Shown: positions 1 to 64,000 of the stretch, piece after piece
Numbering within the stretch: the first letter of the stretch is position 1
Layout of the letters: every line of letters begins with the position of its first letter
Source of the DNA: Lysobacter oculi
GTDB lineage: Bacteria; Pseudomonadota; Gammaproteobacteria; Xanthomonadales; Xanthomonadaceae
NCBI RefSeq assembly: GCF_003293695.1
Contig: NZ_CP029556.1
Location: 506,001-570,000 of the forward strand
Direction: 5' to 3'
Length of the DNA stretch: 64,000 bases
Notes under the pieces: generated by a model
Database searches by the model: none
What the model was told of the DNA's origin: nothing
What the model saw: only the letters and a program-made list of their open reading frames with translations
Position numbers and translations under genes: made by a program

Positions 1-18
1 ATTGGACAAGGAGAAGAA

Positions 19-318
19 ATGAAGAGCTTCGCCGAACGACTGCGCGAGGATCGCCGCCTGGTGATGCTGCGCATCCTGGCCGAGCAGCCCGGCTACCGGG
101 CCAACAGCTCGATCATGCACGCCGGCCTGCAGCACCTGGGCGTGGTGGCCAGCCGCGACGACGTGCGCACCGATGCGCACTGGCTGCGTGACCAGGGGCT
201 GATCTCGATCACCGAGGCGGCGCCCGGCATCGAGGTGTACGCGCTGGCCAGCCGCGGCTCCGAGGTTGCCGACGGCCATTGCCTGGTCCCCGGCGTGAGC
301 CGGCCGAGCCCGAAGTAA
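19..318 (+). CDS. VpaChn25_0724-family phage protein (winged-helix-like)
   Basis: A 99-residue protein opening with FAERLREDRRLVMLRIL, then a short basic-acidic core resembling a small winged helix. This matches a family found just before DUF3486 in Mu-like phages. The start is preceded by a strong AAGGAGAAGAA ribosome site. It ends 4 bases before the DUF3486 gene, so the two are probably co-translated. The molecular role of the family is not established; DNA binding is an inference from the helical N-terminus and position next to the terminase genes. Confidence 0.75.
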   Translation: MKSFAERLREDRRLVMLRILAEQPGYRANSSIMHAGLQHLGVVASRDDVRTDAHWLRDQGLISITEAAPGIEVYALASRGSEVADGHCLVPGVSRPSPK

Positions 319-322
319 GGCG

Positions 323-886
323 ATGGCCAGGAAGCGCCACGCCCGGTCCAAGATCAGCCGCCTGCCGGCCGAGCAGCGTGCCTACATCGAGCGCCTGCTG
401 CGGGAGGACCAGCTGGGCTTGGACGAGATGCTGGAGGCGATCCGCGCCCAGTTCCCGGGTGAGCCCGCCGCGGAGATCTCGCGGACCGGGCTGGGGCGCT
501 ACAGCAAGGGCGTGCGCGAGCTGGGCGAGCGCATGCGCGAGATCGAGGCCGCGTCCAACGTACTGGTGGGTGAATTCGGCGAATCGATCGGCGACAAGGC
601 GGGCGATCTGCTTTCCCAGGCGGTGGTCACCCTGACCGCCAACGCCGCGCTGCGCGCCCAGGAGCAGGACGAGATCGACATCGACACCATCCGCAAGCTG
701 GCGATCGCGGCCAAGAACTCGATCGACACGAAGCGGATCAGCGTCAATGTGCGCAAGGCCATCCGCGCAGAGGCCCGCGAGGAGCTGTTGCGCGAACAGC
801 GCGAGAAGCTTGACGCCGAGGCCAAGGAAGCCGGTGCCGGCGGCCTGACCATCGAGAAGGTCCGGGCAGTACTCGGGATCGGCTGA
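323..886 (+). CDS. DUF3486 family protein (Mu gp27-like)
   Basis: 187 residues. The N-terminus (ARKRHARSKISRLPAEQR) is basic and followed by a short helix-turn-helix-like stretch around residues 10-60, as in DUF3486 proteins next to the Mu-type large terminase. The rest is highly charged and probably helical. By position it is a candidate small-terminase or packaging accessory protein, though this function is inferred rather than shown for the family. Its TGA overlaps the terminase ATG by one base (886), indicating translational coupling. Confidence 0.8.
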   Translation: MARKRHARSKISRLPAEQRAYIERLLREDQLGLDEMLEAIRAQFPGEPAAEISRTGLGRYSKGVRELGERMREIEAASNVLVGEFGESIGDKAGDLLSQAVVTLTANAALRAQEQDEIDIDTIRKLAIAAKNSIDTKRISVNVRKAIRAEAREELLREQREKLDAEAKEAGAGGLTIEKVRAVLGIG

Positions 887-2304
887 TGGGCAACGCCAAG
901 ATCATCCCGGCCAACCGCGACGCGCTCTTCCTGCCGTTCCAGGCGAAGTGGGTGGAGGACACCAGCCGCCTGAAGCTGATGGAGAAGTCGCGCCAGATCG
1001 GCATCAGCTGGTCGACAGCCTATGCCGCGGTCGAGCGCACGGCCGCCCAGGGCGCCCGGCGTGACCAGTGGGTGTCGAGCCGCGATGACCTGCAGGCGCG
1101 GCTTTTCGTGGAGGACTGCAAGCTCTTCGCCAAGATCCTCGACATGGCCGCCGAGGATCTCGGCGAGCAGGTGATCGACAAGGACAGCAAGCAGACGGCA
1201 TACGTGCTGCGCTTCGCCAACGACCGCCGCATCCACAGCATGTCCAGCAACCCAGACGCCCAGGCGGGCAAGCGCGGTGGCCGCGTGCTGGACGAATTCG
1301 CGCTGCACCCGGATCCGCGCAAGCTGTGGTCCATCGCTTACCCCGGCATCACCTGGGGCGGCAACATGGAGGTGATCTCCACCCACCGCGGCAGCCACAA
1401 CTTCTTCAACCAGTTGATCCGCGAGGTAGTGGAGAGCGGCAACCCGAAGAAGATCAGCCATCACCGCGTCACGCTCCAGGACGCGCTCGACCAAGGCTTC
1501 CTGTGGAAGCTGCAGCAGTCGCTGCCGGCCGACGACGAGCGCCAGGAGATGGACGAGGCGGCCTATTTCAGCTGGGTACGGGCTGGGGCGGCCGACGAGG
1601 AGTCGTTCCAGCAGGAGTACATGTGCAACCCGGCCGACGACGACGCGGCTTTCCTGGAATACGACCTGATCGGCGCGGCGGAATACCCGCGCGAGTTCGA
1701 CTGGACGGCGATCGAGGGCCGCAACCTCTACGTGGGCATCGACATCGGCCGCACCAGCGACCTGACCGTGATCTGGGTGCTTGAGCGCCTGGGCGACGTG
1801 CTCTACACGCGCCACGTCGAGCGCATGCACAAGATGCGGAAGTCGGAGCAGGAGAAGATCCTGTGGCCGTGGATCGAGCGCTGCAACCGCAGCTGCTGGG
1901 ACAAGACGGGCCTCGGTATCGGCTGGGTGGACGACGCCCAGGACAAGTTCGGCGAATACCGCGTAGAGGGGGTGACTTTCACCGCTGCCACCAAGGAGGC
2001 CCTGGCTTACCCAGTGCGCAGCGCGATGGAGGACCGGAAGCTCCGCATCCCGCATGACCCGAAGATCCGCGCCGACCTGCGCATGGTCACCAAGCAGGTG
2101 ACGGCGGCCGGCAACGTGCGCTTCACCGCCGAGCGCACCGTCAACGGCCACGCCGACCACTTCTGGGCGCTGGCTCTCGCCCTGCACGCGGCCGGCGCCG
2201 ATGCCGGTCCGATCGACTACCGGCGGGTCCGCCTGGACGACAACGACATCCACCGCGACATCCGCATCGGTGCGGGCTGGCGCTCGAAGAAAGGTATCTG
2301 GTGA
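886..2304 (+). CDS. Phage terminase large subunit, Mu gp28-like
   Basis: 472 residues. The N-terminal ATPase shows a Walker A-like loop EKSRQIGIS near residue 35 and a Walker B segment GGRVLDEFA near residue 135. The C-terminal RNase H-like nuclease begins at YVGIDIGRTSDLT, with a further acidic site at HADHFWALALALH. It would power DNA translocation into the prohead and cut the packaged DNA. In Mu-type phages packaging starts in phage DNA near one end and continues into flanking host DNA. Its stop overlaps the portal start by four bases. Confidence 0.92.
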   Translation: MGNAKIIPANRDALFLPFQAKWVEDTSRLKLMEKSRQIGISWSTAYAAVERTAAQGARRDQWVSSRDDLQARLFVEDCKLFAKILDMAAEDLGEQVIDKDSKQTAYVLRFANDRRIHSMSSNPDAQAGKRGGRVLDEFALHPDPRKLWSIAYPGITWGGNMEVISTHRGSHNFFNQLIREVVESGNPKKISHHRVTLQDALDQGFLWKLQQSLPADDERQEMDEAAYFSWVRAGAADEESFQQEYMCNPADDDAAFLEYDLIGAAEYPREFDWTAIEGRNLYVGIDIGRTSDLTVIWVLERLGDVLYTRHVERMHKMRKSEQEKILWPWIERCNRSCWDKTGLGIGWVDDAQDKFGEYRVEGVTFTAATKEALAYPVRSAMEDRKLRIPHDPKIRADLRMVTKQVTAAGNVRFTAERTVNGHADHFWALALALHAAGADAGPIDYRRVRLDDNDIHRDIRIGAGWRSKKGIW

Positions 2305-3929
2305 TGGCGACGAAAACCTCACGCATCCTCGGCCCTGACGGCCAGCCCATCACCTATGACGTGCTCGAGGAGGAGATCTCGCGCGGCGGCATGACCGGTA
2401 TCCGCCAGATCTGGACCGGCAGCGTCGCCAACAACCTGACGCCGCAGCGGCTGGCCACTGTGCTGTCGGGAGCCACCGACGGCAGCCCCGAGGACTACCT
2501 GACGCTCGCCGAGGAGATGGAAGAGCGCGACATGCACTACGCCTCGGTGTTGGGCACGCGCCGCCTGGCGCTGGCCGGCCTCGAGATCCGCGTCGACGCG
2601 TACAGCGACGCCGCCGAGGACGTGAAGCTGGCCGACGCCATTCGCGAGCTGGTGGCGGACCCGATGTTCTACGAGGCGGTGTTCGACCTGACCGATGCAT
2701 TCGGCAAGGGCTACGCCGCCGCCGAGATCGTCTGGGATCGCACGGCCAAGCCGTGGCGGCCGGTCAAGATCATCCATCGCGACCCGCGCTTCTTCCGCTA
2801 CGACCGCGAAACCGGCCAGGAGCTGCGCCTGCTCGATGACACGGCGCCGGTGGATGGCCTGGCACTGCCGCCCTACAAGTTCATCGTGCACCGGCCCCGG
2901 ATCCGCACGGGCCTACCGATCCGTGGTGGCCTCGCGCGCCTCGCGGCCCCGGCCTACATGTGCAAGGCCTGGAGCTGGAAGGACTGGATGGCCTTTGCCG
3001 ACGTATTCGGCATGCCGATGCGCGTGGGCACCTATGGGCAGAACGCCTCTGACGGCGAGATCGCCAAGCTGATGTCGGCGGTCGCCAACCTGGGCAGCGA
3101 CGCGGCGGCGGTCATCGCCGAGGGCACCAAGATCGAATTCCAGGCCGCGCCCAACACCGCCGGCGCCGCGGACTTCTTCGAGCGCCTGGCCAACTTCTGG
3201 GACAAGCAGGTCAGCAAGGGCATCCTCGGCCAGACGATGACGGCCGACGACGGCTCCTCGATGAGCCAGGCCAAGGTGCACAACGAGGTCCGCGGGGATC
3301 TGTTGAAGGCCGATGCGAAGGCACTTCAAGCCACCCTCAACCGCGATCTGATCCGGCCGTTCGTGGATCTCAACTACGGCCACGGACGCTACCCGACGCT
3401 GGTGGTTCCGGTACCGGACGACGAGGATCTCAAGCTGATGCTCGATGCCCTGGAACGCCTGGTGCCGATGGGGCTGGAGGTCGAGCAGTCGGTGGTGCGA
3501 GACAAGTTCGGGATCCCGGACCCCGCCGAGGGCCAGGGCGTCAAGCTGCTGCGCGCACCGGATCAGCCGGCTGCGGTTGATGTGGCGCCGCCGGCGGTCA
3601 AGGCGCCCGAATTGCCGCCGGCGAAGGTGGTACCGATCCAGCGTGCGCGCAACGACGAGATGCCGCCGCAGCCGGCGCCGGAGTATCTGGACGGTGTGCT
3701 CGCCCAGGTGGCCGTGCGGGCGGACGGCATCACCGAAGGCTGGATGCAGCAGATCCGCGAGCGGGTGATGAACTGCGAGAGCTACGACGAGCTGCTGCTG
3801 CGACTGGGCGAACTCCAGGGCGAGCTCGACATCAACGACCTTGGCGACCTGCTGGCCGACGCATCCGCGCTGGCCAACCGCGCCGGCATTGATGATGCGG
3901 GCGGCGAGGGCGGGGACGTCCATGCCTGA
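2301..3929 (+). CDS. DUF935 portal protein, Mu gp29-like
   Basis: 542 residues, matching the DUF935 portal family: an N-terminal ITYDVLEEEISRGGMTG-type segment, a central mixed domain with KIIHRDPRFFRYD, and a long C-terminal region rich in Ala and Pro. The portal forms the dodecameric ring at the head vertex through which DNA enters and to which the tail joins. It lies between terminase and the F-like head protein, as in Mu. The stop (3927-3929) is overlapped by the next gene, which starts at 3922. Confidence 0.92.
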   Translation: MMATKTSRILGPDGQPITYDVLEEEISRGGMTGIRQIWTGSVANNLTPQRLATVLSGATDGSPEDYLTLAEEMEERDMHYASVLGTRRLALAGLEIRVDAYSDAAEDVKLADAIRELVADPMFYEAVFDLTDAFGKGYAAAEIVWDRTAKPWRPVKIIHRDPRFFRYDRETGQELRLLDDTAPVDGLALPPYKFIVHRPRIRTGLPIRGGLARLAAPAYMCKAWSWKDWMAFADVFGMPMRVGTYGQNASDGEIAKLMSAVANLGSDAAAVIAEGTKIEFQAAPNTAGAADFFERLANFWDKQVSKGILGQTMTADDGSSMSQAKVHNEVRGDLLKADAKALQATLNRDLIRPFVDLNYGHGRYPTLVVPVPDDEDLKLMLDALERLVPMGLEVEQSVVRDKFGIPDPAEGQGVKLLRAPDQPAAVDVAPPAVKAPELPPAKVVPIQRARNDEMPPQPAPEYLDGVLAQVAVRADGITEGWMQQIRERVMNCESYDELLLRLGELQGELDINDLGDLLADASALANRAGIDDAGGEGGDVHA

Positions 3930-5148
3930 ATTGCGCCTCGCGTTCCAGCCGTTCCCGGCGCAGGAGGCGTACTTCCGGCGCAAGATCAACTACCCGTCGG
4001 CACGCTGGGATGATCTGCGGCATGGCGACCACGCGCATGGCTTCATGGTCGCGGGCCTGACACGTCTCGATGTACTCGATGACGTCCGTCAGGCGGTCCA
4101 GGAGGCGATCAGCGAGGGCGAAACCCTTGAGGATTTCCGCAAGCGCTTCGACGCGGCGGTGGCCGGCAAGTGGTCTGGCTTTACCGGCGACGGCACACCG
4201 AAGGGGCGCGCCTGGCGCACGCGCATCATCTACCAGACCAACCTGCGCACCAGCTACATGGCGGGGCGCTGGGAGACGCTGAAGAACTTCCCGTACCTGC
4301 GCTACCAGCACAACACGCTTGCCAACCCCCGCGAGGACCACAAGGCGTGGAATGGCCGGATCATCGCCACCAGCGACCCGTGGTGGGATACGCATTACCC
4401 GCCGAATGGCTGGGGATGCCGCTGCACGGTGACAGGCGTTTCAGAGGCGCGGCTGCGTGCGCTGCGCGGCGACGCCGGTGCCGATGGCGCGCCGGGTTTT
4501 TCTGAGCGCGACGAGCCGCCGCCGGAATGGGCGTACCACGTCGGCAAGCAGGCTCGCTCGATGGCGGCCGCCGAGCAGTTCGGCAAGAAGGTCATGGGGC
4601 TGCCGCCGGACTGGCGGAAGATCGCGCTGGATGATGCGCAGCGGCGCCAAGTCGATTGGATGGCGGACTGGCCGGGCTTTATTGCCGAGACAGCGTCGAG
4701 CCACCATTCCGTGGGCGCGGCCACGCCTGTTGGCTTCATCTCCGACGACGTGCTCCAGGCATTGGCGGCCCCAGTGGAGCGGCGGCATACAACTACACCC
4801 GGCCTGCAGCCGGTGAGCGCATTGCTCGCCATGACCGATCGGCAGCTGGTTCACGCGATGCGTGAGGCGAAAGGCGAAGAACTGCCGTTGATCTTGCTGG
4901 CGCTTCAGGAGCTGCAGTCCTGGATCTATACCCCGTCGACCCGGGTGTATCGCCAAGCCTCACCCGACAACCTGGTCTATGCGCGTCCGCTCGATGATGG
5001 GCGCTATGTGGCCGTCTACGTGCGCATCGATACGCAGCCAGCCAGGATGCCGCCGGTGGGCCGCATTGCCAGCAATTGGGTGATCACCGCGGCTGTGCGC
5101 ACGCCTCAGCAGATGGCGGATTACGCACTGCTCAAGGGTGGGGAATGA
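3922..5148 (+). CDS. Head morphogenesis protein, Mu gp30 (F)/SPP1 gp7-like
   Basis: 408 residues from the ATG at 3922, chosen because it overlaps the portal stop in the usual coupled arrangement and begins at the family start (MPELRLAFQPFPAQEAYF). The Mu-F core includes the conserved WNGR...WWDTHYPPNGWGCRC segment around residues 140-175. The last ~120 residues (from about ASSHHSVGAA) form a separate domain ending VYVRIDTQPARMPP...ASNWVITAAVRTPQQM. This resembles the RelE/Barnase-like nuclease-fold domains (PBECR type) that often end such proteins; this part is a tentative assignment. Confidence 0.88.
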   Translation: MPELRLAFQPFPAQEAYFRRKINYPSARWDDLRHGDHAHGFMVAGLTRLDVLDDVRQAVQEAISEGETLEDFRKRFDAAVAGKWSGFTGDGTPKGRAWRTRIIYQTNLRTSYMAGRWETLKNFPYLRYQHNTLANPREDHKAWNGRIIATSDPWWDTHYPPNGWGCRCTVTGVSEARLRALRGDAGADGAPGFSERDEPPPEWAYHVGKQARSMAAAEQFGKKVMGLPPDWRKIALDDAQRRQVDWMADWPGFIAETASSHHSVGAATPVGFISDDVLQALAAPVERRHTTTPGLQPVSALLAMTDRQLVHAMREAKGEELPLILLALQELQSWIYTPSTRVYRQASPDNLVYARPLDDGRYVAVYVRIDTQPARMPPVGRIASNWVITAAVRTPQQMADYALLKGGE

Positions 5149-5151
5149 AAC

Positions 5152-5233
5152 GGCCCGGGGTGGGATTCGAACCCACACTAACAGGTGGTTTGGCACCACC
5201 CTCCCAGCTGCCTGAAGTGGTCTCTACCGGGCC
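5152..5233 (-). ncRNA. tRNA-like element inside the prophage head operon
   Basis: On the minus strand the 82 bases start GGCCCGG and end CCGGGCC, giving a 7-bp acceptor-like stem. Next to the 3' end is a canonical T arm (GTGGG, TTCGAAT loop, CCCAC). A GGTGG/CCACC stem encloses a TGCCAAA loop in the anticodon position; read in register this gives CCA, but base 33 is G instead of T. The 5' part between acceptor and anticodon stem is about ten bases too long for a normal D arm, and no CCA tail is encoded. It fills the gap between the gp30-like and G-like genes, antisense to them. It may be a degenerate tRNA or a tRNA mimic. Confidence 0.5.
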
Positions 5234-5248
5234 TGAGCGGACCATACC

Positions 5249-5815
5249 ATGACCGACACCATCCTGATCCAGGTCGAGGCTGAACGCGCTGAGCGTTGGT
5301 TCGGCGAGCTGCTGCGGCGTAGCGCGGACCTGACCGGCCTGATGGCCGACATAGGTGAAACGCTCCTGGAAAGCACGCAGGCGCGATTTACAACCGGCAT
5401 CGCCCCTGATGGCACTGTCTGGGCGCCGCTGCGGGATGGCAGCGGCCGTACGCCGCTCCTGGACACCGGCACCATGCGCGACCAGATTTACCCGAGCCAC
5501 GGCAGCACGTGGGTGGAGCTGAGCGCCACGGCCAAGCAGGCCCGCTGGCACCAGGAGGGCACGGATGGTCCCTATGTCATCGAGCCCAAGAACGGCAAGG
5601 CGCTGGCGTTCGGCGCCCGGGCCACGCATCTATCCGGGCCGGGACGCGGGAAAGAAGGGCCGGTGAATGCCCGCGAAGGTGCCGCGCACGTAGTGAAGAA
5701 GGTGACCCACCCAGGATTGCCGGCGCGTCCGTTCATGGGCCTGTCCGCCGCGGACGAAGAGGCCATCGATACCTTGGCGCAGAGCTGGCTGGATCTGACC
5801 CCGGCGGGCGGCTGA
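5249..5815 (+). CDS. Phage virion morphogenesis protein, Mu G-like
   Basis: 188 residues, with the family pattern of an N-terminal helix, a RFTTGIAPDGTVWAPL core and a C-terminal PARPFMGLSAADEEAI segment. Members of this family act in late head or head-tail assembly of Mu-like phages, and the exact step differs between phages. It follows the tRNA-like element and is the last head gene before the 252-aa/HEPN insert. The following 225 bases carry no gene but include the attC half-site. Confidence 0.85.
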   Translation: MTDTILIQVEAERAERWFGELLRRSADLTGLMADIGETLLESTQARFTTGIAPDGTVWAPLRDGSGRTPLLDTGTMRDQIYPSHGSTWVELSATAKQARWHQEGTDGPYVIEPKNGKALAFGARATHLSGPGRGKEGPVNAREGAAHVVKKVTHPGLPARPFMGLSAADEEAIDTLAQSWLDLTPAGG

Positions 5816-6005
5816 GGGGCAAGCGCGTGGGAGCGCCTGTGCGGGCCTCCAGGCCCTGGGGAGCAACCAGCGGAGCCGGGGCGGGGTGCTCGGGGCGCCT
5901 GGAGCGATTTAAACGGGTTTAAAACGGTGACGGGCGGCAGGGAGGGGGTCAGGGGGTGTGTGCTACTGTTCGCCACATGTAGCCACTCGGCCTGTTCAGG
6001 TTCGA

Positions 6006-6025
6006 CGGCTTAACTCAGGCGTTAG
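6006..6025 (+). repeat. Integron attC half-site (R'/L') relic within the prophage
   Basis: The 20 bases CGGCTTAACTCAGGCGTTAG are identical to the right half (L' plus R' core) of many attC sites in the integron 18 kb away, for example 27317-27336 read on the minus strand. Orientation relative to the next gene (start 6041) is exactly that of a cassette gene following an attC. The bases upstream (about 5985-6004) can pair only weakly with it, so a complete attC is not evident. Confidence 0.75.
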
Positions 6026-6040
6026 CTAGGAAGGCATGGC

Positions 6041-6799
6041 ATGAACGGGCGTCCTCAGCCTGCTTCGCACGATCTTATTGATCAGCTTAATCGTGTGCGA
6101 CAGCTCCGAAATGATGAGCGGGAGCTCCCACTCAGGCAGTTGGAATTCACATCACAGCGAGTCCGGAGCTCGGACCGCGCAGCCTACCTGTTCCTGCAGG
6201 CGGGCATCGCGTCGCTGCGTGATGACGTGGATGCGATTGATGTTGCGCGCGATCAGTTGAGAAAAGAGTTTCCCGACCACGCCATTGCGCAAGCCAACGT
6301 GGCCAAGGCTTACCTGTGTGCGCGCCAGCCGGAACGTGTTCTCGACCAGCTCTCGTATCTATTCGCGGAGCGTGCCGTCGGGTGGGACATCTACGAGGCG
6401 CTTTCAATCTTGGTGCCACTCGGTCTCATAGACGATCTCCAGCGTTTTCTGGGTGACTCTTTGCTTGAGCACTCCAGCTCGAACTCGGAACGAGGGATGC
6501 TTGAAAAGCTCGTAGATGACGTGCAGAAGTACGAGATCAACCCAGCTGATTTCAGCAAGGTCTTCATGGCTTGTACGGATGTGCTGCGCGCTCATGGCTG
6601 GGACTCTGCCGTGATTTCTGTCGACAACGGTCCGCGCTGTGCTGAGCGCGGCATGCCTGTTGCTACGCTGCAATTCGGGATCGAGGCGGAGCCTGAAGCG
6701 ATGCTCGATCTTGAAGACGAGATGATCGATACCCTGATCCGGGAAGAAGTCGGCGCGTTCGTCAATGGCCATATCAACGTCCAGATGAGCTACGTCTGA
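6041..6799 (+). CDS. Uncharacterised 252-aa protein, partner of the HEPN-like gene
   Basis: I do not recognise the family. The first ~150 residues are helical with alternating small and large residues (for example AAYLFLQAGIASLRD and AIAQANVAKAYLCARQPE), suggesting TPR-like repeats. The last ~70 residues look like a mixed alpha/beta unit with an acidic stretch near DLEDEMIDT. Composition is less GC-rich than the flanking phage genes. TGA and the next ATG overlap (6797-6801), so it is translationally coupled to the HEPN-like gene. An attC half-site lies 15 bases upstream. An antitoxin or sensor role for the partner is inference only. Confidence 0.6.
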   Translation: MNGRPQPASHDLIDQLNRVRQLRNDERELPLRQLEFTSQRVRSSDRAAYLFLQAGIASLRDDVDAIDVARDQLRKEFPDHAIAQANVAKAYLCARQPERVLDQLSYLFAERAVGWDIYEALSILVPLGLIDDLQRFLGDSLLEHSSSNSERGMLEKLVDDVQKYEINPADFSKVFMACTDVLRAHGWDSAVISVDNGPRCAERGMPVATLQFGIEAEPEAMLDLEDEMIDTLIREEVGAFVNGHINVQMSYV

Positions 6800-7215
6800 T
6801 GGCTGTCAGTCCGGCGGAGTTTCGAGAAGCGGCAAACGAGGGCATCACCCCGACTGCAACCCAGTTAGCTCGGCGCACAGCTGTCAATCGTGCCTACTAT
6901 GCGGCGTTCCATTCACTTGGCGCCAAACTGCAGTGCATGGCTGACCCGGGCACGCTGGGAGACATGGGTTGTGTCACGCACGGCTTCATCCCGTATGCCT
7001 TGCGGACTTTTGCTGCCAAATATCCGGACAAGCGTCAACGCATGGCAAAGGGTGCAGAGGCGCTGAAGATGGTGAACCATTACGAGTCGATCATGTCGGC
7101 GCGTCATTTGGCTGACTACGACACTACTAGCTCTGGTGACTATGATCCGCGCATGGTTGTACTTCACCTGGGACGTGTGGATCGGTTGTTAAAGTTCGCA
7201 GCGTCTATCAAATAG
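6799..7215 (+). CDS. HEPN-like domain protein (possible ribonuclease toxin or effector)
   Basis: 138 residues. Near the N-terminus RTAVNRAYYAAFHSLG contains R31 and H38 separated by six residues, the Rx4-6H signature of HEPN ribonucleases, inside the RAYYAAFH helix typical of the superfamily. The C-terminal ARHLADYD helix is also common in HEPN proteins. It is coupled to the 252-aa gene upstream and followed by a strong terminator, so the pair is a self-contained unit within the phage operon. HEPN proteins often act as toxins or abortive-infection effectors. That role here is inferred, and inactive HEPN scaffolds also exist. Confidence 0.65.
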   Translation: MAVSPAEFREAANEGITPTATQLARRTAVNRAYYAAFHSLGAKLQCMADPGTLGDMGCVTHGFIPYALRTFAAKYPDKRQRMAKGAEALKMVNHYESIMSARHLADYDTTSSGDYDPRMVVLHLGRVDRLLKFAASIK

Positions 7216-7221
7216 ATCTGA

Positions 7222-7250
7222 AAGCCCCGCCCAGCGCGGGGCTTCTGCTT
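7222..7250 (+). terminator. Rho-independent terminator after the HEPN-like gene
   Basis: A 9-bp GC-rich stem (7222-7230 with 7236-7244) and 5-base loop are followed by a T-rich tail. It separates the two-gene insert from the protease gene starting at 7307. Confidence 0.8.
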
Positions 7251-7306
7251 TCTAGAGTGGCGCGCGCCACTCCCAAGCGATCCCGCGCGACCCCGACGAT
7301 GGGTCC

Positions 7307-8308
7307 ATGCCGCGCATCGCCCTCAACGCCGAATTGACCCTCGAGAATGGCCAAGCCCCCGAATGGGTCGAGGTCATTCCCGCGCCGGACGCTGACGGCT
7401 ACGTCGCCGGCCGCGATGGCCGTCGCTGGCGGTGGGACGCCGAAGCGCAGAACTCCGTCATGGCCGCCTTCAACGAGCGCGGCATCGAGCTGGTCATGGA
7501 CTGGGAGCACGCCACGCAGCGTCGCGCCCAGAACGGCGATGACGCGCCAGCCGCCGCCTGGCATCCCGAGTTGGAGATCCGCGATGGCGCCTTGCTGGCC
7601 CGCACCAACTGGACGCCGCGTGCCAAGGCGCAGGTGGAGAACCGCGAATACCGCTTCCTGTCCCCCGTCTTCGACTACGCCAAGGACACGCTCCGCATCG
7701 TGCGGATGGTGAGCGTAGGGCTCACCAACACCCCGAACCTGCGCCTGCAAGCGCTCAACTCCGAAGAGGAAACCGCAATGAACCGTTCCGCCATGCTGGC
7801 AGCGGCGATCTCGGCCGTGCTCGGCCTGGGTGCCGACGCCACCGATGACGCGATCGCCCAAGGCATCAACAAGATGCAGGACGATCTCAAGACCGCCCAA
7901 GCCGCCAACGGCGAGCAGCCCTCGCTGGACCGTTACGTGCCGCGTGGCGACTACGACAACCTGGTGACGCGCGCCCAGAACGCCGAGCAGGCGCTCAAGG
8001 ACCGCGATACGGCCGACCACAAGAAGGCCGTGGACGACGCGATCGACGGCGCCCTCAAGGCCGGCAAGATCACGCCCGCCACCGAGGACTACCACCGCGC
8101 TGCCTGCAGCGATGCCGAAGGCCTGGAGCGCTTCAAGGCGTTCGTGGGCGCGGCGGTCGCCGTCGGTGATGACACCAAGCTGGGTGGCCGCAAGCCGGCC
8201 GGTCAGTCCACCGCCCTCAACGCCGAGCAGAAGGACGCGTGCCGCCTGCTGGGCATTTCCGAAGCCGATTTCATCGCCGAACTCGACGGCGACAAGGAGA
8301 CCAAGTAA
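7307..8308 (+). CDS. Phage prohead protease/scaffold, Mu I-like
   Basis: 333 residues. The N-terminal half matches Mu I-type proteases, with ELVMDWEHATQRR (candidate catalytic His) and EYRFLSPVFDY (candidate catalytic Ser region). The C-terminal half is charged, helical scaffold ending in DKETK. Mu-type phages make the protease and, from an in-frame internal start, the scaffold alone; such a start is visible at 7778. The enzyme would cleave scaffold and head proteins in the prohead. The stop overlaps the capsid ATG by one base. Confidence 0.88.
   Translation: MPRIALNAELTLENGQAPEWVEVIPAPDADGYVAGRDGRRWRWDAEAQNSVMAAFNERGIELVMDWEHATQRRAQNGDDAPAAAWHPELEIRDGALLARTNWTPRAKAQVENREYRFLSPVFDYAKDTLRIVRMVSVGLTNTPNLRLQALNSEEETAMNRSAMLAAAISAVLGLGADATDDAIAQGINKMQDDLKTAQAANGEQPSLDRYVPRGDYDNLVTRAQNAEQALKDRDTADHKKAVDDAIDGALKAGKITPATEDYHRAACSDAEGLERFKAFVGAAVAVGDDTKLGGRKPAGQSTALNAEQKDACRLLGISEADFIAELDGDKETK
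7778..8308 (+). CDS. Internal in-frame scaffold product (Mu Z-like)
   Basis: An ATG at 7778 lies in the protease frame and is preceded at 7763-7770 by GAAGAGGA, a good ribosome site. It would give a 176-residue protein (MNRSAMLAAAISAVLG...) consisting only of the helical scaffold part, the arrangement known for Mu I/Z. Use of this start is inferred from position and ribosome-site quality. Confidence 0.6.
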   Translation: MNRSAMLAAAISAVLGLGADATDDAIAQGINKMQDDLKTAQAANGEQPSLDRYVPRGDYDNLVTRAQNAEQALKDRDTADHKKAVDDAIDGALKAGKITPATEDYHRAACSDAEGLERFKAFVGAAVAVGDDTKLGGRKPAGQSTALNAEQKDACRLLGISEADFIAELDGDKETK

Positions 8309-9219
8309 TGGCCCTCGTGACCCATGCGCTCGTCCAGGCGCTGTTCGTCGGCTTCCGCCGCGAGTTCCAGCAGGCCCTGGGCGCCACCCCGAGCGACTAC
8401 TTGAAGGTCGCCACGGTGGTGCCGAGCACCACCAAGAGCAATACCTACGGCTGGCTGGGCCAGTTTCCGAAGTTCCGCGAGTGGATCGGCAACCGCACGA
8501 TCAACTCGATGAAGGAACACGGCTATTCCCTGGTCAACAAGGACTGGGAGTCGACCGTCGGCGTCAAGCGCACCGACATCGAGGACGACGAAGTCGGCGT
8601 CTACAACCCGCTGTTCCAGGAAATGGGCCGCGCCGCCGCGTCGCACCCGGATGAGCTGGTGTTCCCGCTGCTGAAAGTCGGCCACACGACCCTGTGTTTC
8701 GACGGCCAGAACTACTTCGACACCGATCACCCGGTGTACGCCAATGTCGATGGCACCGGTGCCGTGACCACGGTGGCCAACTCGGATATCGACCTGGTCG
8801 GCTGTGCGGGCAACCCGATCTGGTACCTGATGGACACCAGTCGCGCGATCAAGCCGGTGATCTACCAGGAGCGCAAGAAGCCGGTCCTGCTGATGCGCAG
8901 CGGTGACAAGGACGAGAACGTCTTCACCCGCAACGAGATCGAGTTCGGCGCGGACATGCGCTCGAACGTGGGCTTCGGCTTCTGGCAGATGGCCTATGCC
9001 AGCAACCAGCCGCTGACGGCCGCCAACTACGCCGCCGCCCGCGCCGCCATGCAGTCGTTCAAGGGCGACGGTGGCCGCCCGCTGGGGGTCCGCCCGAATC
9101 TGCTGGTGGTTCCGCCTGCCTTGGAAGGCGCGGCGCGCAAGCTGCTCGTCAAGGACGAGAACGGCGGCAACGAATGGGGTGGCAGCGCCGAGCTGGTCAC
9201 CACCTCCTGGCTGGCCTGA
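8308..9219 (+). CDS. Major capsid protein, Mu T-like
   Basis: 303 residues from the ATG at 8308, selected because AAGGAGA (8294-8300) precedes it and translation starts at the family N-terminus MALVTHALVQALFVGFRR. Motifs typical of Mu T-like major head subunits are present, including TYGWLGQFPKFREW, CFDGQNYFDTDHPV and LLVVPPALEGAARKLL. It builds the icosahedral shell. A 12-bp hairpin 10 bases after the stop probably limits read-through, consistent with the need for high capsid expression. Confidence 0.92.
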   Translation: MALVTHALVQALFVGFRREFQQALGATPSDYLKVATVVPSTTKSNTYGWLGQFPKFREWIGNRTINSMKEHGYSLVNKDWESTVGVKRTDIEDDEVGVYNPLFQEMGRAAASHPDELVFPLLKVGHTTLCFDGQNYFDTDHPVYANVDGTGAVTTVANSDIDLVGCAGNPIWYLMDTSRAIKPVIYQERKKPVLLMRSGDKDENVFTRNEIEFGADMRSNVGFGFWQMAYASNQPLTAANYAAARAAMQSFKGDGGRPLGVRPNLLVVPPALEGAARKLLVKDENGGNEWGGSAELVTTSWLA

Positions 9220-9229
9220 TCCACCTAAT

Positions 9230-9258
9230 GCGAAGCCGGCGCCTGTCGCCGGCTTCGC
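9230..9258 (+). terminator. Intercistronic hairpin after the capsid gene
   Basis: A perfect 12-bp stem (9230-9241 with 9247-9258) with a 5-base loop and no T tract. It may act as a partial terminator or stabilise the capsid mRNA 3' end. Confidence 0.6.
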
Positions 9259-9269
9259 TGGAGCCTGAT

Positions 9270-9647
9270 ATGTCGAACAAACCCATCGCCGATGGCCTGG
9301 CCGCTCAAGCCATCATCGTCCAGACCAAGACCGCAGAAAAGTTCTTCCGTGCCGGCCGCCAATTCGGTCGTGAGCCGGTAGAGATCGCGGTCTCCGAACT
9401 GACCGACGCCGAGTTCGAAGCAATCGCGAATGAGCCGAACCTGCTGGTGGCATTCGTGGCCGAGGACAACGAGGCCGCACGCAAGGCCTCCGCCGAAGCG
9501 GCTGCAGCCGAGAAGGCCTCCGCCGAAGCGGCTGCAGCCGAGAAGGCCGCCGCCGAGAAGGCCGCTGCCGAGAAGGCCGCTGCCGAGAAGGCCGCCGCTG
9601 CCGAGAAGGCCGCCGCTGCCGGCAAGAAGGCGGACGCGAAGAAGTAA
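9270..9647 (+). CDS. Mu gp35-like protein with Ala/Glu/Lys repeat tail
   Basis: 125 residues from the ATG at 9270 (MSNKPIADGLAAQAI), which starts after the hairpin; an upstream in-frame ATG would overlap the capsid gene. The first ~65 residues match the small gp35-like proteins after the Mu capsid (HI1506-type), with KFFRAGRQFGREPVEI and SELTDAEFEAIANEP. The remaining half is low-complexity A/E/K, encoded by two identical 30-bp units (9486-9515 and 9516-9545) followed by shorter AEKAA units. The tail may be a charged helix; function is unknown. Confidence 0.75.
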   Translation: MSNKPIADGLAAQAIIVQTKTAEKFFRAGRQFGREPVEIAVSELTDAEFEAIANEPNLLVAFVAEDNEAARKASAEAAAAEKASAEAAAAEKAAAEKAAAEKAAAEKAAAAEKAAAAGKKADAKK

Positions 9648-9650
9648 CCG

Positions 9651-10157
9651 ATGGTTTACCTCGCGCCCGCGCAGTTGATCGATGGCCCGGAGAGCTTGAA
9701 TGAGCTCTCCGAGCTGTTCGGCGTGCTACCGGCGTTGCTGAAGGCAGCGATCGCTGGCGAGAACCTGTCGGGGTGGGATGCCGAAGACCAGCTCTCGGCG
9801 CTCGAAGCCCTGCAGGCGATCGATGACCGCATCGTCCAGGCGACCGCCGAGGTTGATGTGAGGTTGGCCAAGCGCGGCTACGTGCTCCCGCTGGACCCGG
9901 CTCACTTCCCCGTCCTGGTTACCTGGACCCGCGCGATCGCGCGTTACCACCTGCACCCGCAGCGCGAGGGGACGACCGAAACCACGGGGCGCATCGAGCG
10001 CGACTACCGCGACGCCATCCGCGCGCTTGACCAGATCGCCGATGGCAAGCTGTCGCTCGGCGCCAATGACCCGACGCTAGCGCAAGACGAGAACGCCGGC
10101 GCCCAGGTGATCAGCAACCCGCGTCGCTTCAGCCGCGATTCGCTGGGTGGCCTGTGA
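9651..10157 (+). CDS. DUF1320 protein (Mu gp36-like)
   Basis: 168 residues matching DUF1320: N-terminal TAQ-type start (VYLAPAQLID), central IDDRIVQATAEVDVRLAKRGY and PVLVTWTRAIARYHLHP. Proteins at this position are candidate head-completion or connector proteins. The stop overlaps the GTG start of the next gene. Confidence 0.85.
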   Translation: MVYLAPAQLIDGPESLNELSELFGVLPALLKAAIAGENLSGWDAEDQLSALEALQAIDDRIVQATAEVDVRLAKRGYVLPLDPAHFPVLVTWTRAIARYHLHPQREGTTETTGRIERDYRDAIRALDQIADGKLSLGANDPTLAQDENAGAQVISNPRRFSRDSLGGL

Positions 10158-10606
10158 GCGTCTTGGCATTCCCGGTGGCAGACGTCATCGCGCGCCTGGC
10201 CGCCAAGGTGCCGCTGGCCAAGACCGTAGGTGCGGCTGCTGACCTGCAGGCGGTGCTCAAGACCCCGCCGAGCGTCAAGGTCGCGCTGTATGTGCTGGCC
10301 TTCGATCGCGGTGGCGAGATCAAGTATTCCGGCCCCAACGTGTCCGTGCAGAACGTCAACACGCAGCTGCAGGTGGTCCTGTTGGTCCGGCATTCCGCGG
10401 GCGAGCGCGTGGGCGCGGGTGCGCGCAAGTTGGCTGATGACGTGATCGCCCAGGTGCGCGGCGCACTCGTGGGCTGGGCGCCAGCCGATGCCTTCGAAGC
10501 GATCAGCTTCCGCGCCGGCCGCGACGACAACTACTTGGCCGGTTGGTACGCCGGCCAGCAGGTATTCGACACCGCCTTTCGCATCCACAACGAGGTGCTG
10601 CCATGA
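10154..10606 (+). CDS. Gp37-like / DUF1834 protein (probable tail terminator or connector)
   Basis: 150 residues starting from GTG at 10154, which overlaps the DUF1320 stop. The fold pattern (GAAADLQAVLKTPPSVKVALYVLAF, then NVSVQNVNTQLQVVLLVRH, ending HNEVLP) fits the Gp37 family of Mu-like phages. By position it links head completion to the tail. ATGA overlap with the following small gene. Confidence 0.78.
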   Translation: MSVLAFPVADVIARLAAKVPLAKTVGAAADLQAVLKTPPSVKVALYVLAFDRGGEIKYSGPNVSVQNVNTQLQVVLLVRHSAGERVGAGARKLADDVIAQVRGALVGWAPADAFEAISFRAGRDDNYLAGWYAGQQVFDTAFRIHNEVLP

Positions 10607-10797
10607 GCAACCCGACCCCGACCCGCCACGGCAACTGGCACATGGTCAACGGCCAGCTGGTCGACCTGGACGCCGCGCCGGCGCCGGCCGCAGCGCCTGA
10701 AGCCGCCCCCGAATCCCGCGACGACGAAACCGACCCGGAGGCCGAACGGCCCGCCGGCCGGATGTTCCGCCGCCGCACCACTTCCATCAAGGAGTAA
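10603..10797 (+). CDS. Small acidic protein before the tail tube gene
   Basis: 64 residues from the ATG at 10603, which overlaps the previous stop (ATGA). It begins SNPTPTRHGNWHMVNGQLV, continues with an Ala/Pro/Glu-rich middle and ends in a basic MFRRRTTS segment. It occupies the place of the small gp38/DUF2635 gene of Mu-like phages but I see no clear sequence match. Function unknown. Confidence 0.6.
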   Translation: MSNPTPTRHGNWHMVNGQLVDLDAAPAPAAAPEAAPESRDDETDPEAERPAGRMFRRRTTSIKE

Positions 10798-10800
10798 GTC

Positions 10801-11781
10801 ATGGCCCAGCCGAACCTGGAATCCTTCAAGCGCCGCGCCCTGGCACTCGCCTTGCGCGTCACCGCTGATACAGCCGTGGTGCCGACCGCCGCCGCCAACG
10901 GCGTGATGCTGTTCAACGGCAGCTCCGGCACCGAGTTCGACAAGGTCGAGCGCCCGGTGGACCGCCCGCACTTCACCAGCGACCCGTTCGTGGTCGGCTT
11001 GAAGCGCGCCTTCATCGAAGGCGAGTTCGAGCTCTATCCGCCGGCCACGCCGGGTGCGGCCGCCACCAGCGATGCCGACTGCGGCGTCCTGCTGCTGCCC
11101 GCTGGCATGACCGCGGTGAAGGATGCCGTGGCCAAGACCACCCGCTACAACCCGATCAGCCAGGGCATCCCGCTGTCGGATGCCTACTTCTGGCATGCCG
11201 GCACCCTCAAGAAGGTCGAGGCCGCCCGCCACAACGTCAGCCGCCTCTCCCTGGCGGTAGGCGATCGCTTCAAGGGCCAGATCCGCGTGCAGGGCACCTA
11301 CGACAACGTCGAGGCCCAGGCATTGCCGGCCATCACGGTGCCGGGCGTGGTGCCCACCGTGGCCCGTGCCGAGAACACCGAGACCACGCTGAAGCTGCTG
11401 CCCGGCGGCGCCGACCTGGTGGTCTGGGCGAAGTCCCTGCAGGTCGATTTCAACAACTCGATCAAGACCAAGGAATACACCTCGCACGAGGAAACCGGCA
11501 TCGATGACCGCAAGGCGACCTGGTCGCTGCGCTTGGCCAAGACCGACCTCGCCGAGTTCAACCCCTGGACCGTGCGCGACGCCGGCACGCTGATCACCGC
11601 CACGTTGCGCCTGACCGAAGCCGCGAACAAGTACAGCGAGCTGGGCATCCGCGGCCAGATCGAGCAGATCAACGAAGTCGACATCGACGGCGATTACGGC
11701 TGGGAACTGTCCGGTCCGTGCATCGCCAGCGATGCCGGCGGCGACGAGTTCTACATCGAGTTCGGCGACACCACGCCGTAA
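10801..11781 (+). CDS. Phage tail tube protein (siphovirus type)
   Basis: 326 residues. The pattern is of a beta-rich tail tube protein with hydrophobic strands and loops (FNGSSGTEFDKVERPVDRP, LSLAVGDRFKGQIRVQGTY, ATWSLRLAKTDLAEFNPWTV). No tail sheath gene is present, and the next genes are a frameshifted chaperone pair and tape measure, so the tail is long and non-contractile. It would polymerise into the tube through which DNA passes. A hairpin follows at 11825-11852. Confidence 0.8.
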   Translation: MAQPNLESFKRRALALALRVTADTAVVPTAAANGVMLFNGSSGTEFDKVERPVDRPHFTSDPFVVGLKRAFIEGEFELYPPATPGAAATSDADCGVLLLPAGMTAVKDAVAKTTRYNPISQGIPLSDAYFWHAGTLKKVEAARHNVSRLSLAVGDRFKGQIRVQGTYDNVEAQALPAITVPGVVPTVARAENTETTLKLLPGGADLVVWAKSLQVDFNNSIKTKEYTSHEETGIDDRKATWSLRLAKTDLAEFNPWTVRDAGTLITATLRLTEAANKYSELGIRGQIEQINEVDIDGDYGWELSGPCIASDAGGDEFYIEFGDTTP

Positions 11782-11824
11782 CGGATTGACGCGAGAGCGA
11801 GCAGGCCCGGCACACCAAGGCCAT

Positions 11825-11852
11825 GCCTTCACCTGGTGCCGCAGGTGAAGGC
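11825..11852 (+). terminator. Intercistronic hairpin after the tail tube gene
   Basis: An 11-bp perfect stem (11825-11835 with 11842-11852) and 6-base loop in the 110-base gap after the tail tube gene, without a T tract. Together with the hairpin after the capsid gene it suggests partial termination after the two structural genes needed in highest copy. Confidence 0.6.
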
Positions 11853-11891
11853 GCTTCACACCCACTTAAAACCCGATTCGAGGAAGCCCAC

Positions 11892-12245
11892 ATGTTCCAG
11901 CTCAAGAAGGTCAACACCATCCTCCACCCTTGCCGTCTGCGGCAGGCCAACGAAGACGGCAGCGTCAACGAGGCCACGTTGCGAGTGCGTTTCAACGTCA
12001 TCGATCGCGCCGAGCTGGACCGCATGGCCAACGCGGAAGACGACGACGATCGGCTGATATACGACGTGGTGGTCAACAAGATCGAGGACGACGTGCAGGG
12101 CGCCGATGGCGAGAAGCTGGGCGAGGACGATGCCCGTGCCGCCATCCGCAACGACCTGTCCCTGTCGGCACAGATCGTCGGCCAGTTCTGGGAGCTGATG
12201 AGCGGGGCTGCCGCAAAAAACGCGAAACGCTCGCGCGGGCGCTGA
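11892..12245 (+). CDS. Tail assembly chaperone, short form (G-like)
   Basis: 117 residues from the ATG at 11892 (MFQLKKVNTILHP), preceded by GAGGAAG. It lies between tail tube and tape measure genes, the standard position for the tail chaperone. Near its 3' end the codons GCA AAA AAC contain the heptamer A AAA AAC, a classical -1 slippery site, after which the zero frame stops 24 bases on. Chaperones of this kind bind the tape measure and recruit tail tube subunits. Family assignment rests on position and frameshift rather than on strong sequence motifs. Confidence 0.75.
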   Translation: MFQLKKVNTILHPCRLRQANEDGSVNEATLRVRFNVIDRAELDRMANAEDDDDRLIYDVVVNKIEDDVQGADGEKLGEDDARAAIRNDLSLSAQIVGQFWELMSGAAAKNAKRSRGR

Positions 12246-12598
12246 CCCTCGGTCAGATCCCGCCCAGCGCCGACCGCCCGGTGCTGGACGACGAGCAAGA
12301 CCTCACCGCCGCTGAGTTCCTCGCCATCGGCACAGAGCAGGCCGGCGATACCACCAACGAGATCGAGCTGGAGGTGTTGGAAGAAAACTGGGTGGCCACG
12401 CACGTCTTCATGCGTTGCTCCCCGCAGTACATCGCCGGCGGCATGGCGGCCCCGATGGCCACCGGCATCACCGCCACTGAGGCGATGGCCGCCATCACCG
12501 GGATGCGAATCGACCTGGAAGCGCATCCCGACACCTTCGACCAGGTCATCGACATGGGGCGCCACGCGGCCCAGGCGTTGAACGAAAGGAACCGATGA
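11892..12598 (+). CDS. Tail assembly chaperone, frameshift fusion (GT-like)
   Basis: Expected product of a -1 shift at 12215-12221: 110 codons of the short form followed by 125 residues (RETLARALTLGQIPPS... to LNERNR), about 235 residues in all. The second part contains AAMAPMATGITATEAMAAITGM-like helical sequence and resembles short DUF1799-type chaperone extensions. It has no good start of its own near the junction. The stop overlaps the tape measure ATG (12595). In lambda the ratio of the two forms is critical for tail assembly. Confidence 0.75.
12215..12221 (+). other. Programmed -1 ribosomal frameshift site (A AAA AAC)
   Basis: In the reading frame of the short chaperone, codons GCA AAA AAC present X XXY YYZ. 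Slipping back one base enters the frame CGC GAA ACG CTC..., which stays open to 12598. This matches the lambda G/GT arrangement of long-tailed phages. Confidence 0.85.
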
Positions 12599-15500
12599 GC
12601 GAGCAAACCGTCACCCTGCGAATCGTCGGCGAGAACGGCCAACTGGTGGCGGCCGTGCGGACCTCGAACGCGGAGCTGGGCAAGCTCGGTGCCCAGGCGC
12701 GCGACACCGGCAACCAGGCGGCGGCCGGTGCGCGCCAGGTGCGCGGCATTGGTGACGCAGCCCAGCGCACTGAGCGTCAGGTCAACACCCTGCGCGGTTC
12801 CTTGGGCGGTCTGAAGACGATGCTGGCCGGCGTGGTGGGCGTGCAGACGATCCGCCAGCTGGCTGGCATGGCTGACAGCTACAGCGACATCATCGGCAAG
12901 CTGCGGCAGACGGCGGGCAGCGAGCGCGAGCTGGCCCAGGCCAAGGCGGACACCTTCCGCATCGCCCAGCAGACATATCAGCAGCTCGACGCGACGGTCA
13001 CCCTCTACAGCCGCGCCTACGGTGCGCTCAAGCAGTACGGCGTGGGGCAACAGCAGGTGGCCGCGCTGACCGAAACGGTCAACCGTGGCCTGCTGGTCTC
13101 ACGCGCTACGGCGGCCGAATCGGCCAGCGCCATCCTGCAGCTCTCCCAGGCAATGGGCGCTGGCGCGCTCCGCGGTGAGGAATTCAATGCGGTCAACGAG
13201 GCCGCCCCACGGCTGATGCAACTGCTGGCGAATTCGATGGGCGTCACGCGTGGCGCACTCAAGAAACTGGCCGAGGACGGCAAGCTGACCGTCGATGTTC
13301 TGCTGAAGGCGTTCACCGGGCCACAGGCCAAGAAGCTGGCCGAGGAAGCGGCCGCCGTACCGCTGACTATGAGCCGCGCGTGGGTGCAGTTCAAGAACGA
13401 AGCACTGAAGGCCATTGGTGAGGTTGATCAGGCGCAGGGTGCGTCGGCGCAGATTGCGGCTGTCATCGGCGGGCTGGCCAAGAACATCGACATGCTGATC
13501 AAGGTCGGGGCTGCCCTGGCGGTGATATACATGGGGCGCGTGGTAGGCGCGTTTGTCGCGGCCACGGCAGCTGCGGTCAAAAAGACAATCGCTACCGTTG
13601 CCGGCGCAGTAGCAGAGCGGCGAGCGGCAGCAGCAGCAGTTGAAGCGGCGCAAGCGCAGTTGCGCTATGCACAAGTGACTGGCGGGGCGGCGGCGGCATC
13701 AACAGCACTTGCTGCCGCCCAGGGGAGATTGGCTGCAGCCACGGCGGCTTCGCGCGCAGCAATCGCTGGGCTTGGCAGCGGGATGCTGGCTTTCGTGGGT
13801 GGCCCGGTGGGCGCGATATTGATCGCACTTGGCTTGGTTGTCGGCAAGCTTATGGCAGTTAAGACGGCGGCTGATGCTGCCTACAGCAGCATAGGGAGTG
13901 TGGTTGAAAACGCTGCGTATGCACGCGAGTCGATGGATCGCAAAGCGCTGAACCAGTCCAACACCGAACTGAAAGAAACACGCAGCGCTCTTCTAAAGGA
14001 GCGCGAAAGGTTGAACTCTCTGCAGCGGCAGGGCGGTGGCATCAACTTGTTTCCAAAGGAGGGCGAAAACTTCGTGGTCACGCCCAGCGAAGTACGCGCT
14101 CGTCTCGCGAAGAACGCGCGTGCGCTTGCGACGGTTGATTCACAGCTTGAATCCAACTGGGACAAGATTTTCACCAACGTGCTTGACATAGGGTTGGAGA
14201 AAAAACCCGCTGAACTCGACATCCCGACCACGGACACGAAGACGCCGAAGCCGAAAAAGGTGAAGGACGACGCAAAGCAGCGCCTGGAGGACATGAAGAA
14301 CTGGCGCGAAGAGGCTGCCCGCGCCGCCGCGACGATGGAGGGACCGCTCAAGGAGGCTGAGGTCAAGCGTGACCAGCGTCTGGCCGAGCTGTCTGATGCG
14401 CTGGGCAAGGGTCGTATCGAGCAGGCCGCCTACAACACCCTGGTCAAGGATGCGAAGCGCGTCTATGAGGAAGAGACCGAGGCCGCGCGCAAGGCCAACG
14501 AAGAAATCAAGCGCCGCCAGGGCGCACCCGAAAAAATGCTCGCCGACATGGAGCGCGAGCGCCAGCTGATCGGCCTCACGGGCCGCGAGCGCGAGATCGC
14601 CAACGAAGAGCTGCGCGCCGAGGAAGAGCTGCGCCGCGCGATTGATGACGCCCGCGACGCAGGCCGCAAGTTCAGCGAGCAGGAAGTCCAGGATCTTGAG
14701 AACGAAGCTCGCGCCCGCGGGCGCGCGCTCGTGGTGATGCGCGAGCAGACCGATCTGGCCGAGCGCTACCGGGAGCAGTGGCGCGGCGCCATCACCAGCG
14801 TGGCCGATGCCTGGGGGCAGTGGTTTGCCAACGGGTTCCGCAACACGAAGGATTTTCTGTCGCAGACGCGCGACGCGTTCAAGCGATGGATCGCCGACAT
14901 GGGTGCCATGTTCGCCAAGGCCCAGCTGGGCAAGTGGCTGCAGGTGGATCTCGGCGCCGGCACCGGTGGCTGGGGCAGCCTGGTCGGCGGTCAGGGTGGC
15001 GGCTCGGGTGGTTGGATGGAAGGCCTGCAGCGCATGTTTGGTGCCTATCAGCAGGCGCGCGGCAATGGCGGCGGCTTCTGGCAGTCGGTACTCGGTGCGA
15101 TCACGGGCCGGGGGGGCGGCAGTGGATTCGGCGGCTCTGCCGGCACGGACAATTGGGGCTCGATGGCGAGCATGGCCAGGCAGATGGCCGGCCTGGTTGG
15201 TGCGGTCGGTGGCGCGAGCCGCGGTTCGTTCGGAACGCTGGGCGCCATCGGCGGAGCAGATACGTTCGGCACGGGAAACGGAGCTGGGGGTGGTGGCGCG
15301 CTCGGTTCGCTCGGGCAGATCGGCGGAGTGGTCCTCAACAAGGGCACGATGTCGAAGTTCCTCACCTCGTCCGCTGCGCCCTGGTTGGGTGCGGCCGCCG
15401 GCGCGTACTACGGCTGGCAGAAGGGTGGCGACACGCCCGGCAAGGTGATGGGCGCGGCGGCCTATGGCGCAGTGGGTTACAGCGCGATGGTGGCCGGTGG

Positions 15501-17076
15501 TGCGGCGGTGACGGCGGCCGCCGGTGGCGCTGCAATCACGGGTGCCGCGGCTGCTGGTCTTGCCGCTATTCCCGTGGTCGGCTGGATCGCGCTGGCGGCG
15601 ATCGCTGTCGACGCGTTGTCCGGCGGCAAGCTGTTCGGCACCAAGTTCAAGACTCAGTCCGCTGCCCAGCAGTTCGACTTCAACAGCGACGGCGCGAGCG
15701 GCTACAACACCCGAACCGATGTCCGGAACCAGAGTCTGTTCCGTGGCCGCAAGTGGCGCACAGTCACCTCTGGTCTGGACGAAGAGACGCAGAAGGGCCT
15801 CAACGAGTACTTCGACGGCCTGCAGAGCTCGGTGAGCAAGGCGGCCGCAGGGCTCAGAGTGGAGATGCCAGATCTGATCTCGGCCAGCTTCCGTCGCGAG
15901 TTCGACGCCAAGGGCAACCTGCAGCGCGAGTTCGGCACCATCGCCGGCCGTGTGTACAACGAAGCACAGGAGGCTTTCTCGAAGCGCCTGGTGGCGGAGA
16001 ACCTGCTCAACGTGGCCAAGCAGGTCGGGGCGGCCAGCGAGATTGAAACCTTGGCGGATCGCTACCGCGGCACGCCCGAGGCGATCACCGAATACGCGAC
16101 GTTGATGCTGGCGGTCCAGAGCGATGTCAAGAACGCCACCCAGCTGTGGACCAACACCGGGCCTGGGAGCATCACGGCCGTGACCGAAGCGCTTGAGCGC
16201 ATGTCGCGCGGCGCGGAGACCCTGGCCGAAACCTATCAGCGTGTCACCGACGCCGCCCGCCAGTACGGAGAGTTCATGGGTGGCATCGATGCCGAGCTGC
16301 GCACCACTGGCCTCAACGAATGGCAGCGTGCGGCGCTCAACATCGAAACCCAGTACCGCAACCAGGTGAAGCAGGCCAACGACCTGGCCAAGGCGCTCGG
16401 GCTTTCGGGTGCGCGGTCCGAGGATCTGGCGAAGATTGAGCTGCTGCGTGCCAAGAGCATGGCCGATCTTCAAAAACAGATGGAGGCGCAGCGAGACGCC
16501 CTGCTGCGTGATTTCAGCCTATCCGACCTGTCGCCGCTGACCGATTCCCAGAAGCTGCAGGAGTCGCTGAGCCAGCTCCGCAAGGCAGTGAGCGAGGGCG
16601 ACATCAACACGGCCAACAGCATGGCGCAGTCAGCGCTTGGCTTCGGCCGCAACCTGTATGCATCCGGTGCGGATTACAACGCTCTTTATGGCCAGGTCAC
16701 GGGCCTGTTGAAGTCGATTGCAATGCCAGGCCTCGCCCTTGAGGACGGCACCACGATGGGCGAGCTGGCGCAGATCCTGATGGACCTCCCGCACAGGATC
16801 GCCCAGGAGATGTTCGAGCTGGCGGCCGGCTGGCGTCAGGATACGGCGCCGGTCGTGGTGCCGCCCGGACCGCCGATCGCCGCTCCGTTGCCCGCGCCGC
16901 CGCCAGTCAGTGGCGGCCCGATCGGGGGCGATGGCGGTGGCGGACTTTACATGCCGGGTGACCCGGACCGTGGCGGTCGCGTCGAGCGGTTGCTTGAGCG
17001 CCTGGTCGAGCTGGCCACGGATGAAGCGACCGGCACCATCCGCGAATCGGTCTCCGGCGGCGTGTTCGTGCGATGA
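12595..17076 (+). CDS. Tail tape measure protein
   Basis: 1493 residues, by far the largest gene. The N-terminal 250 residues match the tape-measure N-terminal domain (SDIIGKLRQTAGSERELAQAK, ATVTLYSRAYGALKQYG, GALRGEEFNAVNEAAPRLMQLLA). Residues ~310-430 are Ala-rich and contain hydrophobic helices, 580-760 form charged coiled coil, and ~800-1010 are Gly-rich with further hydrophobic stretches. Length sets tail length; using roughly 0.15 nm per residue known for such proteins, a tail somewhat above 200 nm is expected. Overlaps the next gene by 4 bases. Confidence 0.93.
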   Translation: MSEQTVTLRIVGENGQLVAAVRTSNAELGKLGAQARDTGNQAAAGARQVRGIGDAAQRTERQVNTLRGSLGGLKTMLAGVVGVQTIRQLAGMADSYSDIIGKLRQTAGSERELAQAKADTFRIAQQTYQQLDATVTLYSRAYGALKQYGVGQQQVAALTETVNRGLLVSRATAAESASAILQLSQAMGAGALRGEEFNAVNEAAPRLMQLLANSMGVTRGALKKLAEDGKLTVDVLLKAFTGPQAKKLAEEAAAVPLTMSRAWVQFKNEALKAIGEVDQAQGASAQIAAVIGGLAKNIDMLIKVGAALAVIYMGRVVGAFVAATAAAVKKTIATVAGAVAERRAAAAAVEAAQAQLRYAQVTGGAAAASTALAAAQGRLAAATAASRAAIAGLGSGMLAFVGGPVGAILIALGLVVGKLMAVKTAADAAYSSIGSVVENAAYARESMDRKALNQSNTELKETRSALLKERERLNSLQRQGGGINLFPKEGENFVVTPSEVRARLAKNARALATVDSQLESNWDKIFTNVLDIGLEKKPAELDIPTTDTKTPKPKKVKDDAKQRLEDMKNWREEAARAAATMEGPLKEAEVKRDQRLAELSDALGKGRIEQAAYNTLVKDAKRVYEEETEAARKANEEIKRRQGAPEKMLADMERERQLIGLTGREREIANEELRAEEELRRAIDDARDAGRKFSEQEVQDLENEARARGRALVVMREQTDLAERYREQWRGAITSVADAWGQWFANGFRNTKDFLSQTRDAFKRWIADMGAMFAKAQLGKWLQVDLGAGTGGWGSLVGGQGGGSGGWMEGLQRMFGAYQQARGNGGGFWQSVLGAITGRGGGSGFGGSAGTDNWGSMASMARQMAGLVGAVGGASRGSFGTLGAIGGADTFGTGNGAGGGGALGSLGQIGGVVLNKGTMSKFLTSSAAPWLGAAAGAYYGWQKGGDTPGKVMGAAAYGAVGYSAMVAGGAAVTAAAGGAAITGAAAAGLAAIPVVGWIALAAIAVDALSGGKLFGTKFKTQSAAQQFDFNSDGASGYNTRTDVRNQSLFRGRKWRTVTSGLDEETQKGLNEYFDGLQSSVSKAAAGLRVEMPDLISASFRREFDAKGNLQREFGTIAGRVYNEAQEAFSKRLVAENLLNVAKQVGAASEIETLADRYRGTPEAITEYATLMLAVQSDVKNATQLWTNTGPGSITAVTEALERMSRGAETLAETYQRVTDAARQYGEFMGGIDAELRTTGLNEWQRAALNIETQYRNQVKQANDLAKALGLSGARSEDLAKIELLRAKSMADLQKQMEAQRDALLRDFSLSDLSPLTDSQKLQESLSQLRKAVSEGDINTANSMAQSALGFGRNLYASGADYNALYGQVTGLLKSIAMPGLALEDGTTMGELAQILMDLPHRIAQEMFELAAGWRQDTAPVVVPPGPPIAAPLPAPPPVSGGPIGGDGGGGLYMPGDPDRGGRVERLLERLVELATDEATGTIRESVSGGVFVR

Positions 17077-20000
17077 CCGAGCGCGTGCTCCTGGTCGATA
17101 TCGGCGCCGGCGAACTGCCGGCGATGACACCCGTGGTGCCGGTCTATGCCAGCTGGCTTCCGGTGGTCGCGCCGCCCGCCGGCCTCGCGCCGCCCACCGG
17201 CGTGGTGAGCACGCCGGTCGCCGATGGCGTGCTGCTGCAGTGGACGGGACTTGGCCCCTACGAGCACATCCGCGTCGAGATCGCACCGGCACCTGCAGGG
17301 CCGTGGACGCCGCTGGCCGAGGTGCATGAAGGCACCCAGTACCTCGTCACGCTGCCGGCAGGCGCCACCGAGGCGCGCGTGGTGCGCGTCAAGGCCGGCA
17401 TCGATTCTGCTCCGGTCAACCTAGGCACCGTCACGCCCAACCTGCTGACGGAAGTCACCGCGGACATGCTGGCCGAGGCGGCCGCCGACGCAACCGCCAA
17501 GGCGAACGCCGCGAAGGCTGAGGCCACGGCCCGCGCGAACGCGCTGCAGGCGCAGATCAACGACGTGGTCGGCACGGCCGACGACTGGACCAACGCGAAC
17601 CCGTATCCCGCCGGCGACTCCGTGCGCTACAGCGGCCATCTGTACCGCGCCAAGACCGCGGTGCCCGGCAACACGCCGCCGCCCAACGAGACCTACTGGC
17701 AGGACATTGGAAATTACGCCAGCGTCGGCGAGGCAGTTGCTGCGGCTGTCAGCATGGGCGTGCAGAACGCCAGCGACATCGAAACGGAATCCTCGCGCGT
17801 GGATGGGATGCTTGCGCGGTTCCCGGTTGGTACGGGCGGTCTGGCATCTGAGGCAATGGTGGCGGATGAGGCAGCGGCGCGGGCGAATGCAGACGGCGCG
17901 CTGTCTTCACGCACGAGCTTGATCGAAGCCCGTATGCCTACTGGAACGGGTTCGCTCGCCAGCGAAGCCCGCGTGATTGACGCTGAAAACGCATCCGCTA
18001 CCCGCGACAGCGCGATCAGCGGTCGAGTGTCCGGGGTGGAAGCACGGATGCCTACGGGCACCGACAAGCTGGCCAACGAAGCCCGCGTGGTCGCTGCGGA
18101 AGATGCGTCGGTCGGGCGGGACAATGCACTCGGGTCAAGAGTGACCACTGTGGAAGCCCGGATGCCAGCCGGTTCGGGCGCGCTTGCCACCAGCGCCCAA
18201 GTCGTTGACGAAGCCACTGCACGCGCCAACGCGGACGGCGCATTGGGTTCGCGTACCAGCGTGATCGAAGCGCGGATGCCCACTGGCACAGACACGCTTG
18301 CGAACGAAGCGCGCGTGGTCGTTGCGGAGAACGCATCGGTTGGGCGCGATAACGCTTTGGGGGTGCGAACCTCTGCCATTGAAGCGACAGTCAACAACCC
18401 GGAAACTGGGGTCGAGGCTACGGCGGGAGCCCTTGAGGAAACCAGGGCGCGAGTTGAAAAGCCGAACCCGAACATGCTTCCAAACCCGACGTTTGCATTC
18501 GGATTTGAAGGCTGGAACACGTGGAGTTCTAACGGCACGACGGCTCTCATAGGTGGTACCTCACCCAATGACATCTGGGGGCCGCGCGCTGCATTTCCGC
18601 CGAACTCCGGCGCCACCATGACTGTCTCCAAAGTGTTAGTGGGCTTGAATCCGGGTAGCACGTACACGATTTCGTTCGAGGGCGAGAATAACTCGAACAC
18701 CGGGCTAGTCTATGTAAACGGTGTTGCTCAAGATGCGGCTGGCAACACAGCGGGAAACTGGATTGCCCCCGCTGTAATTCCGTCGGGTGAGTTATATAAC
18801 CAGCGCCGATCAATCACTTTCACACTCCCTGCTGGCGCTGACCGCTTTTACTTCCAACTCCTTGCTGATAACACGAATAACTGGGTTGCTTTTCGCCGCG
18901 TGAAGCTCGAGGTGGGAGGCATCGCCACTGTATACAGCGAAGATGGTGCCATTCATTCGCAGGCCGGAAAGTTAACGGCGTTGACAGCCGAGGTTGCAGG
19001 CAAGGCGGAAGGTAGTGTGGTCGAGCAAGTGCTGGTAGACATCGAGGCGCTTGAAAAGTCGAATCCGAACCTGATCCCGAATGGCGCTTTCCTTAAAGAC
19101 ACGAACGGTTGGGCGTTGGGACCGGGCGTTGGGCGGGGGTCTGACGACAACGGAACGTACATCGCCGCTGGGCCTGTCAGCGGAACCAGCGTCACTGGAG
19201 GCCCTAGCTTTATCGTACCCGCAGCCGAATTGGTCATGACCCTTTCGGCTGAAGTCATTAAGTTCGGGGCCGCAGGTGTGGCATGGATTGACGTTCTCGG
19301 GGCGACGGGCGAAGGGGTTGCCCCAAGCTACGATGGCCCGGATGCAGGCATTGTGGCAGGCGACTTCTTCACCCGAAGGATGGTGACTTTCACCAAGCCC
19401 GCTGGAATCACCGTCCTTTGGCCGCGCCTAATCATCGCGGATACCGACAACTTGGTCGGCGCGACGAAGTTCAAGCTAGAGGTTGGCAGCCGCTTCACTG
19501 GCTTCAACGATGCGGCGACGGTTGCCGCAACCGTGTCACAGACCAGCGCGCTCAATCTCGCAGTTGGCGGTGTCAACGGTGCGGCAGTCAGCAGTACCTC
19601 GCTGACCTACCGCACGGGCGTGATGGAGGCCAGCAAGGTCGAGTTCCTGAAGGTCGGCAACAAGGTCACCGGCTACCGGATCGGCAACGATGGGCTGGCG
19701 ACCAACTTCGAGTTGGTGGCGGATTCGATCGAGTTGATGACCGGCGCAAGCACGGGCGTCACGATCACTCGCAACAAGATGGATCGCGTGTTCGGCAGCG
19801 CCGCGTTCTACGAGGGTGACCCTTGGGGGAGCGACAGTCTCGTAATGTGGATCGGCCCGGCCAGCACCGCAAAGTCCGCCGCGACGAAAGCCAACGCGAC
19901 GATGTGGATGGACAACACCGGCAAGTCGGGCTACGGCGGCAGCGTCATCAAGGCGAGCAACGTCAAGACTGCCAGCGCCACGACGGATAGCGACACGATA

Positions 20001-20387
20001 ACCGCGACCGTCGCCACGTTCACCAAAGACCCGGCATCCACGCAGCGCAAGATCACCGCCGAGTTCAGCTTCAACAGCAATAAGACCGCGAACATCAACG
20101 ATGGCTTTAGCGAGGTGCGCTATGGCGGATCGTTCGTGGTCGAGGTGTCGATCGATGGCGGCGCATGGACGACGATACAGACCGCTGGCATCAACGGCGT
20201 CAACGGGAAGTATGGCGAACCCGGCTTTACGCCCTACGTTTCCTACGCCAACGGCAAGGTGGTGCTGATCCACAACGCCGGTGGCACGACTTTCAGCTAC
20301 CGCGTTCGGCAGAACAGTGGAATTATGCAAGCCGTTCCCGGCGGCACGACAACCCGCATGATCGCCATCGAGGTGGTCGAGCAATGA
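17073..20387 (+). CDS. Large tail-tip/fibre protein with FN3-like start and 38-aa repeats
   Basis: 1104 residues. An N-terminal fibronectin III-like unit (residues ~35-120, TGVVSTPVADGVLLQWTGLGPYEHIRVEI) is followed by a WQDIGNYAS segment of the kind seen in carbohydrate-binding units. About five degenerate 38-residue repeats with the motif ARMPTGTxxLAxEARV follow (roughly codons 245-445). Two jelly-roll-like blocks start with NPNMLPNPTF and NPNLIPNGAF, and the C-terminus resembles central tail-tip proteins. It probably forms the fibre that touches the host surface. AT-richer patches (18480-19000) suggest domain swapping. Confidence 0.75.
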   Translation: MTERVLLVDIGAGELPAMTPVVPVYASWLPVVAPPAGLAPPTGVVSTPVADGVLLQWTGLGPYEHIRVEIAPAPAGPWTPLAEVHEGTQYLVTLPAGATEARVVRVKAGIDSAPVNLGTVTPNLLTEVTADMLAEAAADATAKANAAKAEATARANALQAQINDVVGTADDWTNANPYPAGDSVRYSGHLYRAKTAVPGNTPPPNETYWQDIGNYASVGEAVAAAVSMGVQNASDIETESSRVDGMLARFPVGTGGLASEAMVADEAAARANADGALSSRTSLIEARMPTGTGSLASEARVIDAENASATRDSAISGRVSGVEARMPTGTDKLANEARVVAAEDASVGRDNALGSRVTTVEARMPAGSGALATSAQVVDEATARANADGALGSRTSVIEARMPTGTDTLANEARVVVAENASVGRDNALGVRTSAIEATVNNPETGVEATAGALEETRARVEKPNPNMLPNPTFAFGFEGWNTWSSNGTTALIGGTSPNDIWGPRAAFPPNSGATMTVSKVLVGLNPGSTYTISFEGENNSNTGLVYVNGVAQDAAGNTAGNWIAPAVIPSGELYNQRRSITFTLPAGADRFYFQLLADNTNNWVAFRRVKLEVGGIATVYSEDGAIHSQAGKLTALTAEVAGKAEGSVVEQVLVDIEALEKSNPNLIPNGAFLKDTNGWALGPGVGRGSDDNGTYIAAGPVSGTSVTGGPSFIVPAAELVMTLSAEVIKFGAAGVAWIDVLGATGEGVAPSYDGPDAGIVAGDFFTRRMVTFTKPAGITVLWPRLIIADTDNLVGATKFKLEVGSRFTGFNDAATVAATVSQTSALNLAVGGVNGAAVSSTSLTYRTGVMEASKVEFLKVGNKVTGYRIGNDGLATNFELVADSIELMTGASTGVTITRNKMDRVFGSAAFYEGDPWGSDSLVMWIGPASTAKSAATKANATMWMDNTGKSGYGGSVIKASNVKTASATTDSDTITATVATFTKDPASTQRKITAEFSFNSNKTANINDGFSEVRYGGSFVVEVSIDGGAWTTIQTAGINGVNGKYGEPGFTPYVSYANGKVVLIHNAGGTTFSYRVRQNSGIMQAVPGGTTTRMIAIEVVEQ

Positions 20388-20704
20388 AAATGACAGCTGC
20401 CATAGCCACCGTGGTCCTGCTTGCGGGGTGCGGCGAACGCATCGACCCGCAGCCCGCCGCCGGTCAGGTCTACCATCTGCCGCCGATTGAGTGGCGCGTG
20501 GTTGATCGCGCGGAGCTGGAGCGCGTCTACCGGGACGCGGGCATGCCTTTGAACCAAGGGGATCGGCTTCATGGCTTCGCGGGGCGTCTGCCGGATGGTC
20601 GCATGGTGATCTACACCCTTCCGCCCACGCGCGTCGATGACGCCGCCACGCTCACGCTCGGCCACGAGGTGGCGCACGTCGCCCTGGGGAGCTACCACCG
20701 ATGA
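20384..20704 (+). CDS. Small phage lipoprotein with HExxH motif
   Basis: 106 residues from the ATG overlapping the previous stop. The N-terminus (KMTAAIATVVLLAGCGE) is a lipoprotein signal with lipobox LAGC. Near the C-terminus TLTLGHEVAHVALGSYH contains HEVAH, the zincin signature, but a downstream third metal ligand is not obvious because the protein ends there. It sits between the tail fibre and the hub-like gene. It could be a virion-associated or envelope-located protein, possibly acting in entry or superinfection exclusion; none of this is shown by the sequence. Confidence 0.6.
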   Translation: MKMTAAIATVVLLAGCGERIDPQPAAGQVYHLPPIEWRVVDRAELERVYRDAGMPLNQGDRLHGFAGRLPDGRMVIYTLPPTRVDDAATLTLGHEVAHVALGSYHR

Positions 20705-22677
20705 AGACCTTTGCGCGCTTCGCAACGGTGCCGATCGGGACGGGCCTGGTCGCCGGCAATGGCGGACTGCTGCTGGCCAGCAACGTAGCCGGGTTGTCCA
20801 CGCCGCGTACCGCGCGCGGCGATATCGGCCGCAGTAGTGGCGTGGTCGGCTTCGAAGTGGCGCTGTGGGGTGACGCCGCGTTGGTCGCGATGGTAGGGCT
20901 GGTGCAGCCTGGCGCATCTCTGGATACCTTCATCGGCGCGGATGCGGCTGGCATCGGCTGGCGACTGGACACCGGGCAGGTATTCGCCGGCGGCGCGGTG
21001 GTGGCCAGCGGCCTGCCTGTCATCGGCAAGCAGGAGATCGTCGGTCTGCAGGTGGATTTCACCGCCGGGAAAGTGCGCTTCTACCGCGGTTCGAACATGG
21101 TCCACGAGAGGGACCTTCCGGCCGGCGGCGTGACCTGGTATCCGGCCGTCGCGCTGGCGGCCGTCGAGCCCGGCACGCTGGTCGCGGCGATCAGCGCGGG
21201 CCAATGGCCAGCAGCAACGCCGGCCGGGACGTGGGCGCCGGCGCCAGCGGCCGCAGCGCCTGTGCGACTGGCTGACATGCACTGGCTGAGCGCACCTGGC
21301 GATGTCCTGCCGAACGCGCGTTACGAAGGTCTGATTGCGGATGGTGGGTTCGACACCTTCTCGGCCCTGCACTTCTGGCCCTGGGGTGATGCGCCGATCG
21401 CTGTCAGCATGGCCACGCTTCGGGTGATGGACCCGGAGGGTCGAGTCGATGGTCTGCTGACAGGCTCGGCGGATGGGCTCCCAGTCAAGGTCAGCGCCGC
21501 GCCGCGGGCAGGTTCGCTCGCGGACGCGCAAGGCGTGGGCCGCTATGTGTTGGCGGGTGCAGAAGTCGAGGACGACATGCGCCGCACGCTGACGCTGGCG
21601 GATGCTCACGATGACTTGGGTGAATTGCTCAACCCGGCGGTTTTCCTGCCCAACATTCCGCAGCTCGCCTGGCAGCCACAGCCGCTGGTGATCGGTGCAG
21701 TGGCCAACATCCCAGCGTTGCCGGCGAACGGTGACGCCACTGCACTCTTTCTCGCGGATGCGCCGGTGCACGGCATCAGCGTCGTGCGCGACCGCGGGGA
21801 TGCGATGGAAGCCGGCACATGGGTGCAGTCGGCCGACAAGCACCAGCTGCTGATGGCTTCGCCCAGCATCGGCCCGGTGACCGCCGATGGCAGCAGCCTC
21901 GGGCTGACTTCAGGCGAGCCGACGCCGGCCACGCTCCAGCAATTCCTCGGCGAGTGCTTCCGGCGCATTGGCAAGTCGGCGTGGGCCAGCGGGGACGCAG
22001 CGGCGATCGACGCGGCCACAGGTTATGCAGGCATCGGCTATTCCAGTCGGGACGCTGTGGACGCCTGGACCGCCGTTACGGCCGCGCTGGCCAGCTACGG
22101 GGCCTGGTTGTGGCGTGACGGCGACGGCGTGCTGCGTATTGCGCGCGTGGTGGCGCCGGAGGCAGTGGCCGATGCCGATATCGTCCTTGAGCTTGAGGAA
22201 AGCCAGCTGCTGCGAGATGTGGTGCGCGTGAACGATGGCGCGCCCGCCCTTTCACGCCGCATGGGCTATCGGCCCAATGCCTACATCCACGGCCCGGCTG
22301 ATCTGGTCACCGACCTTGAGGATGTGCCGCCCGCGATGCGAGAGCGGCTGATGTCGCCGCATTGGGGGCAGGTCTACAGCGATCGGGCCATCTCGCCGAT
22401 CTATCGTCACGCCGACACTGCGCCGGCACGTACATCGCTGTTCTGGCGAGAGCAAGACGCCTATGCGGAGCTCGATCGGGTGCTGGGGATATATGCAGTG
22501 GCGCGCGCCAGTTACCGCTGGGAGATCCGCGATCTCAAAATCAACCTCACTCCGGGCGATGCAGTGAGGGCGAAATATTCGCGTTACATGGCGCTGGCCA
22601 GCGGCCGAAAGCTGCTGGTTCGTGGTGTTCAACGAAACGAAATCACCGGCGCGACCGTGTTGACCTTGTGGGGATGA
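20701..22677 (+). CDS. Tail-tip protein with SPRY-like N-terminal domain
   Basis: 658 residues. Residues ~40-160 read like a SPRY/concanavalin-type beta sandwich (GIGWRLDTGQVFAGG, then GLQVDFTAGKVRFYRGSNMV). The remainder (GYRPNAYIHGPADLVTDLED, ASYRWEIRDLKINLTPGDAV) fits the baseplate/tail-hub-like protein found after the fibre gene in transposable siphophages. The order tape measure, fibre, hub-like protein supports a tail-tip assignment. Function at the residue level is not established. Confidence 0.65.
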   Translation: MKTFARFATVPIGTGLVAGNGGLLLASNVAGLSTPRTARGDIGRSSGVVGFEVALWGDAALVAMVGLVQPGASLDTFIGADAAGIGWRLDTGQVFAGGAVVASGLPVIGKQEIVGLQVDFTAGKVRFYRGSNMVHERDLPAGGVTWYPAVALAAVEPGTLVAAISAGQWPAATPAGTWAPAPAAAAPVRLADMHWLSAPGDVLPNARYEGLIADGGFDTFSALHFWPWGDAPIAVSMATLRVMDPEGRVDGLLTGSADGLPVKVSAAPRAGSLADAQGVGRYVLAGAEVEDDMRRTLTLADAHDDLGELLNPAVFLPNIPQLAWQPQPLVIGAVANIPALPANGDATALFLADAPVHGISVVRDRGDAMEAGTWVQSADKHQLLMASPSIGPVTADGSSLGLTSGEPTPATLQQFLGECFRRIGKSAWASGDAAAIDAATGYAGIGYSSRDAVDAWTAVTAALASYGAWLWRDGDGVLRIARVVAPEAVADADIVLELEESQLLRDVVRVNDGAPALSRRMGYRPNAYIHGPADLVTDLEDVPPAMRERLMSPHWGQVYSDRAISPIYRHADTAPARTSLFWREQDAYAELDRVLGIYAVARASYRWEIRDLKINLTPGDAVRAKYSRYMALASGRKLLVRGVQRNEITGATVLTLWG

Positions 22678-22681
22678 CGGA

Positions 22682-23461
22682 ATGAAGATCGGATACACGC
22701 CGCGAGAGTGGAACACGTCGCCTACCGTGGCTATCGCAGGTGGCGCATGGCTGACAGTCGATGGCGGCGCCGCGTGCGTGGACGGGGAGCCATCGCGCGT
22801 CGCACGCTATCAGGCAGCCGGCGTCGCCACCGTGACGCTGACGCTACCGAGCGCGGTGCCGGTCGGCGTGGCGGCTGTGCTGGGACTGAAAGGCGTGGTC
22901 CCCGGCGCCGGTGTCACGGTCACCGCTGGAGGCCAGGTTGTCCCAGGCGAGGTGCAGGAATTCGCTGATGGCACGTTGGGCGTGTTCGTTCTGGTGATGG
23001 GTGCCGCGGCATCCAACACCGTGCAGTTCGCGCTGCCGGCTGGGACGGTTGACGTGGGCGAGCTGGTGGCGCTGCCGATCACTGACATCGAGCATGAGGC
23101 CGACTGGAGCGTGGAGGTAGTAGACCCCTCGGAGATCGGCCGCACTCGCGGTTCGAGTCTCTCCACGCTGCAGCGCGTCCCTTATCGCCGCCTCGATGCG
23201 CGATTGGCCGCCGTGGGGAAGGCCGCTGTACGTCATGGCGGCTTGCCGGGAGGTATGGACCTGGAGCGTCTCGCCGCCGTCACGGCAGGTGGCCGGCGCT
23301 GCCTGTTCGTGCCTCGCTATCGCACGCCAGCCGGCGGGGTCGACAAAGCAGAGCTGAATGCCTCGGCCATCTACGGCAAGGGGCGTGTCGGTACGGCGCA
23401 GCATGTGTCTGGCGATTGGTACCGCAGCAGCTGCTCTATCGAGGAGGTGCCCGCCTACTAA
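22682..23461 (+). CDS. Hypothetical tail-tip protein
   Basis: 259 residues, opening KIGYTPREWNTSPTVAIAGGAWL. Mostly short beta strands rich in Val, Ala and Gly, with a Cys-containing end (GGRRCLFVPRYRT and RSSCSIEEVPAY). It is the last intact phage structural gene, starting 4 bases after the preceding stop. I do not recognise a family beyond its position in the tail-tip module. Confidence 0.6.
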   Translation: MKIGYTPREWNTSPTVAIAGGAWLTVDGGAACVDGEPSRVARYQAAGVATVTLTLPSAVPVGVAAVLGLKGVVPGAGVTVTAGGQVVPGEVQEFADGTLGVFVLVMGAAASNTVQFALPAGTVDVGELVALPITDIEHEADWSVEVVDPSEIGRTRGSSLSTLQRVPYRRLDARLAAVGKAAVRHGGLPGGMDLERLAAVTAGGRRCLFVPRYRTPAGGVDKAELNASAIYGKGRVGTAQHVSGDWYRSSCSIEEVPAY

Positions 23462-23603
23462 GAACAGGGCGACGGCCAGGCACCGGCAAGTGCCCAGCCG
23501 CCGCCATCACCAACGCGTCTTGACCGCGTGATTCTGGCCTTGGCCCTGCTGCTCCCGCGAGAGCAGGGTCAGTCTGGCCAACACCCATCGCACGAGTTGA
23601 GAC

Positions 23604-23720
23604 ATGCCGAAATTGAATACGTTGTTCCCCTGGCCAGGCGGTAAGACCCGGCTTCTTCCGCACCTGCTGCCCCTGCTCTCTGCCAACCCGCACAGCACTT
23701 ATGTCGAGGCATTTGCCGGA
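23604..23720 (+). pseudogene. DNA adenine methylase (Dam/D12 class), N-terminal fragment
   Basis: The reading frame starts PKLNTLFPWPGGKTRLLPHLL and reaches YVEAFAG, which are the PWxGGK and YxEPFxG motifs of D12-class N6-adenine methyltransferases. Homology stops abruptly after about 39 residues; the frame continues into unrelated sequence and lacks the catalytic DPPY motif. Many transposable phages carry a methylase near the right end for protection of their DNA. Here a deletion has removed most of it. Confidence 0.7.
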
Positions 23721-23995
23721 CGTTCTGGCCGTGTCGTCACCCAATGCAGCCCACCCCTATGGCCCACCCGGAACCGCGCGTGGGGCTTGGGCCGGATCTC
23801 AGTGACTGCCTCTCCCTTGGTCGTTTCACCGCGCGCGAACTTGGCACTGACCAGCCGGCCCGGGTCTCGGAACTCGTCCGGCAGGCGCTCCTCCACGTAT
23901 CCAAGGAGGGCGGTCGTGGGGCTTCGGGACCTGGCCCATGACCCCAGGTCGCCGTCGGACAGGATTACGAAGTAGGCGGCGTCGCAGGCAGGCAT
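23699..23995 (-). pseudogene. Hypothetical gene remnant, truncated at the dam junction
   Basis: A 98-codon frame on the minus strand (PACDAAYFVILSDGDLGSW at its start). Its last ~10 codons (from about PERPANAST) are antisense to the dam fragment, so the C-terminus was probably replaced at the same junction. Its internal sequence (VEERLPDEFRDPGRLVSAKF) is protein-like, but I recognise no family and see no good ribosome site. It may be a right-end accessory gene. Confidence 0.35.
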
Positions 23996-24060
23996 GGGGC
24001 TATCGTAGGCGCCCTCAGAAAGGGTGTCATTTGGCAGGCTGTGAAGGGTGATAGACGGCG

Positions 24061-24130
24061 CGTTTAAGCCCCTTCAAGCGCATTTATCAAGCCATGTGAC
24101 GCTATTTAGCAAACCATTCGCCGCTTTACA
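24061..24130. repeat. Right end of the prophage: three tandem end repeats (transposase sites)
   Basis: Three related ~20-22-base units occur: about 24061-24080, 24081-24102 and 24103-24124, each with TTTA early and a GC-rich end (GCG, ACGC, CCGC). They are followed by terminal TTTACA at 24125-24130. Read inward from the end, the sequence begins TGTAAAGCGGCG and later has GATAAATGCG, close to the right end of phage Mu. The following bases match integron cassettes, fixing the junction; GAGTG (24131-24135) is the expected 5-bp target copy. Confidence 0.75.
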
Positions 24131-24160
24131 GAGTGGTTATATGCGTTTCGCTTGTCTGCG
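24131..24160 (-). other. 5' remnant of cassette 18, cut by the prophage
   Basis: These 30 bases match the 5' end of the repeated cassette (24546-24575 region) at all but one position, and similarity starts exactly after the phage end. The rest of this cassette should lie beyond the prophage left end, outside the window. Confidence 0.75.
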
Positions 24161-24272
24161 GCCTAACGCCTGAGTTAAGCCGACCTGCGTAGCGGAGGCG
24201 GCTGCATGGCAAGCTTTTTTTGCCATGCGGTCGCTGTAGCGAAGTAGGTTCGGCTTGAACGAATAGTTAGGC
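24161..24272 (-). repeat. attC of cassette 17 (112 bp)
   Basis: Cores GCCTAAC at 24161 and GTTAGGC at 24266-24272; the long centre contains a GCATGGCA/TGCCATGC inverted repeat around an A/T tract. Nearly identical to the attC at 26902-27013. Confidence 0.9.
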
Positions 24273-24503
24273 TGCAAGGTAGCTTCCGCAAGCCGAGAGT
24301 GCACCCGCCGCGACCAGGAGATGTGGCCGGAGCCGACGACCTGGCTTGAAGATGTGTCTGAAGCATGCGTCGAGTGCTAGCGAGCATGAAGCGGCGGGCC
24401 AACGGGCGAGGGACGTTCTGGAGCCTGATGAGTGCTTCACCGTGGCCCGCCACGCCGGAAAGTTCCCGGAGCCCAACCCACCGTGGCACCGAAGGCGAGA
24501 CAC
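24267..24503 (-). CDS. Possible small protein of repeated cassette, copy A
   Basis: A 78-codon frame from GTG whose TAA lies inside the attC core, as is common for cassette genes. The last 20 residues (HLLVAAGALSACGSYLAA) look like a hydrophobic lipoprotein-type segment. Compared with the copy at 27008-27217, four of eight base changes in the shared frame are silent third-position changes; the alternative minus-strand frame shows almost only replacements. This favours coding, but the start is weak and no family is recognised. Confidence 0.35.
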   Translation of the reverse strand: MSRLRCHGGLGSGNFPAWRATVKHSSGSRTSLARWPAASCSLALDACFRHIFKPGRRLRPHLLVAAGALSACGSYLAA

Positions 24504-24575
24504 GAAGCGTCGAGTGCAAATGACGCGAAAGACCAGCAGAAAGGCGAGTGGTTATATGCGTTTCGCTTTTCTGCG

Positions 24576-24683
24576 GCCTAACGCCTGAGTTAAGCCGGCC
24601 CGCTGAGCGGGCGCGGCGATGGTTCAATCATAGCGCCAGCGCCGAGACCGCGAAGCGGGCTCGGCTTGAACGAATTGTTAGGG
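24576..24683 (-). repeat. attC of cassette 16 (108 bp)
   Basis: Right core GCCTAAC at 24576, left core GTTAGGG at 24677-24683, with a GC-rich centre not shared with the other attC sites here. Confidence 0.88.
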
Positions 24684-25052
24684 CGCATGCCCATTTGCAG
24701 CGCCGTAGTGATCCTGCCAGAAGCGCTCAACCTGATTGATGTTTTGGTCGGGGGCAACGTTGCAAACAAGTGTGAGACGCATGGTTTCCCCCACACGGAC
24801 CGCCTGAGCCATTCTGCGGTGAATTGCACGGAACTGATCGGGCTTTCCTTTACGGTAGGGACGCCCTTGCAGGATGTTGTTCACGTTCCGTCGGTATTGC
24901 GTGCGCGGCCTTTGTGCTCCACCAGATGCCTTTCCCACGTAGCGACAGCACACCGTTCCATCGGATCCGATGATCTCCCAGAGATAGATGAGAGGGCGCG
25001 ACGGATCGACGTCGCTGGCTCCTTCTTCAAATCGCATCTGGATGTCCGACAT
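24678..25052 (-). CDS. Cassette 16: GIY-YIG nuclease-like protein
   Basis: 124 residues. The N-terminal half has LIYLWEII, then CRYVGKASGG and QYRRNVNNIL, which fits the GIY, YIG and following Arg/Tyr helix of GIY-YIG nucleases. The later NQVERFWQDHYGA supplies the conserved Glu. The stop overlaps the attC core and the start lies 4 bases from the previous attC. GIY-YIG domains cut DNA in repair, homing or phage-defence settings; which applies here is unknown. The assignment is by motif only. Confidence 0.65.
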   Translation of the reverse strand: MSDIQMRFEEGASDVDPSRPLIYLWEIIGSDGTVCCRYVGKASGGAQRPRTQYRRNVNNILQGRPYRKGKPDQFRAIHRRMAQAVRVGETMRLTLVCNVAPDQNINQVERFWQDHYGAANGHAP

Positions 25053-25055
25053 GCG

Positions 25056-25115
25056 CCCTAACGCCTGAATTAAGCCGCGCCGCGAAGCGGCGTCGGCTTG
25101 AATGAATTGTTAGCA
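25056..25115 (-). repeat. attC of cassette 15 (60 bp)
   Basis: Minimal attC: cores CCCTAAC and GTTAGCA with a short CCGCGAAGCGG palindromic centre. Confidence 0.9.
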
Positions 25116-25121
25116 CTCACC

Positions 25122-25580
25122 TCAGTCAAGCCCAAGCAGATCCCACCTGCTCAAGTACTTGTTCTCCGTGTCGCGGAACTTGCGCATAGGGGTGTCGTTG
25201 CGCTTCTGACCATTTTTACCTGGCGAGGCGAGCCACTTTGCATGATTTGTACGAGCGAACTCCGAGACATGGCTGCGTGGAACTATGTAGTACTCAGGTG
25301 CGTCGAGGTCATTTAAGCGGACAAAGACAAAGAACAGGTTGGTGGCAAGCTCGGTCTCAATTTTCTGGTTGAGCATCCACTCCTTGCCGCGACTCTGGTT
25401 GGTCTTGACCTGAATCCCAACGCTCTTTGTTGCATCTGCGTTTGACGCAAGAATATCTATTCCGCGAGTGTTCTTTAGAGTGAGCGAAGCTATGTAGCCA
25501 CGACGCGAAAGCTCGGCGCCGACGAAGTACTCGCCAGCTACGCCGGATAAACCTGTTGTCAGACGCGATCGTTGTGCCAT
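25122..25580 (-). CDS. Cassette 15: PD-(D/E)XK nuclease-like protein
   Basis: 152 residues from the ATG at 25580; a longer frame would start inside the attC and is rejected. It has the order GEYFVGAELSRRGYIAS, then RGIDILAS and GIQVKTNQSRG, matching the E...(G)ID...QVK core of PD-(D/E)XK restriction-like folds. The C-terminal third is basic. Small proteins of this kind are frequent hypothetical integron cassettes. DNA cleavage is inferred from the motif; no methylase or partner is next to it. Confidence 0.65.
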   Translation of the reverse strand: MAQRSRLTTGLSGVAGEYFVGAELSRRGYIASLTLKNTRGIDILASNADATKSVGIQVKTNQSRGKEWMLNQKIETELATNLFFVFVRLNDLDAPEYYIVPRSHVSEFARTNHAKWLASPGKNGQKRNDTPMRKFRDTENKYLSRWDLLGLD

Positions 25581-25585
25581 GTGGG

Positions 25586-25693
25586 TGCTAACGCCTGAGT
25601 TAAGCCGTGGTGCTGCACGGCCACAATAGGGCAAGAACTTACCCTAAAAGATTGTGGCCGTGAAGCGCCATCGGCTTGAACGAATTGTTAGAC
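25586..25693 (-). repeat. attC of cassette 14 (108 bp)
   Basis: Cores TGCTAAC and GTTAGAC; the centre (GGTGCTGCACGGCCACAAT and a CTTA/TAAG loop) is almost the same as in the attC at 27881-27988, which follows an unrelated gene. Confidence 0.9.
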
Positions 25694-25714
25694 CAGATTG
25701 GCCTCAAAATTCCT

Positions 25715-26095
25715 TCAGATAGAATTTACGATACCCCTAATAAGTGCAGATTCATTAAATCTTATTTGAGGGCCATCATCTGTATTTTCGATAATGTACT
25801 CATGTCTGCTACTAAGAAGTGGATTTCTGTCATTGTCAATCTGAACGCTACAATGATAGACACCCGACTCTTCATCAGAATCTAGGGTTTCGAAGAGTCC
25901 TAATTTGACATTATCTACGAAATCTGCGCCGTCCTGGCCCGGGAAATTAGCCTTGAAGTTAGGATGCATCTCGTCAAAAGTCTGTTCAATAGCATCTTTC
26001 AGCAGACTTTTCCCGCTAGAATTGGCGCAAGTCGATGGGCCGCCACAAGCGGTGAGAAAGCAAGTAATAAATCCTGCAGCGATAATGTGACGCAT
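25715..26095 (-). CDS. Cassette 14: small lipoprotein
   Basis: 126 residues from the ATG at about 26095 (RHIIAAGFITCFLTACGG), which gives a clean lipoprotein signal with lipobox LTAC; an upstream TTG would add 13 residues and spoil it. The mature part has two further Cys (TCANSS and YHCSVQ) and an acidic centre (ETLDSDEESG). GC content is well below that of the chromosome. No family recognised; probable envelope lipoprotein. Confidence 0.65.
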   Translation of the reverse strand: MRHIIAAGFITCFLTACGGPSTCANSSGKSLLKDAIEQTFDEMHPNFKANFPGQDGADFVDNVKLGLFETLDSDEESGVYHCSVQIDNDRNPLLSSRHEYIIENTDDGPQIRFNESALIRGIVNSI

Positions 26096-26186
26096 GTTTC
26101 CCCCTGTTTCGGTGAAGTTATTTGTGAAGCGCAATCATTGTGTCTGTCTTTTTTGGCTAAAGCAACATCGGAACGTTGTTTTTCTG

Positions 26187-26246
26187 GTCTAACGCCTGAA
26201 ATAAGCCGTGCCGCGAAGCGGCATCGGCTTGATTGAATTGTTAGAC
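26187..26246 (-). repeat. attC of the catB cassette (60 bp)
   Basis: Cores GTCTAAC and GTTAGAC with AATTCAATCAAGCC left half and GGCTTATTTCAGGC right half. From memory this agrees with the attC of catB3 cassettes in class 1 integrons; alignment would settle it. Confidence 0.9.
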
Positions 26247-26873
26247 GGCAAACTCGAGCCAATACTTGTGCAGGCCAACAATATTAGACGAGCACAGCAT
26301 GGGCATTGCCGCTTTGATCTTCTCCAGTGACCAATTCCACCACTCCATCTCCAGAAGCAATGAAATTTCCTCATCGGTGAAGCGTTTCTTAATCTTCTTA
26401 GCGGGATTGCCGCCAACGATAGCGTAAGGCTCCACATCTTTTGTCACCAACGAGCGGCTGCCTATCACCGCACCGTGCCCGATCTTGATTCCGGGCATGA
26501 CCATTGCCTCAGAGCCGATCCAAACGTCATTGCCAATGACAGTATTACCTGCTTTTTGGAAGGCATCGAGTGCGCTTGAGAATGCAGGTTCTTCCTGCAT
26601 ATAAAAGAACGGGAAAGATGATGCCCAGTCGTACCGATGCCCCTGATTGCCAGCCATGATAAAGGAAGCCCCACTCCCGATAGAGCAGAAACTACCGATG
26701 ATCAACTTATCAACGTCATCACGGTCCGGAAACAGATACCGTGCGCAGTCATCGAATGAGTGCCCATGATAGTAGCCAGAGTAATAGCTGTACCGCCCAA
26801 CTTTGATATTGGGGTTCTTCACTTGCTCAGAAAGCAGCTTGCCTTTGAAGGGGCTATCAAAGTAGTTGGTCAT
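26241..26873 (-). CDS. catB3: Cassette 13: type B chloramphenicol O-acetyltransferase, CatB3-like
   Basis: 210 residues, the usual CatB length. It is a left-handed beta-helix xenobiotic acetyltransferase with hexapeptide-type turns ([34 protein letters not shown]) and the CatB landmarks [36 protein letters not shown] (candidate catalytic His) and [14 protein letters not shown]. It transfers acetyl from acetyl-CoA to chloramphenicol. As far as I recall, the sequence is the same or nearly the same as CatB3 from clinical class 1 integrons. The stop lies in the attC core. Exact allele needs alignment. Confidence 0.9.
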
Positions 26874-26901
26874 AAGAGATCCCGCGGTCTGTGACTTTGC
26901 C

Positions 26902-27013
26902 GTCTAACACCTGAGTTAAGCCGACCTGCGTAGCGTAGGCGGCTGCATGGCAAGCTTTTTCTGCCATGCGGTCGCTGTAGCGAAGTAGGTTCGGCTTGAA
27001 CGAATAGTTAGGC
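26902..27013 (-). repeat. attC of cassette 12 (112 bp)
   Basis: Right core GTCTAAC, left core GTTAGGC; centre as in the attC at 24161-24272, differing at a few bases only. Confidence 0.9.
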
Positions 27014-27217
27014 TGCAAGATAGGTTCCGCAAGCCGAGAGTGCAACCGCCGCGACCAGGAGGTGTAGCCGGAGCCGACGGCCTGGCTTGAAGATGTGTCC
27101 GAAGCATGCGTCGAGTGCGAGCGAGCATGAAGCGGCGGGCCAACGGGCGAGGGACGTTCTGGAGCCTGATGAGTGCTTCACCGTGGCCCGCCACGCCGGA
27201 AAGTTCCCGGAGCCCAA
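27008..27217 (-). CDS. Possible small protein of repeated cassette, copy B
   Basis: Second intact copy of the ~300-bp cassette (27014-27316), about 95% identical to 24273-24575. The corresponding frame gives 69 residues from TTG, ending HLLVAAVALSACGTYLAA and stopping in the attC core. Start choice is uncertain, and a GTG further in would give about 55 residues with the same hydrophobic end. Function unknown. Confidence 0.35.
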   Translation of the reverse strand: MGSGNFPAWRATVKHSSGSRTSLARWPAASCSLALDACFGHIFKPGRRLRLHLLVAAVALSACGTYLAA

Positions 27218-27316
27218 CCCACCGTGGCACCGAAGGCGATACAGGGAGCGTCGAGTGCAAACGACGCGAAAGACCAGCGGAAAGGCGAGCGGTTATATGC
27301 GTTTCGCTTTTCTGCG

Positions 27317-27376
27317 GCCTAACGCCTGAGTTAAGCCGCGCCGCGAAGCGGCGTCGGCTTGAACGAATTGTTAGGC
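27317..27376 (-). repeat. attC of cassette 11 (60 bp)
   Basis: Cores GCCTAAC and GTTAGGC with short CCGCGAAGCGG centre. Confidence 0.9.
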
Positions 27377-27379
27377 CTC

Positions 27380-27745
27380 TCATGCGTCATCGCAGCGAGG
27401 ATCCCACCGTGGTTCACGGAAAACCTCGTGCAGAGGCAGTAATTCTCCAGTTTCCGCGAACCGATATGGCCCATAACCTGCTTGGAACCAACGCTTAAGA
27501 GAGACTGCGTGCAAGCTTGCTAGTTGCTCTTTTGTATGATGCCAGTGCGGCGGCAAGATTGCGAAAAACAAGTCATTGACCACCAGCTTGCTCCGCAATT
27601 TTAGCGAAAGAAGCATGTGTCGTACGGTGCCTCGCTTAGCGATGCGATCCGCTTTTGGGTGTGTCAACAAGTAGCGCAGCCCTTGTGATGCTTGACCAAA
27701 ATTAAGAGCAGCGTGTTTGGCGTATTCCTCGATCCATTTGGACAT
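27380..27745 (-). CDS. Cassette 11: hypothetical protein
   Basis: 121 residues, starting SKWIEEYAKHAALNFGQASQ. Largely helical and basic in the middle (KRGTVRHMLLSLKLRSKL), with an aromatic FFAILPPHWHHTKEQLASLHAVS segment. No family recognised. The ATG is preceded by GAGGTGAAA. It lies inside the 3' half of a 33-codon frame that has an even better ribosome site, so translation of the two may be coupled. Confidence 0.6.
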   Translation of the reverse strand: MSKWIEEYAKHAALNFGQASQGLRYLLTHPKADRIAKRGTVRHMLLSLKLRSKLVVNDLFFAILPPHWHHTKEQLASLHAVSLKRWFQAGYGPYRFAETGELLPLHEVFREPRWDPRCDDA

Positions 27746-27803
27746 TTTTCACCTCGAAATCAAAATTGAAAAATTGTTCTTTGGTGATCGCGAGCTGAGA
27801 CAT
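27702..27803 (-). CDS. Small leader ORF of cassette 11 (33 aa)
   Basis: ATG at 27803 follows AGGAGAAACGCC, the best ribosome site in the array. It encodes SQLAITKEQFFNFDFEVKNV plus 12 further residues and overlaps the start of the 121-residue gene in another frame. It may be a coupling leader that brings ribosomes to the main gene, a common device in cassettes lacking their own strong start, or a true small protein. Confidence 0.45.
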   Translation of the reverse strand: MSQLAITKEQFFNFDFEVKNVQMDRGIRQTRCS

Positions 27804-27880
27804 GGCGTTTCTCCTGAATATTTGTGTGGCTGTTTATCTTACTGAAAGACAAGTTGGAAGAAAGCTGAGGTGCGGCCAAG

Positions 27881-27988
27881 GCCTAACGCCTGAGTTAAGC
27901 CGTGGTGCTGCACGGCCACAATAAGGTAAGAACTTATCCTAAAAAATTGTGGCCGTGAAGCGCCATCGGCTTGAACGAATTGTTAGGC
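27881..27988 (-). repeat. attC of cassette 10 (108 bp)
   Basis: Cores GCCTAAC and GTTAGGC; centre nearly identical to the attC at 25586-25693. Confidence 0.9.
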
Positions 27989-28351
27989 CACTTGCGACGG
28001 GAGTGCGAACCATATATCTCCAACGCTAGGCTCGCGGCCCAAGCTATACCAATACTCTATGACACGATCCACTCCGGTCTCTCCGGGAGCGATAAGGTCC
28101 GTGCGAAAGTTCCAGCGGTCTGGGTCTCTGGAACCTTGTACTGGAAGTGCTCCAGCAGTGAGTAAACCACGAACTGCAGCTCGTACTGCGTCTTCAAGTC
28201 CAGAGCCGGACAAACCGAATTCATGAGTGAGTGTTGGCATGACTTGCCAGAGCCCGACTGCATCTACGTGAAGTTCGTTCGGTATGCGGAGAAGCCACTC
28301 CGATAGTCGCGTTCCGAAAAAACTGTGAGTCGGTTCACCTGCAATTTGCAT
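27983..28351 (-). CDS. Cassette 10: hypothetical protein
   Basis: 122 residues beginning QIAGEPTHSFFGTRLSEWLL, with an amphipathic middle (LEDAVRAAVRGLLTAGALPV) and a Trp/Tyr-rich end (RVIEYWYSLGREPSVGDIWF). The stop lies within the attC core. No family or motif recognised. Confidence 0.55.
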   Translation of the reverse strand: MQIAGEPTHSFFGTRLSEWLLRIPNELHVDAVGLWQVMPTLTHEFGLSGSGLEDAVRAAVRGLLTAGALPVQGSRDPDRWNFRTDLIAPGETGVDRVIEYWYSLGREPSVGDIWFALPSQVA

Positions 28352-28356
28352 GAGTG

Positions 28357-28416
28357 GCCTAACGCCTGAATTAAGCCGCGCCGCGAAGCGGCGTCGGCTT
28401 GAATGAATTGTTAGGT
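28357..28416 (-). repeat. attC of cassette 9 (60 bp)
   Basis: Cores GCCTAAC and GTTAGGT; short palindromic centre as in the other 60-bp sites. Confidence 0.9.
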
Positions 28417-28869
28417 GCCATAGACGGCGGACACCCGGTTGGCAAGCTTGAAATGCTCGAACTCATACAAGTGTGCCAGACGGTCTGAGCGGCGAGGCCG
28501 AGCAGATGTGTCCGTGTACATGTAAATGTGAAGCCGGCCAGCGGGCTGCTGCTGTGCGTGAATACGCAGCTCGGCAGGCGACATGAACCAGATGCTCTCA
28601 CTGGAAAGGTCAACGAGCGCCACGTAATGAGCGGGTGTGTCATTTGGAACCCACCAGTCAAGCGCGAGCTTGCCCTTGCCGCCACCGGGTTTTGATTGAA
28701 GGTTGGTCTTGACTTGAACTGTGATGGGGTGAGGTAGCTTGGGAGAGTAAGTGACAAGGTCAATGCCTGTGTCGGTGCTCATTGGAGCTGACTCAATGCC
28801 ACGCAGTAGTAGCTGGTACTGCACCAGAAGCTCGCCGCACTTGCCGATTTGTGCTTTGGCTAACGACAT
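28411..28869 (-). CDS. Cassette 9: PD-(D/E)XK nuclease-like protein
   Basis: 152 residues from the ATG at 28869 behind GGAAAG; an upstream GTG overlapping the attC is less likely. Order of motifs: KCGELLVQYQLLLRGIE, TDTGIDLVTYSPK and TVQVKTNLQSK, again the E...GID...QVK arrangement of PD-(D/E)XK folds. The C-terminal part (RPRRSDRLAHLYEFEHF) is basic. It is unrelated at the residue level to the cassette 15 protein apart from these motifs. Substrate unknown. Confidence 0.65.
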   Translation of the reverse strand: MSLAKAQIGKCGELLVQYQLLLRGIESAPMSTDTGIDLVTYSPKLPHPITVQVKTNLQSKPGGGKGKLALDWWVPNDTPAHYVALVDLSSESIWFMSPAELRIHAQQQPAGRLHIYMYTDTSARPRRSDRLAHLYEFEHFKLANRVSAVYGT

Positions 28870-28882
28870 ACTTTCCAATGGC

Positions 28883-28955
28883 ACCTAACGCTGGAGCTAA
28901 GCGGCCACATCAATCGCGTAGCGATTGATTGGTCCGCTTGAGCGAAATGTTAGGC
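28883..28955 (-). repeat. attC of cassette 8 (73 bp)
   Basis: Cores ACCTAAC and GTTAGGC. The halves (GCTGGAGCTAAGCGG and CCGCTTGAGCGAAAT) differ most from the rest of the array, and the centre contains an ATCAATCGC/GCGATTGAT palindrome, suggesting a different source. Confidence 0.88.
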
Positions 28956-28976
28956 GGCGCTCCGACCAAGCCTTGC

Positions 28977-29480
28977 CTAATGAAGTCCAAGCAACGCCAG
29001 AACTTGGCTCGCAAGCTCGCCTGGCGAACTCGATGCATCTAGTGGAACGCCAAGTTCGTGTCCGTAACATCCAGAGAAAACTGTGTGCTCCTCGGCAAAC
29101 ACCTCCAACTCGTACGATCGGTCAAGTCCGGTTGCACTTGCTCTACGCTCAATACGTCGGAGGTTCTCCTCAACCGGCAATGTCAAACGGAAGCAATGAA
29201 CGTCTGAGTCAAGCTCCGAAAGCTTGGCGCGAAACTGACTGAGGTCGGCGGGAACGGTCCACAGGTGATTGAGAACGAAGTTGCGGTAGCCGACGCTCTG
29301 ATAGTGAGCAATGAGCAGTGTGCTCACAGAAAGAAGCGTTTCCTGCTCATTGGCAGGAGGTGGATTGAGTTCGATGAGGTGGTCGCCGTCAAGCATGGCG
29401 CACCAATCAACCCGTTCCGTCAATGCCTCAGATAGCGTGGATTTACCGATTCCGAGCGGTCCATTAAGCAGAATAATCAT
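28977..29480 (-). CDS. Cassette 8: P-loop kinase-like protein
   Basis: 167 residues with an N-terminal Walker A (IILLNGPLGIGKSTLS) and DGDHLIELNPPP, followed by a lid-like basic region (ENLRRIERRASATGLDRSYELE). This is the layout of small-molecule kinases such as shikimate, gluconate or chloramphenicol 3-phosphotransferase-type enzymes. Substrate cannot be told from sequence. A phosphotransferase acting on an antibiotic would fit a cassette context but is speculation. Confidence 0.65.
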   Translation of the reverse strand: MIILLNGPLGIGKSTLSEALTERVDWCAMLDGDHLIELNPPPANEQETLLSVSTLLIAHYQSVGYRNFVLNHLWTVPADLSQFRAKLSELDSDVHCFRLTLPVEENLRRIERRASATGLDRSYELEVFAEEHTVFSGCYGHELGVPLDASSSPGELASQVLALLGLH

Positions 29481-29532
29481 GCAAAAACTCGGTTATGTAC
29501 TCACTACAATCTTGCCACGCCATCCGCACGCC

Positions 29533-29592
29533 GCCTAACACTTGAATTAAGCCGACGGGCGAAGCCCGTTCGGCTTGAATGAATGGTTAGGC
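29533..29592 (-). repeat. attC of cassette 7 (60 bp)
   Basis: Cores GCCTAAC and GTTAGGC; centre GACGGGCGAAGCCCGTT forms the hairpin. Confidence 0.9.
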
Positions 29593-29922
29593 CGCGCCGG
29601 TGGTCACCACCCAAGCGATCCACACGACGACGGTGCCAAATACCGTTAACGGCCCTAGTAATACCACAAGCCAGAATGGCATGCGCCTGAGCGCTGCCGC
29701 CAGATATGCGGCCAGAGAACCACCTAGCAAAACTGCTACCGAGAAACCAGTATTGCCGTATCCGCGCGCCTCCACTGGGAAAAGCAGCCGAAAGAACAAA
29801 AACAAGAGTAGAGGAATCAGCACAACCCCAGAACCAAATGCAACCAGAGAGCGTGGGAACCATCGGCGCTGTGCGGTGGCGCTTGCCAACTCGGATGCGG
29901 GTGGTTGATACGGATTGGTCAT
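29587..29922 (-). CDS. Cassette 7: small membrane protein
   Basis: 111 residues. The short hydrophilic start TNPYQPPASELA is typical of a large group of small inner-membrane proteins. Three to four hydrophobic segments follow (LVAFGSGVVLIPLLLFLFF, VAVLLGGSLAAYLAAAL, FWLVVLLGPLTVFGTVVVW). The stop is in the attC core. Function unknown. Confidence 0.65.
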   Translation of the reverse strand: MTNPYQPPASELASATAQRRWFPRSLVAFGSGVVLIPLLLFLFFRLLFPVEARGYGNTGFSVAVLLGGSLAAYLAAALRRMPFWLVVLLGPLTVFGTVVVWIAWVVTTGAA

Positions 29923-29932
29923 TTGCTGTGCG

Positions 29933-30040
29933 GCCTAACACCTGAGTTAAGCCGCGCTGCGTAGTGGCACGGCGTTGTGCTTGAAGTTAGCACAAAAGGC
30001 CGGGCCACGAAGCGGCGTCGGCTTGAACGAATTGTTAGAT
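29933..30040 (-). repeat. attC of cassette 6 (108 bp)
   Basis: Cores GCCTAAC and GTTAGAT; the centre carries GCTGCGTAGTGGCACGGCG and a GTGCT/AGCAC loop shared with the sites at 30455, 32601 and 33083. Confidence 0.9.
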
Positions 30041-30049
30041 GCGCAGCCG

Positions 30050-30439
30050 CTACTTTTTAATCTGGGCAAACTTCCAGGACAGCTTTCCGCCGCTTTCGTT
30101 CGCCGCCTTAGTCAGAGTAGAGCTCAAAGCATTGAACGTATCGGCGTTGAACATCATGGTTTTCTGAGCCATGAGAATGTACTGAATGTGACCAGTGTCA
30201 GATTGAATGACATCTAGGCTTGGGTCGAAACCATTTTCCAACAGTCGCCTTGCTAGCGCCTCAAATTGTTTGGGTTCGCTATCGAATACGATGATGACGC
30301 CAAGCTCGAAAGGCTGTGACCTGTCTATTTCCAGTGTTACGGTCTGATCGGTGTGATGGTCGCTCGTCCGTGGTGATGCTGAGCCGCATACCGGGAGCAA
30401 GAGGACTATTGCCGTGAGTAAGAACTTAATGAGCTTCAT
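30050..30439 (-). CDS. Cassette 6: secreted/lipoprotein-like with RraB-like domain
   Basis: 129 residues from the ATG at 30439 (KLIKFLLTAIVLLLPVCGSA), giving a signal sequence with a possible lipobox LPVC; an ATG 8 codons upstream lies in front of it and overlaps the attC. The mature part (FELGVIIVFDSEPKQFEALARRLLENGF, then DTGHIQYILMAQKTMMFN) resembles the alpha/beta unit of RraB-type or related domains. If exported it cannot act on RNase E. The similarity is tentative. Confidence 0.5.
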   Translation of the reverse strand: MKLIKFLLTAIVLLLPVCGSASPRTSDHHTDQTVTLEIDRSQPFELGVIIVFDSEPKQFEALARRLLENGFDPSLDVIQSDTGHIQYILMAQKTMMFNADTFNALSSTLTKAANESGGKLSWKFAQIKK

Positions 30440-30454
30440 GGATGGCTCCTGCGC

Positions 30455-30562
30455 ATCTAACACCTGAGTTAAGCCGCGCTGCGTAGTGGCACGGCGTTGT
30501 GCTACACGCTAGCACAAAAGGCCGGGCCACGAAGCGGCGTCGGCTTGAACGAATTGTTAGGC
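30455..30562 (-). repeat. attC of cassette 5 (108 bp)
   Basis: Cores ATCTAAC and GTTAGGC; centre of the GTAGTGGCACGGCG type. Confidence 0.9.
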
Positions 30563-30568
30563 GCGTGG

Positions 30569-31315
30569 TTAACGGAAGACGCGTTTTATGACCTGATCAG
30601 GAGGGGTCAGCGGACAATTCTCAACGCCTTGGGCTCCGCCCCATGCAGTAAACGAACGGTTCTTTGGCTCATGCATGGCGCCCCGCAGCAACTGGTAGCT
30701 CAGTTGAGTCGCAAGTACTCTGGAGTTTTTCCTGTCTCTAACACGAAATATGAAAGGCCGAATGTCATATCTGTCCGGCGCGCCATATGCATAGTCAACC
30801 ACGTACCTCGCTTGTACTTGCATCTCTTCGAAGTTTAGTACCTGCTCTGCATTGCAAACACCGCGAAAAGCTTTCGTGGCTTCATCAAGTGAGCGAACAA
30901 GTATGTACTTATTTTCAGGGCAGGCTCCGAACTTAGGACCTTTCTTATTCGATGGCCAAACAGCAGCATCCAAGTGATCATTGCCTGTGAAAAGGGCCTC
31001 CAGCAGATAGCCAGGTGCGTACTCCAAATCCAGCGTCGAAATTTTTGCCTTGCCGACTGGTTCGCCGCGCCCGCCCTCACTATCAAATGCGGTATATGTG
31101 AAGGGCTCAATCTGTGACGGATCTGGCTTTGTGCCTCGAATGGATCCATAGCTCCTCATCAGAAGAACTGCGGCGTCCGCTGAATTGTCCAAAATTCTTT
31201 CTGAGGCGGAACTGCAGCGCTTAGAGAGCTCGGCGAACTTTTGCTCATCGGATGGTGCCCAGGTGCAAGCAGAGAGCGTCAGTGTTGCGAAAAGTGCAGC
31301 GATGAACTTGACCAT
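30569..31315 (-). CDS. Cassette 5: lipoprotein
   Basis: 248 residues, the second longest cassette gene. N-terminus VKFIAALFATLTLSACTW is a lipoprotein signal with lipobox LSAC. The mature protein has four more Cys (KRCSSA, GACPEN, GVCNAE, ENCPL), which may form disulphides in the periplasm. It stops 6 bases before the attC. No family recognised; probable outer-membrane or periplasmic lipoprotein. Confidence 0.7.
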   Translation of the reverse strand: MVKFIAALFATLTLSACTWAPSDEQKFAELSKRCSSASERILDNSADAAVLLMRSYGSIRGTKPDPSQIEPFTYTAFDSEGGRGEPVGKAKISTLDLEYAPGYLLEALFTGNDHLDAAVWPSNKKGPKFGACPENKYILVRSLDEATKAFRGVCNAEQVLNFEEMQVQARYVVDYAYGAPDRYDIRPFIFRVRDRKNSRVLATQLSYQLLRGAMHEPKNRSFTAWGGAQGVENCPLTPPDQVIKRVFR

Positions 31316-31324
31316 GCTGTGAGC

Positions 31325-31432
31325 GCCTAACGCCTGAGTTAAGCCGGAGCGCTTTGCGGCCGCGGCGTTGTGACAATTTACAGAACAACTCCGCGGCCGC
31401 GAAGCGATCTCGGCTTGAACGAATTGTTAGAC
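31325..31432 (-). repeat. attC of the APH cassette (108 bp)
   Basis: Cores GCCTAAC and GTTAGAC; the centre has GCGGCCGCGG/CCGCGGCCGC arms around a GACAATTTACAG loop, unlike the other sites. Confidence 0.9.
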
Positions 31433-31437
31433 CGCGC

Positions 31438-32232
31438 TTAGAAGAACTCATCCAAGATCCGGTAGTACTCAATCTTAGCTATGTTCGGATTTGGCTCTCC
31501 ATACTCGATGAAGAACTGGTTAGTGAGTTCTGGTCCAAATACCGCGTCAATGTTTCTCGATGCAAGCGCCAGGTCTTGATACTTATCGGCAAGCCCGACC
31601 CGACCGCAGTCTATGAAGCCGACGAAGGCATTACCTTGGAAGATGAAGTTCTCGGGACAGGCGTCGCCATGTGTGACTACCAGCTGCTCCGCTCCAGGCA
31701 TTTGTATAAAAAGTTGCTCGTAAACATCCCGCGCCAGCATGCCTTGCCTTGCGTGATCAAAGTCCTCCTCATCAACTAACCCGGCTTCCAAACGGCCCGA
31801 AGCCAGCTTCAGTCGCAGGTGGAGCCTTTCGTCGAATGGGCAATCGTCAGGCGAGATCGAATGGAGGTCGCGTAACGCTCGTGCCATCTCTGCAACAACA
31901 ATAACTGGATCTGCATCTGCGGCGTCAGCGGCATTGTGGCCAATCAATGCTTTTGTCAACAGGATGGTGACAGTTGAAGTCGAGACATATGAGATCACTT
32001 CCGGTACGAGAGCTCGTGTTCTGAGCCATCTAGTGCGCTGATGCTCTTGATGAATTTCTTGAGCAGAAGATCCGGAGGCGTACTTTAGATACGCGGTATT
32101 GCGATCAGGAAATAGAACTCGAATCACTCGAGCATCTGACTGACCATACTCAACTTCTTCAAAAGTGCATTCATCCAACAAGGGTGAAAGCAAATTCTTT
32201 AGTTCAGATACTTCGTCGAGGGCGACTGTCAT
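31438..32232 (-). CDS. Cassette 4: aminoglycoside O-phosphotransferase, APH(3')-like
   Basis: 264 residues, the usual APH(3') length. The catalytic segment VVTHGDACPENFIF has the HGDxxxxN Brenner-type motif with catalytic Asp, followed by GFIDCGRVGLADKYQDLALA (metal-binding Asp and the GRxGxAD signature). The N-terminal ATP lobe has TAYLKYASG with the candidate Lys. These enzymes phosphorylate the 3'-OH of kanamycin and neomycin with ATP. The stop is 6 bases from the attC. It is clearly within the family but not an allele I recognise, so spectrum is unknown. Confidence 0.85.
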   Translation of the reverse strand: MTVALDEVSELKNLLSPLLDECTFEEVEYGQSDARVIRVLFPDRNTAYLKYASGSSAQEIHQEHQRTRWLRTRALVPEVISYVSTSTVTILLTKALIGHNAADAADADPVIVVAEMARALRDLHSISPDDCPFDERLHLRLKLASGRLEAGLVDEEDFDHARQGMLARDVYEQLFIQMPGAEQLVVTHGDACPENFIFQGNAFVGFIDCGRVGLADKYQDLALASRNIDAVFGPELTNQFFIEYGEPNPNIAKIEYYRILDEFF

Positions 32233-32236
32233 AGCG

Positions 32237-32348
32237 GTCTAACGCCTGGAGTTAAGCCGCGGTGCGTAGTGGCAAGCGGCGGGTTAGGCTGCAAGCCTAC
32301 CCGCAAGCGCGGCCACGAAGCAACGTCGGCTTGAACGACCTGTTAGGC
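32237..32348 (-). repeat. attC of cassette 3 (112 bp)
   Basis: Cores GTCTAAC and GTTAGGC; centre includes GCGGGTTAGGCTGCAAGCCTACCCGC, a hairpin with a second internal GTTAGGC-like core. Confidence 0.85.
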
Positions 32349-32600
32349 GCTGATGACGCTGTTCCCCGTTCACCGCGCGATGCTGGCCGCGCTTGCTGCC
32401 GACGCAGAGTCTGAAGGAACGCGCGACTACAAAAGCGCTGCAAGCTCGCGTCCAAGCGCGCTTGACCGCAGCGCAGCAACGCTTTTGTAGCAGGTCGCGC
32501 TCAATTCAGTCGATTGCTCTTGATCCGGAATTGCCGTGGGCAAACCCTCACGGCTTTCGCTGTGGCTGTTTAATGAGAGGCCGAGATAATCGGCACTGCA
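32349..32600 (-). other. Cassette 3: no clear gene; contains a long nested hairpin (32421-32500)
   Basis: No frame has convincing coding character. An 80-base imperfect palindrome is present. The outer arms GCGCGAC/GTCGCGC and TACAAAAGCG/CGCTTTTGTA pair. Inside them GCTG/CAGC, CAAG/CTTG and CGCG/CGCG stack around a TCCAAG loop. A structured RNA or a recombination hairpin is possible. The remaining ~170 bases show nothing I can name. Confidence 0.5.
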
Positions 32601-32709
32601 GCCTAACGCCTGAGTTAAGCCGCGCTGCGTAGTGGCACGGCGTTGTGCTAGAAGCTAGCACAAAAAGGCCTTGCCACGAAGCAGCGTCGGCTTGAACGAA
32701 TTGTTAGGG
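32601..32709 (-). repeat. attC of cassette 2 (109 bp)
   Basis: Cores GCCTAAC and GTTAGGG; GTAGTGGCACGGCG-type centre with one extra A in the loop. Confidence 0.9.
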
Positions 32710-33075
32710 CGCAAGACGTTTAGACCCGCACGCCCACATGACAAGAATACCCGCGACCGCTAACGCCGCCGCTGGTAAGCGCCACAATGATATGTGTGGC
32801 AAAGACGGGATTCCGGTCACAAAGAGACCAACTCCCGCACCTGCCAAAGTAACAGCGCCGACGAGCCGTATCGTGTTAGGCGAGCGAACCGTTGATGGAG
32901 CAGTCAGAAAAAGCATGCCAAGAATTGCACGTGCTACTACGCTCATTGGCCAAGCAGGAGGGCTTTGTAGCCAGCCAACCAGGGAACGAAATTGCTCAGG
33001 AGCCGCAATTCCAACTACGCCTTCAACCGCGAGTAGCGCCCCGGCAGTAAGAACTATGGATCGCGGCATCCTCAC
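32704..33075 (-). CDS. Cassette 2: small membrane protein
   Basis: 123 residues with four hydrophobic segments: SIVLTAGALLAVEGVVGIA, MSVVARAILGMLFLTA, IRLVGAVTLAGAGVGLFVTG and LPAAALAVAGILVMWAC. Inner-membrane protein of unknown function. The stop is within the attC core. GC content is nearer to the chromosome than most cassettes here. Confidence 0.65.
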   Translation of the reverse strand: MRMPRSIVLTAGALLAVEGVVGIAAPEQFRSLVGWLQSPPAWPMSVVARAILGMLFLTAPSTVRSPNTIRLVGAVTLAGAGVGLFVTGIPSLPHISLWRLPAAALAVAGILVMWACGSKRLAP

Positions 33076-33082
33076 TTCTGCG

Positions 33083-33190
33083 CCCTAACGCCTGAGTTAA
33101 GCCGCGCTGCGTAGTGGCACGGCGTTGTGCTAGAAGCTAGCACAAAAGGCCGGGCCACGAAGCGGCGTCGGCTTGAACGAATTGTTAGAC
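33083..33190 (-). repeat. attC of cassette 1 (108 bp)
   Basis: Cores CCCTAAC and GTTAGAC; GTAGTGGCACGGCG-type centre. Confidence 0.9.
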
Positions 33191-33442
33191 CGGCGAGCGT
33201 GTGCATTGCAGTCTTGAATTCTCGTGCTTTTCCGCATCGCGGCGGCCTTTGCCGTTGTGCAGCTAAAGATCGCATTGACCCGGTCTAGCGTCCGGAACCG
33301 CGAGCGAAGAGGCGGGCGCGAACATTGTCGAGTGCGATGATCTGTGGTTTGGGCTTTTGGCTCTGCACGTGCGAAGCAGGTGCGCATTAGAGCGGTGCGA
33401 TTTATCGCTCTGCGGCATTAAACCGTTGACCTATCAACGCCG
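33191..33442 (-). other. Cassette 1: attI-proximal cassette without a convincing gene
   Basis: 252 bases between the attI core and the first attC. The longest minus-strand frame (85 codons from 33387) runs through the attC instead of ending at it and is rich in Arg/Ser/Thr, so it looks non-coding. Being first in the array, this cassette could carry a promoter or regulatory RNA for those behind it; I see no clear promoter. Confidence 0.45.
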
Positions 33443-33449
33443 GTCTAAC
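33443..33449 (-). other. attI core site (GTTAGAC)
   Basis: Seven-base core on the minus strand marking the junction between the first cassette and the intI side; no attC left half follows on the intI side. The adjacent AT-rich stretch 33453-33467 is probably part of attI. Confidence 0.7.
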
Positions 33450-33639
33450 GCCTAATATATTTTAAATGGACGGGATAGCGCAGCAGCGACGATCCACCTA
33501 TCGCACTGAATCCTATCCGACGCCGGGAGTTTTCCCTAAATTTCGTTCCATCTCAAGATGTGATGCTCCGCGTTATGCGTCATGGAGCGGATGTAATGGA
33601 ATTGGGACCCAAAAGCAGGGCTGTAACCATCAGGTATCC

Positions 33640-33784
33640 GTCTCGTAGTGCTACGGGTGCCGGCGTTTTGAAGGAAGACGAAGAGGATTACGGCGCCGCT
33701 CCTCCCGGATCTTTGAGCAAGACAGGCCGTTCGCCTGTGAGGGCCCCGGAGGCTGCAGGGTCACCTCCAGGCCGGAAGGCCACG
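33640..33784 (+). promoter_or_regulatory. Structured leader in front of intI
   Basis: Four hairpins can be drawn in the 145 bases before the intI ATG: GGTGCCG/CGGCGCC around 33655-33700; ACAGGC-CGTTC-GCCTGT near 33730-33747; GGAGG/CCTCC near 33755-33772; and GGCC-GGAA-GGCC directly before the start (about 33772-33783). The frame is open upstream to 33560 but the sequence does not look like integrase. This may be a regulatory 5' leader or part of attI. Confidence 0.4.
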
Positions 33785-34822
33785 ATGAACGCACAAAGTG
33801 GAGCCGACTTCCTCCCCGCCCGCAACGCAGATCACGGCCGGTTGATGCGCGAAGCCGAGGAATTCCAAACCGGTCTCCTCGATCAGGTACGTGCCCGCCT
33901 GCACGCGCTGCACTACAGCAAGCGCACCGAGCAGGCCTATGTCGGGTGGATACGCCGGTTCGTCATCGCCAATGGGCGTCGGCATCCGCGGCATCTGGGG
34001 GGTGACGAGGTCGAGGCCTATCTCACGCGGCTGGCGTCGAAGGCCCAGGTTTCCGCATCGACCCAGAACCAGGCGTTGGCGGCGCTGCTGTTCCTCTATC
34101 GCGACATCCTCAAGCAGGACCTGCCGTGGATGGACAAGATCGTGCGGGCCAAGCGTTCGCGGCGCATCCCGGTGGTGCTGTCGATGGACGAGCTGCAGCG
34201 CCTGTTGATGATGATGGATGGCCAGCCGTGGTTGATGGCGGCGCTGATGTACGGCACCGGTATGCGCTTGATGGAGTGCGTGCGCCTGCGCATCAAGGAT
34301 GTGGATTTCGATCGCAAGGAAATCCTGGTGCGCGATGGCAAGGGTGCGAAGGATCGTCGCGTGCCCTTGCCGCAGAAGCTGCGTGAGCCGCTGGAGCACG
34401 CCATCGAGCGCGCGCGCTTGCTGCATGCGCATGATCTGGCGCGCGGACTGGGCCGGGTGTGGTTGCCGATGGCGTTGGCGCGGAAGTATCTCAACGCCGA
34501 TCGCGAGCTCGGTTGGCAGTACGTGTTTCCGGCGGCCAAGCCGTCGCGCGATCCGGCTTCGGGGATGGTGCGGCGTCATCACGTGGACGAGGGGATCTTG
34601 CAACGCGCGGTGAAGAATGCGCGCACCAGGGCCGGGATCCTCAAGCCCGCGACCTGCCACACCTTGCGCCATTCCTTCGCGACGCATCTGCTCGAAGCCG
34701 GGCACGACATCCGTACTGTGCAGGAACTGCTCGGCCACAAGGACCTGTCGACCACGCAGATCTACACGCACGTCCTTGGGCGTGGGGCGGGTGGCATCCT
34801 CAGTCCCTTCGACCGGCTCTGA
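33785..34822 (+). CDS. intI: Integron integrase
   Basis: 345 residues from the ATG at 33785 (NAQSGADFLPARN); the frame is open further upstream, but family members start near here. Tyrosine recombinase with N-terminal SAM-like domain (YSKRTEQAYVGWIRRFV) and catalytic domain: GTGMRLMECVRLR (Arg), TCHTLRHSFATHLL (HxxR), LLGHKDLSTT (His) and IYTHVL (Tyr). The IntI-specific insert is present (NADRELGWQYVFPA, then RRHHVDEGILQRAVKNA). It recombines attC with attI as folded single strands. Divergent from the cassettes, and its 3' end faces mfd. Confidence 0.95.
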   Translation: MNAQSGADFLPARNADHGRLMREAEEFQTGLLDQVRARLHALHYSKRTEQAYVGWIRRFVIANGRRHPRHLGGDEVEAYLTRLASKAQVSASTQNQALAALLFLYRDILKQDLPWMDKIVRAKRSRRIPVVLSMDELQRLLMMMDGQPWLMAALMYGTGMRLMECVRLRIKDVDFDRKEILVRDGKGAKDRRVPLPQKLREPLEHAIERARLLHAHDLARGLGRVWLPMALARKYLNADRELGWQYVFPAAKPSRDPASGMVRRHHVDEGILQRAVKNARTRAGILKPATCHTLRHSFATHLLEAGHDIRTVQELLGHKDLSTTQIYTHVLGRGAGGILSPFDRL

Positions 34823-37800
34823 TCAGGACGAAATCTTCAGCAGCGCGAACACGCCACGCGCGAGTTGCATGCGCGAAGCGACATCCGGCAGATCCAGGTT
34901 GTTGAGCCGCAACTTGTCGCCGCCATCCATCTGGTAGCGCTTGGGCTGGCTCTGGATCATACGGATGATCGCCATCGGGTCGATGTCGGGTTGGGCGACG
35001 AACTGCAGCCGGCCGTTCTTCTCGCCGATTTCCAGCTTGCGGATGCCGAGCGCGGTCGCTTCCTGCTTGAGTTCGGCGATGGCGAACAGGTTCTTCGTCG
35101 CGTCGGGCAGCAGGCCGAAGCGGTCGATCATCTCCACCTGCAGTTCGCGCAGGGCATCGACGTCGCGGGCGGCGCTGATGCGCTTGTAAAGCGTGAGCCG
35201 CGTGTGGACGTCGGGCAGGTAATCGTCGGGGATCAGCGCCGGCGCGTGCAGCTCGACTTCGGCACCACGCTGCGACTGGCCATCGGCATCGGGCAGCTTG
35301 CCCTGCCTGATCGACTTGACCGCGCGTTCCAGCAGCTCGGTATAGAGCGAGAAACCGACTTCGGTCATCTGCCCGCTCTGTTCCTCGCCGAGCAGTTCGC
35401 CGGCACCGCGGATCTCCAGATCATGGGTGGCGAGGGTGAAGCCGGCGCCGAGTTCGTCCATCGAACTGATTGCGTCCAGCCGCTTCCGCGCATCCTCGGT
35501 GATCGAGCGGCGGTCGGGGATGACGAGGTAGGCGTAGGCGCGATGGTGCGAGCGGCCGACGCGTCCGCGCAGCTGGTGCAGCTGGGCCAGGCCGAATTTG
35601 TCAGCGCGGTTGATGATGATGGTGTTGGCGTTGGGGATGTCGATGCCGGATTCGATGATGGTCGATGCCAGCAGCACGTTGTAGCGCTGGCGGTGGAAGT
35701 CGAGCATCACCTGTTCCAGCTCGCGCTCGGGCATCTGGCCGTGGGCGATGCCGATGCGTGCCTCGGGCACCATCTCTTCCAGCTCGCGCTTCATCCGCAC
35801 GATGCTTTCAAGGTCGTTGTGCAGGAAGTAGAGCTGGCCGCCGCGCGAGAGTTCGCGCTGGAAGGCTTCGCGCAGCAAGGCGCCATCCCACGGGGTGACG
35901 AAGGTCTGCACCGCGAGGCGGTTGGCCGGCGGCGTGGCGATGATCGAGAGATCGCGCAGGCCGGCCATCGCCATGTTCAAGGTGCGCGGGATCGGCGTGG
36001 CGGTGAGCGTGAGCAGGTGCACGTTGGCGCGCAGCGCTTTCAGCGCTTCCTTGTGGCGCACGCCGAAGCGTTGTTCCTCGTCGACGATGACCAGGCCGAG
36101 GTCCTTGAAGCGCACGTCGGGCTGCAGCAGCTTGTGGGTACCGACGATGACGTCGATCTCGCCGCGCTCGACTTTCTCCAATGCCGCGAGCGTGTCCTTC
36201 TTCGACTTGAAGCGCGACAGCACTTCCACCTTCAATGGCCAGTCGGCGAAGCGGTCGCGAAGCGTGCGGTAATGCTGCTCGGCGAGCAACGTGGTCGGCA
36301 CCAGCACGGCGACCTGCTTGCCGGCGGTGGCGGTGACGAAGGCGGCGCGCACGGCGACCTCGGTCTTGCCGAAGCCGACATCGCCGCAGACCACGCGGTC
36401 CATCGGTTGCGATGACGACAGGTCGCGGATGACGGCTTCGATCGCCGCGTGCTGGTCCGGCGTTTCCTCGAACGGGAAGCTGGCGGCGAAGGGCTCGTAC
36501 ATCGCGCGGTCGACATCGATGGCGATGCCGGCGCGGGCGCGTCGCTTGGCCTGGATTTCCAGCAGTTCGGCGGCGACATCGCGGACCTTCTCGGCGGCCT
36601 TCTTCTTCGCCTTGGTCCATTGCTCGCCGCCGAGCGAATGCAGCGGCGCGGTCTCGGGCGACGCGCCGGAGTAGCGCGACACCAGTTGCAGCTGCGCGAC
36701 CGGCACGTACAGGCGGTCGCCCTTGGCGTATTCGATGTCGAGGTACTCGCCCTTCTCGCCGCCGGCTTCGAGCGTGATCAGGCCGCGGTAGCGACCGACG
36801 CCGTGATCCTCGTGGACGATCGGCGCGCCTTCGGTGAGTTCACCGAGGTCGCGGATGATCGCTTCCGGCTCGCGGCCGGCGCGCTTGCGGCGGCGTGGCT
36901 GCGCGGCGCGTTCGGGGAAGAGCTGGCGTTCGGTGAGGATGGCGCGCAGCGGCACATCGGTGGCGAAGCCGTCATCGAGCGGGGCGACGGTGATGGCGAA
37001 GGTGTCGGCGGCGTCATCCAGCGCGGGCGCCACCTGCGGCTTGAGTGCGGCGGCGGAGAGCACTTCCAGCAGCGCCTCGCGGCGGCCGGCGGATTCGGCG
37101 GCGATGACCACCTGGCCCCCGAAGCTGCGCAGGAACGACTTCAGCGCGGAAGCCGGTTCCGCGTGGTGCTCGGCCAGCGGCAGGTTGGGCACCGCCTGCA
37201 CGCCGAGCATCGACGCATCGCCATGTCGCGGGTGGCCGCTGCCGCAGACTTCGACACGCTGGCCTTCGTTGAGGCGTTCGCGCAGCGCGACCGGCGTCAG
37301 GTAGAGCGCATCGGGCGGCAGCAGCGGGCGTTCGGGATCGTGGCGGCGCTGCTCGTAGCGCTCGCCGGTCTGCAGCCAGAACTTGTCGGCGGCCTCGTTG
37401 ACGCCTTCGCAGAGCAGCGGCAGGGCGCGCTCGGGCAGGTAGTCGAACAGGGTCGCGGTGCGCTGGCCGTTGCGGTCGGGCGCGAAGAACAGCGGCAGCC
37501 AGGCTTCGATGCCGGCCGGCGCGTGGCCGTTCTTCAGGTCCTGGTAGAGGGCGGAGCGGCGGGTGTCGATGCCGGCGTCGTCGCGCAGCGCGGCCATCGC
37601 CCGTTCGCGCGAGGCCTCGTCCATCGGCACTTCGCGGCCGGGCAGCAGGCGGACGGCATCGACGCGTTCGCCGGAGCGCTGGCTTTCCGGATCGAAGGCG
37701 CGGATCGAGTCGATTTCCTCATCGAACAGTTCGATGCGGTAAGGCGTGTCGGTGCCCATCGGATAGACGTCGAGCAGCCCGCCGCGCACCGCGAAATCGC

Positions 37801-38302
37801 CGGGGTCGAGCACCTGCGGCAAGTTGCGGTAGCCGGCGGACTCCAGCCGCCGCTTCTCGGCATCGAAATCCAGCCGTGCGCCGGTGCGGTAGTCGAAGCT
37901 GCCACCGACCACGTGCGAGACCGGCGCCAGCCGCTGCAGCAGGGTCTGCACCGGCACGATGACGATGCCGCGGCGTTGCGCGGGCAGGGCGTGGAGCGTG
38001 GCCAGCCGCTGCGAGACGATGTCCGGATGCGGGCTGAAACTGTCGTAGGGCAGGGTTTCCCAGTCCGGGAAGGGCAGCAGCGGCAGCGCGGGCGTGGCGC
38101 CGAGCAGGGTGCGGAGGTCGGATTCCAGCTGGTGCGCCTGCGGGCTGTCGGCCGCGACCACCAGCAGCGGGCCGTCATGCGCGCGGGCCGCTTGCAGGAT
38201 GGCCCAGGCCAGGCCGGAACGGGTGCCGGGCGCACGCCACCAGGCGCGGGCATGGCCGGCGCGGGGCAGGAAGGGGCGGAAATCGGGGGTGGGCAACGAC
38301 AT
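34823..38302 (-). CDS. mfd: Transcription-repair coupling factor Mfd
   Basis: 1159 residues, full length for Mfd. A UvrB-like N-terminal module (LPLLPFPDWETLPYDSFSPH) is followed by the RNA-polymerase-interacting CarD-like domain near residue 480 (HEDHGVGRYRGL, YVPVAQLQLVSRYSG). The superfamily 2 helicase core has CGDVGFGKTEVAVRAAF and VDEEQRFGVRHKE, then motif VI (QLRGRVGRSHHRAYAYL), and a C-terminal TRCF domain. It removes stalled RNA polymerase at lesions and recruits UvrA. It ends one base after intI in opposite orientation, so the integron sits directly downstream of mfd. Confidence 0.97.
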   Translation of the reverse strand: MSLPTPDFRPFLPRAGHARAWWRAPGTRSGLAWAILQAARAHDGPLLVVAADSPQAHQLESDLRTLLGATPALPLLPFPDWETLPYDSFSPHPDIVSQRLATLHALPAQRRGIVIVPVQTLLQRLAPVSHVVGGSFDYRTGARLDFDAEKRRLESAGYRNLPQVLDPGDFAVRGGLLDVYPMGTDTPYRIELFDEEIDSIRAFDPESQRSGERVDAVRLLPGREVPMDEASRERAMAALRDDAGIDTRRSALYQDLKNGHAPAGIEAWLPLFFAPDRNGQRTATLFDYLPERALPLLCEGVNEAADKFWLQTGERYEQRRHDPERPLLPPDALYLTPVALRERLNEGQRVEVCGSGHPRHGDASMLGVQAVPNLPLAEHHAEPASALKSFLRSFGGQVVIAAESAGRREALLEVLSAAALKPQVAPALDDAADTFAITVAPLDDGFATDVPLRAILTERQLFPERAAQPRRRKRAGREPEAIIRDLGELTEGAPIVHEDHGVGRYRGLITLEAGGEKGEYLDIEYAKGDRLYVPVAQLQLVSRYSGASPETAPLHSLGGEQWTKAKKKAAEKVRDVAAELLEIQAKRRARAGIAIDVDRAMYEPFAASFPFEETPDQHAAIEAVIRDLSSSQPMDRVVCGDVGFGKTEVAVRAAFVTATAGKQVAVLVPTTLLAEQHYRTLRDRFADWPLKVEVLSRFKSKKDTLAALEKVERGEIDVIVGTHKLLQPDVRFKDLGLVIVDEEQRFGVRHKEALKALRANVHLLTLTATPIPRTLNMAMAGLRDLSIIATPPANRLAVQTFVTPWDGALLREAFQRELSRGGQLYFLHNDLESIVRMKRELEEMVPEARIGIAHGQMPERELEQVMLDFHRQRYNVLLASTIIESGIDIPNANTIIINRADKFGLAQLHQLRGRVGRSHHRAYAYLVIPDRRSITEDARKRLDAISSMDELGAGFTLATHDLEIRGAGELLGEEQSGQMTEVGFSLYTELLERAVKSIRQGKLPDADGQSQRGAEVELHAPALIPDDYLPDVHTRLTLYKRISAARDVDALRELQVEMIDRFGLLPDATKNLFAIAELKQEATALGIRKLEIGEKNGRLQFVAQPDIDPMAIIRMIQSQPKRYQMDGGDKLRLNNLDLPDVASRMQLARGVFALLKISS

Positions 38303-38335
38303 GAGCCGCCCAGTTTAAAGCAGCGACCGGATGGC

Positions 38336-38905
38336 TCAGGCCTCGGTGTCTTCGTCCGGGTGTTTCTCGCGCAGGTCCAGCATCACCCGGAACAGGCCCG
38401 GCGTGTCCTGGTCCTGCTGGCGGATGAAGCCCAGGGATTCGCAGAGCGAGAGCATCGGCTGGTTCTGGTCGAGTACGTCGCCGAAGAGCCGTTCGACCTT
38501 CTGGCCGCGGGCCCAGCGCACCAGGCGCAGGATCAGGTGGCGGCCCAGGCCCATGGCGCGGATGTATTTGCTGACAAGGATCGAGAATTCGGCATCCGAC
38601 GTCCCTTCGATCAGGAAGACGCGGCCGACCGCGCCGATCAGCGCTTCGCCGGCCGGATAGGGTTCGGCTGCGACCAGCGCGAATTCGGTGCGCGGATCGG
38701 GGTGGGTGAGGCGTTCGACTTCCTCGTCGGAGAGCTCCTGCACGGTGTGCAGGTAGCGGTTGCGGATCTCGTCCGGCTCCAGCAGCACGAATGAGGCCTG
38801 CAGCGGCGCGGCGTCCTCGGGGCGGATCGGTCGGATCAGCACCTCGCGGCCATTGGCCAGCTGGATGGATTCATGCCAGGGGGGGAGTCGATTACGGGCA
38901 ACCAT
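38336..38905 (-). CDS. GNAT family N-acetyltransferase
   Basis: 189 residues. GNAT fold: REVLIRPIRPEDAAPLQ (beta1/alpha1), FALVAAEPYPAGEALIGAVGR (beta2-3), and the acetyl-CoA loop FSILVSKYIRAMGLGRHLILRLVRWA (R/QxxGxG). It resembles the GNAT domains of protein lysine acetyltransferases (Pat type) but lacks the large CoA-ligase part. It lies 33 bases upstream of mfd on the same strand and could be co-transcribed. Substrate unknown. Confidence 0.8.
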   Translation of the reverse strand: MVARNRLPPWHESIQLANGREVLIRPIRPEDAAPLQASFVLLEPDEIRNRYLHTVQELSDEEVERLTHPDPRTEFALVAAEPYPAGEALIGAVGRVFLIEGTSDAEFSILVSKYIRAMGLGRHLILRLVRWARGQKVERLFGDVLDQNQPMLSLCESLGFIRQQDQDTPGLFRVMLDLREKHPDEDTEA

Positions 38906-38946
38906 GCATTTATCCTGCCACGAAATCCGTGAACAGGGCGTTGCAC

Positions 38947-39292
38947 ATGACCGCCGCGAAACTGCGCAAGGCCCTGCTGGCGTGATCCGGCGTGACCGAA
39001 GACATTAAATGGCCATGACCGGGTCTGGTAGATGGGCGGCAAGATGCTCTGCGTGTTGCCCGACGATGCCAGCACCGGCCCGTGCTTCAAGGTGCCGGAC
39101 GAGGACTTCCTCGCCCTGACCCACCGCCCCGGGATCAAGCCGGCACCCTACCTGGCCCGGGCCCGCTGGGTGTTGCTGAACGACCTGAAGGCCCTGCCGG
39201 ACGCCGAGCTGATGGCCGCCATCCGCACCAGTTACGCATTAATCAAGGCCAAGCTGCCGAAGAAGACCCAGCGCGACATCGACAGCGCCTGA
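38947..39292 (+). pseudogene. MmcQ/YjbR-family gene, decayed
   Basis: From the ATG at 38947 the frame reads TAAKLRKALLA and then meets TGA. The following codons in that frame give SGVTEDIKW, a YjbR hallmark, and again a stop. After a frame change near 39013 the sequence continues MGGKMLCVLP, FKVPDEDFLAL and KAKLPKKTQRDI to the normal C-terminus. An 86-codon frame from 39032 could still be translated but lacks the N-terminal third. Two lesions make sequencing error less likely. YjbR proteins have a CyaY-like fold with unclear function. Confidence 0.7.
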
Positions 39293-39313
39293 CCGCGTTT
39301 GGGTGGATGACGG

Positions 39314-40255
39314 TCAGTGGGCGATGGCCGGCAGCCCGCGCATTCTGCGGATGCCGGTCACCACGGCCACGATCACCGCGCCCGCGGCGATGCCGACGCC
39401 GGCGTTGAACAGGTTTTGCCACAGCCAGCCCGGGGTCATGCGGTGCGCCGCCTCGGCCATGTGGTGCAGGGCCGGGATGCCGTGGACCAGGATGCCGCCA
39501 CCGACCAGGAACATGGCCGCGGTACCCGCCCAGGACAGGAACTTCATCAGCTTGGGCGCGAAGGCCAGGATGCCGCGGCCGAGCGCGCGGGTGAAATTGC
39601 CGGCGCCTTCGCGGTTGAGGCGCAGGCCCAGGTCGTCGAGCTTGACGATGCCGGCGACCAGTCCGTACACGCCGACCGTCATGATCAGCGCGATCGCCAC
39701 CAGCACCGCGAGCTGCTTCATGAACGGCACGTTGGCCACGGTGCCGAGCGAAATCACGATGATTTCGGCCGACAGGATGAAATCGGTGCGGATGGCGCCT
39801 TTGATCTTGTCCTTTTCGAAGGCAACCATGTCCACGTTTTCGTCCTGCACGGCGTGGATACGCTCGGCGTGGTGCGCCTCGTCGTCGGCCGGGCGGTGCA
39901 GGAAGCGGTGAGCCAGCTTCTCCACGCCTTCATAGCAGAGGAATGCGCCGCCGATCATCAGCAGCGGCGTGATCAGCGGGATGTTGATGCCCTGGCCGTG
40001 CAACCACTTCTCCAGCGCGGCGATGGCCAGAGCCGCCGGCACCAGGATCGCCTTGTTCACCATCGAGCCCTTGGCCACCGCCCAGACCACCGGTAGCTCG
40101 CGGTCGGCCTGGATGCCGCTGACCTGTTGCGCGTTCAGGGCAAGGTCGTCGCCCAGCACGCCGGCGGTCTTCTTGGTGGCGACCTTGGTCATCACCGAGA
40201 TGTCGTCGAGCAGGGTGGCGATGTCGTCGAAGAGGGCGAAGAAGCTCGAAGCCAT
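39314..40255 (-). CDS. DUF808 family inner-membrane protein (YedI-like)
   Basis: 313 residues from the ATG at 40255 (ASSFFALFDDIATLLDDISV), which is the conserved start of the family; upstream codons are rejected. The signature VMTKVATKKTAGVLGDDLALNAQQV is followed by about seven hydrophobic segments (for example AILVPAALAIAALEKWL, LAVLVAIALIMTVGVYGLVAG). Role unknown across the family. Stands alone between a pseudogene and rlmJ. Confidence 0.88.
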   Translation of the reverse strand: MASSFFALFDDIATLLDDISVMTKVATKKTAGVLGDDLALNAQQVSGIQADRELPVVWAVAKGSMVNKAILVPAALAIAALEKWLHGQGINIPLITPLLMIGGAFLCYEGVEKLAHRFLHRPADDEAHHAERIHAVQDENVDMVAFEKDKIKGAIRTDFILSAEIIVISLGTVANVPFMKQLAVLVAIALIMTVGVYGLVAGIVKLDDLGLRLNREGAGNFTRALGRGILAFAPKLMKFLSWAGTAAMFLVGGGILVHGIPALHHMAEAAHRMTPGWLWQNLFNAGVGIAAGAVIVAVVTGIRRMRGLPAIAH

Positions 40256-40326
40256 GGGAGTGCGATCTGCGCGGAAGGTGGGCGATTCTCGCACGCGGCC
40301 GCGCGATGGGCGCGTGGTGGCGCGGC

Positions 40327-41181
40327 TCAGGCCGGCGCGCGCAGCCACTCGACGTGGGCGCGGCCGTGGCCGTCTTCGCCCAGCATCCGGGCGAGGATGC
40401 GCAGCGGTTGCGCCAGCGCCGCATCGAACTGCCAGGGCGCGTTCAAGACCAGCAGGCCGCTGCCGTTCATGCGCAGCGGCGAGTCGTCCCGCCGCACCAT
40501 CAGCTCGATGCGCAGCGCCGACCTGGCCGGCACCGTGGCGGCACGACGATGGAACGACGCCAGCGCACGGCCCAGCTTGATCGGGTACCAGAGTGCGACC
40601 ATGCCCTGCGGCCAGCGGGTCAGGCCATCGCGGATGGCGGCGAGCGCGGTGTCGAATTCGGCCAGCTGCGCCTCGTACGGCGGGTCGATGAGGACGAGGC
40701 CGCGATTGAGCCGGGTGGCGCCGGCCTTGGGCGGCAGCAGCGCCTTCATCGCCGCGTAGCCATCGCGTTCGTGCACGGCGATGCGGGGATCACGCGTCAG
40801 GACGGCCTTCAATGCTTCGGCTTCGCCCGGCTGCAGTTCGCAGGCGGCGATGCGGTCTTCGGCACGCAGCGCATGGGCCAGCAGCCAGGGCGAGCCGGGA
40901 TAGGCATCATCCCCATGCTGCGCGCGGCAGGCGGCCACGGCGGCCAGGTAACGGTCGAGCAGCGGGTCCAGCCCCGGCGCCAGCCTGGCGATGCCGCCTT
41001 CGGACTCGCCGGTGCGCGTGGCCTCGTCGCCTGAGAGCGCGTACAGGCCGCGACCGGCATGTGTGTCCAGCGCGAAACAGGGCGCGGGCTTGCTGGTCAG
41101 CGCGTCGCAGAGAGCGAGCAGCACGACATGCTTGAGCACGTCGGCGTGGTTGCCGGCATGGAAACCGTGGCGATAGTTCAT
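40327..41181 (-). CDS. rlmJ: 23S rRNA (adenine(2030)-N6)-methyltransferase RlmJ
   Basis: 284 residues from the ATG at 41181, the family start NYRHGFHAGNHADVLKHVVL. SAM-binding region around ALDTHAGRGLYAL, and the catalytic DPPYE at LVLIDPPYEAQLAEF typical of N6-adenine methyltransferases. It methylates A2030 of 23S rRNA. The upstream 69 bases are shared with the divergent creB and should hold both promoters. Confidence 0.95.
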   Translation of the reverse strand: MNYRHGFHAGNHADVLKHVVLLALCDALTSKPAPCFALDTHAGRGLYALSGDEATRTGESEGGIARLAPGLDPLLDRYLAAVAACRAQHGDDAYPGSPWLLAHALRAEDRIAACELQPGEAEALKAVLTRDPRIAVHERDGYAAMKALLPPKAGATRLNRGLVLIDPPYEAQLAEFDTALAAIRDGLTRWPQGMVALWYPIKLGRALASFHRRAATVPARSALRIELMVRRDDSPLRMNGSGLLVLNAPWQFDAALAQPLRILARMLGEDGHGRAHVEWLRAPA

Positions 41182-41250
41182 CGCCGCATTCTCGCACCGA
41201 CTTCGCATTGGCCACACATGCGGGCCCGATGGCGCGGTTAGGATGCGGCC

Positions 41251-41931
41251 ATGCCGACGATCCTGCTTGCCGAAGACGAGTCAGCCATCGCCCAGACCGT
41301 GCTGTACGCGCTGCGTGCGGAAGGCTGGCAGGCCGAACACGTGATGCTGGGCGGCGAAGTGCTGCCGAGGCTGCGGCGCGGCGGCATCGACCTGCTGATT
41401 CTGGATGTGGGATTGCCCGATGCCAGCGGCTTCGAAGTCTGTCGCGCGCTGCGTGCGGAGTCGGAAGTGCCGGTGATCTTTCTGACCGCGCGCGATGGCG
41501 AGGTCGATCGCGTGCTCGGCCTGGAGCTGGGCGGCGATGACTATGTGCCGAAGCCGTTCTCGCCGCGCGAGCTGGTGGCGCGGGTGCGTGCGCGGCTGCG
41601 TCGGGTCTCGGCGCCGGTGGCGGAAGGCTGGCGCGTGCACGGACGCTTCGGCGTGGACGAAGCCGGCCACCGCATCCGCTTCGACCAGCATGTGCTCGAC
41701 CTGACCCGTTACGAATATGGCCTGCTCGCAGCGCTGCTGCTGCGGCCCGGCGCGGTGCTGACCCGCGCGCAGTTGATGGACCGCGTCTGGGGCGATGCGC
41801 TGGACAGCGGCGACCGCACCGTGGACACCCACGTCAAGACGGTGCGCGCCAAGCTGCGCGAGGTGGATGCGGCGGCGGATCCCATCCACACCCATCGTGG
41901 GCTGGGCTATTCGCTGGACGTCGGCGGATGA
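41251..41931 (+). CDS. creB: Response regulator CreB
   Basis: 226 residues: receiver domain with acidic pocket AEDE, phosphoacceptor D52 (LLILDVGLPD) and conserved Lys in YVPKPFSPREL, followed by an OmpR/PhoB winged helix ending THRGLGYSLDV. Assigned to CreB because creC and creD follow directly and a CreB-binding tag precedes creD. Stop and creC start overlap by four bases. Confidence 0.92.
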   Translation: MPTILLAEDESAIAQTVLYALRAEGWQAEHVMLGGEVLPRLRRGGIDLLILDVGLPDASGFEVCRALRAESEVPVIFLTARDGEVDRVLGLELGGDDYVPKPFSPRELVARVRARLRRVSAPVAEGWRVHGRFGVDEAGHRIRFDQHVLDLTRYEYGLLAALLLRPGAVLTRAQLMDRVWGDALDSGDRTVDTHVKTVRAKLREVDAAADPIHTHRGLGYSLDVGG

Positions 41932-43364
41932 GGGTCGGGCTGCGCGTCCTGCTGGGCTACTTCGCCATCGTCGCGCTGATCGGCGTGCTGCTGGCCCAGG
42001 TCTTCGTGCAGCAGATCAAGCCGGGTGTGCGGCAGGCGATGGAAGACACGCTCATCGACACCGCCAACCTGCTGGCGGAACTGGCCGCCGACGACATGAA
42101 AGCCGGGCGGCTGGCCGACGGGCGCTTCGCCGCCGCCGTCGCCTCCAACCAGCACCGCGACGTGGGCGCGGCGATCTACGGCTTCGACAAGCGGCGCACC
42201 GCTTACCGCATCAGCGTGACCGACGCGCGCGGCATCGTGGTCTACGACAGCGAGGGCCGCGACATCGGCCGCGACAATTCCAGATGGAACGATGTGGCGC
42301 GCACGCTAGCCGGCGAATACGGCGCGCGTTCCAGCCCGGAGACGCCGGGTGACACGCAGCACTCGGTGATGCATGTGGCGGCGCCGATCCTGGACGGTGG
42401 CCGGATCATTGGCGTGCTGACCGTGGCCAAGCCCAACCGTACCGTGGCGCCGTTCATCGAGCGCAGCCAGCGCAAGGTGCGCGATGCCGGCATCGGCCTG
42501 CTGGTGGCGGCGCTGGTGGTGGGCATCGCGGTGGCGTGGTGGATCAGCAGCCAGCTCGGGCGCCTGCGCCGCTATGCCGATGCGGTGACGCGCGGCGAGC
42601 GTGCCACGCCGCCGAAGGCGCATGGCGAATTCGGCGAACTGGGCCGTGCGCTGGCGACGATGCGCGAGAAGCTGGAAGGCAAGCAGTACGTGGAGGAATA
42701 CGTCCACGCGCTGACGCATGAATTGAAGTCGCCACTGGCGGCGATCCGCGGCAGCGCGGAACTCTTGGATGACGATGCCGGCACCATGCGCGAGGACGAA
42801 CGCGCGCGCTTCGTCGGGATCATCCGCGAGCAGGGTGACCGGCTGGCGCAGATGGTCGACAAGCTGCTGGCGCTGGCGGCGGTGGAGCACCGGCAGCGGA
42901 TCGAATCGCCACGCCGCCTGGCCGTTGCGGATCTGCTGGGCGAGGCGGCGGGTGATGCCGCATCGCGGGCGCAGGCGGCGAACGTGCGGCTGCAGCTGCG
43001 CCCGGTCGATGACGCCCTGATGGTGGAAGGCGACGGCTTCCTGCTGCGGCAGGCGCTGGGCAACTTCATCGACAACGCCATTGCGTTCTCGCCGGTGGGC
43101 GGCGAAGTGGAGATCGCCGCGCGACGCGAGAGCGACCGCATCGACATCGACATCCGTGACCACGGCCGCGGCGTGCCGGACTACGCACGCGACCGCGTGT
43201 TCGAGCGTTTCTATTCGCTGGCGCGCCCGGATGGCGGCAGCCGCAGCAGCGGGCTGGGGCTCTCGTTCGTGGCGGAAGTCGCGGCCCTGCACGGCGGCGA
43301 GGCCGCGCTTCGCAACATCGATGCGGGCGGTGCGCTCGCCACGTTGTCGCTGCCGGCGGCCTGA
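41928..43364 (+). CDS. creC: Sensor histidine kinase CreC
   Basis: 478 residues. TM1 at the N-terminus (VLLGYFAIVALIGVLLAQVF), a periplasmic sensor of ~150 residues, TM2 near residue 190 (GIGLLVAALVVGIAVAWWI), HAMP, the phosphorylated His in HALTHELKSPLAAIRG, and an ATPase domain with NFIDNAIAFSP and GLGLSFVAEVAAL. It pairs with CreB; in enterobacteria the pair responds to carbon source and envelope conditions, including beta-lactam stress. Confidence 0.93.
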   Translation: MRVGLRVLLGYFAIVALIGVLLAQVFVQQIKPGVRQAMEDTLIDTANLLAELAADDMKAGRLADGRFAAAVASNQHRDVGAAIYGFDKRRTAYRISVTDARGIVVYDSEGRDIGRDNSRWNDVARTLAGEYGARSSPETPGDTQHSVMHVAAPILDGGRIIGVLTVAKPNRTVAPFIERSQRKVRDAGIGLLVAALVVGIAVAWWISSQLGRLRRYADAVTRGERATPPKAHGEFGELGRALATMREKLEGKQYVEEYVHALTHELKSPLAAIRGSAELLDDDAGTMREDERARFVGIIREQGDRLAQMVDKLLALAAVEHRQRIESPRRLAVADLLGEAAGDAASRAQAANVRLQLRPVDDALMVEGDGFLLRQALGNFIDNAIAFSPVGGEVEIAARRESDRIDIDIRDHGRGVPDYARDRVFERFYSLARPDGGSRSSGLGLSFVAEVAALHGGEAALRNIDAGGALATLSLPAA

Positions 43365-43376
43365 GAAACGCCACGC

Positions 43377-43392
43377 TTCACCGCCGCTTCAC
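43377..43392 (+). promoter_or_regulatory. cre tag (CreB binding site) upstream of creD
   Basis: TTCAC-N6-TTCAC, a perfect match to the CreB recognition repeat, 72 bases before the creD ATG. It predicts that creD is a CreB-activated gene here. Confidence 0.85.
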
Positions 43393-43463
43393 CGAAGCCG
43401 CATCGTCCTCCCACATCCGCACGCCACGCTGGCCGCGTCCTCAAGGAAAAGTGGGAGCGGAGC

Positions 43464-44879
43464 ATGAAGCTGTGGTTGAAGATCGCGATGGTCGGGGCGA
43501 TGACGCTGGCCATCCTGGTGCCGTTGATGATGGTGCGCGGGGTGATTTCCGAGCGCCAGCGTTATCGCGACGAGGCGGTGGCCGACATCGCTGCCAACAT
43601 CGGGCGCGCGCAGGTGCTGGCCGGGCCGGTGCTGGTGGTGCCGTACACCGAAGTGCTGGTGCGGCAGGTGCAGGACGGCGCGGGCGGCACGCGTGCGGTG
43701 AGCGAGCGGCGCGAAGGGCACTGGAATTTATTCCCGTCCACGCTGCAGGCGGACGGCAAGCTGGCGCCGGACGTGCGCAAGCGCGGCCTGCACGCGGTGC
43801 GCATCTACGAATGGCAGGGCGAGTTGAAGGCCGCGTTCAACGCGCGCATTCCCGATGACGCGCCGGCCGGCAGCGAGCGGGTGGTCGGGAAGCCGTTCCT
43901 GTCGTGGGGCATCAGCGACGTGCGCGGCCTGCGCGGCACGCCGGTGATCGAGGTCGCCGGGCAGCGCGTGCGGGCCGAACAGGGCAGTGGCGTGTCAGCG
44001 ACGATGATCAAGGTGGACACGCCCTCCGACACGGACCGGGTGAGTGCGGTGCCTGCCGGTGCGATGGTCAACACCGCCAACGGTCCCGGCCTGCACGTGC
44101 GGCTGGAACAGGCGCAGGCGGGCCAGGTGCTGAAGTTCGACACCCGGTTGGCGCTGAACCTGGCCGGCACCGAGCGCTTCGCGGTGCTGCCGGTGGGCGC
44201 GAGCAACGATCTGCGCCTGCGCTCCGCGTGGCCGCACCCGAGCTTCAGCGGCCTGCTGCCGCGCCATGACATCCGCCCGGATGGCTTCGAAGCGCACTGG
44301 CAGGTGGATGCGCTGGCGACCAACGCGCAGCAGCTGTGGACGCAGGGCGAGTGGATGGCCAACGGCAGCGATATCGCGCAGGTCTCGCTGCTCGACCCGA
44401 TCAACCCCTATCTGCAGGCCGACCGCGCCACCAAGTACGGCGTGCTGTTCGTGGTGCTGACCTTCGTCGGCTTCTTCATGTTCGAACTGATCAAGCAGGT
44501 CGCGGTGCATCCCATCCAGTACGCGCTGGTCGGCTTGGCGATCGCCATCTTCTTCCTGCTGCTGGTGAGCCTGTCGGAGCACATCGCGTTCGGCTGGTCC
44601 TACGTCATCGCGGCGGTGGCCTGCATCGGGCTGATCGGCTTCTATCTGAGCGCGGTGCTGAAGAGTCGCGCGCGCGGCATGGCCTTCGCCGGCATGTTGG
44701 CGATGCTCTACGCCGCGCTCTACGGCCTGCTGGTGCTGGAGGACAACGCGCTCGCGGTCGGTGCCGGGCTGCTGTTCGCCATCCTCGCCGCGATCATGGT
44801 GGCGACGCGCAAGGTGGACTGGTACGCGCTGGGCGGCACTCGCATCGCGCCACCGCTGCCGCGCCCGCAGGCGGACTGA
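43464..44879 (+). CDS. creD: Inner-membrane protein CreD
   Basis: 471 residues. N-terminal TM (LKIAMVGAMTLAILVPLMMV), a long periplasmic domain, then five to six TM segments in the last third (YGVLFVVLTFVGFFMFELI, LVGLAIAIFFLLLVSLSEHIAF and following). The VHPIQYALVGLA...FFLLLLSLSEH-type block is characteristic of CreD. Expressed from its own CreB-controlled site; loss or overexpression in other bacteria alters beta-lactam and colicin E2 responses. Confidence 0.93.
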   Translation: MKLWLKIAMVGAMTLAILVPLMMVRGVISERQRYRDEAVADIAANIGRAQVLAGPVLVVPYTEVLVRQVQDGAGGTRAVSERREGHWNLFPSTLQADGKLAPDVRKRGLHAVRIYEWQGELKAAFNARIPDDAPAGSERVVGKPFLSWGISDVRGLRGTPVIEVAGQRVRAEQGSGVSATMIKVDTPSDTDRVSAVPAGAMVNTANGPGLHVRLEQAQAGQVLKFDTRLALNLAGTERFAVLPVGASNDLRLRSAWPHPSFSGLLPRHDIRPDGFEAHWQVDALATNAQQLWTQGEWMANGSDIAQVSLLDPINPYLQADRATKYGVLFVVLTFVGFFMFELIKQVAVHPIQYALVGLAIAIFFLLLVSLSEHIAFGWSYVIAAVACIGLIGFYLSAVLKSRARGMAFAGMLAMLYAALYGLLVLEDNALAVGAGLLFAILAAIMVATRKVDWYALGGTRIAPPLPRPQAD

Positions 44880-44942
44880 TGCATGCAGCGGGTGGTGCCA
44901 TGCCGCCCGCTTCCTTCTTCCACCTATTCCGGAGTGTCCGCG

Positions 44943-45851
44943 ATGAAAGTCGCCGCCTGTCGTTACCCGCTCACCGCGCCGCGCGATTTCAGCGCTTTCG
45001 CCGACAAGCAATACGCATTGCTCGCCGAAGCCCAGTCCGCCGGTGCCGACCTCGTGGTGCTGCCGGAATACCTGTCGCTGGAACTGGCGGGGATGCTGGA
45101 TGACGCGACCCGCGGCGATCCGCATGCATCACTCCTCGTGCTGCAGGCCTTCCACGAGGACTGGATAGCGCTGTTCTCGCAGCTGGCGATGTCGCTGCGG
45201 CTGCACATCAACGCCGGCAGCTTCATGGTCGATGTGGGCGGCGGGCGCTTCCGCAACCGCAGCCATCTGTTCGCGCCGGATGGCCGGCATCTCTGGCAGG
45301 ACAAGCTGCGGCTGACCGCGTTCGAGAAGCGGCTCGGCGTGATCGCGTCCGGCGATGCGCTCAAGGTGTTCGATGTCGAAGGCGTGCGGGCCGGCATCGC
45401 GGTGGGCTACGACTGCGAATTCCCGCTGCCGGTGCGGGCGCAATGCGAAGCCGGCGCGCGGCTGCTGCTGGTGCCTGGTGCGGGCGGCAGCGTGGCCGAT
45501 GCCAGCCGCCTGCGCGTCGGTTGCCTGGCGCGGGCGCTGGAGAACCGGTGCTTCGTCGCGCAGGCCGCGCTGTCGGGCGATGCGTCGTGGTCACCGTGGC
45601 TGGGCGAAGGCGTGGGCGAAGCCGCGCTCATCGCGCCGATGGATGTGGGCCTGCCGCAGGACGGGATGATCGTGGAGACCGGCCCGCGCCGGCATTGGGC
45701 CATCGCCGATCTGGATTTCGCGGCACTGGAAGCGAGCCGCGCCGTGGCGGAGGTGGCGAATGACCGCGACTGGGCATCGCAATACTTCCCCACCATCCAG
45801 CGCGCGCGGCTGGAAGCAGGCCCGGATGCGGAAGTGAAGCGCGTGGCGTAA
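44943..45851 (+). CDS. Carbon-nitrogen hydrolase (nitrilase superfamily)
   Basis: 302 residues from the ATG at 44943 behind GGAGTG. The catalytic triad is visible: Glu in VVLPEYLSLEL, Lys in WQDKLRLTAFEK and Cys in AVGYDCEFPLPVR. It hydrolyses a C-N bond, probably of an amide; the subgroup with YDCEFP is often annotated as an aliphatic amidase-like or omega-amidase relative. It stands after creD but with its own ribosome site; no functional link to creD is evident. Confidence 0.88.
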   Translation: MKVAACRYPLTAPRDFSAFADKQYALLAEAQSAGADLVVLPEYLSLELAGMLDDATRGDPHASLLVLQAFHEDWIALFSQLAMSLRLHINAGSFMVDVGGGRFRNRSHLFAPDGRHLWQDKLRLTAFEKRLGVIASGDALKVFDVEGVRAGIAVGYDCEFPLPVRAQCEAGARLLLVPGAGGSVADASRLRVGCLARALENRCFVAQAALSGDASWSPWLGEGVGEAALIAPMDVGLPQDGMIVETGPRRHWAIADLDFAALEASRAVAEVANDRDWASQYFPTIQRARLEAGPDAEVKRVA

Positions 45852-45868
45852 AACCGCGCGGCGAGCGC

Positions 45869-46465
45869 CTACACCAGCAGTGATGCGCCCGGCACCAGCC
45901 ACAGCGAGGCCAGCGCCAGCACGCTGCCAATGCCGGTCGCCGCCAGCACGTCGCTGGGGTAGTGCAGGCCCAGCACCACGCGCGAGAGCGCGACGCTGGC
46001 GGTGAACGGAATCAGCAGCCAGGCCAGCTGCGGGTAGTAGGCCAGCGCCACCAGCGTGAACGCGACCGCGTGCAGCGTGTGGCCGGAGGGGAAACTGAAC
46101 TCGTCCAGCGGCGCGACCCAGGCCCGGATGTGGCGGTCGGCGGCGAACGGGCGTGGGCGCCGCGTCCAGCGTTTCAGGCCCTTGTAGAGCAGCAGTGAGG
46201 CCACGCCGACCGCGGCCAGGTGCGCCGATGCACGCAGGCCGTCGAAGCCGTCGAACACCACCATCGCGGCCATCAGCACATACCAGAACACGCCATCGCC
46301 GAGCCGGCTGATCGCGGCGAAATAGGCGCGCGAGCCACGGAATGCGCCAAGCCCGTTGGCGCGTCGGCACCAGCGGCCTTCGTGGCGGGTGAAGCGGCGG
46401 CGGCGGCGCGGCAGCGTACCGGCGCGGGGAAGCGTGGGATGTCGCGGGTCAGGCAGCGCTCGCAT
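45869..46465 (-). CDS. PAP2-family membrane phosphatase
   Basis: 198 residues with the three PAP2 motifs: KRWTRRPRP, FSFPSGHT and SRVVLGLHYPSDVLA, plus several TM segments. Such enzymes dephosphorylate lipid phosphates. The ATG lies inside the 3' end of the glycosyltransferase gene (17-base overlap), so the two are co-translated. This pairing is common where a mannosyl or glycosyl lipid is made. Confidence 0.88.
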   Translation of the reverse strand: MRALPDPRHPTLPRAGTLPRRRRRFTRHEGRWCRRANGLGAFRGSRAYFAAISRLGDGVFWYVLMAAMVVFDGFDGLRASAHLAAVGVASLLLYKGLKRWTRRPRPFAADRHIRAWVAPLDEFSFPSGHTLHAVAFTLVALAYYPQLAWLLIPFTASVALSRVVLGLHYPSDVLAATGIGSVLALASLWLVPGASLLV

Positions 46466-47597
46466 AGTGGTTCACCTCGATGCCGGCTATCCGTTGCAGG
46501 ATTTCGTCAAAGTCGGCGGCCACGCGCTCCGGCTGCAGGCGCGAGATCGCCTCGCGCGCGTTGCGGCCCATGTCGCGTCGTGCGTCGTTATCGCTGCCGA
46601 TGCGGCAGACCGCGCGGACGAAGGCATCGTCGTCGCGGCCTTCGATGCAGGCGCCATGCACGCCGTCTTTCAGGTGCTCCTTCGCCGCGCCATAGCGGAA
46701 GGCGACGGTGGCGATGCCGCTGGCCATCGCCTCGATGGTGACGTTGCCGAAGGTCTCGGAATGGCTGGAGAACGGGAACAGGTCGGCGCTGGCGTAATGC
46801 CGCGCGCAGTCCTCGCCGCGCTGGATGCCGCGGAAGATGAAGTCCGGGTTGTCGCGCGCCAGGGCCGCGCGTTCCGGGCCGTCGCCGACCCAGATGTATT
46901 TCGCGTCCGGGCGCAGCTTCTGCAGTTCGCGGAAGGCACGCACCGACAGCGGCAGGTTTTTCTCGGCGGCGATGCGGCCGACGTAGATCACCGCGAGATC
47001 GTCCGAGCCCACGCCCCATTCGGCACGCAGCGCGTCATCGCGCCGCCCGGGATTGAACATCTGCGTGTCCACCGCGCGCGGCATGTGGGTGACCTTGTCG
47101 AAGCCGATGCCCTGCAGGAATTCCATCAGCTCGCAGGTCGGCACGATGGTCGCCGACGAGGTGTTGTGGAAGCGGCGCATCCAGCGCACCGCCAGCGGCT
47201 GCAGGAAACCGACGCCGTAATCGCGCATGTATTCGTCGAAACGGGTGTGGAAGCCGGACGAGCTGGGGATGCCGAGTTCCGCCGCCACCTTCATCGCCGA
47301 CCAGCCCAGCGGGCCTTCGGTGGCGACGTAGATCGCATCCGGGCGCTTCTCCTTCCACAGCCTGCGCAGCATCCGTGCGGCGGGGAAGCCGAAGCGCATG
47401 CCGGGATAGCGGGGAATCTGCGCGCCGGAGACCAGGGTTTCGTGTGGCTCGGCGGCGGCCGTGTCGCTGGCCTGGCGCGGTCGCACCACATCGACATCAT
47501 GGCCACGAGCGCGCAGGCCGCGTTCCAGCCCCTGCACGGTCAGGGCGACGCCATTGACCTCGGGCGGGTAGGTTTCGGTGACGATGCAGTAGCGCAT
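46449..47597 (-). CDS. GT4-family glycosyltransferase (MgtA-like)
   Basis: 382 residues. N-terminal domain starts RYCIVTETYPPEVNGVA with the glycine-rich acceptor loop, FHTRFDEYMRDYG follows, and the C-terminal nucleotide-sugar domain has VIYVGRIAAEKNLPL and FSSHSETFGNVTIEAMASG (EX7E motif). This matches GDP-mannose-dependent alpha-mannosyltransferases of the MgtA type. Probably modifies a membrane glycolipid together with the overlapping PAP2 phosphatase. Donor and acceptor are inferred. Confidence 0.85.
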   Translation of the reverse strand: MRYCIVTETYPPEVNGVALTVQGLERGLRARGHDVDVVRPRQASDTAAAEPHETLVSGAQIPRYPGMRFGFPAARMLRRLWKEKRPDAIYVATEGPLGWSAMKVAAELGIPSSSGFHTRFDEYMRDYGVGFLQPLAVRWMRRFHNTSSATIVPTCELMEFLQGIGFDKVTHMPRAVDTQMFNPGRRDDALRAEWGVGSDDLAVIYVGRIAAEKNLPLSVRAFRELQKLRPDAKYIWVGDGPERAALARDNPDFIFRGIQRGEDCARHYASADLFPFSSHSETFGNVTIEAMASGIATVAFRYGAAKEHLKDGVHGACIEGRDDDAFVRAVCRIGSDNDARRDMGRNAREAISRLQPERVAADFDEILQRIAGIEVNHYASAA

Positions 47598-47717
47598 CGC
47601 GGGCTCCAGCTGCAGGTCGACAGGCTCAGGATGCGAAGCCCCGGTTGCAAGCGGATGGCGGTGGCGTGACAGGGCGATGACATCGCGCCATCGCCCTCGC
47701 GGCCACGCCGCGCGATG

Positions 47718-49253
47718 TCAGTCGACGTATTCCAGCGCGATGCCGAGCGCCTTCATGTCGTCGGGCTCGCCGGACAGGTCACTGCGCAGCAGCGGGCGCG
47801 CCGCCAGCCAGATGCGCGGCAGGGTGAGCGCCAGACGCGGGCCATCCGCACGCAGCTTGAGCGTGGGCAGGTCGACCTCGCCATGCGAACGGTTGAGCAG
47901 CACCGCGAGCCGCAGCAGCGCGGCGATGCGCTGGGTACGCAGCAACAGGCGGTCGGGGATGTCCTCGAACGCGTTCTTGGGGATGCCGCGACGCTGGCAG
48001 CGCACCAGCACGGCCAGCACCTGCTGCTGCTGGCGGGTGAAGCCGGAAATGTCCGCGTGCTCCAGCAAGTAGGCGCCATGCACGTGGTACTGGCTGTGCG
48101 CGATGGCCAGGCCGATCTCGTGCAGCCACGCCGCCCAACCCAGCTTGGCGCGGTCCTCGGGTTCCAGCCCCCAGGGCTTGGCCACCTGGTCGAACAGATG
48201 CATCGCGGTCGCCTCGACGCGCGTGGCCTGCGCCTCGTCCACGTCGTAGCGGTGCATCAGCATGTCGATGGCGGCGTCGCGCGGATCCTCGTCGCCACCC
48301 AGCCCGATCATGTCGTAGAGGATGCCTTCGCGCATCGCCGCGCGGCTCACCGTCATCCGCTCGATGCCGAGCGCGTCGAACGCCGCTTCGACGATCAACA
48401 AACCACCGGCGATCACCGGCTTGCGGTCCTGCGACAGGCCGGGCAGGTCGATGCGGTCGAGTGTCTCGGCTTCCAGCAGGCGGTCACGCACGCCCGGCAA
48501 TGCCGCGGCGGTGATCGCACCCTTGGTCAGCTTCATTTCCTCGCAGATCTTGCCGATCGCCTTGATCGTGCCGGACGAGCCGAGCACATCGCTCCAGCCC
48601 AGTTCGCGGTAACGGTGGCCGAACTGCTGGAACTCCGCGCCCAGTTCGTCCAGCGCGGACTTCCACTTCTTGCGCGAGAGCTTGCCGTTGTCGAAGAAGC
48701 GGCGGGTCGTGGCCACGCAACCCATCTGCAGGCTTTCGCGCTCGATCGCCTCCAGCCCGCTGCCGATGATGCATTCGGTGGAGCCGCCGCCCACATCCAT
48801 CACCAATCGAAGTTCGCCCGGCTCGGAAGGCTGCGCATGCGCCACGCCCAGATAGACCAGACGCGCTTCCTCGCGGCCCGAGACGATTTCGATGGCATGG
48901 CCCAGCGCGCTTTCGGCCAGCACCAGGAAGGCCTGCGGCTCGCGCAGCGCACGCACGGTATTGGTGGCGATGGCGCGTACGCGTTGCGGCGGGATGTCAC
49001 GGATGCGCTCGCCGAAGCGTGACAGGCAGTCCAGCGCCCGTTCGCGCGCCGGTGACGACAGGCCGCCGCGACCGTCCAAGCCTTCCGCCATCCGCACCAT
49101 CTCGCGGATCCGGTCAACCACCCGGAACTGCCCCTGCGAATAACGCGCCACCATCATGTGGAAGCTGTTGGAACCGAGGTCGATGGCCGCGATCAGGTCG
49201 CCATCGGCGAGCGGGAGCGGGGTGCTGAACGGGGTGCGGCGGGCTGGGCTCAT
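47718..49253 (-). CDS. ppx: Exopolyphosphatase
   Basis: 511 residues from the ATG at 49253 (SPARRTPFSTPLPLADGD), which overlaps the ppk stop as ATGA. Actin-like ATPase fold: phosphate 1 loop AAIDLGSNSFHMMVAR, phosphate 2 loop LVMDVGGGSTECIIG, and a C-terminal HD-type helical region. It removes terminal phosphates from polyphosphate and may also hydrolyse pppGpp. Co-translated with ppk, so synthesis and breakdown are made from the same mRNA. Confidence 0.95.
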   Translation of the reverse strand: MSPARRTPFSTPLPLADGDLIAAIDLGSNSFHMMVARYSQGQFRVVDRIREMVRMAEGLDGRGGLSSPARERALDCLSRFGERIRDIPPQRVRAIATNTVRALREPQAFLVLAESALGHAIEIVSGREEARLVYLGVAHAQPSEPGELRLVMDVGGGSTECIIGSGLEAIERESLQMGCVATTRRFFDNGKLSRKKWKSALDELGAEFQQFGHRYRELGWSDVLGSSGTIKAIGKICEEMKLTKGAITAAALPGVRDRLLEAETLDRIDLPGLSQDRKPVIAGGLLIVEAAFDALGIERMTVSRAAMREGILYDMIGLGGDEDPRDAAIDMLMHRYDVDEAQATRVEATAMHLFDQVAKPWGLEPEDRAKLGWAAWLHEIGLAIAHSQYHVHGAYLLEHADISGFTRQQQQVLAVLVRCQRRGIPKNAFEDIPDRLLLRTQRIAALLRLAVLLNRSHGEVDLPTLKLRADGPRLALTLPRIWLAARPLLRSDLSGEPDDMKALGIALEYVD

Positions 49254-51325
49254 CCGCAGATTTTCGCAAGCAAAGTGGCCTGCGCGGAATGGGGGGGCTC
49301 GCCCGGGGCCGGTTCCACCTTGGCATAGCTGCCATCGGCGGCCAGCGCCCACGCGTTCTGGTTGTCGGCCAGGTAGTTGTCCAGCGCCTCGGCCTTGACC
49401 CGTTCGGCCAGCTGCGGGTCGATGATCGGGAAGCAGGTTTCGACGCGGCGCAGCAGGTTGCGCTCCAGCCAGTCGGCGCTGGAGCAGAACAGCTCCGGCG
49501 TGCCGTCGTTGGCGAACCAGTAGATGCGGTGGTGTTCGAGGAAGCGGCCGACGATCGAACGCACGCGGATGTTGTCCGACACGCCCGGCACGCCCGGCCG
49601 CAGCGTGCAGGCGCCGCGCACGATCAGGTCGATTTCCACGCCCGCCTGCGATGCCGCATACAGCGCACGCACCACGCTCGGCTCGTTCAAGGCATTCATC
49701 TTGGCGATGATGCGTGCGGGCTTGCCGGCGCGGGCGTGTTCGGCCTCGCGCTTGATGCGTTCCAGCATCCCGCTGTGCAGGGTGAACGGCGATTGCAGCA
49801 GCCGGTGCAGGCGCACTTCCGGCGCCAGGCCCGACAGCTGCTGGAAGATCTGGTGGACGTCGCTGCCGATGTCGGCGTCGGCGGTGATCAGCCCGATGTC
49901 GGTGTACACCCGCGCCGTGCCGCTGTGGTAATTGCCGGTGCCCAGGTGCACGTAACGCCGCAGCGCGTCGCCTTCGCGGCGCACGATCAGCAGCATCTTA
50001 GCGTGCGTCTTGTAGCCCACCACGCCGTACACCACCTGCACGCCGGCTTCCTGCAGGCGGTCGGCCAGGCCCAGGTTGGCTTCCTCGTCGAAACGCGCGC
50101 GCAGTTCGACCACCACGGTCACGTCCTTGCCGTTGCGCGCCGCCTGCACCAGGTGCTCGACGATCTGCGACTCGCGGCCGGTGCGGTAGAGCGTCTGCTT
50201 GATCGCCAGCACGCTCGGGTCTTCGGCGGCCTGGCGGATCAGTTCCAGCACCGGGGTGAAGGCGTCGAAGGGGTGGTGCAGCAGCACGTCGCCCCGCGCG
50301 ACGCGGGCGAACATGGTCTCGGCATCGTCCAGCTGGCGCGGCAGCATCGGCGGGAACTTGAGCTCCGGCCGGCGCACGGCGTCATAGACCTGGATGACGC
50401 GGTTGAGGTTGACCGGCCCGTTGATGCGGTACACCGCGTTCTCGGTCAACTCGAAGTTGTCCAGCAGCAGCTTCACGATGTCGTTCGGGCATTGCGCGGA
50501 AATCTCCAGCCGCATCGCGCGCAGGTAGCCGCGCCCGATCAGCTCGTCGCGCAGCGCGAGCGCGAGGTTGTCGACTTCCTCCTCATCCACGATCAGCTCG
50601 GAATTGCGCGTCACCCGGAACTGGTACGCGCCCTTCACCTTCATCCCCGGGAACAGCTCGTCCATGAACTCGGACAGCAGGGAGGACAGGAAGACGAAGT
50701 CGTGGAAGCGGTCGCCATCGCCATCCGCGTCGGGCATGCGGATGATGCGCGGCAGCGAGCGCGGCGCCCGCACGATGGCCAGGTGCGCCTCGCGCCCGAA
50801 CGCGTCGCGGCCTTCCAGCTGCACCACGATGTTCAGCGACTTGTTGAGGATCTTGGGGAAGGGATGCGCCGGGTCGAGGCCCAGCGGCGACAGCACCGGC
50901 ATGATTTCGCGGCGGAAGTATTCGCGCAGCCACGCGGTCTGCGCCGGCGTCCATTCCGGGCGGTCGAGCAGGCGGATGCCTTCGCCTTCCAGCGCCGGGC
51001 GCAGCTCGTCGTAGAAACAGCGGTACTGCGCATCGACCAGCTCGGCGGCGCGGTCGTGGATGCGGGTCAGGATGTTCTCGTGCGACAGCCCGTCGGCACC
51101 GCGTGCCAGCCCCAGGTCATGCGCGTGGCGCACGGTGGCGGCTCGGATCTCGAAGAACTCGTCCAGGTTGGTGCAGGAGATGCACAGGTAGCGCAGCCGT
51201 TCCAGCAGCGGCACGTCGGTGCTGCGCGCCTGCGCCAGCACGCGGAAGTTGAAGTCGAGTTGCGACAGCTCGCGGTTGAGGTACAGCGCGGCGTCGTCCA
51301 GGGCGGGCTTTTTCTTGGTGGGCAT
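49250..51325 (-). CDS. ppk1: Polyphosphate kinase 1
   Basis: 691 residues from the ATG at 51325 (PTKKKPALDDAALYLNRELS), the usual PPK1 length; a longer frame upstream overlaps phoR antisense-free space and is rejected. N-terminal domain with ELSQLDFNFRVLAQA and TNLDEFFEIRAATV; catalytic His candidates in GYKTHAKMLLIVRRE and TGNYHSGTARVYTDIG; C-terminal RPARIIAKMNALNE. Makes inorganic polyphosphate from ATP. Directly downstream of phoR, and thus likely part of the phosphate regulon. Confidence 0.96.
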   Translation of the reverse strand: MPTKKKPALDDAALYLNRELSQLDFNFRVLAQARSTDVPLLERLRYLCISCTNLDEFFEIRAATVRHAHDLGLARGADGLSHENILTRIHDRAAELVDAQYRCFYDELRPALEGEGIRLLDRPEWTPAQTAWLREYFRREIMPVLSPLGLDPAHPFPKILNKSLNIVVQLEGRDAFGREAHLAIVRAPRSLPRIIRMPDADGDGDRFHDFVFLSSLLSEFMDELFPGMKVKGAYQFRVTRNSELIVDEEEVDNLALALRDELIGRGYLRAMRLEISAQCPNDIVKLLLDNFELTENAVYRINGPVNLNRVIQVYDAVRRPELKFPPMLPRQLDDAETMFARVARGDVLLHHPFDAFTPVLELIRQAAEDPSVLAIKQTLYRTGRESQIVEHLVQAARNGKDVTVVVELRARFDEEANLGLADRLQEAGVQVVYGVVGYKTHAKMLLIVRREGDALRRYVHLGTGNYHSGTARVYTDIGLITADADIGSDVHQIFQQLSGLAPEVRLHRLLQSPFTLHSGMLERIKREAEHARAGKPARIIAKMNALNEPSVVRALYAASQAGVEIDLIVRGACTLRPGVPGVSDNIRVRSIVGRFLEHHRIYWFANDGTPELFCSSADWLERNLLRRVETCFPIIDPQLAERVKAEALDNYLADNQNAWALAADGSYAKVEPAPGEPPHSAQATLLAKICG

Positions 51326-51326
51326 G

Positions 51327-52646
51327 TCAGCTGTGTACAAGGGGGAGGGCGCGCATCCGGCAACGTTCGTGCGGGAACACGCAGGAGAAGGTGCTGCCGG
51401 CGCCGACTTCGCTGGCGATTTCCAGCCGCGCGCCGTGCAGGCCGAGCACATGCTTGGCGATGGCCAGGCCCAGCCCGGTGCCGCCGGTTTCGCGCGAACG
51501 GCTGTTGGACACGCGGTAGAAGCGCTCGGTGATGCGCGGCAGGTGACTGGAAGGAATGCCGTAGCCGCTGTCGGCCACGCGCAGCGCGGCACCATCGCCC
51601 GCGCGTTCGAAGCGGATGTCGATGCGCCCGCCGGCCGGCGTGTAGCGCACCGCGTTGCTGACCAGGTTGGAGAAGGCGCTGTGCAGTTCCTTGGTCGAGC
51701 CCCACAGGTCCAGCCCGGCTTCGTCGTGCAGGGTGATGGCGTGGCGGCCCTGGCTCAGCGCTTCGGCTTCGCGGCGCAGGGTGGGCAGCATGGAGCGCAT
51801 CGACACCAGTTCGTCCGGCGAGCGTTCGTGTGCGTCCAGCCGTGAAAGCGCCAACAGGTCTTCCACCAGCTGGTTCATGCGCGCGGACTGTCGGCGCATC
51901 TCGACGAGGATCGCGGCCCACTCCGGGTTGTCTTCCGGGTCGAGCATGTCCAGGTAGCCGTGCAGCACGGTCAGCGGCGTGCGCAGTTCGTGCGAGACGT
52001 TGGCGACGAAATCGCGGCGCATCTGCTCCAGCCGCATCATCTTGCTGACATCGCGCGCGACAAGCAGCCACAGCTCCTCGGAATACGGGATCAGGCGCAG
52101 GCTGAGCCGGACCGACGCATCCACCGGTGATGCTTCATCGATCAACACTTCCGCATGGCGGCCGCTGGCGAGCCAGTTGGGCACCGACAGGCCGGACAGG
52201 CGCGGGCCGAGCGGGGTGCCGGCATCGCGCGGATAGGTCAGGCCCAGCAGGCGTTCGGCGGCCTTGTTGAACCACAGCGCGCGCTGGCTGTTGCGGTCCA
52301 CCACAACCACGGCATCGGGCAGCGCGGCGGCGGCGGCGCGATAGGCGCGCAACATCGCCACCAAACGCTTCTTACGGGCGCGGGTCTCGGTCTGCGAGCG
52401 CGAAAGCAGGCGGTCGAGTTCATTCCAGATGCCGCTGCCTTCCGGCTTCTGCACGTGGCGGCGGCGGGTCAGCTGCCGCAGGATCCCGCGCAGCCGCCAG
52501 TAGTGCCAGACCAGGATGCCGAGCGCGGCCAGCGCCAGCAGCATCCAGAAATGCCCGCTGAGCAATCCGGCGACAGCGGCCACCAGCAGCACCCCGGCCA
52601 GGGCGGCGAGCGTGCGTCGCCAGGCCTGGCGGGTGTGGAAGGCCAT
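51327..52646 (-). CDS. phoR: Phosphate regulon sensor kinase PhoR
   Basis: 439 residues. Two adjacent N-terminal TM segments with almost no periplasmic loop (LAALAGVLLVAAVAGLLSG and FWMLLALAALGILVWHYW), as in PhoR, then a PAS domain (LPDAVVVVDRNSQRALWFN), HisKA with phosphoacceptor His in FVANVSHELRTPLTVLHG, and the ATPase boxes NLVSNAVRYTP and GTGLGLAIAKHVL. It ends one base before the ppk ATG. Confidence 0.95.
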   Translation of the reverse strand: MAFHTRQAWRRTLAALAGVLLVAAVAGLLSGHFWMLLALAALGILVWHYWRLRGILRQLTRRRHVQKPEGSGIWNELDRLLSRSQTETRARKKRLVAMLRAYRAAAAALPDAVVVVDRNSQRALWFNKAAERLLGLTYPRDAGTPLGPRLSGLSVPNWLASGRHAEVLIDEASPVDASVRLSLRLIPYSEELWLLVARDVSKMMRLEQMRRDFVANVSHELRTPLTVLHGYLDMLDPEDNPEWAAILVEMRRQSARMNQLVEDLLALSRLDAHERSPDELVSMRSMLPTLRREAEALSQGRHAITLHDEAGLDLWGSTKELHSAFSNLVSNAVRYTPAGGRIDIRFERAGDGAALRVADSGYGIPSSHLPRITERFYRVSNSRSRETGGTGLGLAIAKHVLGLHGARLEIASEVGAGSTFSCVFPHERCRMRALPLVHS

Positions 52647-52655
52647 CGCGATGGC

Positions 52656-53366
52656 CTAGATGGCCGCCGAGAAGCGGTAGCCGGCACCGCGCACGGTCTG
52701 CACCATGTGCTCCAGCCCGTACGGTTCCAGCGTCTTGCGCAGGCGGCGGATGTGCACGTCCACCGTGCGTTCCTCGACATACACATTGCCGCCCCAGACG
52801 TGGTCCAGCAGCTGCGAGCGGGTGTAGACGCGTTCGGGATGGGTCATGAAGAAGTGCAGCAGGCGGTATTCGGTGGGCCCGATGGCAACCGGGGACTGGA
52901 CATCGCCATTCTGCGCGAAGACCCGGTGCGCGGCGCCGTCGATGCGCAGGCCGCCGACGGCCACGTTGCCTTCCTCGTCGTCCTCGCGGGTGCGGCGCAT
53001 CACCGCACGGATGCGGGCCAGCAGCTCGCGTGCCGAGAACGGCTTGACCACGTAGTCGTCCACGCCGGCTTCCAGCCCGCTGACGCGGTCGTTCTCCTCG
53101 CCGCGGGCGGTGAGCATGATGATCGGGATGTCGCGGGTCATGCCGTCCTTGCGCCAGCGCCGGGCGAGGTCCAGTCCGCTGGTGCCCGGGAGCATCCAGT
53201 CCAGCAGGATGAGGTCGGGCGACAGGTCGGCGATGGCGGTCTGCGCCTCGCGGGCGTCGCCGGCATGGATGGGCTCGTACTCGCCCTTGCGCAAGGCGAA
53301 AGCCACCATGTCGCGGATCGCGGGTTCGTCGTCAACGATGAGGATGCGTTTCTGCACGGCGGTCAC
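52656..53366 (-). CDS. phoB: Phosphate regulon response regulator PhoB
   Basis: 236 residues. Receiver with IVDDEP, phosphoacceptor D56 ([10 protein letters not shown]) and [17 protein letters not shown]-terminal winged helix with [37 protein letters not shown] recognition region. Binds Pho boxes under phosphate limitation. Nine bases upstream of phoR; a Pho box precedes it, predicting autoactivation. Confidence 0.96.
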
Positions 53367-53383
53367 AGTCCTTGTAGGGCTGC

Positions 53384-53421
53384 GTGGCAGTAAACGACAG
53401 TTTCGTGACTGTTTGGTGACA
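53384..53421 (-). promoter_or_regulatory. Pho box upstream of phoB
   Basis: On the minus strand four direct repeats at about 10-11-base spacing: TGTCACCAAAC, AGTCACGAAAC, TGTCGTTTAC and TGCCACG. This is the PhoB-binding pattern TGTCA plus A/T-rich spacer, located 18-55 bases before the phoB start. Confidence 0.8.
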
Positions 53422-53453
53422 TGCGCAAGTACCGCGCATGTCGGGGCGGGATT

Positions 53454-55064
53454 TCAGTATCTGCGGGCCTGGCGGTCGTCGTCCATGTCGCGGATGCCCT
53501 GGCGGCGCAGCTCCTCCACCGTCGGGGTGATGGCGGCGATGCGGGCGTCGATGCGGGCGCGGGCGTAATAGTCCAGGTCGGCCCGCTTGCGCAGGGTGTT
53601 GAGCTGCAGCAGGGCTTTTTCCGGATTGCCGTTCAGGTATTCGGCTTCGGCATAGGCCTCGCCGGCGCGGACCGGGTCGCCGGCGATCTCACTGGCCCGT
53701 GCGAAGACCAGCTGGAAGCTCGGGTCGTCGCCGGCCGTGCCCAGCAGCGGGCGCAGGATGGTCAGCGCACGGCGGCCCGATTCGGCGTTGTTGCGCTCCG
53801 ACAGCAGCTGCGCCCAGGTGATGGCGACGGCGCGGTCGTTCGGCAGCCGGGCATTGAGCGCGGCGAAGCGCTGGTCGGCGGCGACTCGGTCGCCCGACCG
53901 GGCCTCGGCTTCGGCCATCGCCAGCTGGAGCCAGCGATCATTGCCGTGCGAAGCCAGCAGCGGCGCCAGCGTCTTGCCGGCGGCGCTGCCCTGGCTGTCA
54001 CGCAGCTGGGCCACGGCGAGGCCGTATTTCTGCGCGTCGGTCAGGCTGCTGCGTCGCGCCATCTGCTCGTATTCGGCGATGGCGGCCTTCGGCGTGTTGG
54101 CGGAGAGGGCGCGCAGGCGCTCCTTCGCCCAGTCGAAATCTCCCGTGGGCCCGCCGCTGCGCGCGATGGCGACCTGCAGGTTGCCCGGCAGCAGCGGGTT
54201 GTCGCTGCGTCCCAGCGCACCGCCGCCGACCGGCGACACGGCGACGCGCGACGCGCGGTCCTTGGCTTCGGCGATGCGGGTGGTGGTGACCGGGTGGGTG
54301 AGCAGGTAGTCCGGCGTGCGGGTTTCCTCGCCGCCGCGGTTGGCGCGCGTCGCCGCCTGCATCCGCTCGAAGAAACCGGCCATCGCCTTCGGGTCGTAGC
54401 CGCTGCGCGCCAGCGTACGGATGCCGAGGCGGTCGGCTTCGGATTCGTTGCTGCGGGTGTAGTCGATCTGGCGCTGCGCCATCAGGCCCTGCGCGCCCAT
54501 CACCGCGGCCATCGTCGCGTTGCCGCTGGAATTGCCGCCGGCCTTCTGCGCGACCAGGATCGCGCCGAGCATCCCGAGCAGGATCGGCACGCTGTCGCGC
54601 TGCGCCCGTTCGACCGCACGCAGCACATGGGTCTGGGTGACATGGGCGATCTCATGGCCCAGCACGCTGGCGACTTCGTCCTCGCGCTCGGCGTTGAGCA
54701 CCAGGCCGGCGTTCATGCCGATGTAGCCGCCGAGCGTGGCGAAGGCGTTGATCTGCCGGTCCTTCAACATGAAAAAGGTGAAGGGCTGGTCGGGCTTGTC
54801 GCTGGCCGCGCCGAGCCGCTGTCCCATCCCCTGCACCCACTGGTTGAGCAGCGGGTCGTCCAGCGTGTAGCCGTAGTGCCGGAGCTGGGCCAGCATCATC
54901 GCGCCATAGCCCTGTTGCTGCGTGGGGCTCAGCACGCGGCCGGCGGAGGAACCCATGTCCGGCAGGCGGCCGTCCTGCGCGAGTGCGGGGGCGGTGATGC
55001 CGGCCAGCGCGATCACGCACGCGAGGGAGAGCAGGGCGGGGCGAAGCCGGGGAAAGGTATGCAT
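53454..55064 (-). CDS. Periplasmic M48 metalloprotease with TPR tail (BepA-like)
   Basis: 536 residues from the ATG at 55064, giving a signal peptide (HTFPRLRPALLSLACVIALAGITAPALAQ region). The M48 zinc site is SVLGHEIAHVTQTHVL, with the third ligand Glu in NESEADRLGIRTL. The second half (from ~residue 330) contains TPR-like repeats. BepA-type proteases degrade or help assemble outer-membrane proteins such as LptD. An outer-membrane quality-control role is inferred from this domain pair. Confidence 0.88.
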   Translation of the reverse strand: MHTFPRLRPALLSLACVIALAGITAPALAQDGRLPDMGSSAGRVLSPTQQQGYGAMMLAQLRHYGYTLDDPLLNQWVQGMGQRLGAASDKPDQPFTFFMLKDRQINAFATLGGYIGMNAGLVLNAEREDEVASVLGHEIAHVTQTHVLRAVERAQRDSVPILLGMLGAILVAQKAGGNSSGNATMAAVMGAQGLMAQRQIDYTRSNESEADRLGIRTLARSGYDPKAMAGFFERMQAATRANRGGEETRTPDYLLTHPVTTTRIAEAKDRASRVAVSPVGGGALGRSDNPLLPGNLQVAIARSGGPTGDFDWAKERLRALSANTPKAAIAEYEQMARRSSLTDAQKYGLAVAQLRDSQGSAAGKTLAPLLASHGNDRWLQLAMAEAEARSGDRVAADQRFAALNARLPNDRAVAITWAQLLSERNNAESGRRALTILRPLLGTAGDDPSFQLVFARASEIAGDPVRAGEAYAEAEYLNGNPEKALLQLNTLRKRADLDYYARARIDARIAAITPTVEELRRQGIRDMDDDRQARRY

Positions 55065-55161
55065 GCGGCAAGGATGCCCGCGCGCATCGCGCAAGGCGTG
55101 AATTGCAGGTTAATCGGGCGGTGCTTAAGGTGGGCGCCTGTCCCGCCGCACGGAGCCGTTC

Positions 55162-55428
55162 ATGGCCCAGCCCGTCATCACCATCTACAGCACCTTGGTC
55201 TGCCCGTATTGCGTGGCCGCCAAGAACTTCCTCAAGAGCAAGGGGCTCGACTGGAACGAGGTCCGCATCGATCTCGACCCGGTCGAGCGCGAGAAAATGG
55301 TGGCGAAGGCGAAGCGCACCAGCGTCCCGCAGATATTCGTGGGCGATGTGCATGTCGGTGGCTACGACGACATGATGGCGATGCACCGCGAAGGCCGCTT
55401 CGAACCCCTGCTGGCCGGCGACGCCTGA
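55162..55428 (+). CDS. grxC: Glutaredoxin 3
   Basis: 88 residues with the CPYC active site (C14, C17) and the glutathione-binding TSVPQIFVGDVHVGGYDD segment. Reduces disulphides with glutathione. Stop overlaps the start of the AhpD-like gene (TGATG), making a two-gene redox operon. Confidence 0.94.
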   Translation: MAQPVITIYSTLVCPYCVAAKNFLKSKGLDWNEVRIDLDPVEREKMVAKAKRTSVPQIFVGDVHVGGYDDMMAMHREGRFEPLLAGDA

Positions 55429-55823
55429 TGGCCGCCGGCGAAACCGAAGCCGACCGCGTCGCCGCGTTCACCGCGTTCCGCCAGCGGATGAACGAGCGCA
55501 TCCTGGCCGAGCCCAACCAGGTCGTCCGCCGCTTCTTCGCGCTCGACACGCAGACCTACCAGGCCGGCGCGCTCGACGTAAAGACCAAGGAACTGTGCGG
55601 CCTGGTCGCTTCGATGGTGCTGCGCTGCGACGACTGCATCAGCTACCACGTGGCCCAGTGCCGCGAGGCCGGCGTGACCCGCGACGAGATGTTCGAGGCG
55701 TTTTCGATCGGACTGGTGGTGGGCGGCAGCATCGTCATCCCGCACCTGCGCCGGGCGGTGGATTTCCTCGACCAGCTCGAAGCCGGCGCGGCCCAGGCAC
55801 CCGCCGGACACGACCACGGCTGA
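55428..55823 (+). CDS. AhpD-like/carboxymuconolactone decarboxylase-family protein
   Basis: 131 residues from the ATG overlapping the grxC stop. The AhpD-type redox motif is C67-DD-C70 followed by ISYH (His74), which distinguishes alkylhydroperoxidase-like members from the decarboxylases. The C-terminus is His/Asp-rich (GHDHG). Coupling to grxC supports a thiol redox role; electron donor unknown. Confidence 0.85.
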   Translation: MAAGETEADRVAAFTAFRQRMNERILAEPNQVVRRFFALDTQTYQAGALDVKTKELCGLVASMVLRCDDCISYHVAQCREAGVTRDEMFEAFSIGLVVGGSIVIPHLRRAVDFLDQLEAGAAQAPAGHDHG

Positions 55824-55932
55824 GGCGTTCTGCGACCAAGGGCCAATGCCCGGGCGCACCATACGCGGCATAATAGGGGGCTGATATCGCTCCCCATGCC
55901 GGCACGCGCCGGCCCGACCGCAGGAAACCCGC

Positions 55933-56940
55933 ATGTCCCACACCATCACCGTGATCCGCGGCGACGGCATCGGCCCGGAAATCATGGCCGCCACGCTGCA
56001 CGTCCTCGACAAGATGAACCTTGGCCTCCAGTACGAGGAAGCCGACGCGGGCCTGGCGGCGATGGAAAAGCACGGCGAACTGCTGCCGAAGGCGACGCTG
56101 GATTCCATCGCGAAGAACAAGGTGGCGCTGAAGTCGCCGCTGACCACGCCGGTGGGCGAGGGCTTCGCCTCTATCAACGTGACCCTGCGCAAGACCTTCG
56201 ACCTGTACGCCAACGTGCGTCCGGCCAAGAGCTTCCCCAACACCAAGTCGCGCTTCCCGAGCGGCGTGGACCTGATCACCGTCCGCGAGAACACCGAAGG
56301 CCTGTACATCGGCGACGGGCAGGCGCTGTCGGATGACGGCGAAGTGGCGACCGCGACCTCGCGCATCACCCAGGACGGCGCCGAGCGCGTGGTCCGCTAC
56401 GCGTTCGAGCTGGCCCGCCGCACCGGCCGCAAGAAGGTGACGGTGGTGCACAAGGCCAACATCCTCAAGTCCACCAGCGGCCTGTTCCTGCGCACCGCGC
56501 GCGAAGTGGCCTCGCACTATCCCGACATCCAGTGCAACGAGATGATCGTGGACAACACCTGCATGCAGCTGGTGATGAAGCCGGAGCAGTTCGACATCAT
56601 CGTCACCACCAACCTGTTCGGCGACATCATCTCCGACCTCTGCGCCGGCCTGGTCGGCGGCCTCGGTCTGGCACCGGGCGCCAATATCGGTGACAACGTG
56701 GCGATCTTCGAAGCCGTGCACGGCTCCGCGCCGGACATCGCCGGCAAGGGCATCGCCAACCCCTGTGCGCTGCTGCTCGGCGCCGGCCAGATGCTCGACC
56801 ACCTGGGCATGCCGCAGGAAGCCGAGCGCCTGCGCAACGCCATCATCGGCACGCTGGAAGCCAAGGACTCGCTGACCCCCGACCTGGGCGGCACCGGCAC
56901 CACCACGAGCTTCGCCGAGGCGATCGCCTCGCGCCTGTAA
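55933..56940 (+). CDS. Isocitrate dehydrogenase, NAD-type
   Basis: 335 residues, the short homodimer/tetramer form of the beta-decarboxylating dehydrogenase family. It begins ITVIRGDGIGPEI, and has the substrate-binding segment LYANVRPAKSFPNTKSRF, VRENTEGLYIG, the catalytic Lys/Asp region VTVVHKANILK and NLFGDIISDLCAG, and the cofactor loop EAVHGSAPDIAGKG, with Asp/Ile typical of NAD preference. NAD-IDH of this size is characteristic of Xanthomonadaceae. Single-gene unit followed by a terminator. Confidence 0.9.
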   Translation: MSHTITVIRGDGIGPEIMAATLHVLDKMNLGLQYEEADAGLAAMEKHGELLPKATLDSIAKNKVALKSPLTTPVGEGFASINVTLRKTFDLYANVRPAKSFPNTKSRFPSGVDLITVRENTEGLYIGDGQALSDDGEVATATSRITQDGAERVVRYAFELARRTGRKKVTVVHKANILKSTSGLFLRTAREVASHYPDIQCNEMIVDNTCMQLVMKPEQFDIIVTTNLFGDIISDLCAGLVGGLGLAPGANIGDNVAIFEAVHGSAPDIAGKGIANPCALLLGAGQMLDHLGMPQEAERLRNAIIGTLEAKDSLTPDLGGTGTTTSFAEAIASRL

Positions 56941-56964
56941 GCGCACGCGACATCGGTCAGACGG

Positions 56965-56995
56965 AACGGGGCGCTTCGGCGTCCCGTTTTCGTTT
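56965..56995 (+). terminator. Rho-independent terminator of the IDH gene
   Basis: A 10-bp stem (56965-56974 with 56979-56988) closed by a TTCG tetraloop and followed by TTTTCGTTT. The next 170 bases up to 57165 hold no gene; the AT-rich part 57120-57165 probably contains the promoter of the antiporter gene. Confidence 0.88.
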
Positions 56996-57165
56996 CGGGA
57001 TGGGCGAAGCGAGGCGGGTGCGCACGACGGTTGGAGCACTTCCATCGCCATCGACGCAGGTCGAAGCATATCGCCTGAGGGCCCATCACATGCAAACGCT
57101 CGACAGTTCCGGTGCTGCGTTGCACAATATGCCCATTCATTAAATCTCTTTATTCGAATATAGCG

Positions 57166-58473
57166 ATGGATATTCGTCCGAATGCCGCGGCGCTGACGCC
57201 GCTCCTGCTGTTCCTGGCGCTGTTCTTCGGGGCCGGCGTCTGGTTCACCCTGCAGGGCGAGGCGATGGGCTTCTACACGCTGCGGGCACCGGTGGCGATC
57301 CTGCCGGCGCTGGCACTCGGCGCGTGGATCGCGCGGCGGCGCGGCATCGACGTGTCCTCCCGGCTGCTGGCCGGCATGGGCGACCCCAACGTCATGCTGA
57401 TGTGCCTGATCTTCCTGCTGGCGGGGGCGTTCGCCGCGATCGGCCAGGCCATCGGGGCGGTCGATGCGGTGGTCGCCCTGGGCCTGGGCTGGCTGCCGCC
57501 GCCGTTGCTGCTGCCCGGTCTGTTCGTGCTGGCGGGCTTCATTTCGCTGGCCATCGGCAGTTCCATGGGCACGCTGGCGGCGGTGGTGCCGATCGCGGTC
57601 GGCGTGGCCGAAGCCTCCGGCCTGTCGATGCCACTGGTGATGGCGAGCACGGTCGGCGGCGCGATGTTCGGCGATAACCTGTCGGTGATCTCGGACACCA
57701 CCATCGCCGCCACCCGCACCCAGGGCGCGGAGATGCGTGACAAGTTCCGCGAGAACTTCAGGATCGCGCTGCCGGCGGCGCTCGCCACGCTGCTGCTCCT
57801 GGGCTGGCTCGGCGCGGGTGCGCACGCGCAGCCCGTGGCTCCCACCGCCGCTTCGCCGTGGCTGGCGCTGCCCTACGTCATCGTGCTGGTGCTGGCGCTG
57901 ATCGGGCTCGACGTGCTGCTGGTGCTCGGCATCGGCATCGTGCTGGCGGCGCTGTTCGGCGCGGTGTTCGCCCACGACGGCTACGGCTGGGTCCGCGCCG
58001 CCAGTGACATCTGGTCGGGTTTCGATGGGATGACGGAAATCCTGCTGCTCACCGTGCTGATCGGCGGGCTGGCCGAACTGGTGCGCGCCAGTGGCGGGCT
58101 GGCCTGGCTGTCGGCGAAGGTGGCGAAGTTCGCACGTGGCCATGCCGGGCCGCGCAGCGGCGAAGCCAGCATCGCGGCGCTGTCGGCCGCCACCGACATC
58201 GTCACCGCCAACAACACCGTCGCCATCCTGATCAGCGGCCGCCTGGCCCGCGATGTCGCCGAACGCCATGGCGTCACCCCGCGACGCGCGGCCAGCATCC
58301 TCGACATCTTCAGCTGCGTGGCGCAGGGCCTGATCCCGTGGGGCGCGCAGATCCTGCTGGCGGCATCACTCGCCAAGGTGTCGCCGCTGGCGATCGCCGG
58401 GCAGGTCTATTACTGCTGGCTGCTGGGCATCGTCGCCATCGGTTTCATGCTGTGGCCGCGTCGCGCGGGCTGA
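57166..58473 (+). CDS. NhaC-family Na+/H+ antiporter
   Basis: 435 residues from the ATG at 57166 (DIRPNAAALTPLLLFLALFFG). About eleven TM segments with the NhaC-type signatures GSSMGTLAAVVPIAVG and STVGGAMFGDNLSVISDTTIAATRTQG, plus SAATDIVTANNTVAILISG in the C-terminal half. Exports Na+ in exchange for protons or exchanges a related small organic ion. Closely related transporters carry tyramine or malate, so the substrate is uncertain. Confidence 0.82.
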   Translation: MDIRPNAAALTPLLLFLALFFGAGVWFTLQGEAMGFYTLRAPVAILPALALGAWIARRRGIDVSSRLLAGMGDPNVMLMCLIFLLAGAFAAIGQAIGAVDAVVALGLGWLPPPLLLPGLFVLAGFISLAIGSSMGTLAAVVPIAVGVAEASGLSMPLVMASTVGGAMFGDNLSVISDTTIAATRTQGAEMRDKFRENFRIALPAALATLLLLGWLGAGAHAQPVAPTAASPWLALPYVIVLVLALIGLDVLLVLGIGIVLAALFGAVFAHDGYGWVRAASDIWSGFDGMTEILLLTVLIGGLAELVRASGGLAWLSAKVAKFARGHAGPRSGEASIAALSAATDIVTANNTVAILISGRLARDVAERHGVTPRRAASILDIFSCVAQGLIPWGAQILLAASLAKVSPLAIAGQVYYCWLLGIVAIGFMLWPRRAG

Positions 58474-58608
58474 GTGTGGGGCAGGGCGCAACCCGGTCGA
58501 TGGCCGGATGCGCGCCGGAAAATTCGGTTTGACAGGGATATGCCGGACCCCGACAATGCACGGCCTTCGCAGCATCGGTGCGATGCGGCCGCGGAACCGG
58601 TACTCCGG

Positions 58609-58685
58609 CGGGGTATAGCGCAGTCTGGTAGCGCGCCTGCTTTGGGAGCAGGATGTCGGGGGTTCGAATCCCTCTACCCCGACCA
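58609..58685 (+). tRNA. tRNA-Pro (UGG)
   Basis: Complete cloverleaf; anticodon loop TTTGGGA, T loop TTCGAAT, acceptor CGGGGTA with matching 3' strand and encoded CCA. First of a cluster of four. Confidence 0.97.
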
Positions 58686-58729
58686 TCACCGCTCCCGCAC
58701 AGTACCGATGATGCGACGATCCGAACCGG

Positions 58730-58806
58730 GCGCCCGTAGCTCAATCGGATAGAGCACCGGCCTTCTAAGCCGGTGGTTGCAGGTTCGATTCCTGCCGGGC
58801 GCGCCA
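58730..58806 (+). tRNA. tRNA-Arg (UCU)
   Basis: Acceptor GCGCCCG, anticodon loop CTTCTAA, T loop TTCGATT, encoded CCA. Confidence 0.97.
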
Positions 58807-58837
58807 TCGGCGGACCGGCGGGGCAAAACGTTTCAGT

Positions 58838-58915
58838 GGTGGCTGTAGCTCAGTTGGTTAGAGTACTGGATTGTGATTCCAGTGGTCGGGGGTTCGAATC
58901 CCCTCAGCCACCCCA
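58838..58915 (+). tRNA. tRNA-His (GUG)
   Basis: Anticodon loop TTGTGAT, with the extra 5' G (58838) opposite C73 that identifies tRNA-His; encoded CCA. Confidence 0.97.
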
Positions 58916-58956
58916 CTCTTGCAAGATCCCGGCGCTTTGCTAGAATTGCCGGCTCG

Positions 58957-59032
58957 GGGCCGTTAGCTCAGTTGGTAGAGCAGTTGACTCTTAATCAATA
59001 GGTCCAAGGTTCGAATCCTTGACGGCCCACCA
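58957..59032 (+). tRNA. tRNA-Lys (CUU)
   Basis: Acceptor GGGCCGT, anticodon loop CTCTTAA, T loop TTCGAAT, encoded CCA; followed by a terminator. Confidence 0.96.
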
Positions 59033-59040
59033 AACCCCGA

Positions 59041-59071
59041 AAAGCCCGGCGCAAGCCGGGCTTTTTCTTTG
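59041..59071 (+). terminator. Terminator of the Pro-Arg-His-Lys tRNA cluster
   Basis: AAAAGCCCGGC, GCAA loop, GCCGGGCTTTTTC: a strong stem with T tract nine bases after tRNA-Lys. Confidence 0.92.
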
Positions 59072-59134
59072 TGCGCACGATGGGCGAAGCGCTAGACTTG
59101 CCGGCCGCGATGGGACGCACGTCGCGGTGCGAAC

Positions 59135-59219
<85 letters not shown>

Positions 59220-59422
59220 GACCGAAGCATCGGTTCTTCATTCTTCGCAAAGACACGCACCCGCCTGACCGCAACGCCCGCGGCATGGCGCGGCCGAACT
59301 GCATTCCGCTGGCGCAGGGCGGCGAAATCCGCCAAACTAGTGCGTTCGGCACCCGTTTACGCGCGGTGCTCCAAATGCAACCACGGATAAAGACCACCGG
59401 CGAGCAGGTGGCAGGAGTTCTT

Positions 59423-60721
59423 ATGCAGGTTTCGATCGAATCCACCGGTGACCTTGGCCGTCGGGTGGTGTTCCGCGTTCCGTCCGTCGATCTCGAGAAC
59501 CGTGTCGGCAGCCGCCTGCGCGAGATCGCGCGCGACGCCCGCATCAAGGGCTTCCGCCCCGGCAAGGTGCCGACCAGCGTGATCGAGAAGCGCTATGGCC
59601 CGCAGGTGCGCGCGGAAATCCTCGATGGCCTGCTGCGCCAGGGCTTTGGCGACGCGCTGAAGGGCGAGACCTTCCAGATCGCCGGCAGCCCGCGCATCGA
59701 GCCTTCCGATGAGGCCGCCGCCGAGGGCGAGCTGGCCTACGTCGCCGACTTCGAAGTGGTGCCGGAATTCGGCGAGATCGACCTCGCCAAGCTCAATGTC
59801 ACCCGCCACACCTCGGCTGTCGAAGAAGCCGACATCGACCGCATGATCGAGAACCTGCGCGAGCAGCGTCGCAGCTGGTCGCCGGTGCAGGTGGAAGCGA
59901 AGGAAGGCGACCTGGTCGACGTCGAAATGTGGACCGAGACCGACGGCGTGCGCCTGCCCGCCGAAGGCAGCGAGCGTGGCTCCACGGTGATCGGCAGCGG
60001 CATGCTGTACCCGACCATCGAGTCCGAGCTGGTCGGCCTGAAGACCGGCGACGAGAAGGTCGCTTCGGTGGCGTTCCCGGCCGAGTGGCCGGTCCCGGCG
60101 CTGGCCGGCAAGACCGCCAACGTCCACCTCAAGGCCGTGCAGGTCGCCGAGGCGCAGCTGCCTGAAGTCAACCACGCCTTCATCCGCAGCTTCGGCGTGA
60201 AGAGTGGCGAGGCCGACCAGTTCCGCGACGAGATCCGCAACAACCTGGAGCGCGAGCTCAAGGGTGCGCTGATGTACCGCCTGCGTCGTGCGGTGGGTGA
60301 GGAGATCATCTCCAGCTACGGCCATGTCGCCATGCCGCCGAAGCTGGTCGAAGCCGAGGCCAAGGCCATGGCGGAAGCCGCCGTCCAGCAGGCCCGCGAG
60401 CAGGGCCAGGCGCTCGATGTCGATGCGTCGCAGTTCATGGAAGCGGCCGGCAAGCGCGCGCTGGTGGCGCTGTTCACGGGCGAAGTGGCCCGTCGCAACA
60501 AGCTGCAGCTCGACCGCGGCCGCCTGATGGAGACGATGCGCCTGATCGCCTCGACCTACGAGGAACCGGAGCAGGTCATTGAGTTGTACCGCAACGACCC
60601 CCAACTCCTGCAGGGACTGCAGAACCGCGTGATGGAAGAGCAGGTGACCGATTGGATCGCCGAGCAGGCCCAGCACACGGAACGGCCGCTACCCTTCCAG
60701 GACGCCATCCGCCCCGAGTGA
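59423..60721 (+). CDS. tig: Trigger factor
   Basis: 432 residues from the ATG at 59423, preceded by GGCAGGAG. Ribosome-binding tail with the signature GFRPGKVP near residue 45, a central FKBP-type peptidyl-prolyl isomerase domain (~150-240), and a C-terminal chaperone domain rich in charged helices. Binds nascent chains at the ribosome exit. First gene of the tig-clpP-clpX-lon protein-quality cluster. Confidence 0.96.
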
Positions 60722-60745
60722 CGGCGTCCCAACCCCGGAGCCCGC

Positions 60746-61372
60746 ATGAGCCTTGAGACGAAAGCCCTGAACCTGGTGCCGATGGTGGTCGAGCAGACCA
60801 GCCGCGGCGAACGCGCGTACGACATCTATTCGCGCCTGCTCAAGGAGCGGCTGATCTTCATGGTCGGGCCGATCGACGACCACATGGCCAATGTCATTGT
60901 GGCCCAGCTGCTGTTCCTCGAGGCCGAAAACCCGGAGAAGGAGATCAGCATCTACATCAACTCGCCGGGCGGCATCGTCACCGCCGGCATGGCGATCTAC
61001 GACACGATGCAGTTCATCAAGCCGGACGTCTCCACCACCTGCATCGGCCAGGCCGCCTCGATGGGCGCCCTGCTGCTGGCCGCGGGCGCGCCGGGCAAGC
61101 GTTACGCGCTGCCCAACTCGCGGGTGATGATCCACCAGCCCTTGGGCGGCTTCCAGGGTCAGGCGACCGACATCGACATCCATGCCCGCGAGATCCTGAC
61201 CCTGCGCCAACGCCTGAACGAGATCCTCGCCAAGCACACCGGCCAGTCGCTGGAGACCATCGCCCGCGACACCGAGCGCGACAACTTCAAGTCCGCCGAG
61301 GCCGCGCGCGATTACGGCCTGGTCGACCGGGTGCTGGAACGCCGCCCCGAAGACAGCATCCAGCCGAACTAA
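60746..61372 (+). CDS. clpP: ATP-dependent Clp protease proteolytic subunit
   Basis: 208 residues. Catalytic Ser in [16 protein letters not shown] and His in [15 protein letters not shown], with Asp further on; [16 protein letters not shown] is the conserved oxyanion region. Forms the 14-subunit chamber used by ClpX. Separated from tig by 24 bases, and followed by a hairpin before clpX. Confidence 0.97.
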
Positions 61373-61397
61373 TCGGCGGAAATCCTGTCCAAATCCG

Positions 61398-61422
61398 CAG
61401 GCCCGGCACCCCGCCGGGCCTG
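61398..61422 (+). terminator. Hairpin between clpP and clpX
   Basis: A 10-bp perfect stem (61398-61407 with 61413-61422) and 5-base loop, but no clear T tract. Probably attenuates read-through from clpP; clpX may have its own promoter in the 74 bases that follow. Confidence 0.65.
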
Positions 61423-61496
61423 TGCTATTCTCGGGTGGAGGCCGCGTTTAACGAAGCCTTCACATCGCACCACACCGCAATACGGGTACACGACGC

Positions 61497-62789
<1,293 letters not shown>

Positions 62790-62794
62790 GATTG

Positions 62795-62828
62795 AACGAA
62801 ACCCCGGCCGCCGCCGGGGTTTTCGTTT
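62795..62828 (+). terminator. Rho-independent terminator after clpX
   Basis: A ~14-bp stem with GCCGGGGTTTT on the 3' side, around a CGCC loop, followed by TTTCGTTTC. Separates clpX from lon. Confidence 0.92.
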
Positions 62829-62906
62829 CAGGCGCTTGCGTCATCCCGGCGCGGCCCCCATAAAGGAACGCATGGGCGTATCGCCCCCGCAGAACCGGAG
62901 CAGACA

Positions 62907-64000
62907 ATGACCGAACAGGACACCCTCATCCCACGCGCCCAGTTGCCGGTGTTGCCGTTGCGCGACGTGGTGGTGTTCCCGCACATGGTGATCCCGCTGT
63001 TCGTCGGCCGCGACAAGTCGATCCGCGCGCTGGAAATGGCGATGGAAGCCGACAAGCGCATCGTGCTGGCCGCGCAGAAATCCGCCGAGACCGATGATCC
63101 TGGCGCCGACGACATCTACGACATCGGCGCGCTCGCCAACGTGCTGCAGCTGCTCAAGCTGCCAGACGGCACCATCAAGGTGCTGGTCGAAGGCGTGGGC
63201 CGTGCGCGCGTGTCGAACGTGACCGAGCGCGATGGCGCATTGGTGGCCGACATCGACGAACTGCGCGAGACCACGACGCGCGATGGCCGCGAGCTGGACG
63301 CGATCGCGCGTTCGCTGCTCGGCCTGTTCGAGGAGTACGTCAAGTCCAACCGCAAGCTGCCGCCTGAGCTGATCCAGACGCTGTCGGGCATCGAGGAGCC
63401 CGAGCGCTTCGCCGACACGGTGGCCGCGCATCTCGGCGTGCGCCTGGCCGACAAGCAGAAGCTGCTGGAGACGCTGGATACCGGCGAGCGGCTGGAAATG
63501 CTGGTCGGCTTCGTCGATGGCGAATTGGATGTGCAGCAGCTGGAGAAGAAAATCCGCGGCCGGGTGAAGTCGCAGATGGAGAAGAGCCAGCGCGAGTACT
63601 ACCTCAACGAGCAGATGAAGGCGATCCAGAAGGAGCTGGGCGAGGGCGAGGACGGCAGCAACGAGCTGGACGAGTTGGCCCGCAAGATCGCCGAGGCCGG
63701 CATGCCGAAGCCGGTCGAGACCAAGGCCAAGGCCGAGTACAACAAGCTCAAGCAGATGTCGCCGATGTCGGCCGAGGCCGGCGTGGTGCGCAATTACCTG
63801 GACTGGCTGCTCGGCGTGCCGTGGAAGAAGCGAAGCAAGGTGCGCAAGGATCTGCGTGCCGCACAGGACGTGCTGGATGCCGACCACTTCGGTCTTGAGA
63901 AAGTGAAGGACCGCATCCTCGAATACCTCGCGGTGCAGTCGCGCGTGTCGAAGATGAAGGGGCCGATCCTCTGCCTGGTCGGGCCGCCGGGCGTGGGCAA
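62907..64000 (+). CDS. lon: Lon protease, 5' part (cut by window edge)
   Basis: 364 codons are visible. N-terminal substrate-binding domain starts LPVLPLRDVVVFPHMVIPLFVGR, followed by the long helical region (YYLNEQMKAIQKELGEGED, then VRNYLDWLLGVPWKK). The window ends inside the Walker A loop (LVGPPGVG). The catalytic Ser-Lys protease domain lies beyond. Lon degrades misfolded and short-lived regulatory proteins. Confidence 0.97.
   Translation, partial: MTEQDTLIPRAQLPVLPLRDVVVFPHMVIPLFVGRDKSIRALEMAMEADKRIVLAAQKSAETDDPGADDIYDIGALANVLQLLKLPDGTIKVLVEGVGRARVSNVTERDGALVADIDELRETTTRDGRELDAIARSLLGLFEEYVKSNRKLPPELIQTLSGIEEPERFADTVAAHLGVRLADKQKLLETLDTGERLEMLVGFVDGELDVQQLEKKIRGRVKSQMEKSQREYYLNEQMKAIQKELGEGEDGSNELDELARKIAEAGMPKPVETKAKAEYNKLKQMSPMSAEAGVVRNYLDWLLGVPWKKRSKVRKDLRAAQDVLDADHFGLEKVKDRILEYLAVQSRVSKMKGPILCLVGPPGVG

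Follow-up and report, generated by a model that had tools for sequence, protein, structure and literature searches.

Phages that carry integron material have already been described. According to Qi et al. 2023 (PMC9892861), integrons or their components occur in 21 phages, IntI1 recombined five of six attC sites from virulent phages, a Vibrio prophage is bounded by attC sites of the chromosomal integron, and one phage-borne array includes a toxin-antitoxin operon. A second route, the insertion of cassettes outside integrons at attG sites, is credited to Loot et al. 2024 in PMC12444791, which also cites works on chromosomal integrons as stores of anti-phage genes.

The locus analyzed here lies in a 64,000-base stretch of DNA (the window), positions 506001-570000 of a host genome made up of one contig of 2,592,821 bases. 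A first interpretation made from the letters alone (the sequence-only reading) had noted half of an attC site within a prophage and proposed that the phage captured a gene pair from an integron. It considered such transport of cassettes by phages hardly described, a view that does not hold given what Qi et al. 2023 (PMC9892861) report. The locus resembles those phages in having attC sequence and putative cassette genes within a phage or prophage genome. Whereas those phages have integrons or groups of two or more attC sites, most of the tested ones functional, it contains a single half attC, located in a cargo slot; the phage is Mu-like and had itself transposed into an array. Insertion at attG would likewise place a cassette in a non-integron locus, but it should retain the attC of the cassette and leave no L'-R' half upstream, which would set it apart from the window. 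No title among the open-licence literature matches listed concerned an attC half-site in a Mu-like phage. Because carriage of attC by phages is already published, the advance is modest; the window is a modest but clean new example of integron material in a phage. Its scar represents cassette material in the cargo slot of a phage that is itself lodged in an integron array, and it suggests a testable route by which anti-phage genes leave an array and become prophage cargo.

An attC right half in a prophage within a superintegron

The sequence CGGCTTAACTCAGGCGTTAG, at window positions 6006-6025 on the + strand, matches the right (L'-R') half of the host integron's attC sites at all 20 positions. 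The features of the half-site and its setting are as follows.

6006..6025, + strand: 20-base match to the attC right half, from comparison with host attC sites
6008..6014, + strand: L' box GCTTAAC, from the sequence and checked against 107 paired attC sites
6021..6027, + strand: R' box GTTAGCT, GTTRRRY with one base off
1..24130, + strand: Mu-like prophage, right part (whole prophage at genome 492033-530130)
24131..24135, no strand: target duplication GAGTG (5 bases), with a second copy at L018:2028-2032
24136..33449, - strand: integron array, integrase-proximal part, with 16 of the 107 paired attC sites
33560..34822, + strand: integron integrase ORF, matching TIGR02249 over the whole profile, with the start chosen by the ORF lister

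The two boxes and the 6-base spacer between them have the standard attC layout, and the heptamer GTTAGCT also occurs in complete attC sites of the array (genome 475259 and 460136). The array holds 78 copies of the 20-mer at 6006-6025; the longest exact match between half-site and array is 22 bases, at one site only. Thirteen more near copies of the 20-mer at 6008-6027 (at most three mismatches) are found in the window, every one of them on the - strand at 24161-33102, and none in 100 shuffles. Across the whole host genome, the 19-mer GGCTTAACTCAGGCGTTAG is present 79 times, 78 of them on the - strand in the array; the sole + strand copy is the one in the prophage. These counts bear out the 20-base identity claimed earlier, and the cassette orientation claimed with it also holds, with the integrase on the + strand and the array attC sites read on the - strand. 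It is very improbable that the half-site is a chance match or an unrelated conserved phage motif. Chance was rejected by two controls, the 100 shuffles and a reversed pattern of the 19-mer, which scored 0 in the entries shown for 395 genomes of the family, and an unrelated phage motif is at odds with the absence of the half-site from the related phage loci examined.

A left arm (R'', L'') was found neither within 170 bases upstream (locus L089) nor by a generic attC detector. The bottom-strand folding z score of the half-site is -0.78, no better than shuffles, versus -5.61 and -3.53 for two attC sites of the array. Since the left arm is missing and the sequence does not fold, 6006-6025 is a half-site and not a working attC. 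We also considered that a left arm is hidden, or that the half-site pairs with upstream phage sequence in a hybrid hairpin; both were rejected, since folding gave nothing above the shuffle level.

Alternatively, the half-site could have been kept as a working landing pad in duplex form, at which the host integrase inserts cassettes behind a phage promoter. It lies directly 5' of the cargo, its L' and R' boxes with their 6-base spacer form two inverted IntI boxes as in an attI core, and the host has a full-length integrase. Yet the R' box is one base off GTTRRRY, the cargo has no attC of its own, and the related phages examined lack the pad, so we judge this explanation improbable. Half attC sites are not known to recombine as duplex DNA. 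On this improbable reading, a transposable phage that jumps into integron arrays would gather cassettes behind its slot promoter, candidate defence or toxin modules among them, and carry them from host to host.

The whole prophage spans 38,098 bases and is Mu-like by its domains: Portal_Mu, Phage_Mu_F, Phage_tail_S (gpG type), and Mu-like_Pro (gpI type). It is bounded at both ends by the GAGTG duplication and interrupts a repeated cassette, another copy of which, near 24541, reads ...gaaaggcgagtggttatatgcg by eye. Near-identical repeated cassettes are visible by eye at 24160-24600 and 26900-27340, the prophage lying in another copy or part of one. The array has 107 paired attC sites at genome ~440563-539190, all on the - strand, and one further fuzzy right-half match (4 mismatches) that stayed unpaired; the integrase scores 488 bits against TIGR02249, for which the cut-off is 265. 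Array attC sites are present on both flanks of the prophage; therefore, the phage transposed into the superintegron, and the Mu-like prophage sits inside it. This position was overlooked in the sequence-only reading, which placed the half-site 18 kb away from the integron. With array attC sites on both sides of the prophage, that distance understates the relation. Mu-like phages package host-DNA ends, and given the position of this prophage, the host DNA that it packages at its ends when induced would come from integron cassettes. The 107 paired attC sites belong to a genome of 2.59 Mb, and the 19-mer is found in only 3 of 17 genomes of its genus.

The insert in the gpG-gpI slot

The half-site lies between two structural genes of the phage, in a slot with these features.

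5249..5815, + strand: gpG-type gene (Phage_tail_S), left neighbour
5904..5926, + strand: shared phage block GCGATTTAAACGGGTTT..., left flank of the insert, from alignment with 10 relatives
5961..5969, + strand: possible extended -10 element TGCTACTGT, suggested by eye
7222..7244, + strand: terminator-like hairpin closing the insert, weak against shuffles
7255..7272, no strand: palindrome before gpI, right flank of the insert, also in the slot of relatives
7307..8308, + strand: gpI-type protease gene (Mu-like_Pro), right neighbour

The gpG-gpI gap measures 1,491 bases here versus about 205-458 in 25 related Mu-like phage loci, a set in which several gpI starts are extrapolated, L034/L064 and L036/L066 are pairs with identical slots, and others may be near-duplicates. 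These 25 were kept from 41 loci, the 16 dropped being the window's own locus, a duplicate, and 14 without a measurable gap, where gpG was not at the expected place or the gpI match was absent. When the two flanks in the window are joined and aligned to 10 relatives, the insert falls between the 5904-5926 block and the palindrome at 7255-7272, which is clear in L063, L066, L050, L055, L064, and L073 and imperfect in L051, L058, L062, and L038. The insert is thus ~1.2-1.3 kb long, with edges fixed to ~40 bases per side. The half-site 17-mer CTTAACTCAGGCGTTAG is absent from related loci, since the 22 of 80 loci that match it are the host genome itself or its identical IMG/VR record. A search of a phage collection with 1,601 bases gave no match, and the gpG-gpI region, searched as DNA in 17 genomes of the genus, gave only short weak matches outside its own genome. 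Given the short gaps of the relatives, their lack of the half-site, and the aligned flanks, the half-site, the two genes, and the hairpin are all located in foreign DNA. The comparison with related phages proposed in the sequence-only reading therefore came out in its favor: none of the related loci examined carries the half-site, and the insert is absent from the measurable loci.

Units of this kind between the structural genes of Mu-like phages are termed morons. The insert is missing from relatives, has an atypical composition, and ends in a terminator-like hairpin of its own, weak against shuffles. L034 and L064 share an identical slot, in which another ORF of up to 130 aa is found; thus, the gpG-gpI slot behaves as a cargo site. 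The likeness to Mu-like morons extends to the foreign, AT-richer unit, the terminator-like hairpin, and the slot between structural genes, whereas the attached attC remnant distinguishes this unit from the others. As to the terminator that had been attributed to the unit, the hairpin at 7222-7244 is there but stands out little from shuffles, a scan of the region finding 2 such sites where shuffles gave 1.1 on average. On the upstream side, TGCTACTGT resembles by eye TGCTATCG in L064 and GTGGTATGTT in L050, and this -10-like element probably belongs to the phage slot. A consensus promoter scan found none upstream of the gene pair, the element at 5961-5969 not being listed.

Two further elements were seen in this part of the prophage. 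In the palindrome before gpI, in the window and in relatives, the arms change in both halves between phages while the symmetry is kept; it may serve as a hairpin with a regulatory role or as a site for a protein. A tRNA-like fold is present at 5152-5233 on the - strand, between the gpF- and gpG-type genes. ARAGORN made no call there, the Rfam tRNA-Sec score was 24.5 against a gathering score of 47, and the related phage loci searched contained no match apart from the window's own record.

The gene pair and its cassette-like features

The insert carries a module of two overlapping genes.

6041..6799, + strand: 252-aa orphan protein, first gene of the module
6799..7215, + strand: 138-aa HEPN-type protein, with its ATG overlapping the stop codon TGA of the upstream gene

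A protein search with the 252-aa protein returned only the protein itself, and among viral contigs only the record of its own phage matched. Its structural model has a helical N-terminal part and a beta/alpha C-terminal part, predicted with low confidence (pLDDT 58.4). The 138-aa protein has relatives P0003 (61%) and P0004 (42%), both on short metagenomic contigs of 1,356 and 1,465 bases, respectively, and matches in 5 of 395 genomes of the family; its profile matches in 8 of 360 genomes of the class, its own genome being counted in both cases. Among 7,998 candidates scored, the profile search gathered 1,366 relatives, and several dozen of the 120 relatives listed carry the HEPN domain PF05168. 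The window protein itself has no Pfam match, while 3 of 9 aligned members match PF05168. It matches PADLOC HEPN_IX with an E value of 1.8e-4 and phrog_5176 with 4.4e-8. Residues invariant across 53 HEPN sequences include R26, R31, Y33, Y34, H61, R102, D106, and Y107. The confident model of this protein (pLDDT 95.6) is all-helical and resembles HEPN proteins. The best PDB match by Foldseek was 2q00, with probability 1.00 but an E value of 0.22; the HEPN-MNT complex 8xeh was among the matches (E 1.2), and no PDB match reached an E value of 0.001 or lower.

Like HEPN toxin modules (PF05168; HEPN-MNT), the pair consists of an upstream partner gene overlapped by the gene of a small all-helical protein. 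It differs from HEPN-MNT pairs in that its partner has no recognisable nucleotidyltransferase and the window protein itself lacks a Pfam match. A protein of ~250-300 aa overlaps or abuts the HEPN gene upstream in 6 of the 14 loci inspected (L026, L027, L028, L078, L079, and L080), whereas the remaining 8 have no such partner or a different neighbour; the coupled module is found in both phages and chromosomes, and its first protein matches no PADLOC family. A toxin or an abortive-infection cargo would be the likeliest function of the module.

Several features of the pair are those of a cassette. The first ORF begins at 6041, 13 bases after the R box at 6021-6027, and a similarly short spacing, no more than 18 bases, separates the R box from the longest-ORF start in 28 of the array's 48 sense ORFs with 80 aa or more. 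The cassette-like gene start that had been reported 15 bases past the half-site is therefore real, and its spacing is typical of array cassettes. The GC content of the two genes is 0.57 and 0.56, compared with 0.62-0.68 in 12 phage ORFs picked, which confirms that they are AT-richer than the surrounding phage genes; their GC3 is 0.66 and 0.61. With values for cassettes and phage computed in-sample, the codon log-odds are +0.12 and +0.24 for the pair, negative for all 12 phage ORFs, and 0.46 on average for cassettes. In GC, GC3, and codon log-odds, both genes differ from every one of the 12 phage ORFs in the direction of the cassettes, so the pair is compositionally nearer cassettes than phage genes. 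The GC content of the 252-aa gene is reached by only 8 of 54 cassette ORFs, and composition alone cannot decide a cassette origin because the values are intermediate.

A generic detector identified no 3' attC for the gene pair in 5800-7400. A decayed attC within the terminator hairpin was likewise rejected, with no detector call and no R boxes by eye. The same detector, which reported 12 sites in a region where 16 are paired, found no attC near 16 loci with relatives of the module, and a fuzzy search of 14 loci found none either; the flanks covered were mostly 1.5-4 kb long. A cassette that persists in the host array was rejected as the source of the pair: all 105 of 105 DNA alignments between the array and the insert touch the half-site and none lies outside it, and the proteins of the pair have no similarity there (best E value, 0.56). 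The expectation that the pair would turn up beside attC sites elsewhere was thus disappointed among the inspected relatives, which are more distant than the metagenomic ones. The inspectable relatives of the module have no attC in their flanks, so that a cassette past of the pair is inferred rather than shown. These relatives are ordinary chromosomal or phage genes; therefore, the pair could have come without an integron.

attC sites elsewhere and the origin of the insert

The 19-mer is widespread in the family, occurring in 162 of 395 genomes and 33 of 54 genera. Around 20 isolated copies chosen from the family places listed, the stretches contain 24 exact copies; 22 of these have a left half, one is at a contig end, and one (L119) has a left half that can be made out by eye, although its decay keeps it from passing the filter. 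Among viral contigs, 18 stretches match the 19-mer. Three are the record of the host's own genome, and the other 15 comprise 14 contigs with a complete attC and one (L098) with a half-site. The attC sequence, of the Xanthomonad type, is shared between the window half-site and the IMG/VR phages L081-L088, L090-L094, L097, and L107. The phage sites are complete hairpins, mostly inverted relative to the neighbour gene (12 of 16), whereas the window has a half-site. In the material examined, half-sites are rare, and a half-site in sense orientation with cargo is seen only in this window. L098:11660-11678 is a second phage-borne half attC, lacking the left arm and opposite to the unrelated ORFs that neighbour it.

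Two separate events could account for the insert: a piece bearing an attC, for example an older cassette or a solitary attC site of the sort found in phages, would have decayed in the slot, and the HEPN pair would have arrived later as an ordinary moron. We regard this as a serious possibility, although not the leading one. A complete attC is not rare in phages (14 of the 15 viral contigs with the 19-mer other than the host's own), L098 has a half-site between unrelated genes, the slot of L034/L064 holds another ORF, and the inspected phage and chromosomal relatives of the module have no attC in their flanks. Yet the start codon is at cassette spacing from the R box and the half-site is in sense orientation, while most attC sites in phages point away from the sense of the gene that follows; moreover, a double arrival in one short slot is less parsimonious.

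We favor, as the probable explanation, that a transposable phage captured a cassette and that a decayed remnant of this event is left. On this explanation, 6006-6025 would be an attC site of which just the right arm survives. The gpG-gpI slot of an ancestor would have taken up integron material, most likely part of the attC of the previous cassette followed by a cassette with the two-gene HEPN module, and the module would have become fixed in the phage when one attC arm and the 3' attC were subsequently lost. A pure IntI insertion leaves only TTRRRY at the left edge and no whole L'-R' half. Direct insertion by IntI in one step was rejected on this ground, and an additional deletion or an illegitimate step is needed. 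IntI may have inserted the material at a non-classical site, with a deletion afterwards, or an illegitimate recombination may have had its break within the attC hairpin. The module is probably transcribed with the phage or from the phage slot promoter and would end at its own terminator. It may act as lysogenic cargo of the toxin-antitoxin or abortive-infection type, in which the HEPN protein, a likely ribonuclease, would be partnered by the 252-aa protein. The proposal that the phage captured the gene pair from an integron is accordingly partly supported: the attC half, the cassette orientation, and the foreign insert speak for it, and the missing 3' attC and the lack of attC sites beside the relatives inspected against it.

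Orientation was compared among sites with a start-codon test, which replaced greedy ORF calling because the latter is unreliable in GC-rich DNA; the rejected greedy classes, for 18 sites, were 4 same/opposite, 3 opposite/opposite, 4 without any neighbouring gene, and the rest scattered. In the host array, the 78 sites tested included 13 sense, 3 inverted, and 62 neither. The 24 isolated chromosomal attC sites comprised 8 sense, none inverted, 14 neither, and 2 untestable. The 16 phage sites, on 15 contigs, are 12 inverted (L081, L082, L084-L087, L090-L094, and L107), with a start codon on the opposite strand 12-34 bases from the left half, 1 sense, and 3 neither. The window half-site is sense, which it has in common with chromosomal sites and which sets it apart from most attC sites tested in phages. 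The predominance of inverted attC sites in phages may be the more surprising lead.
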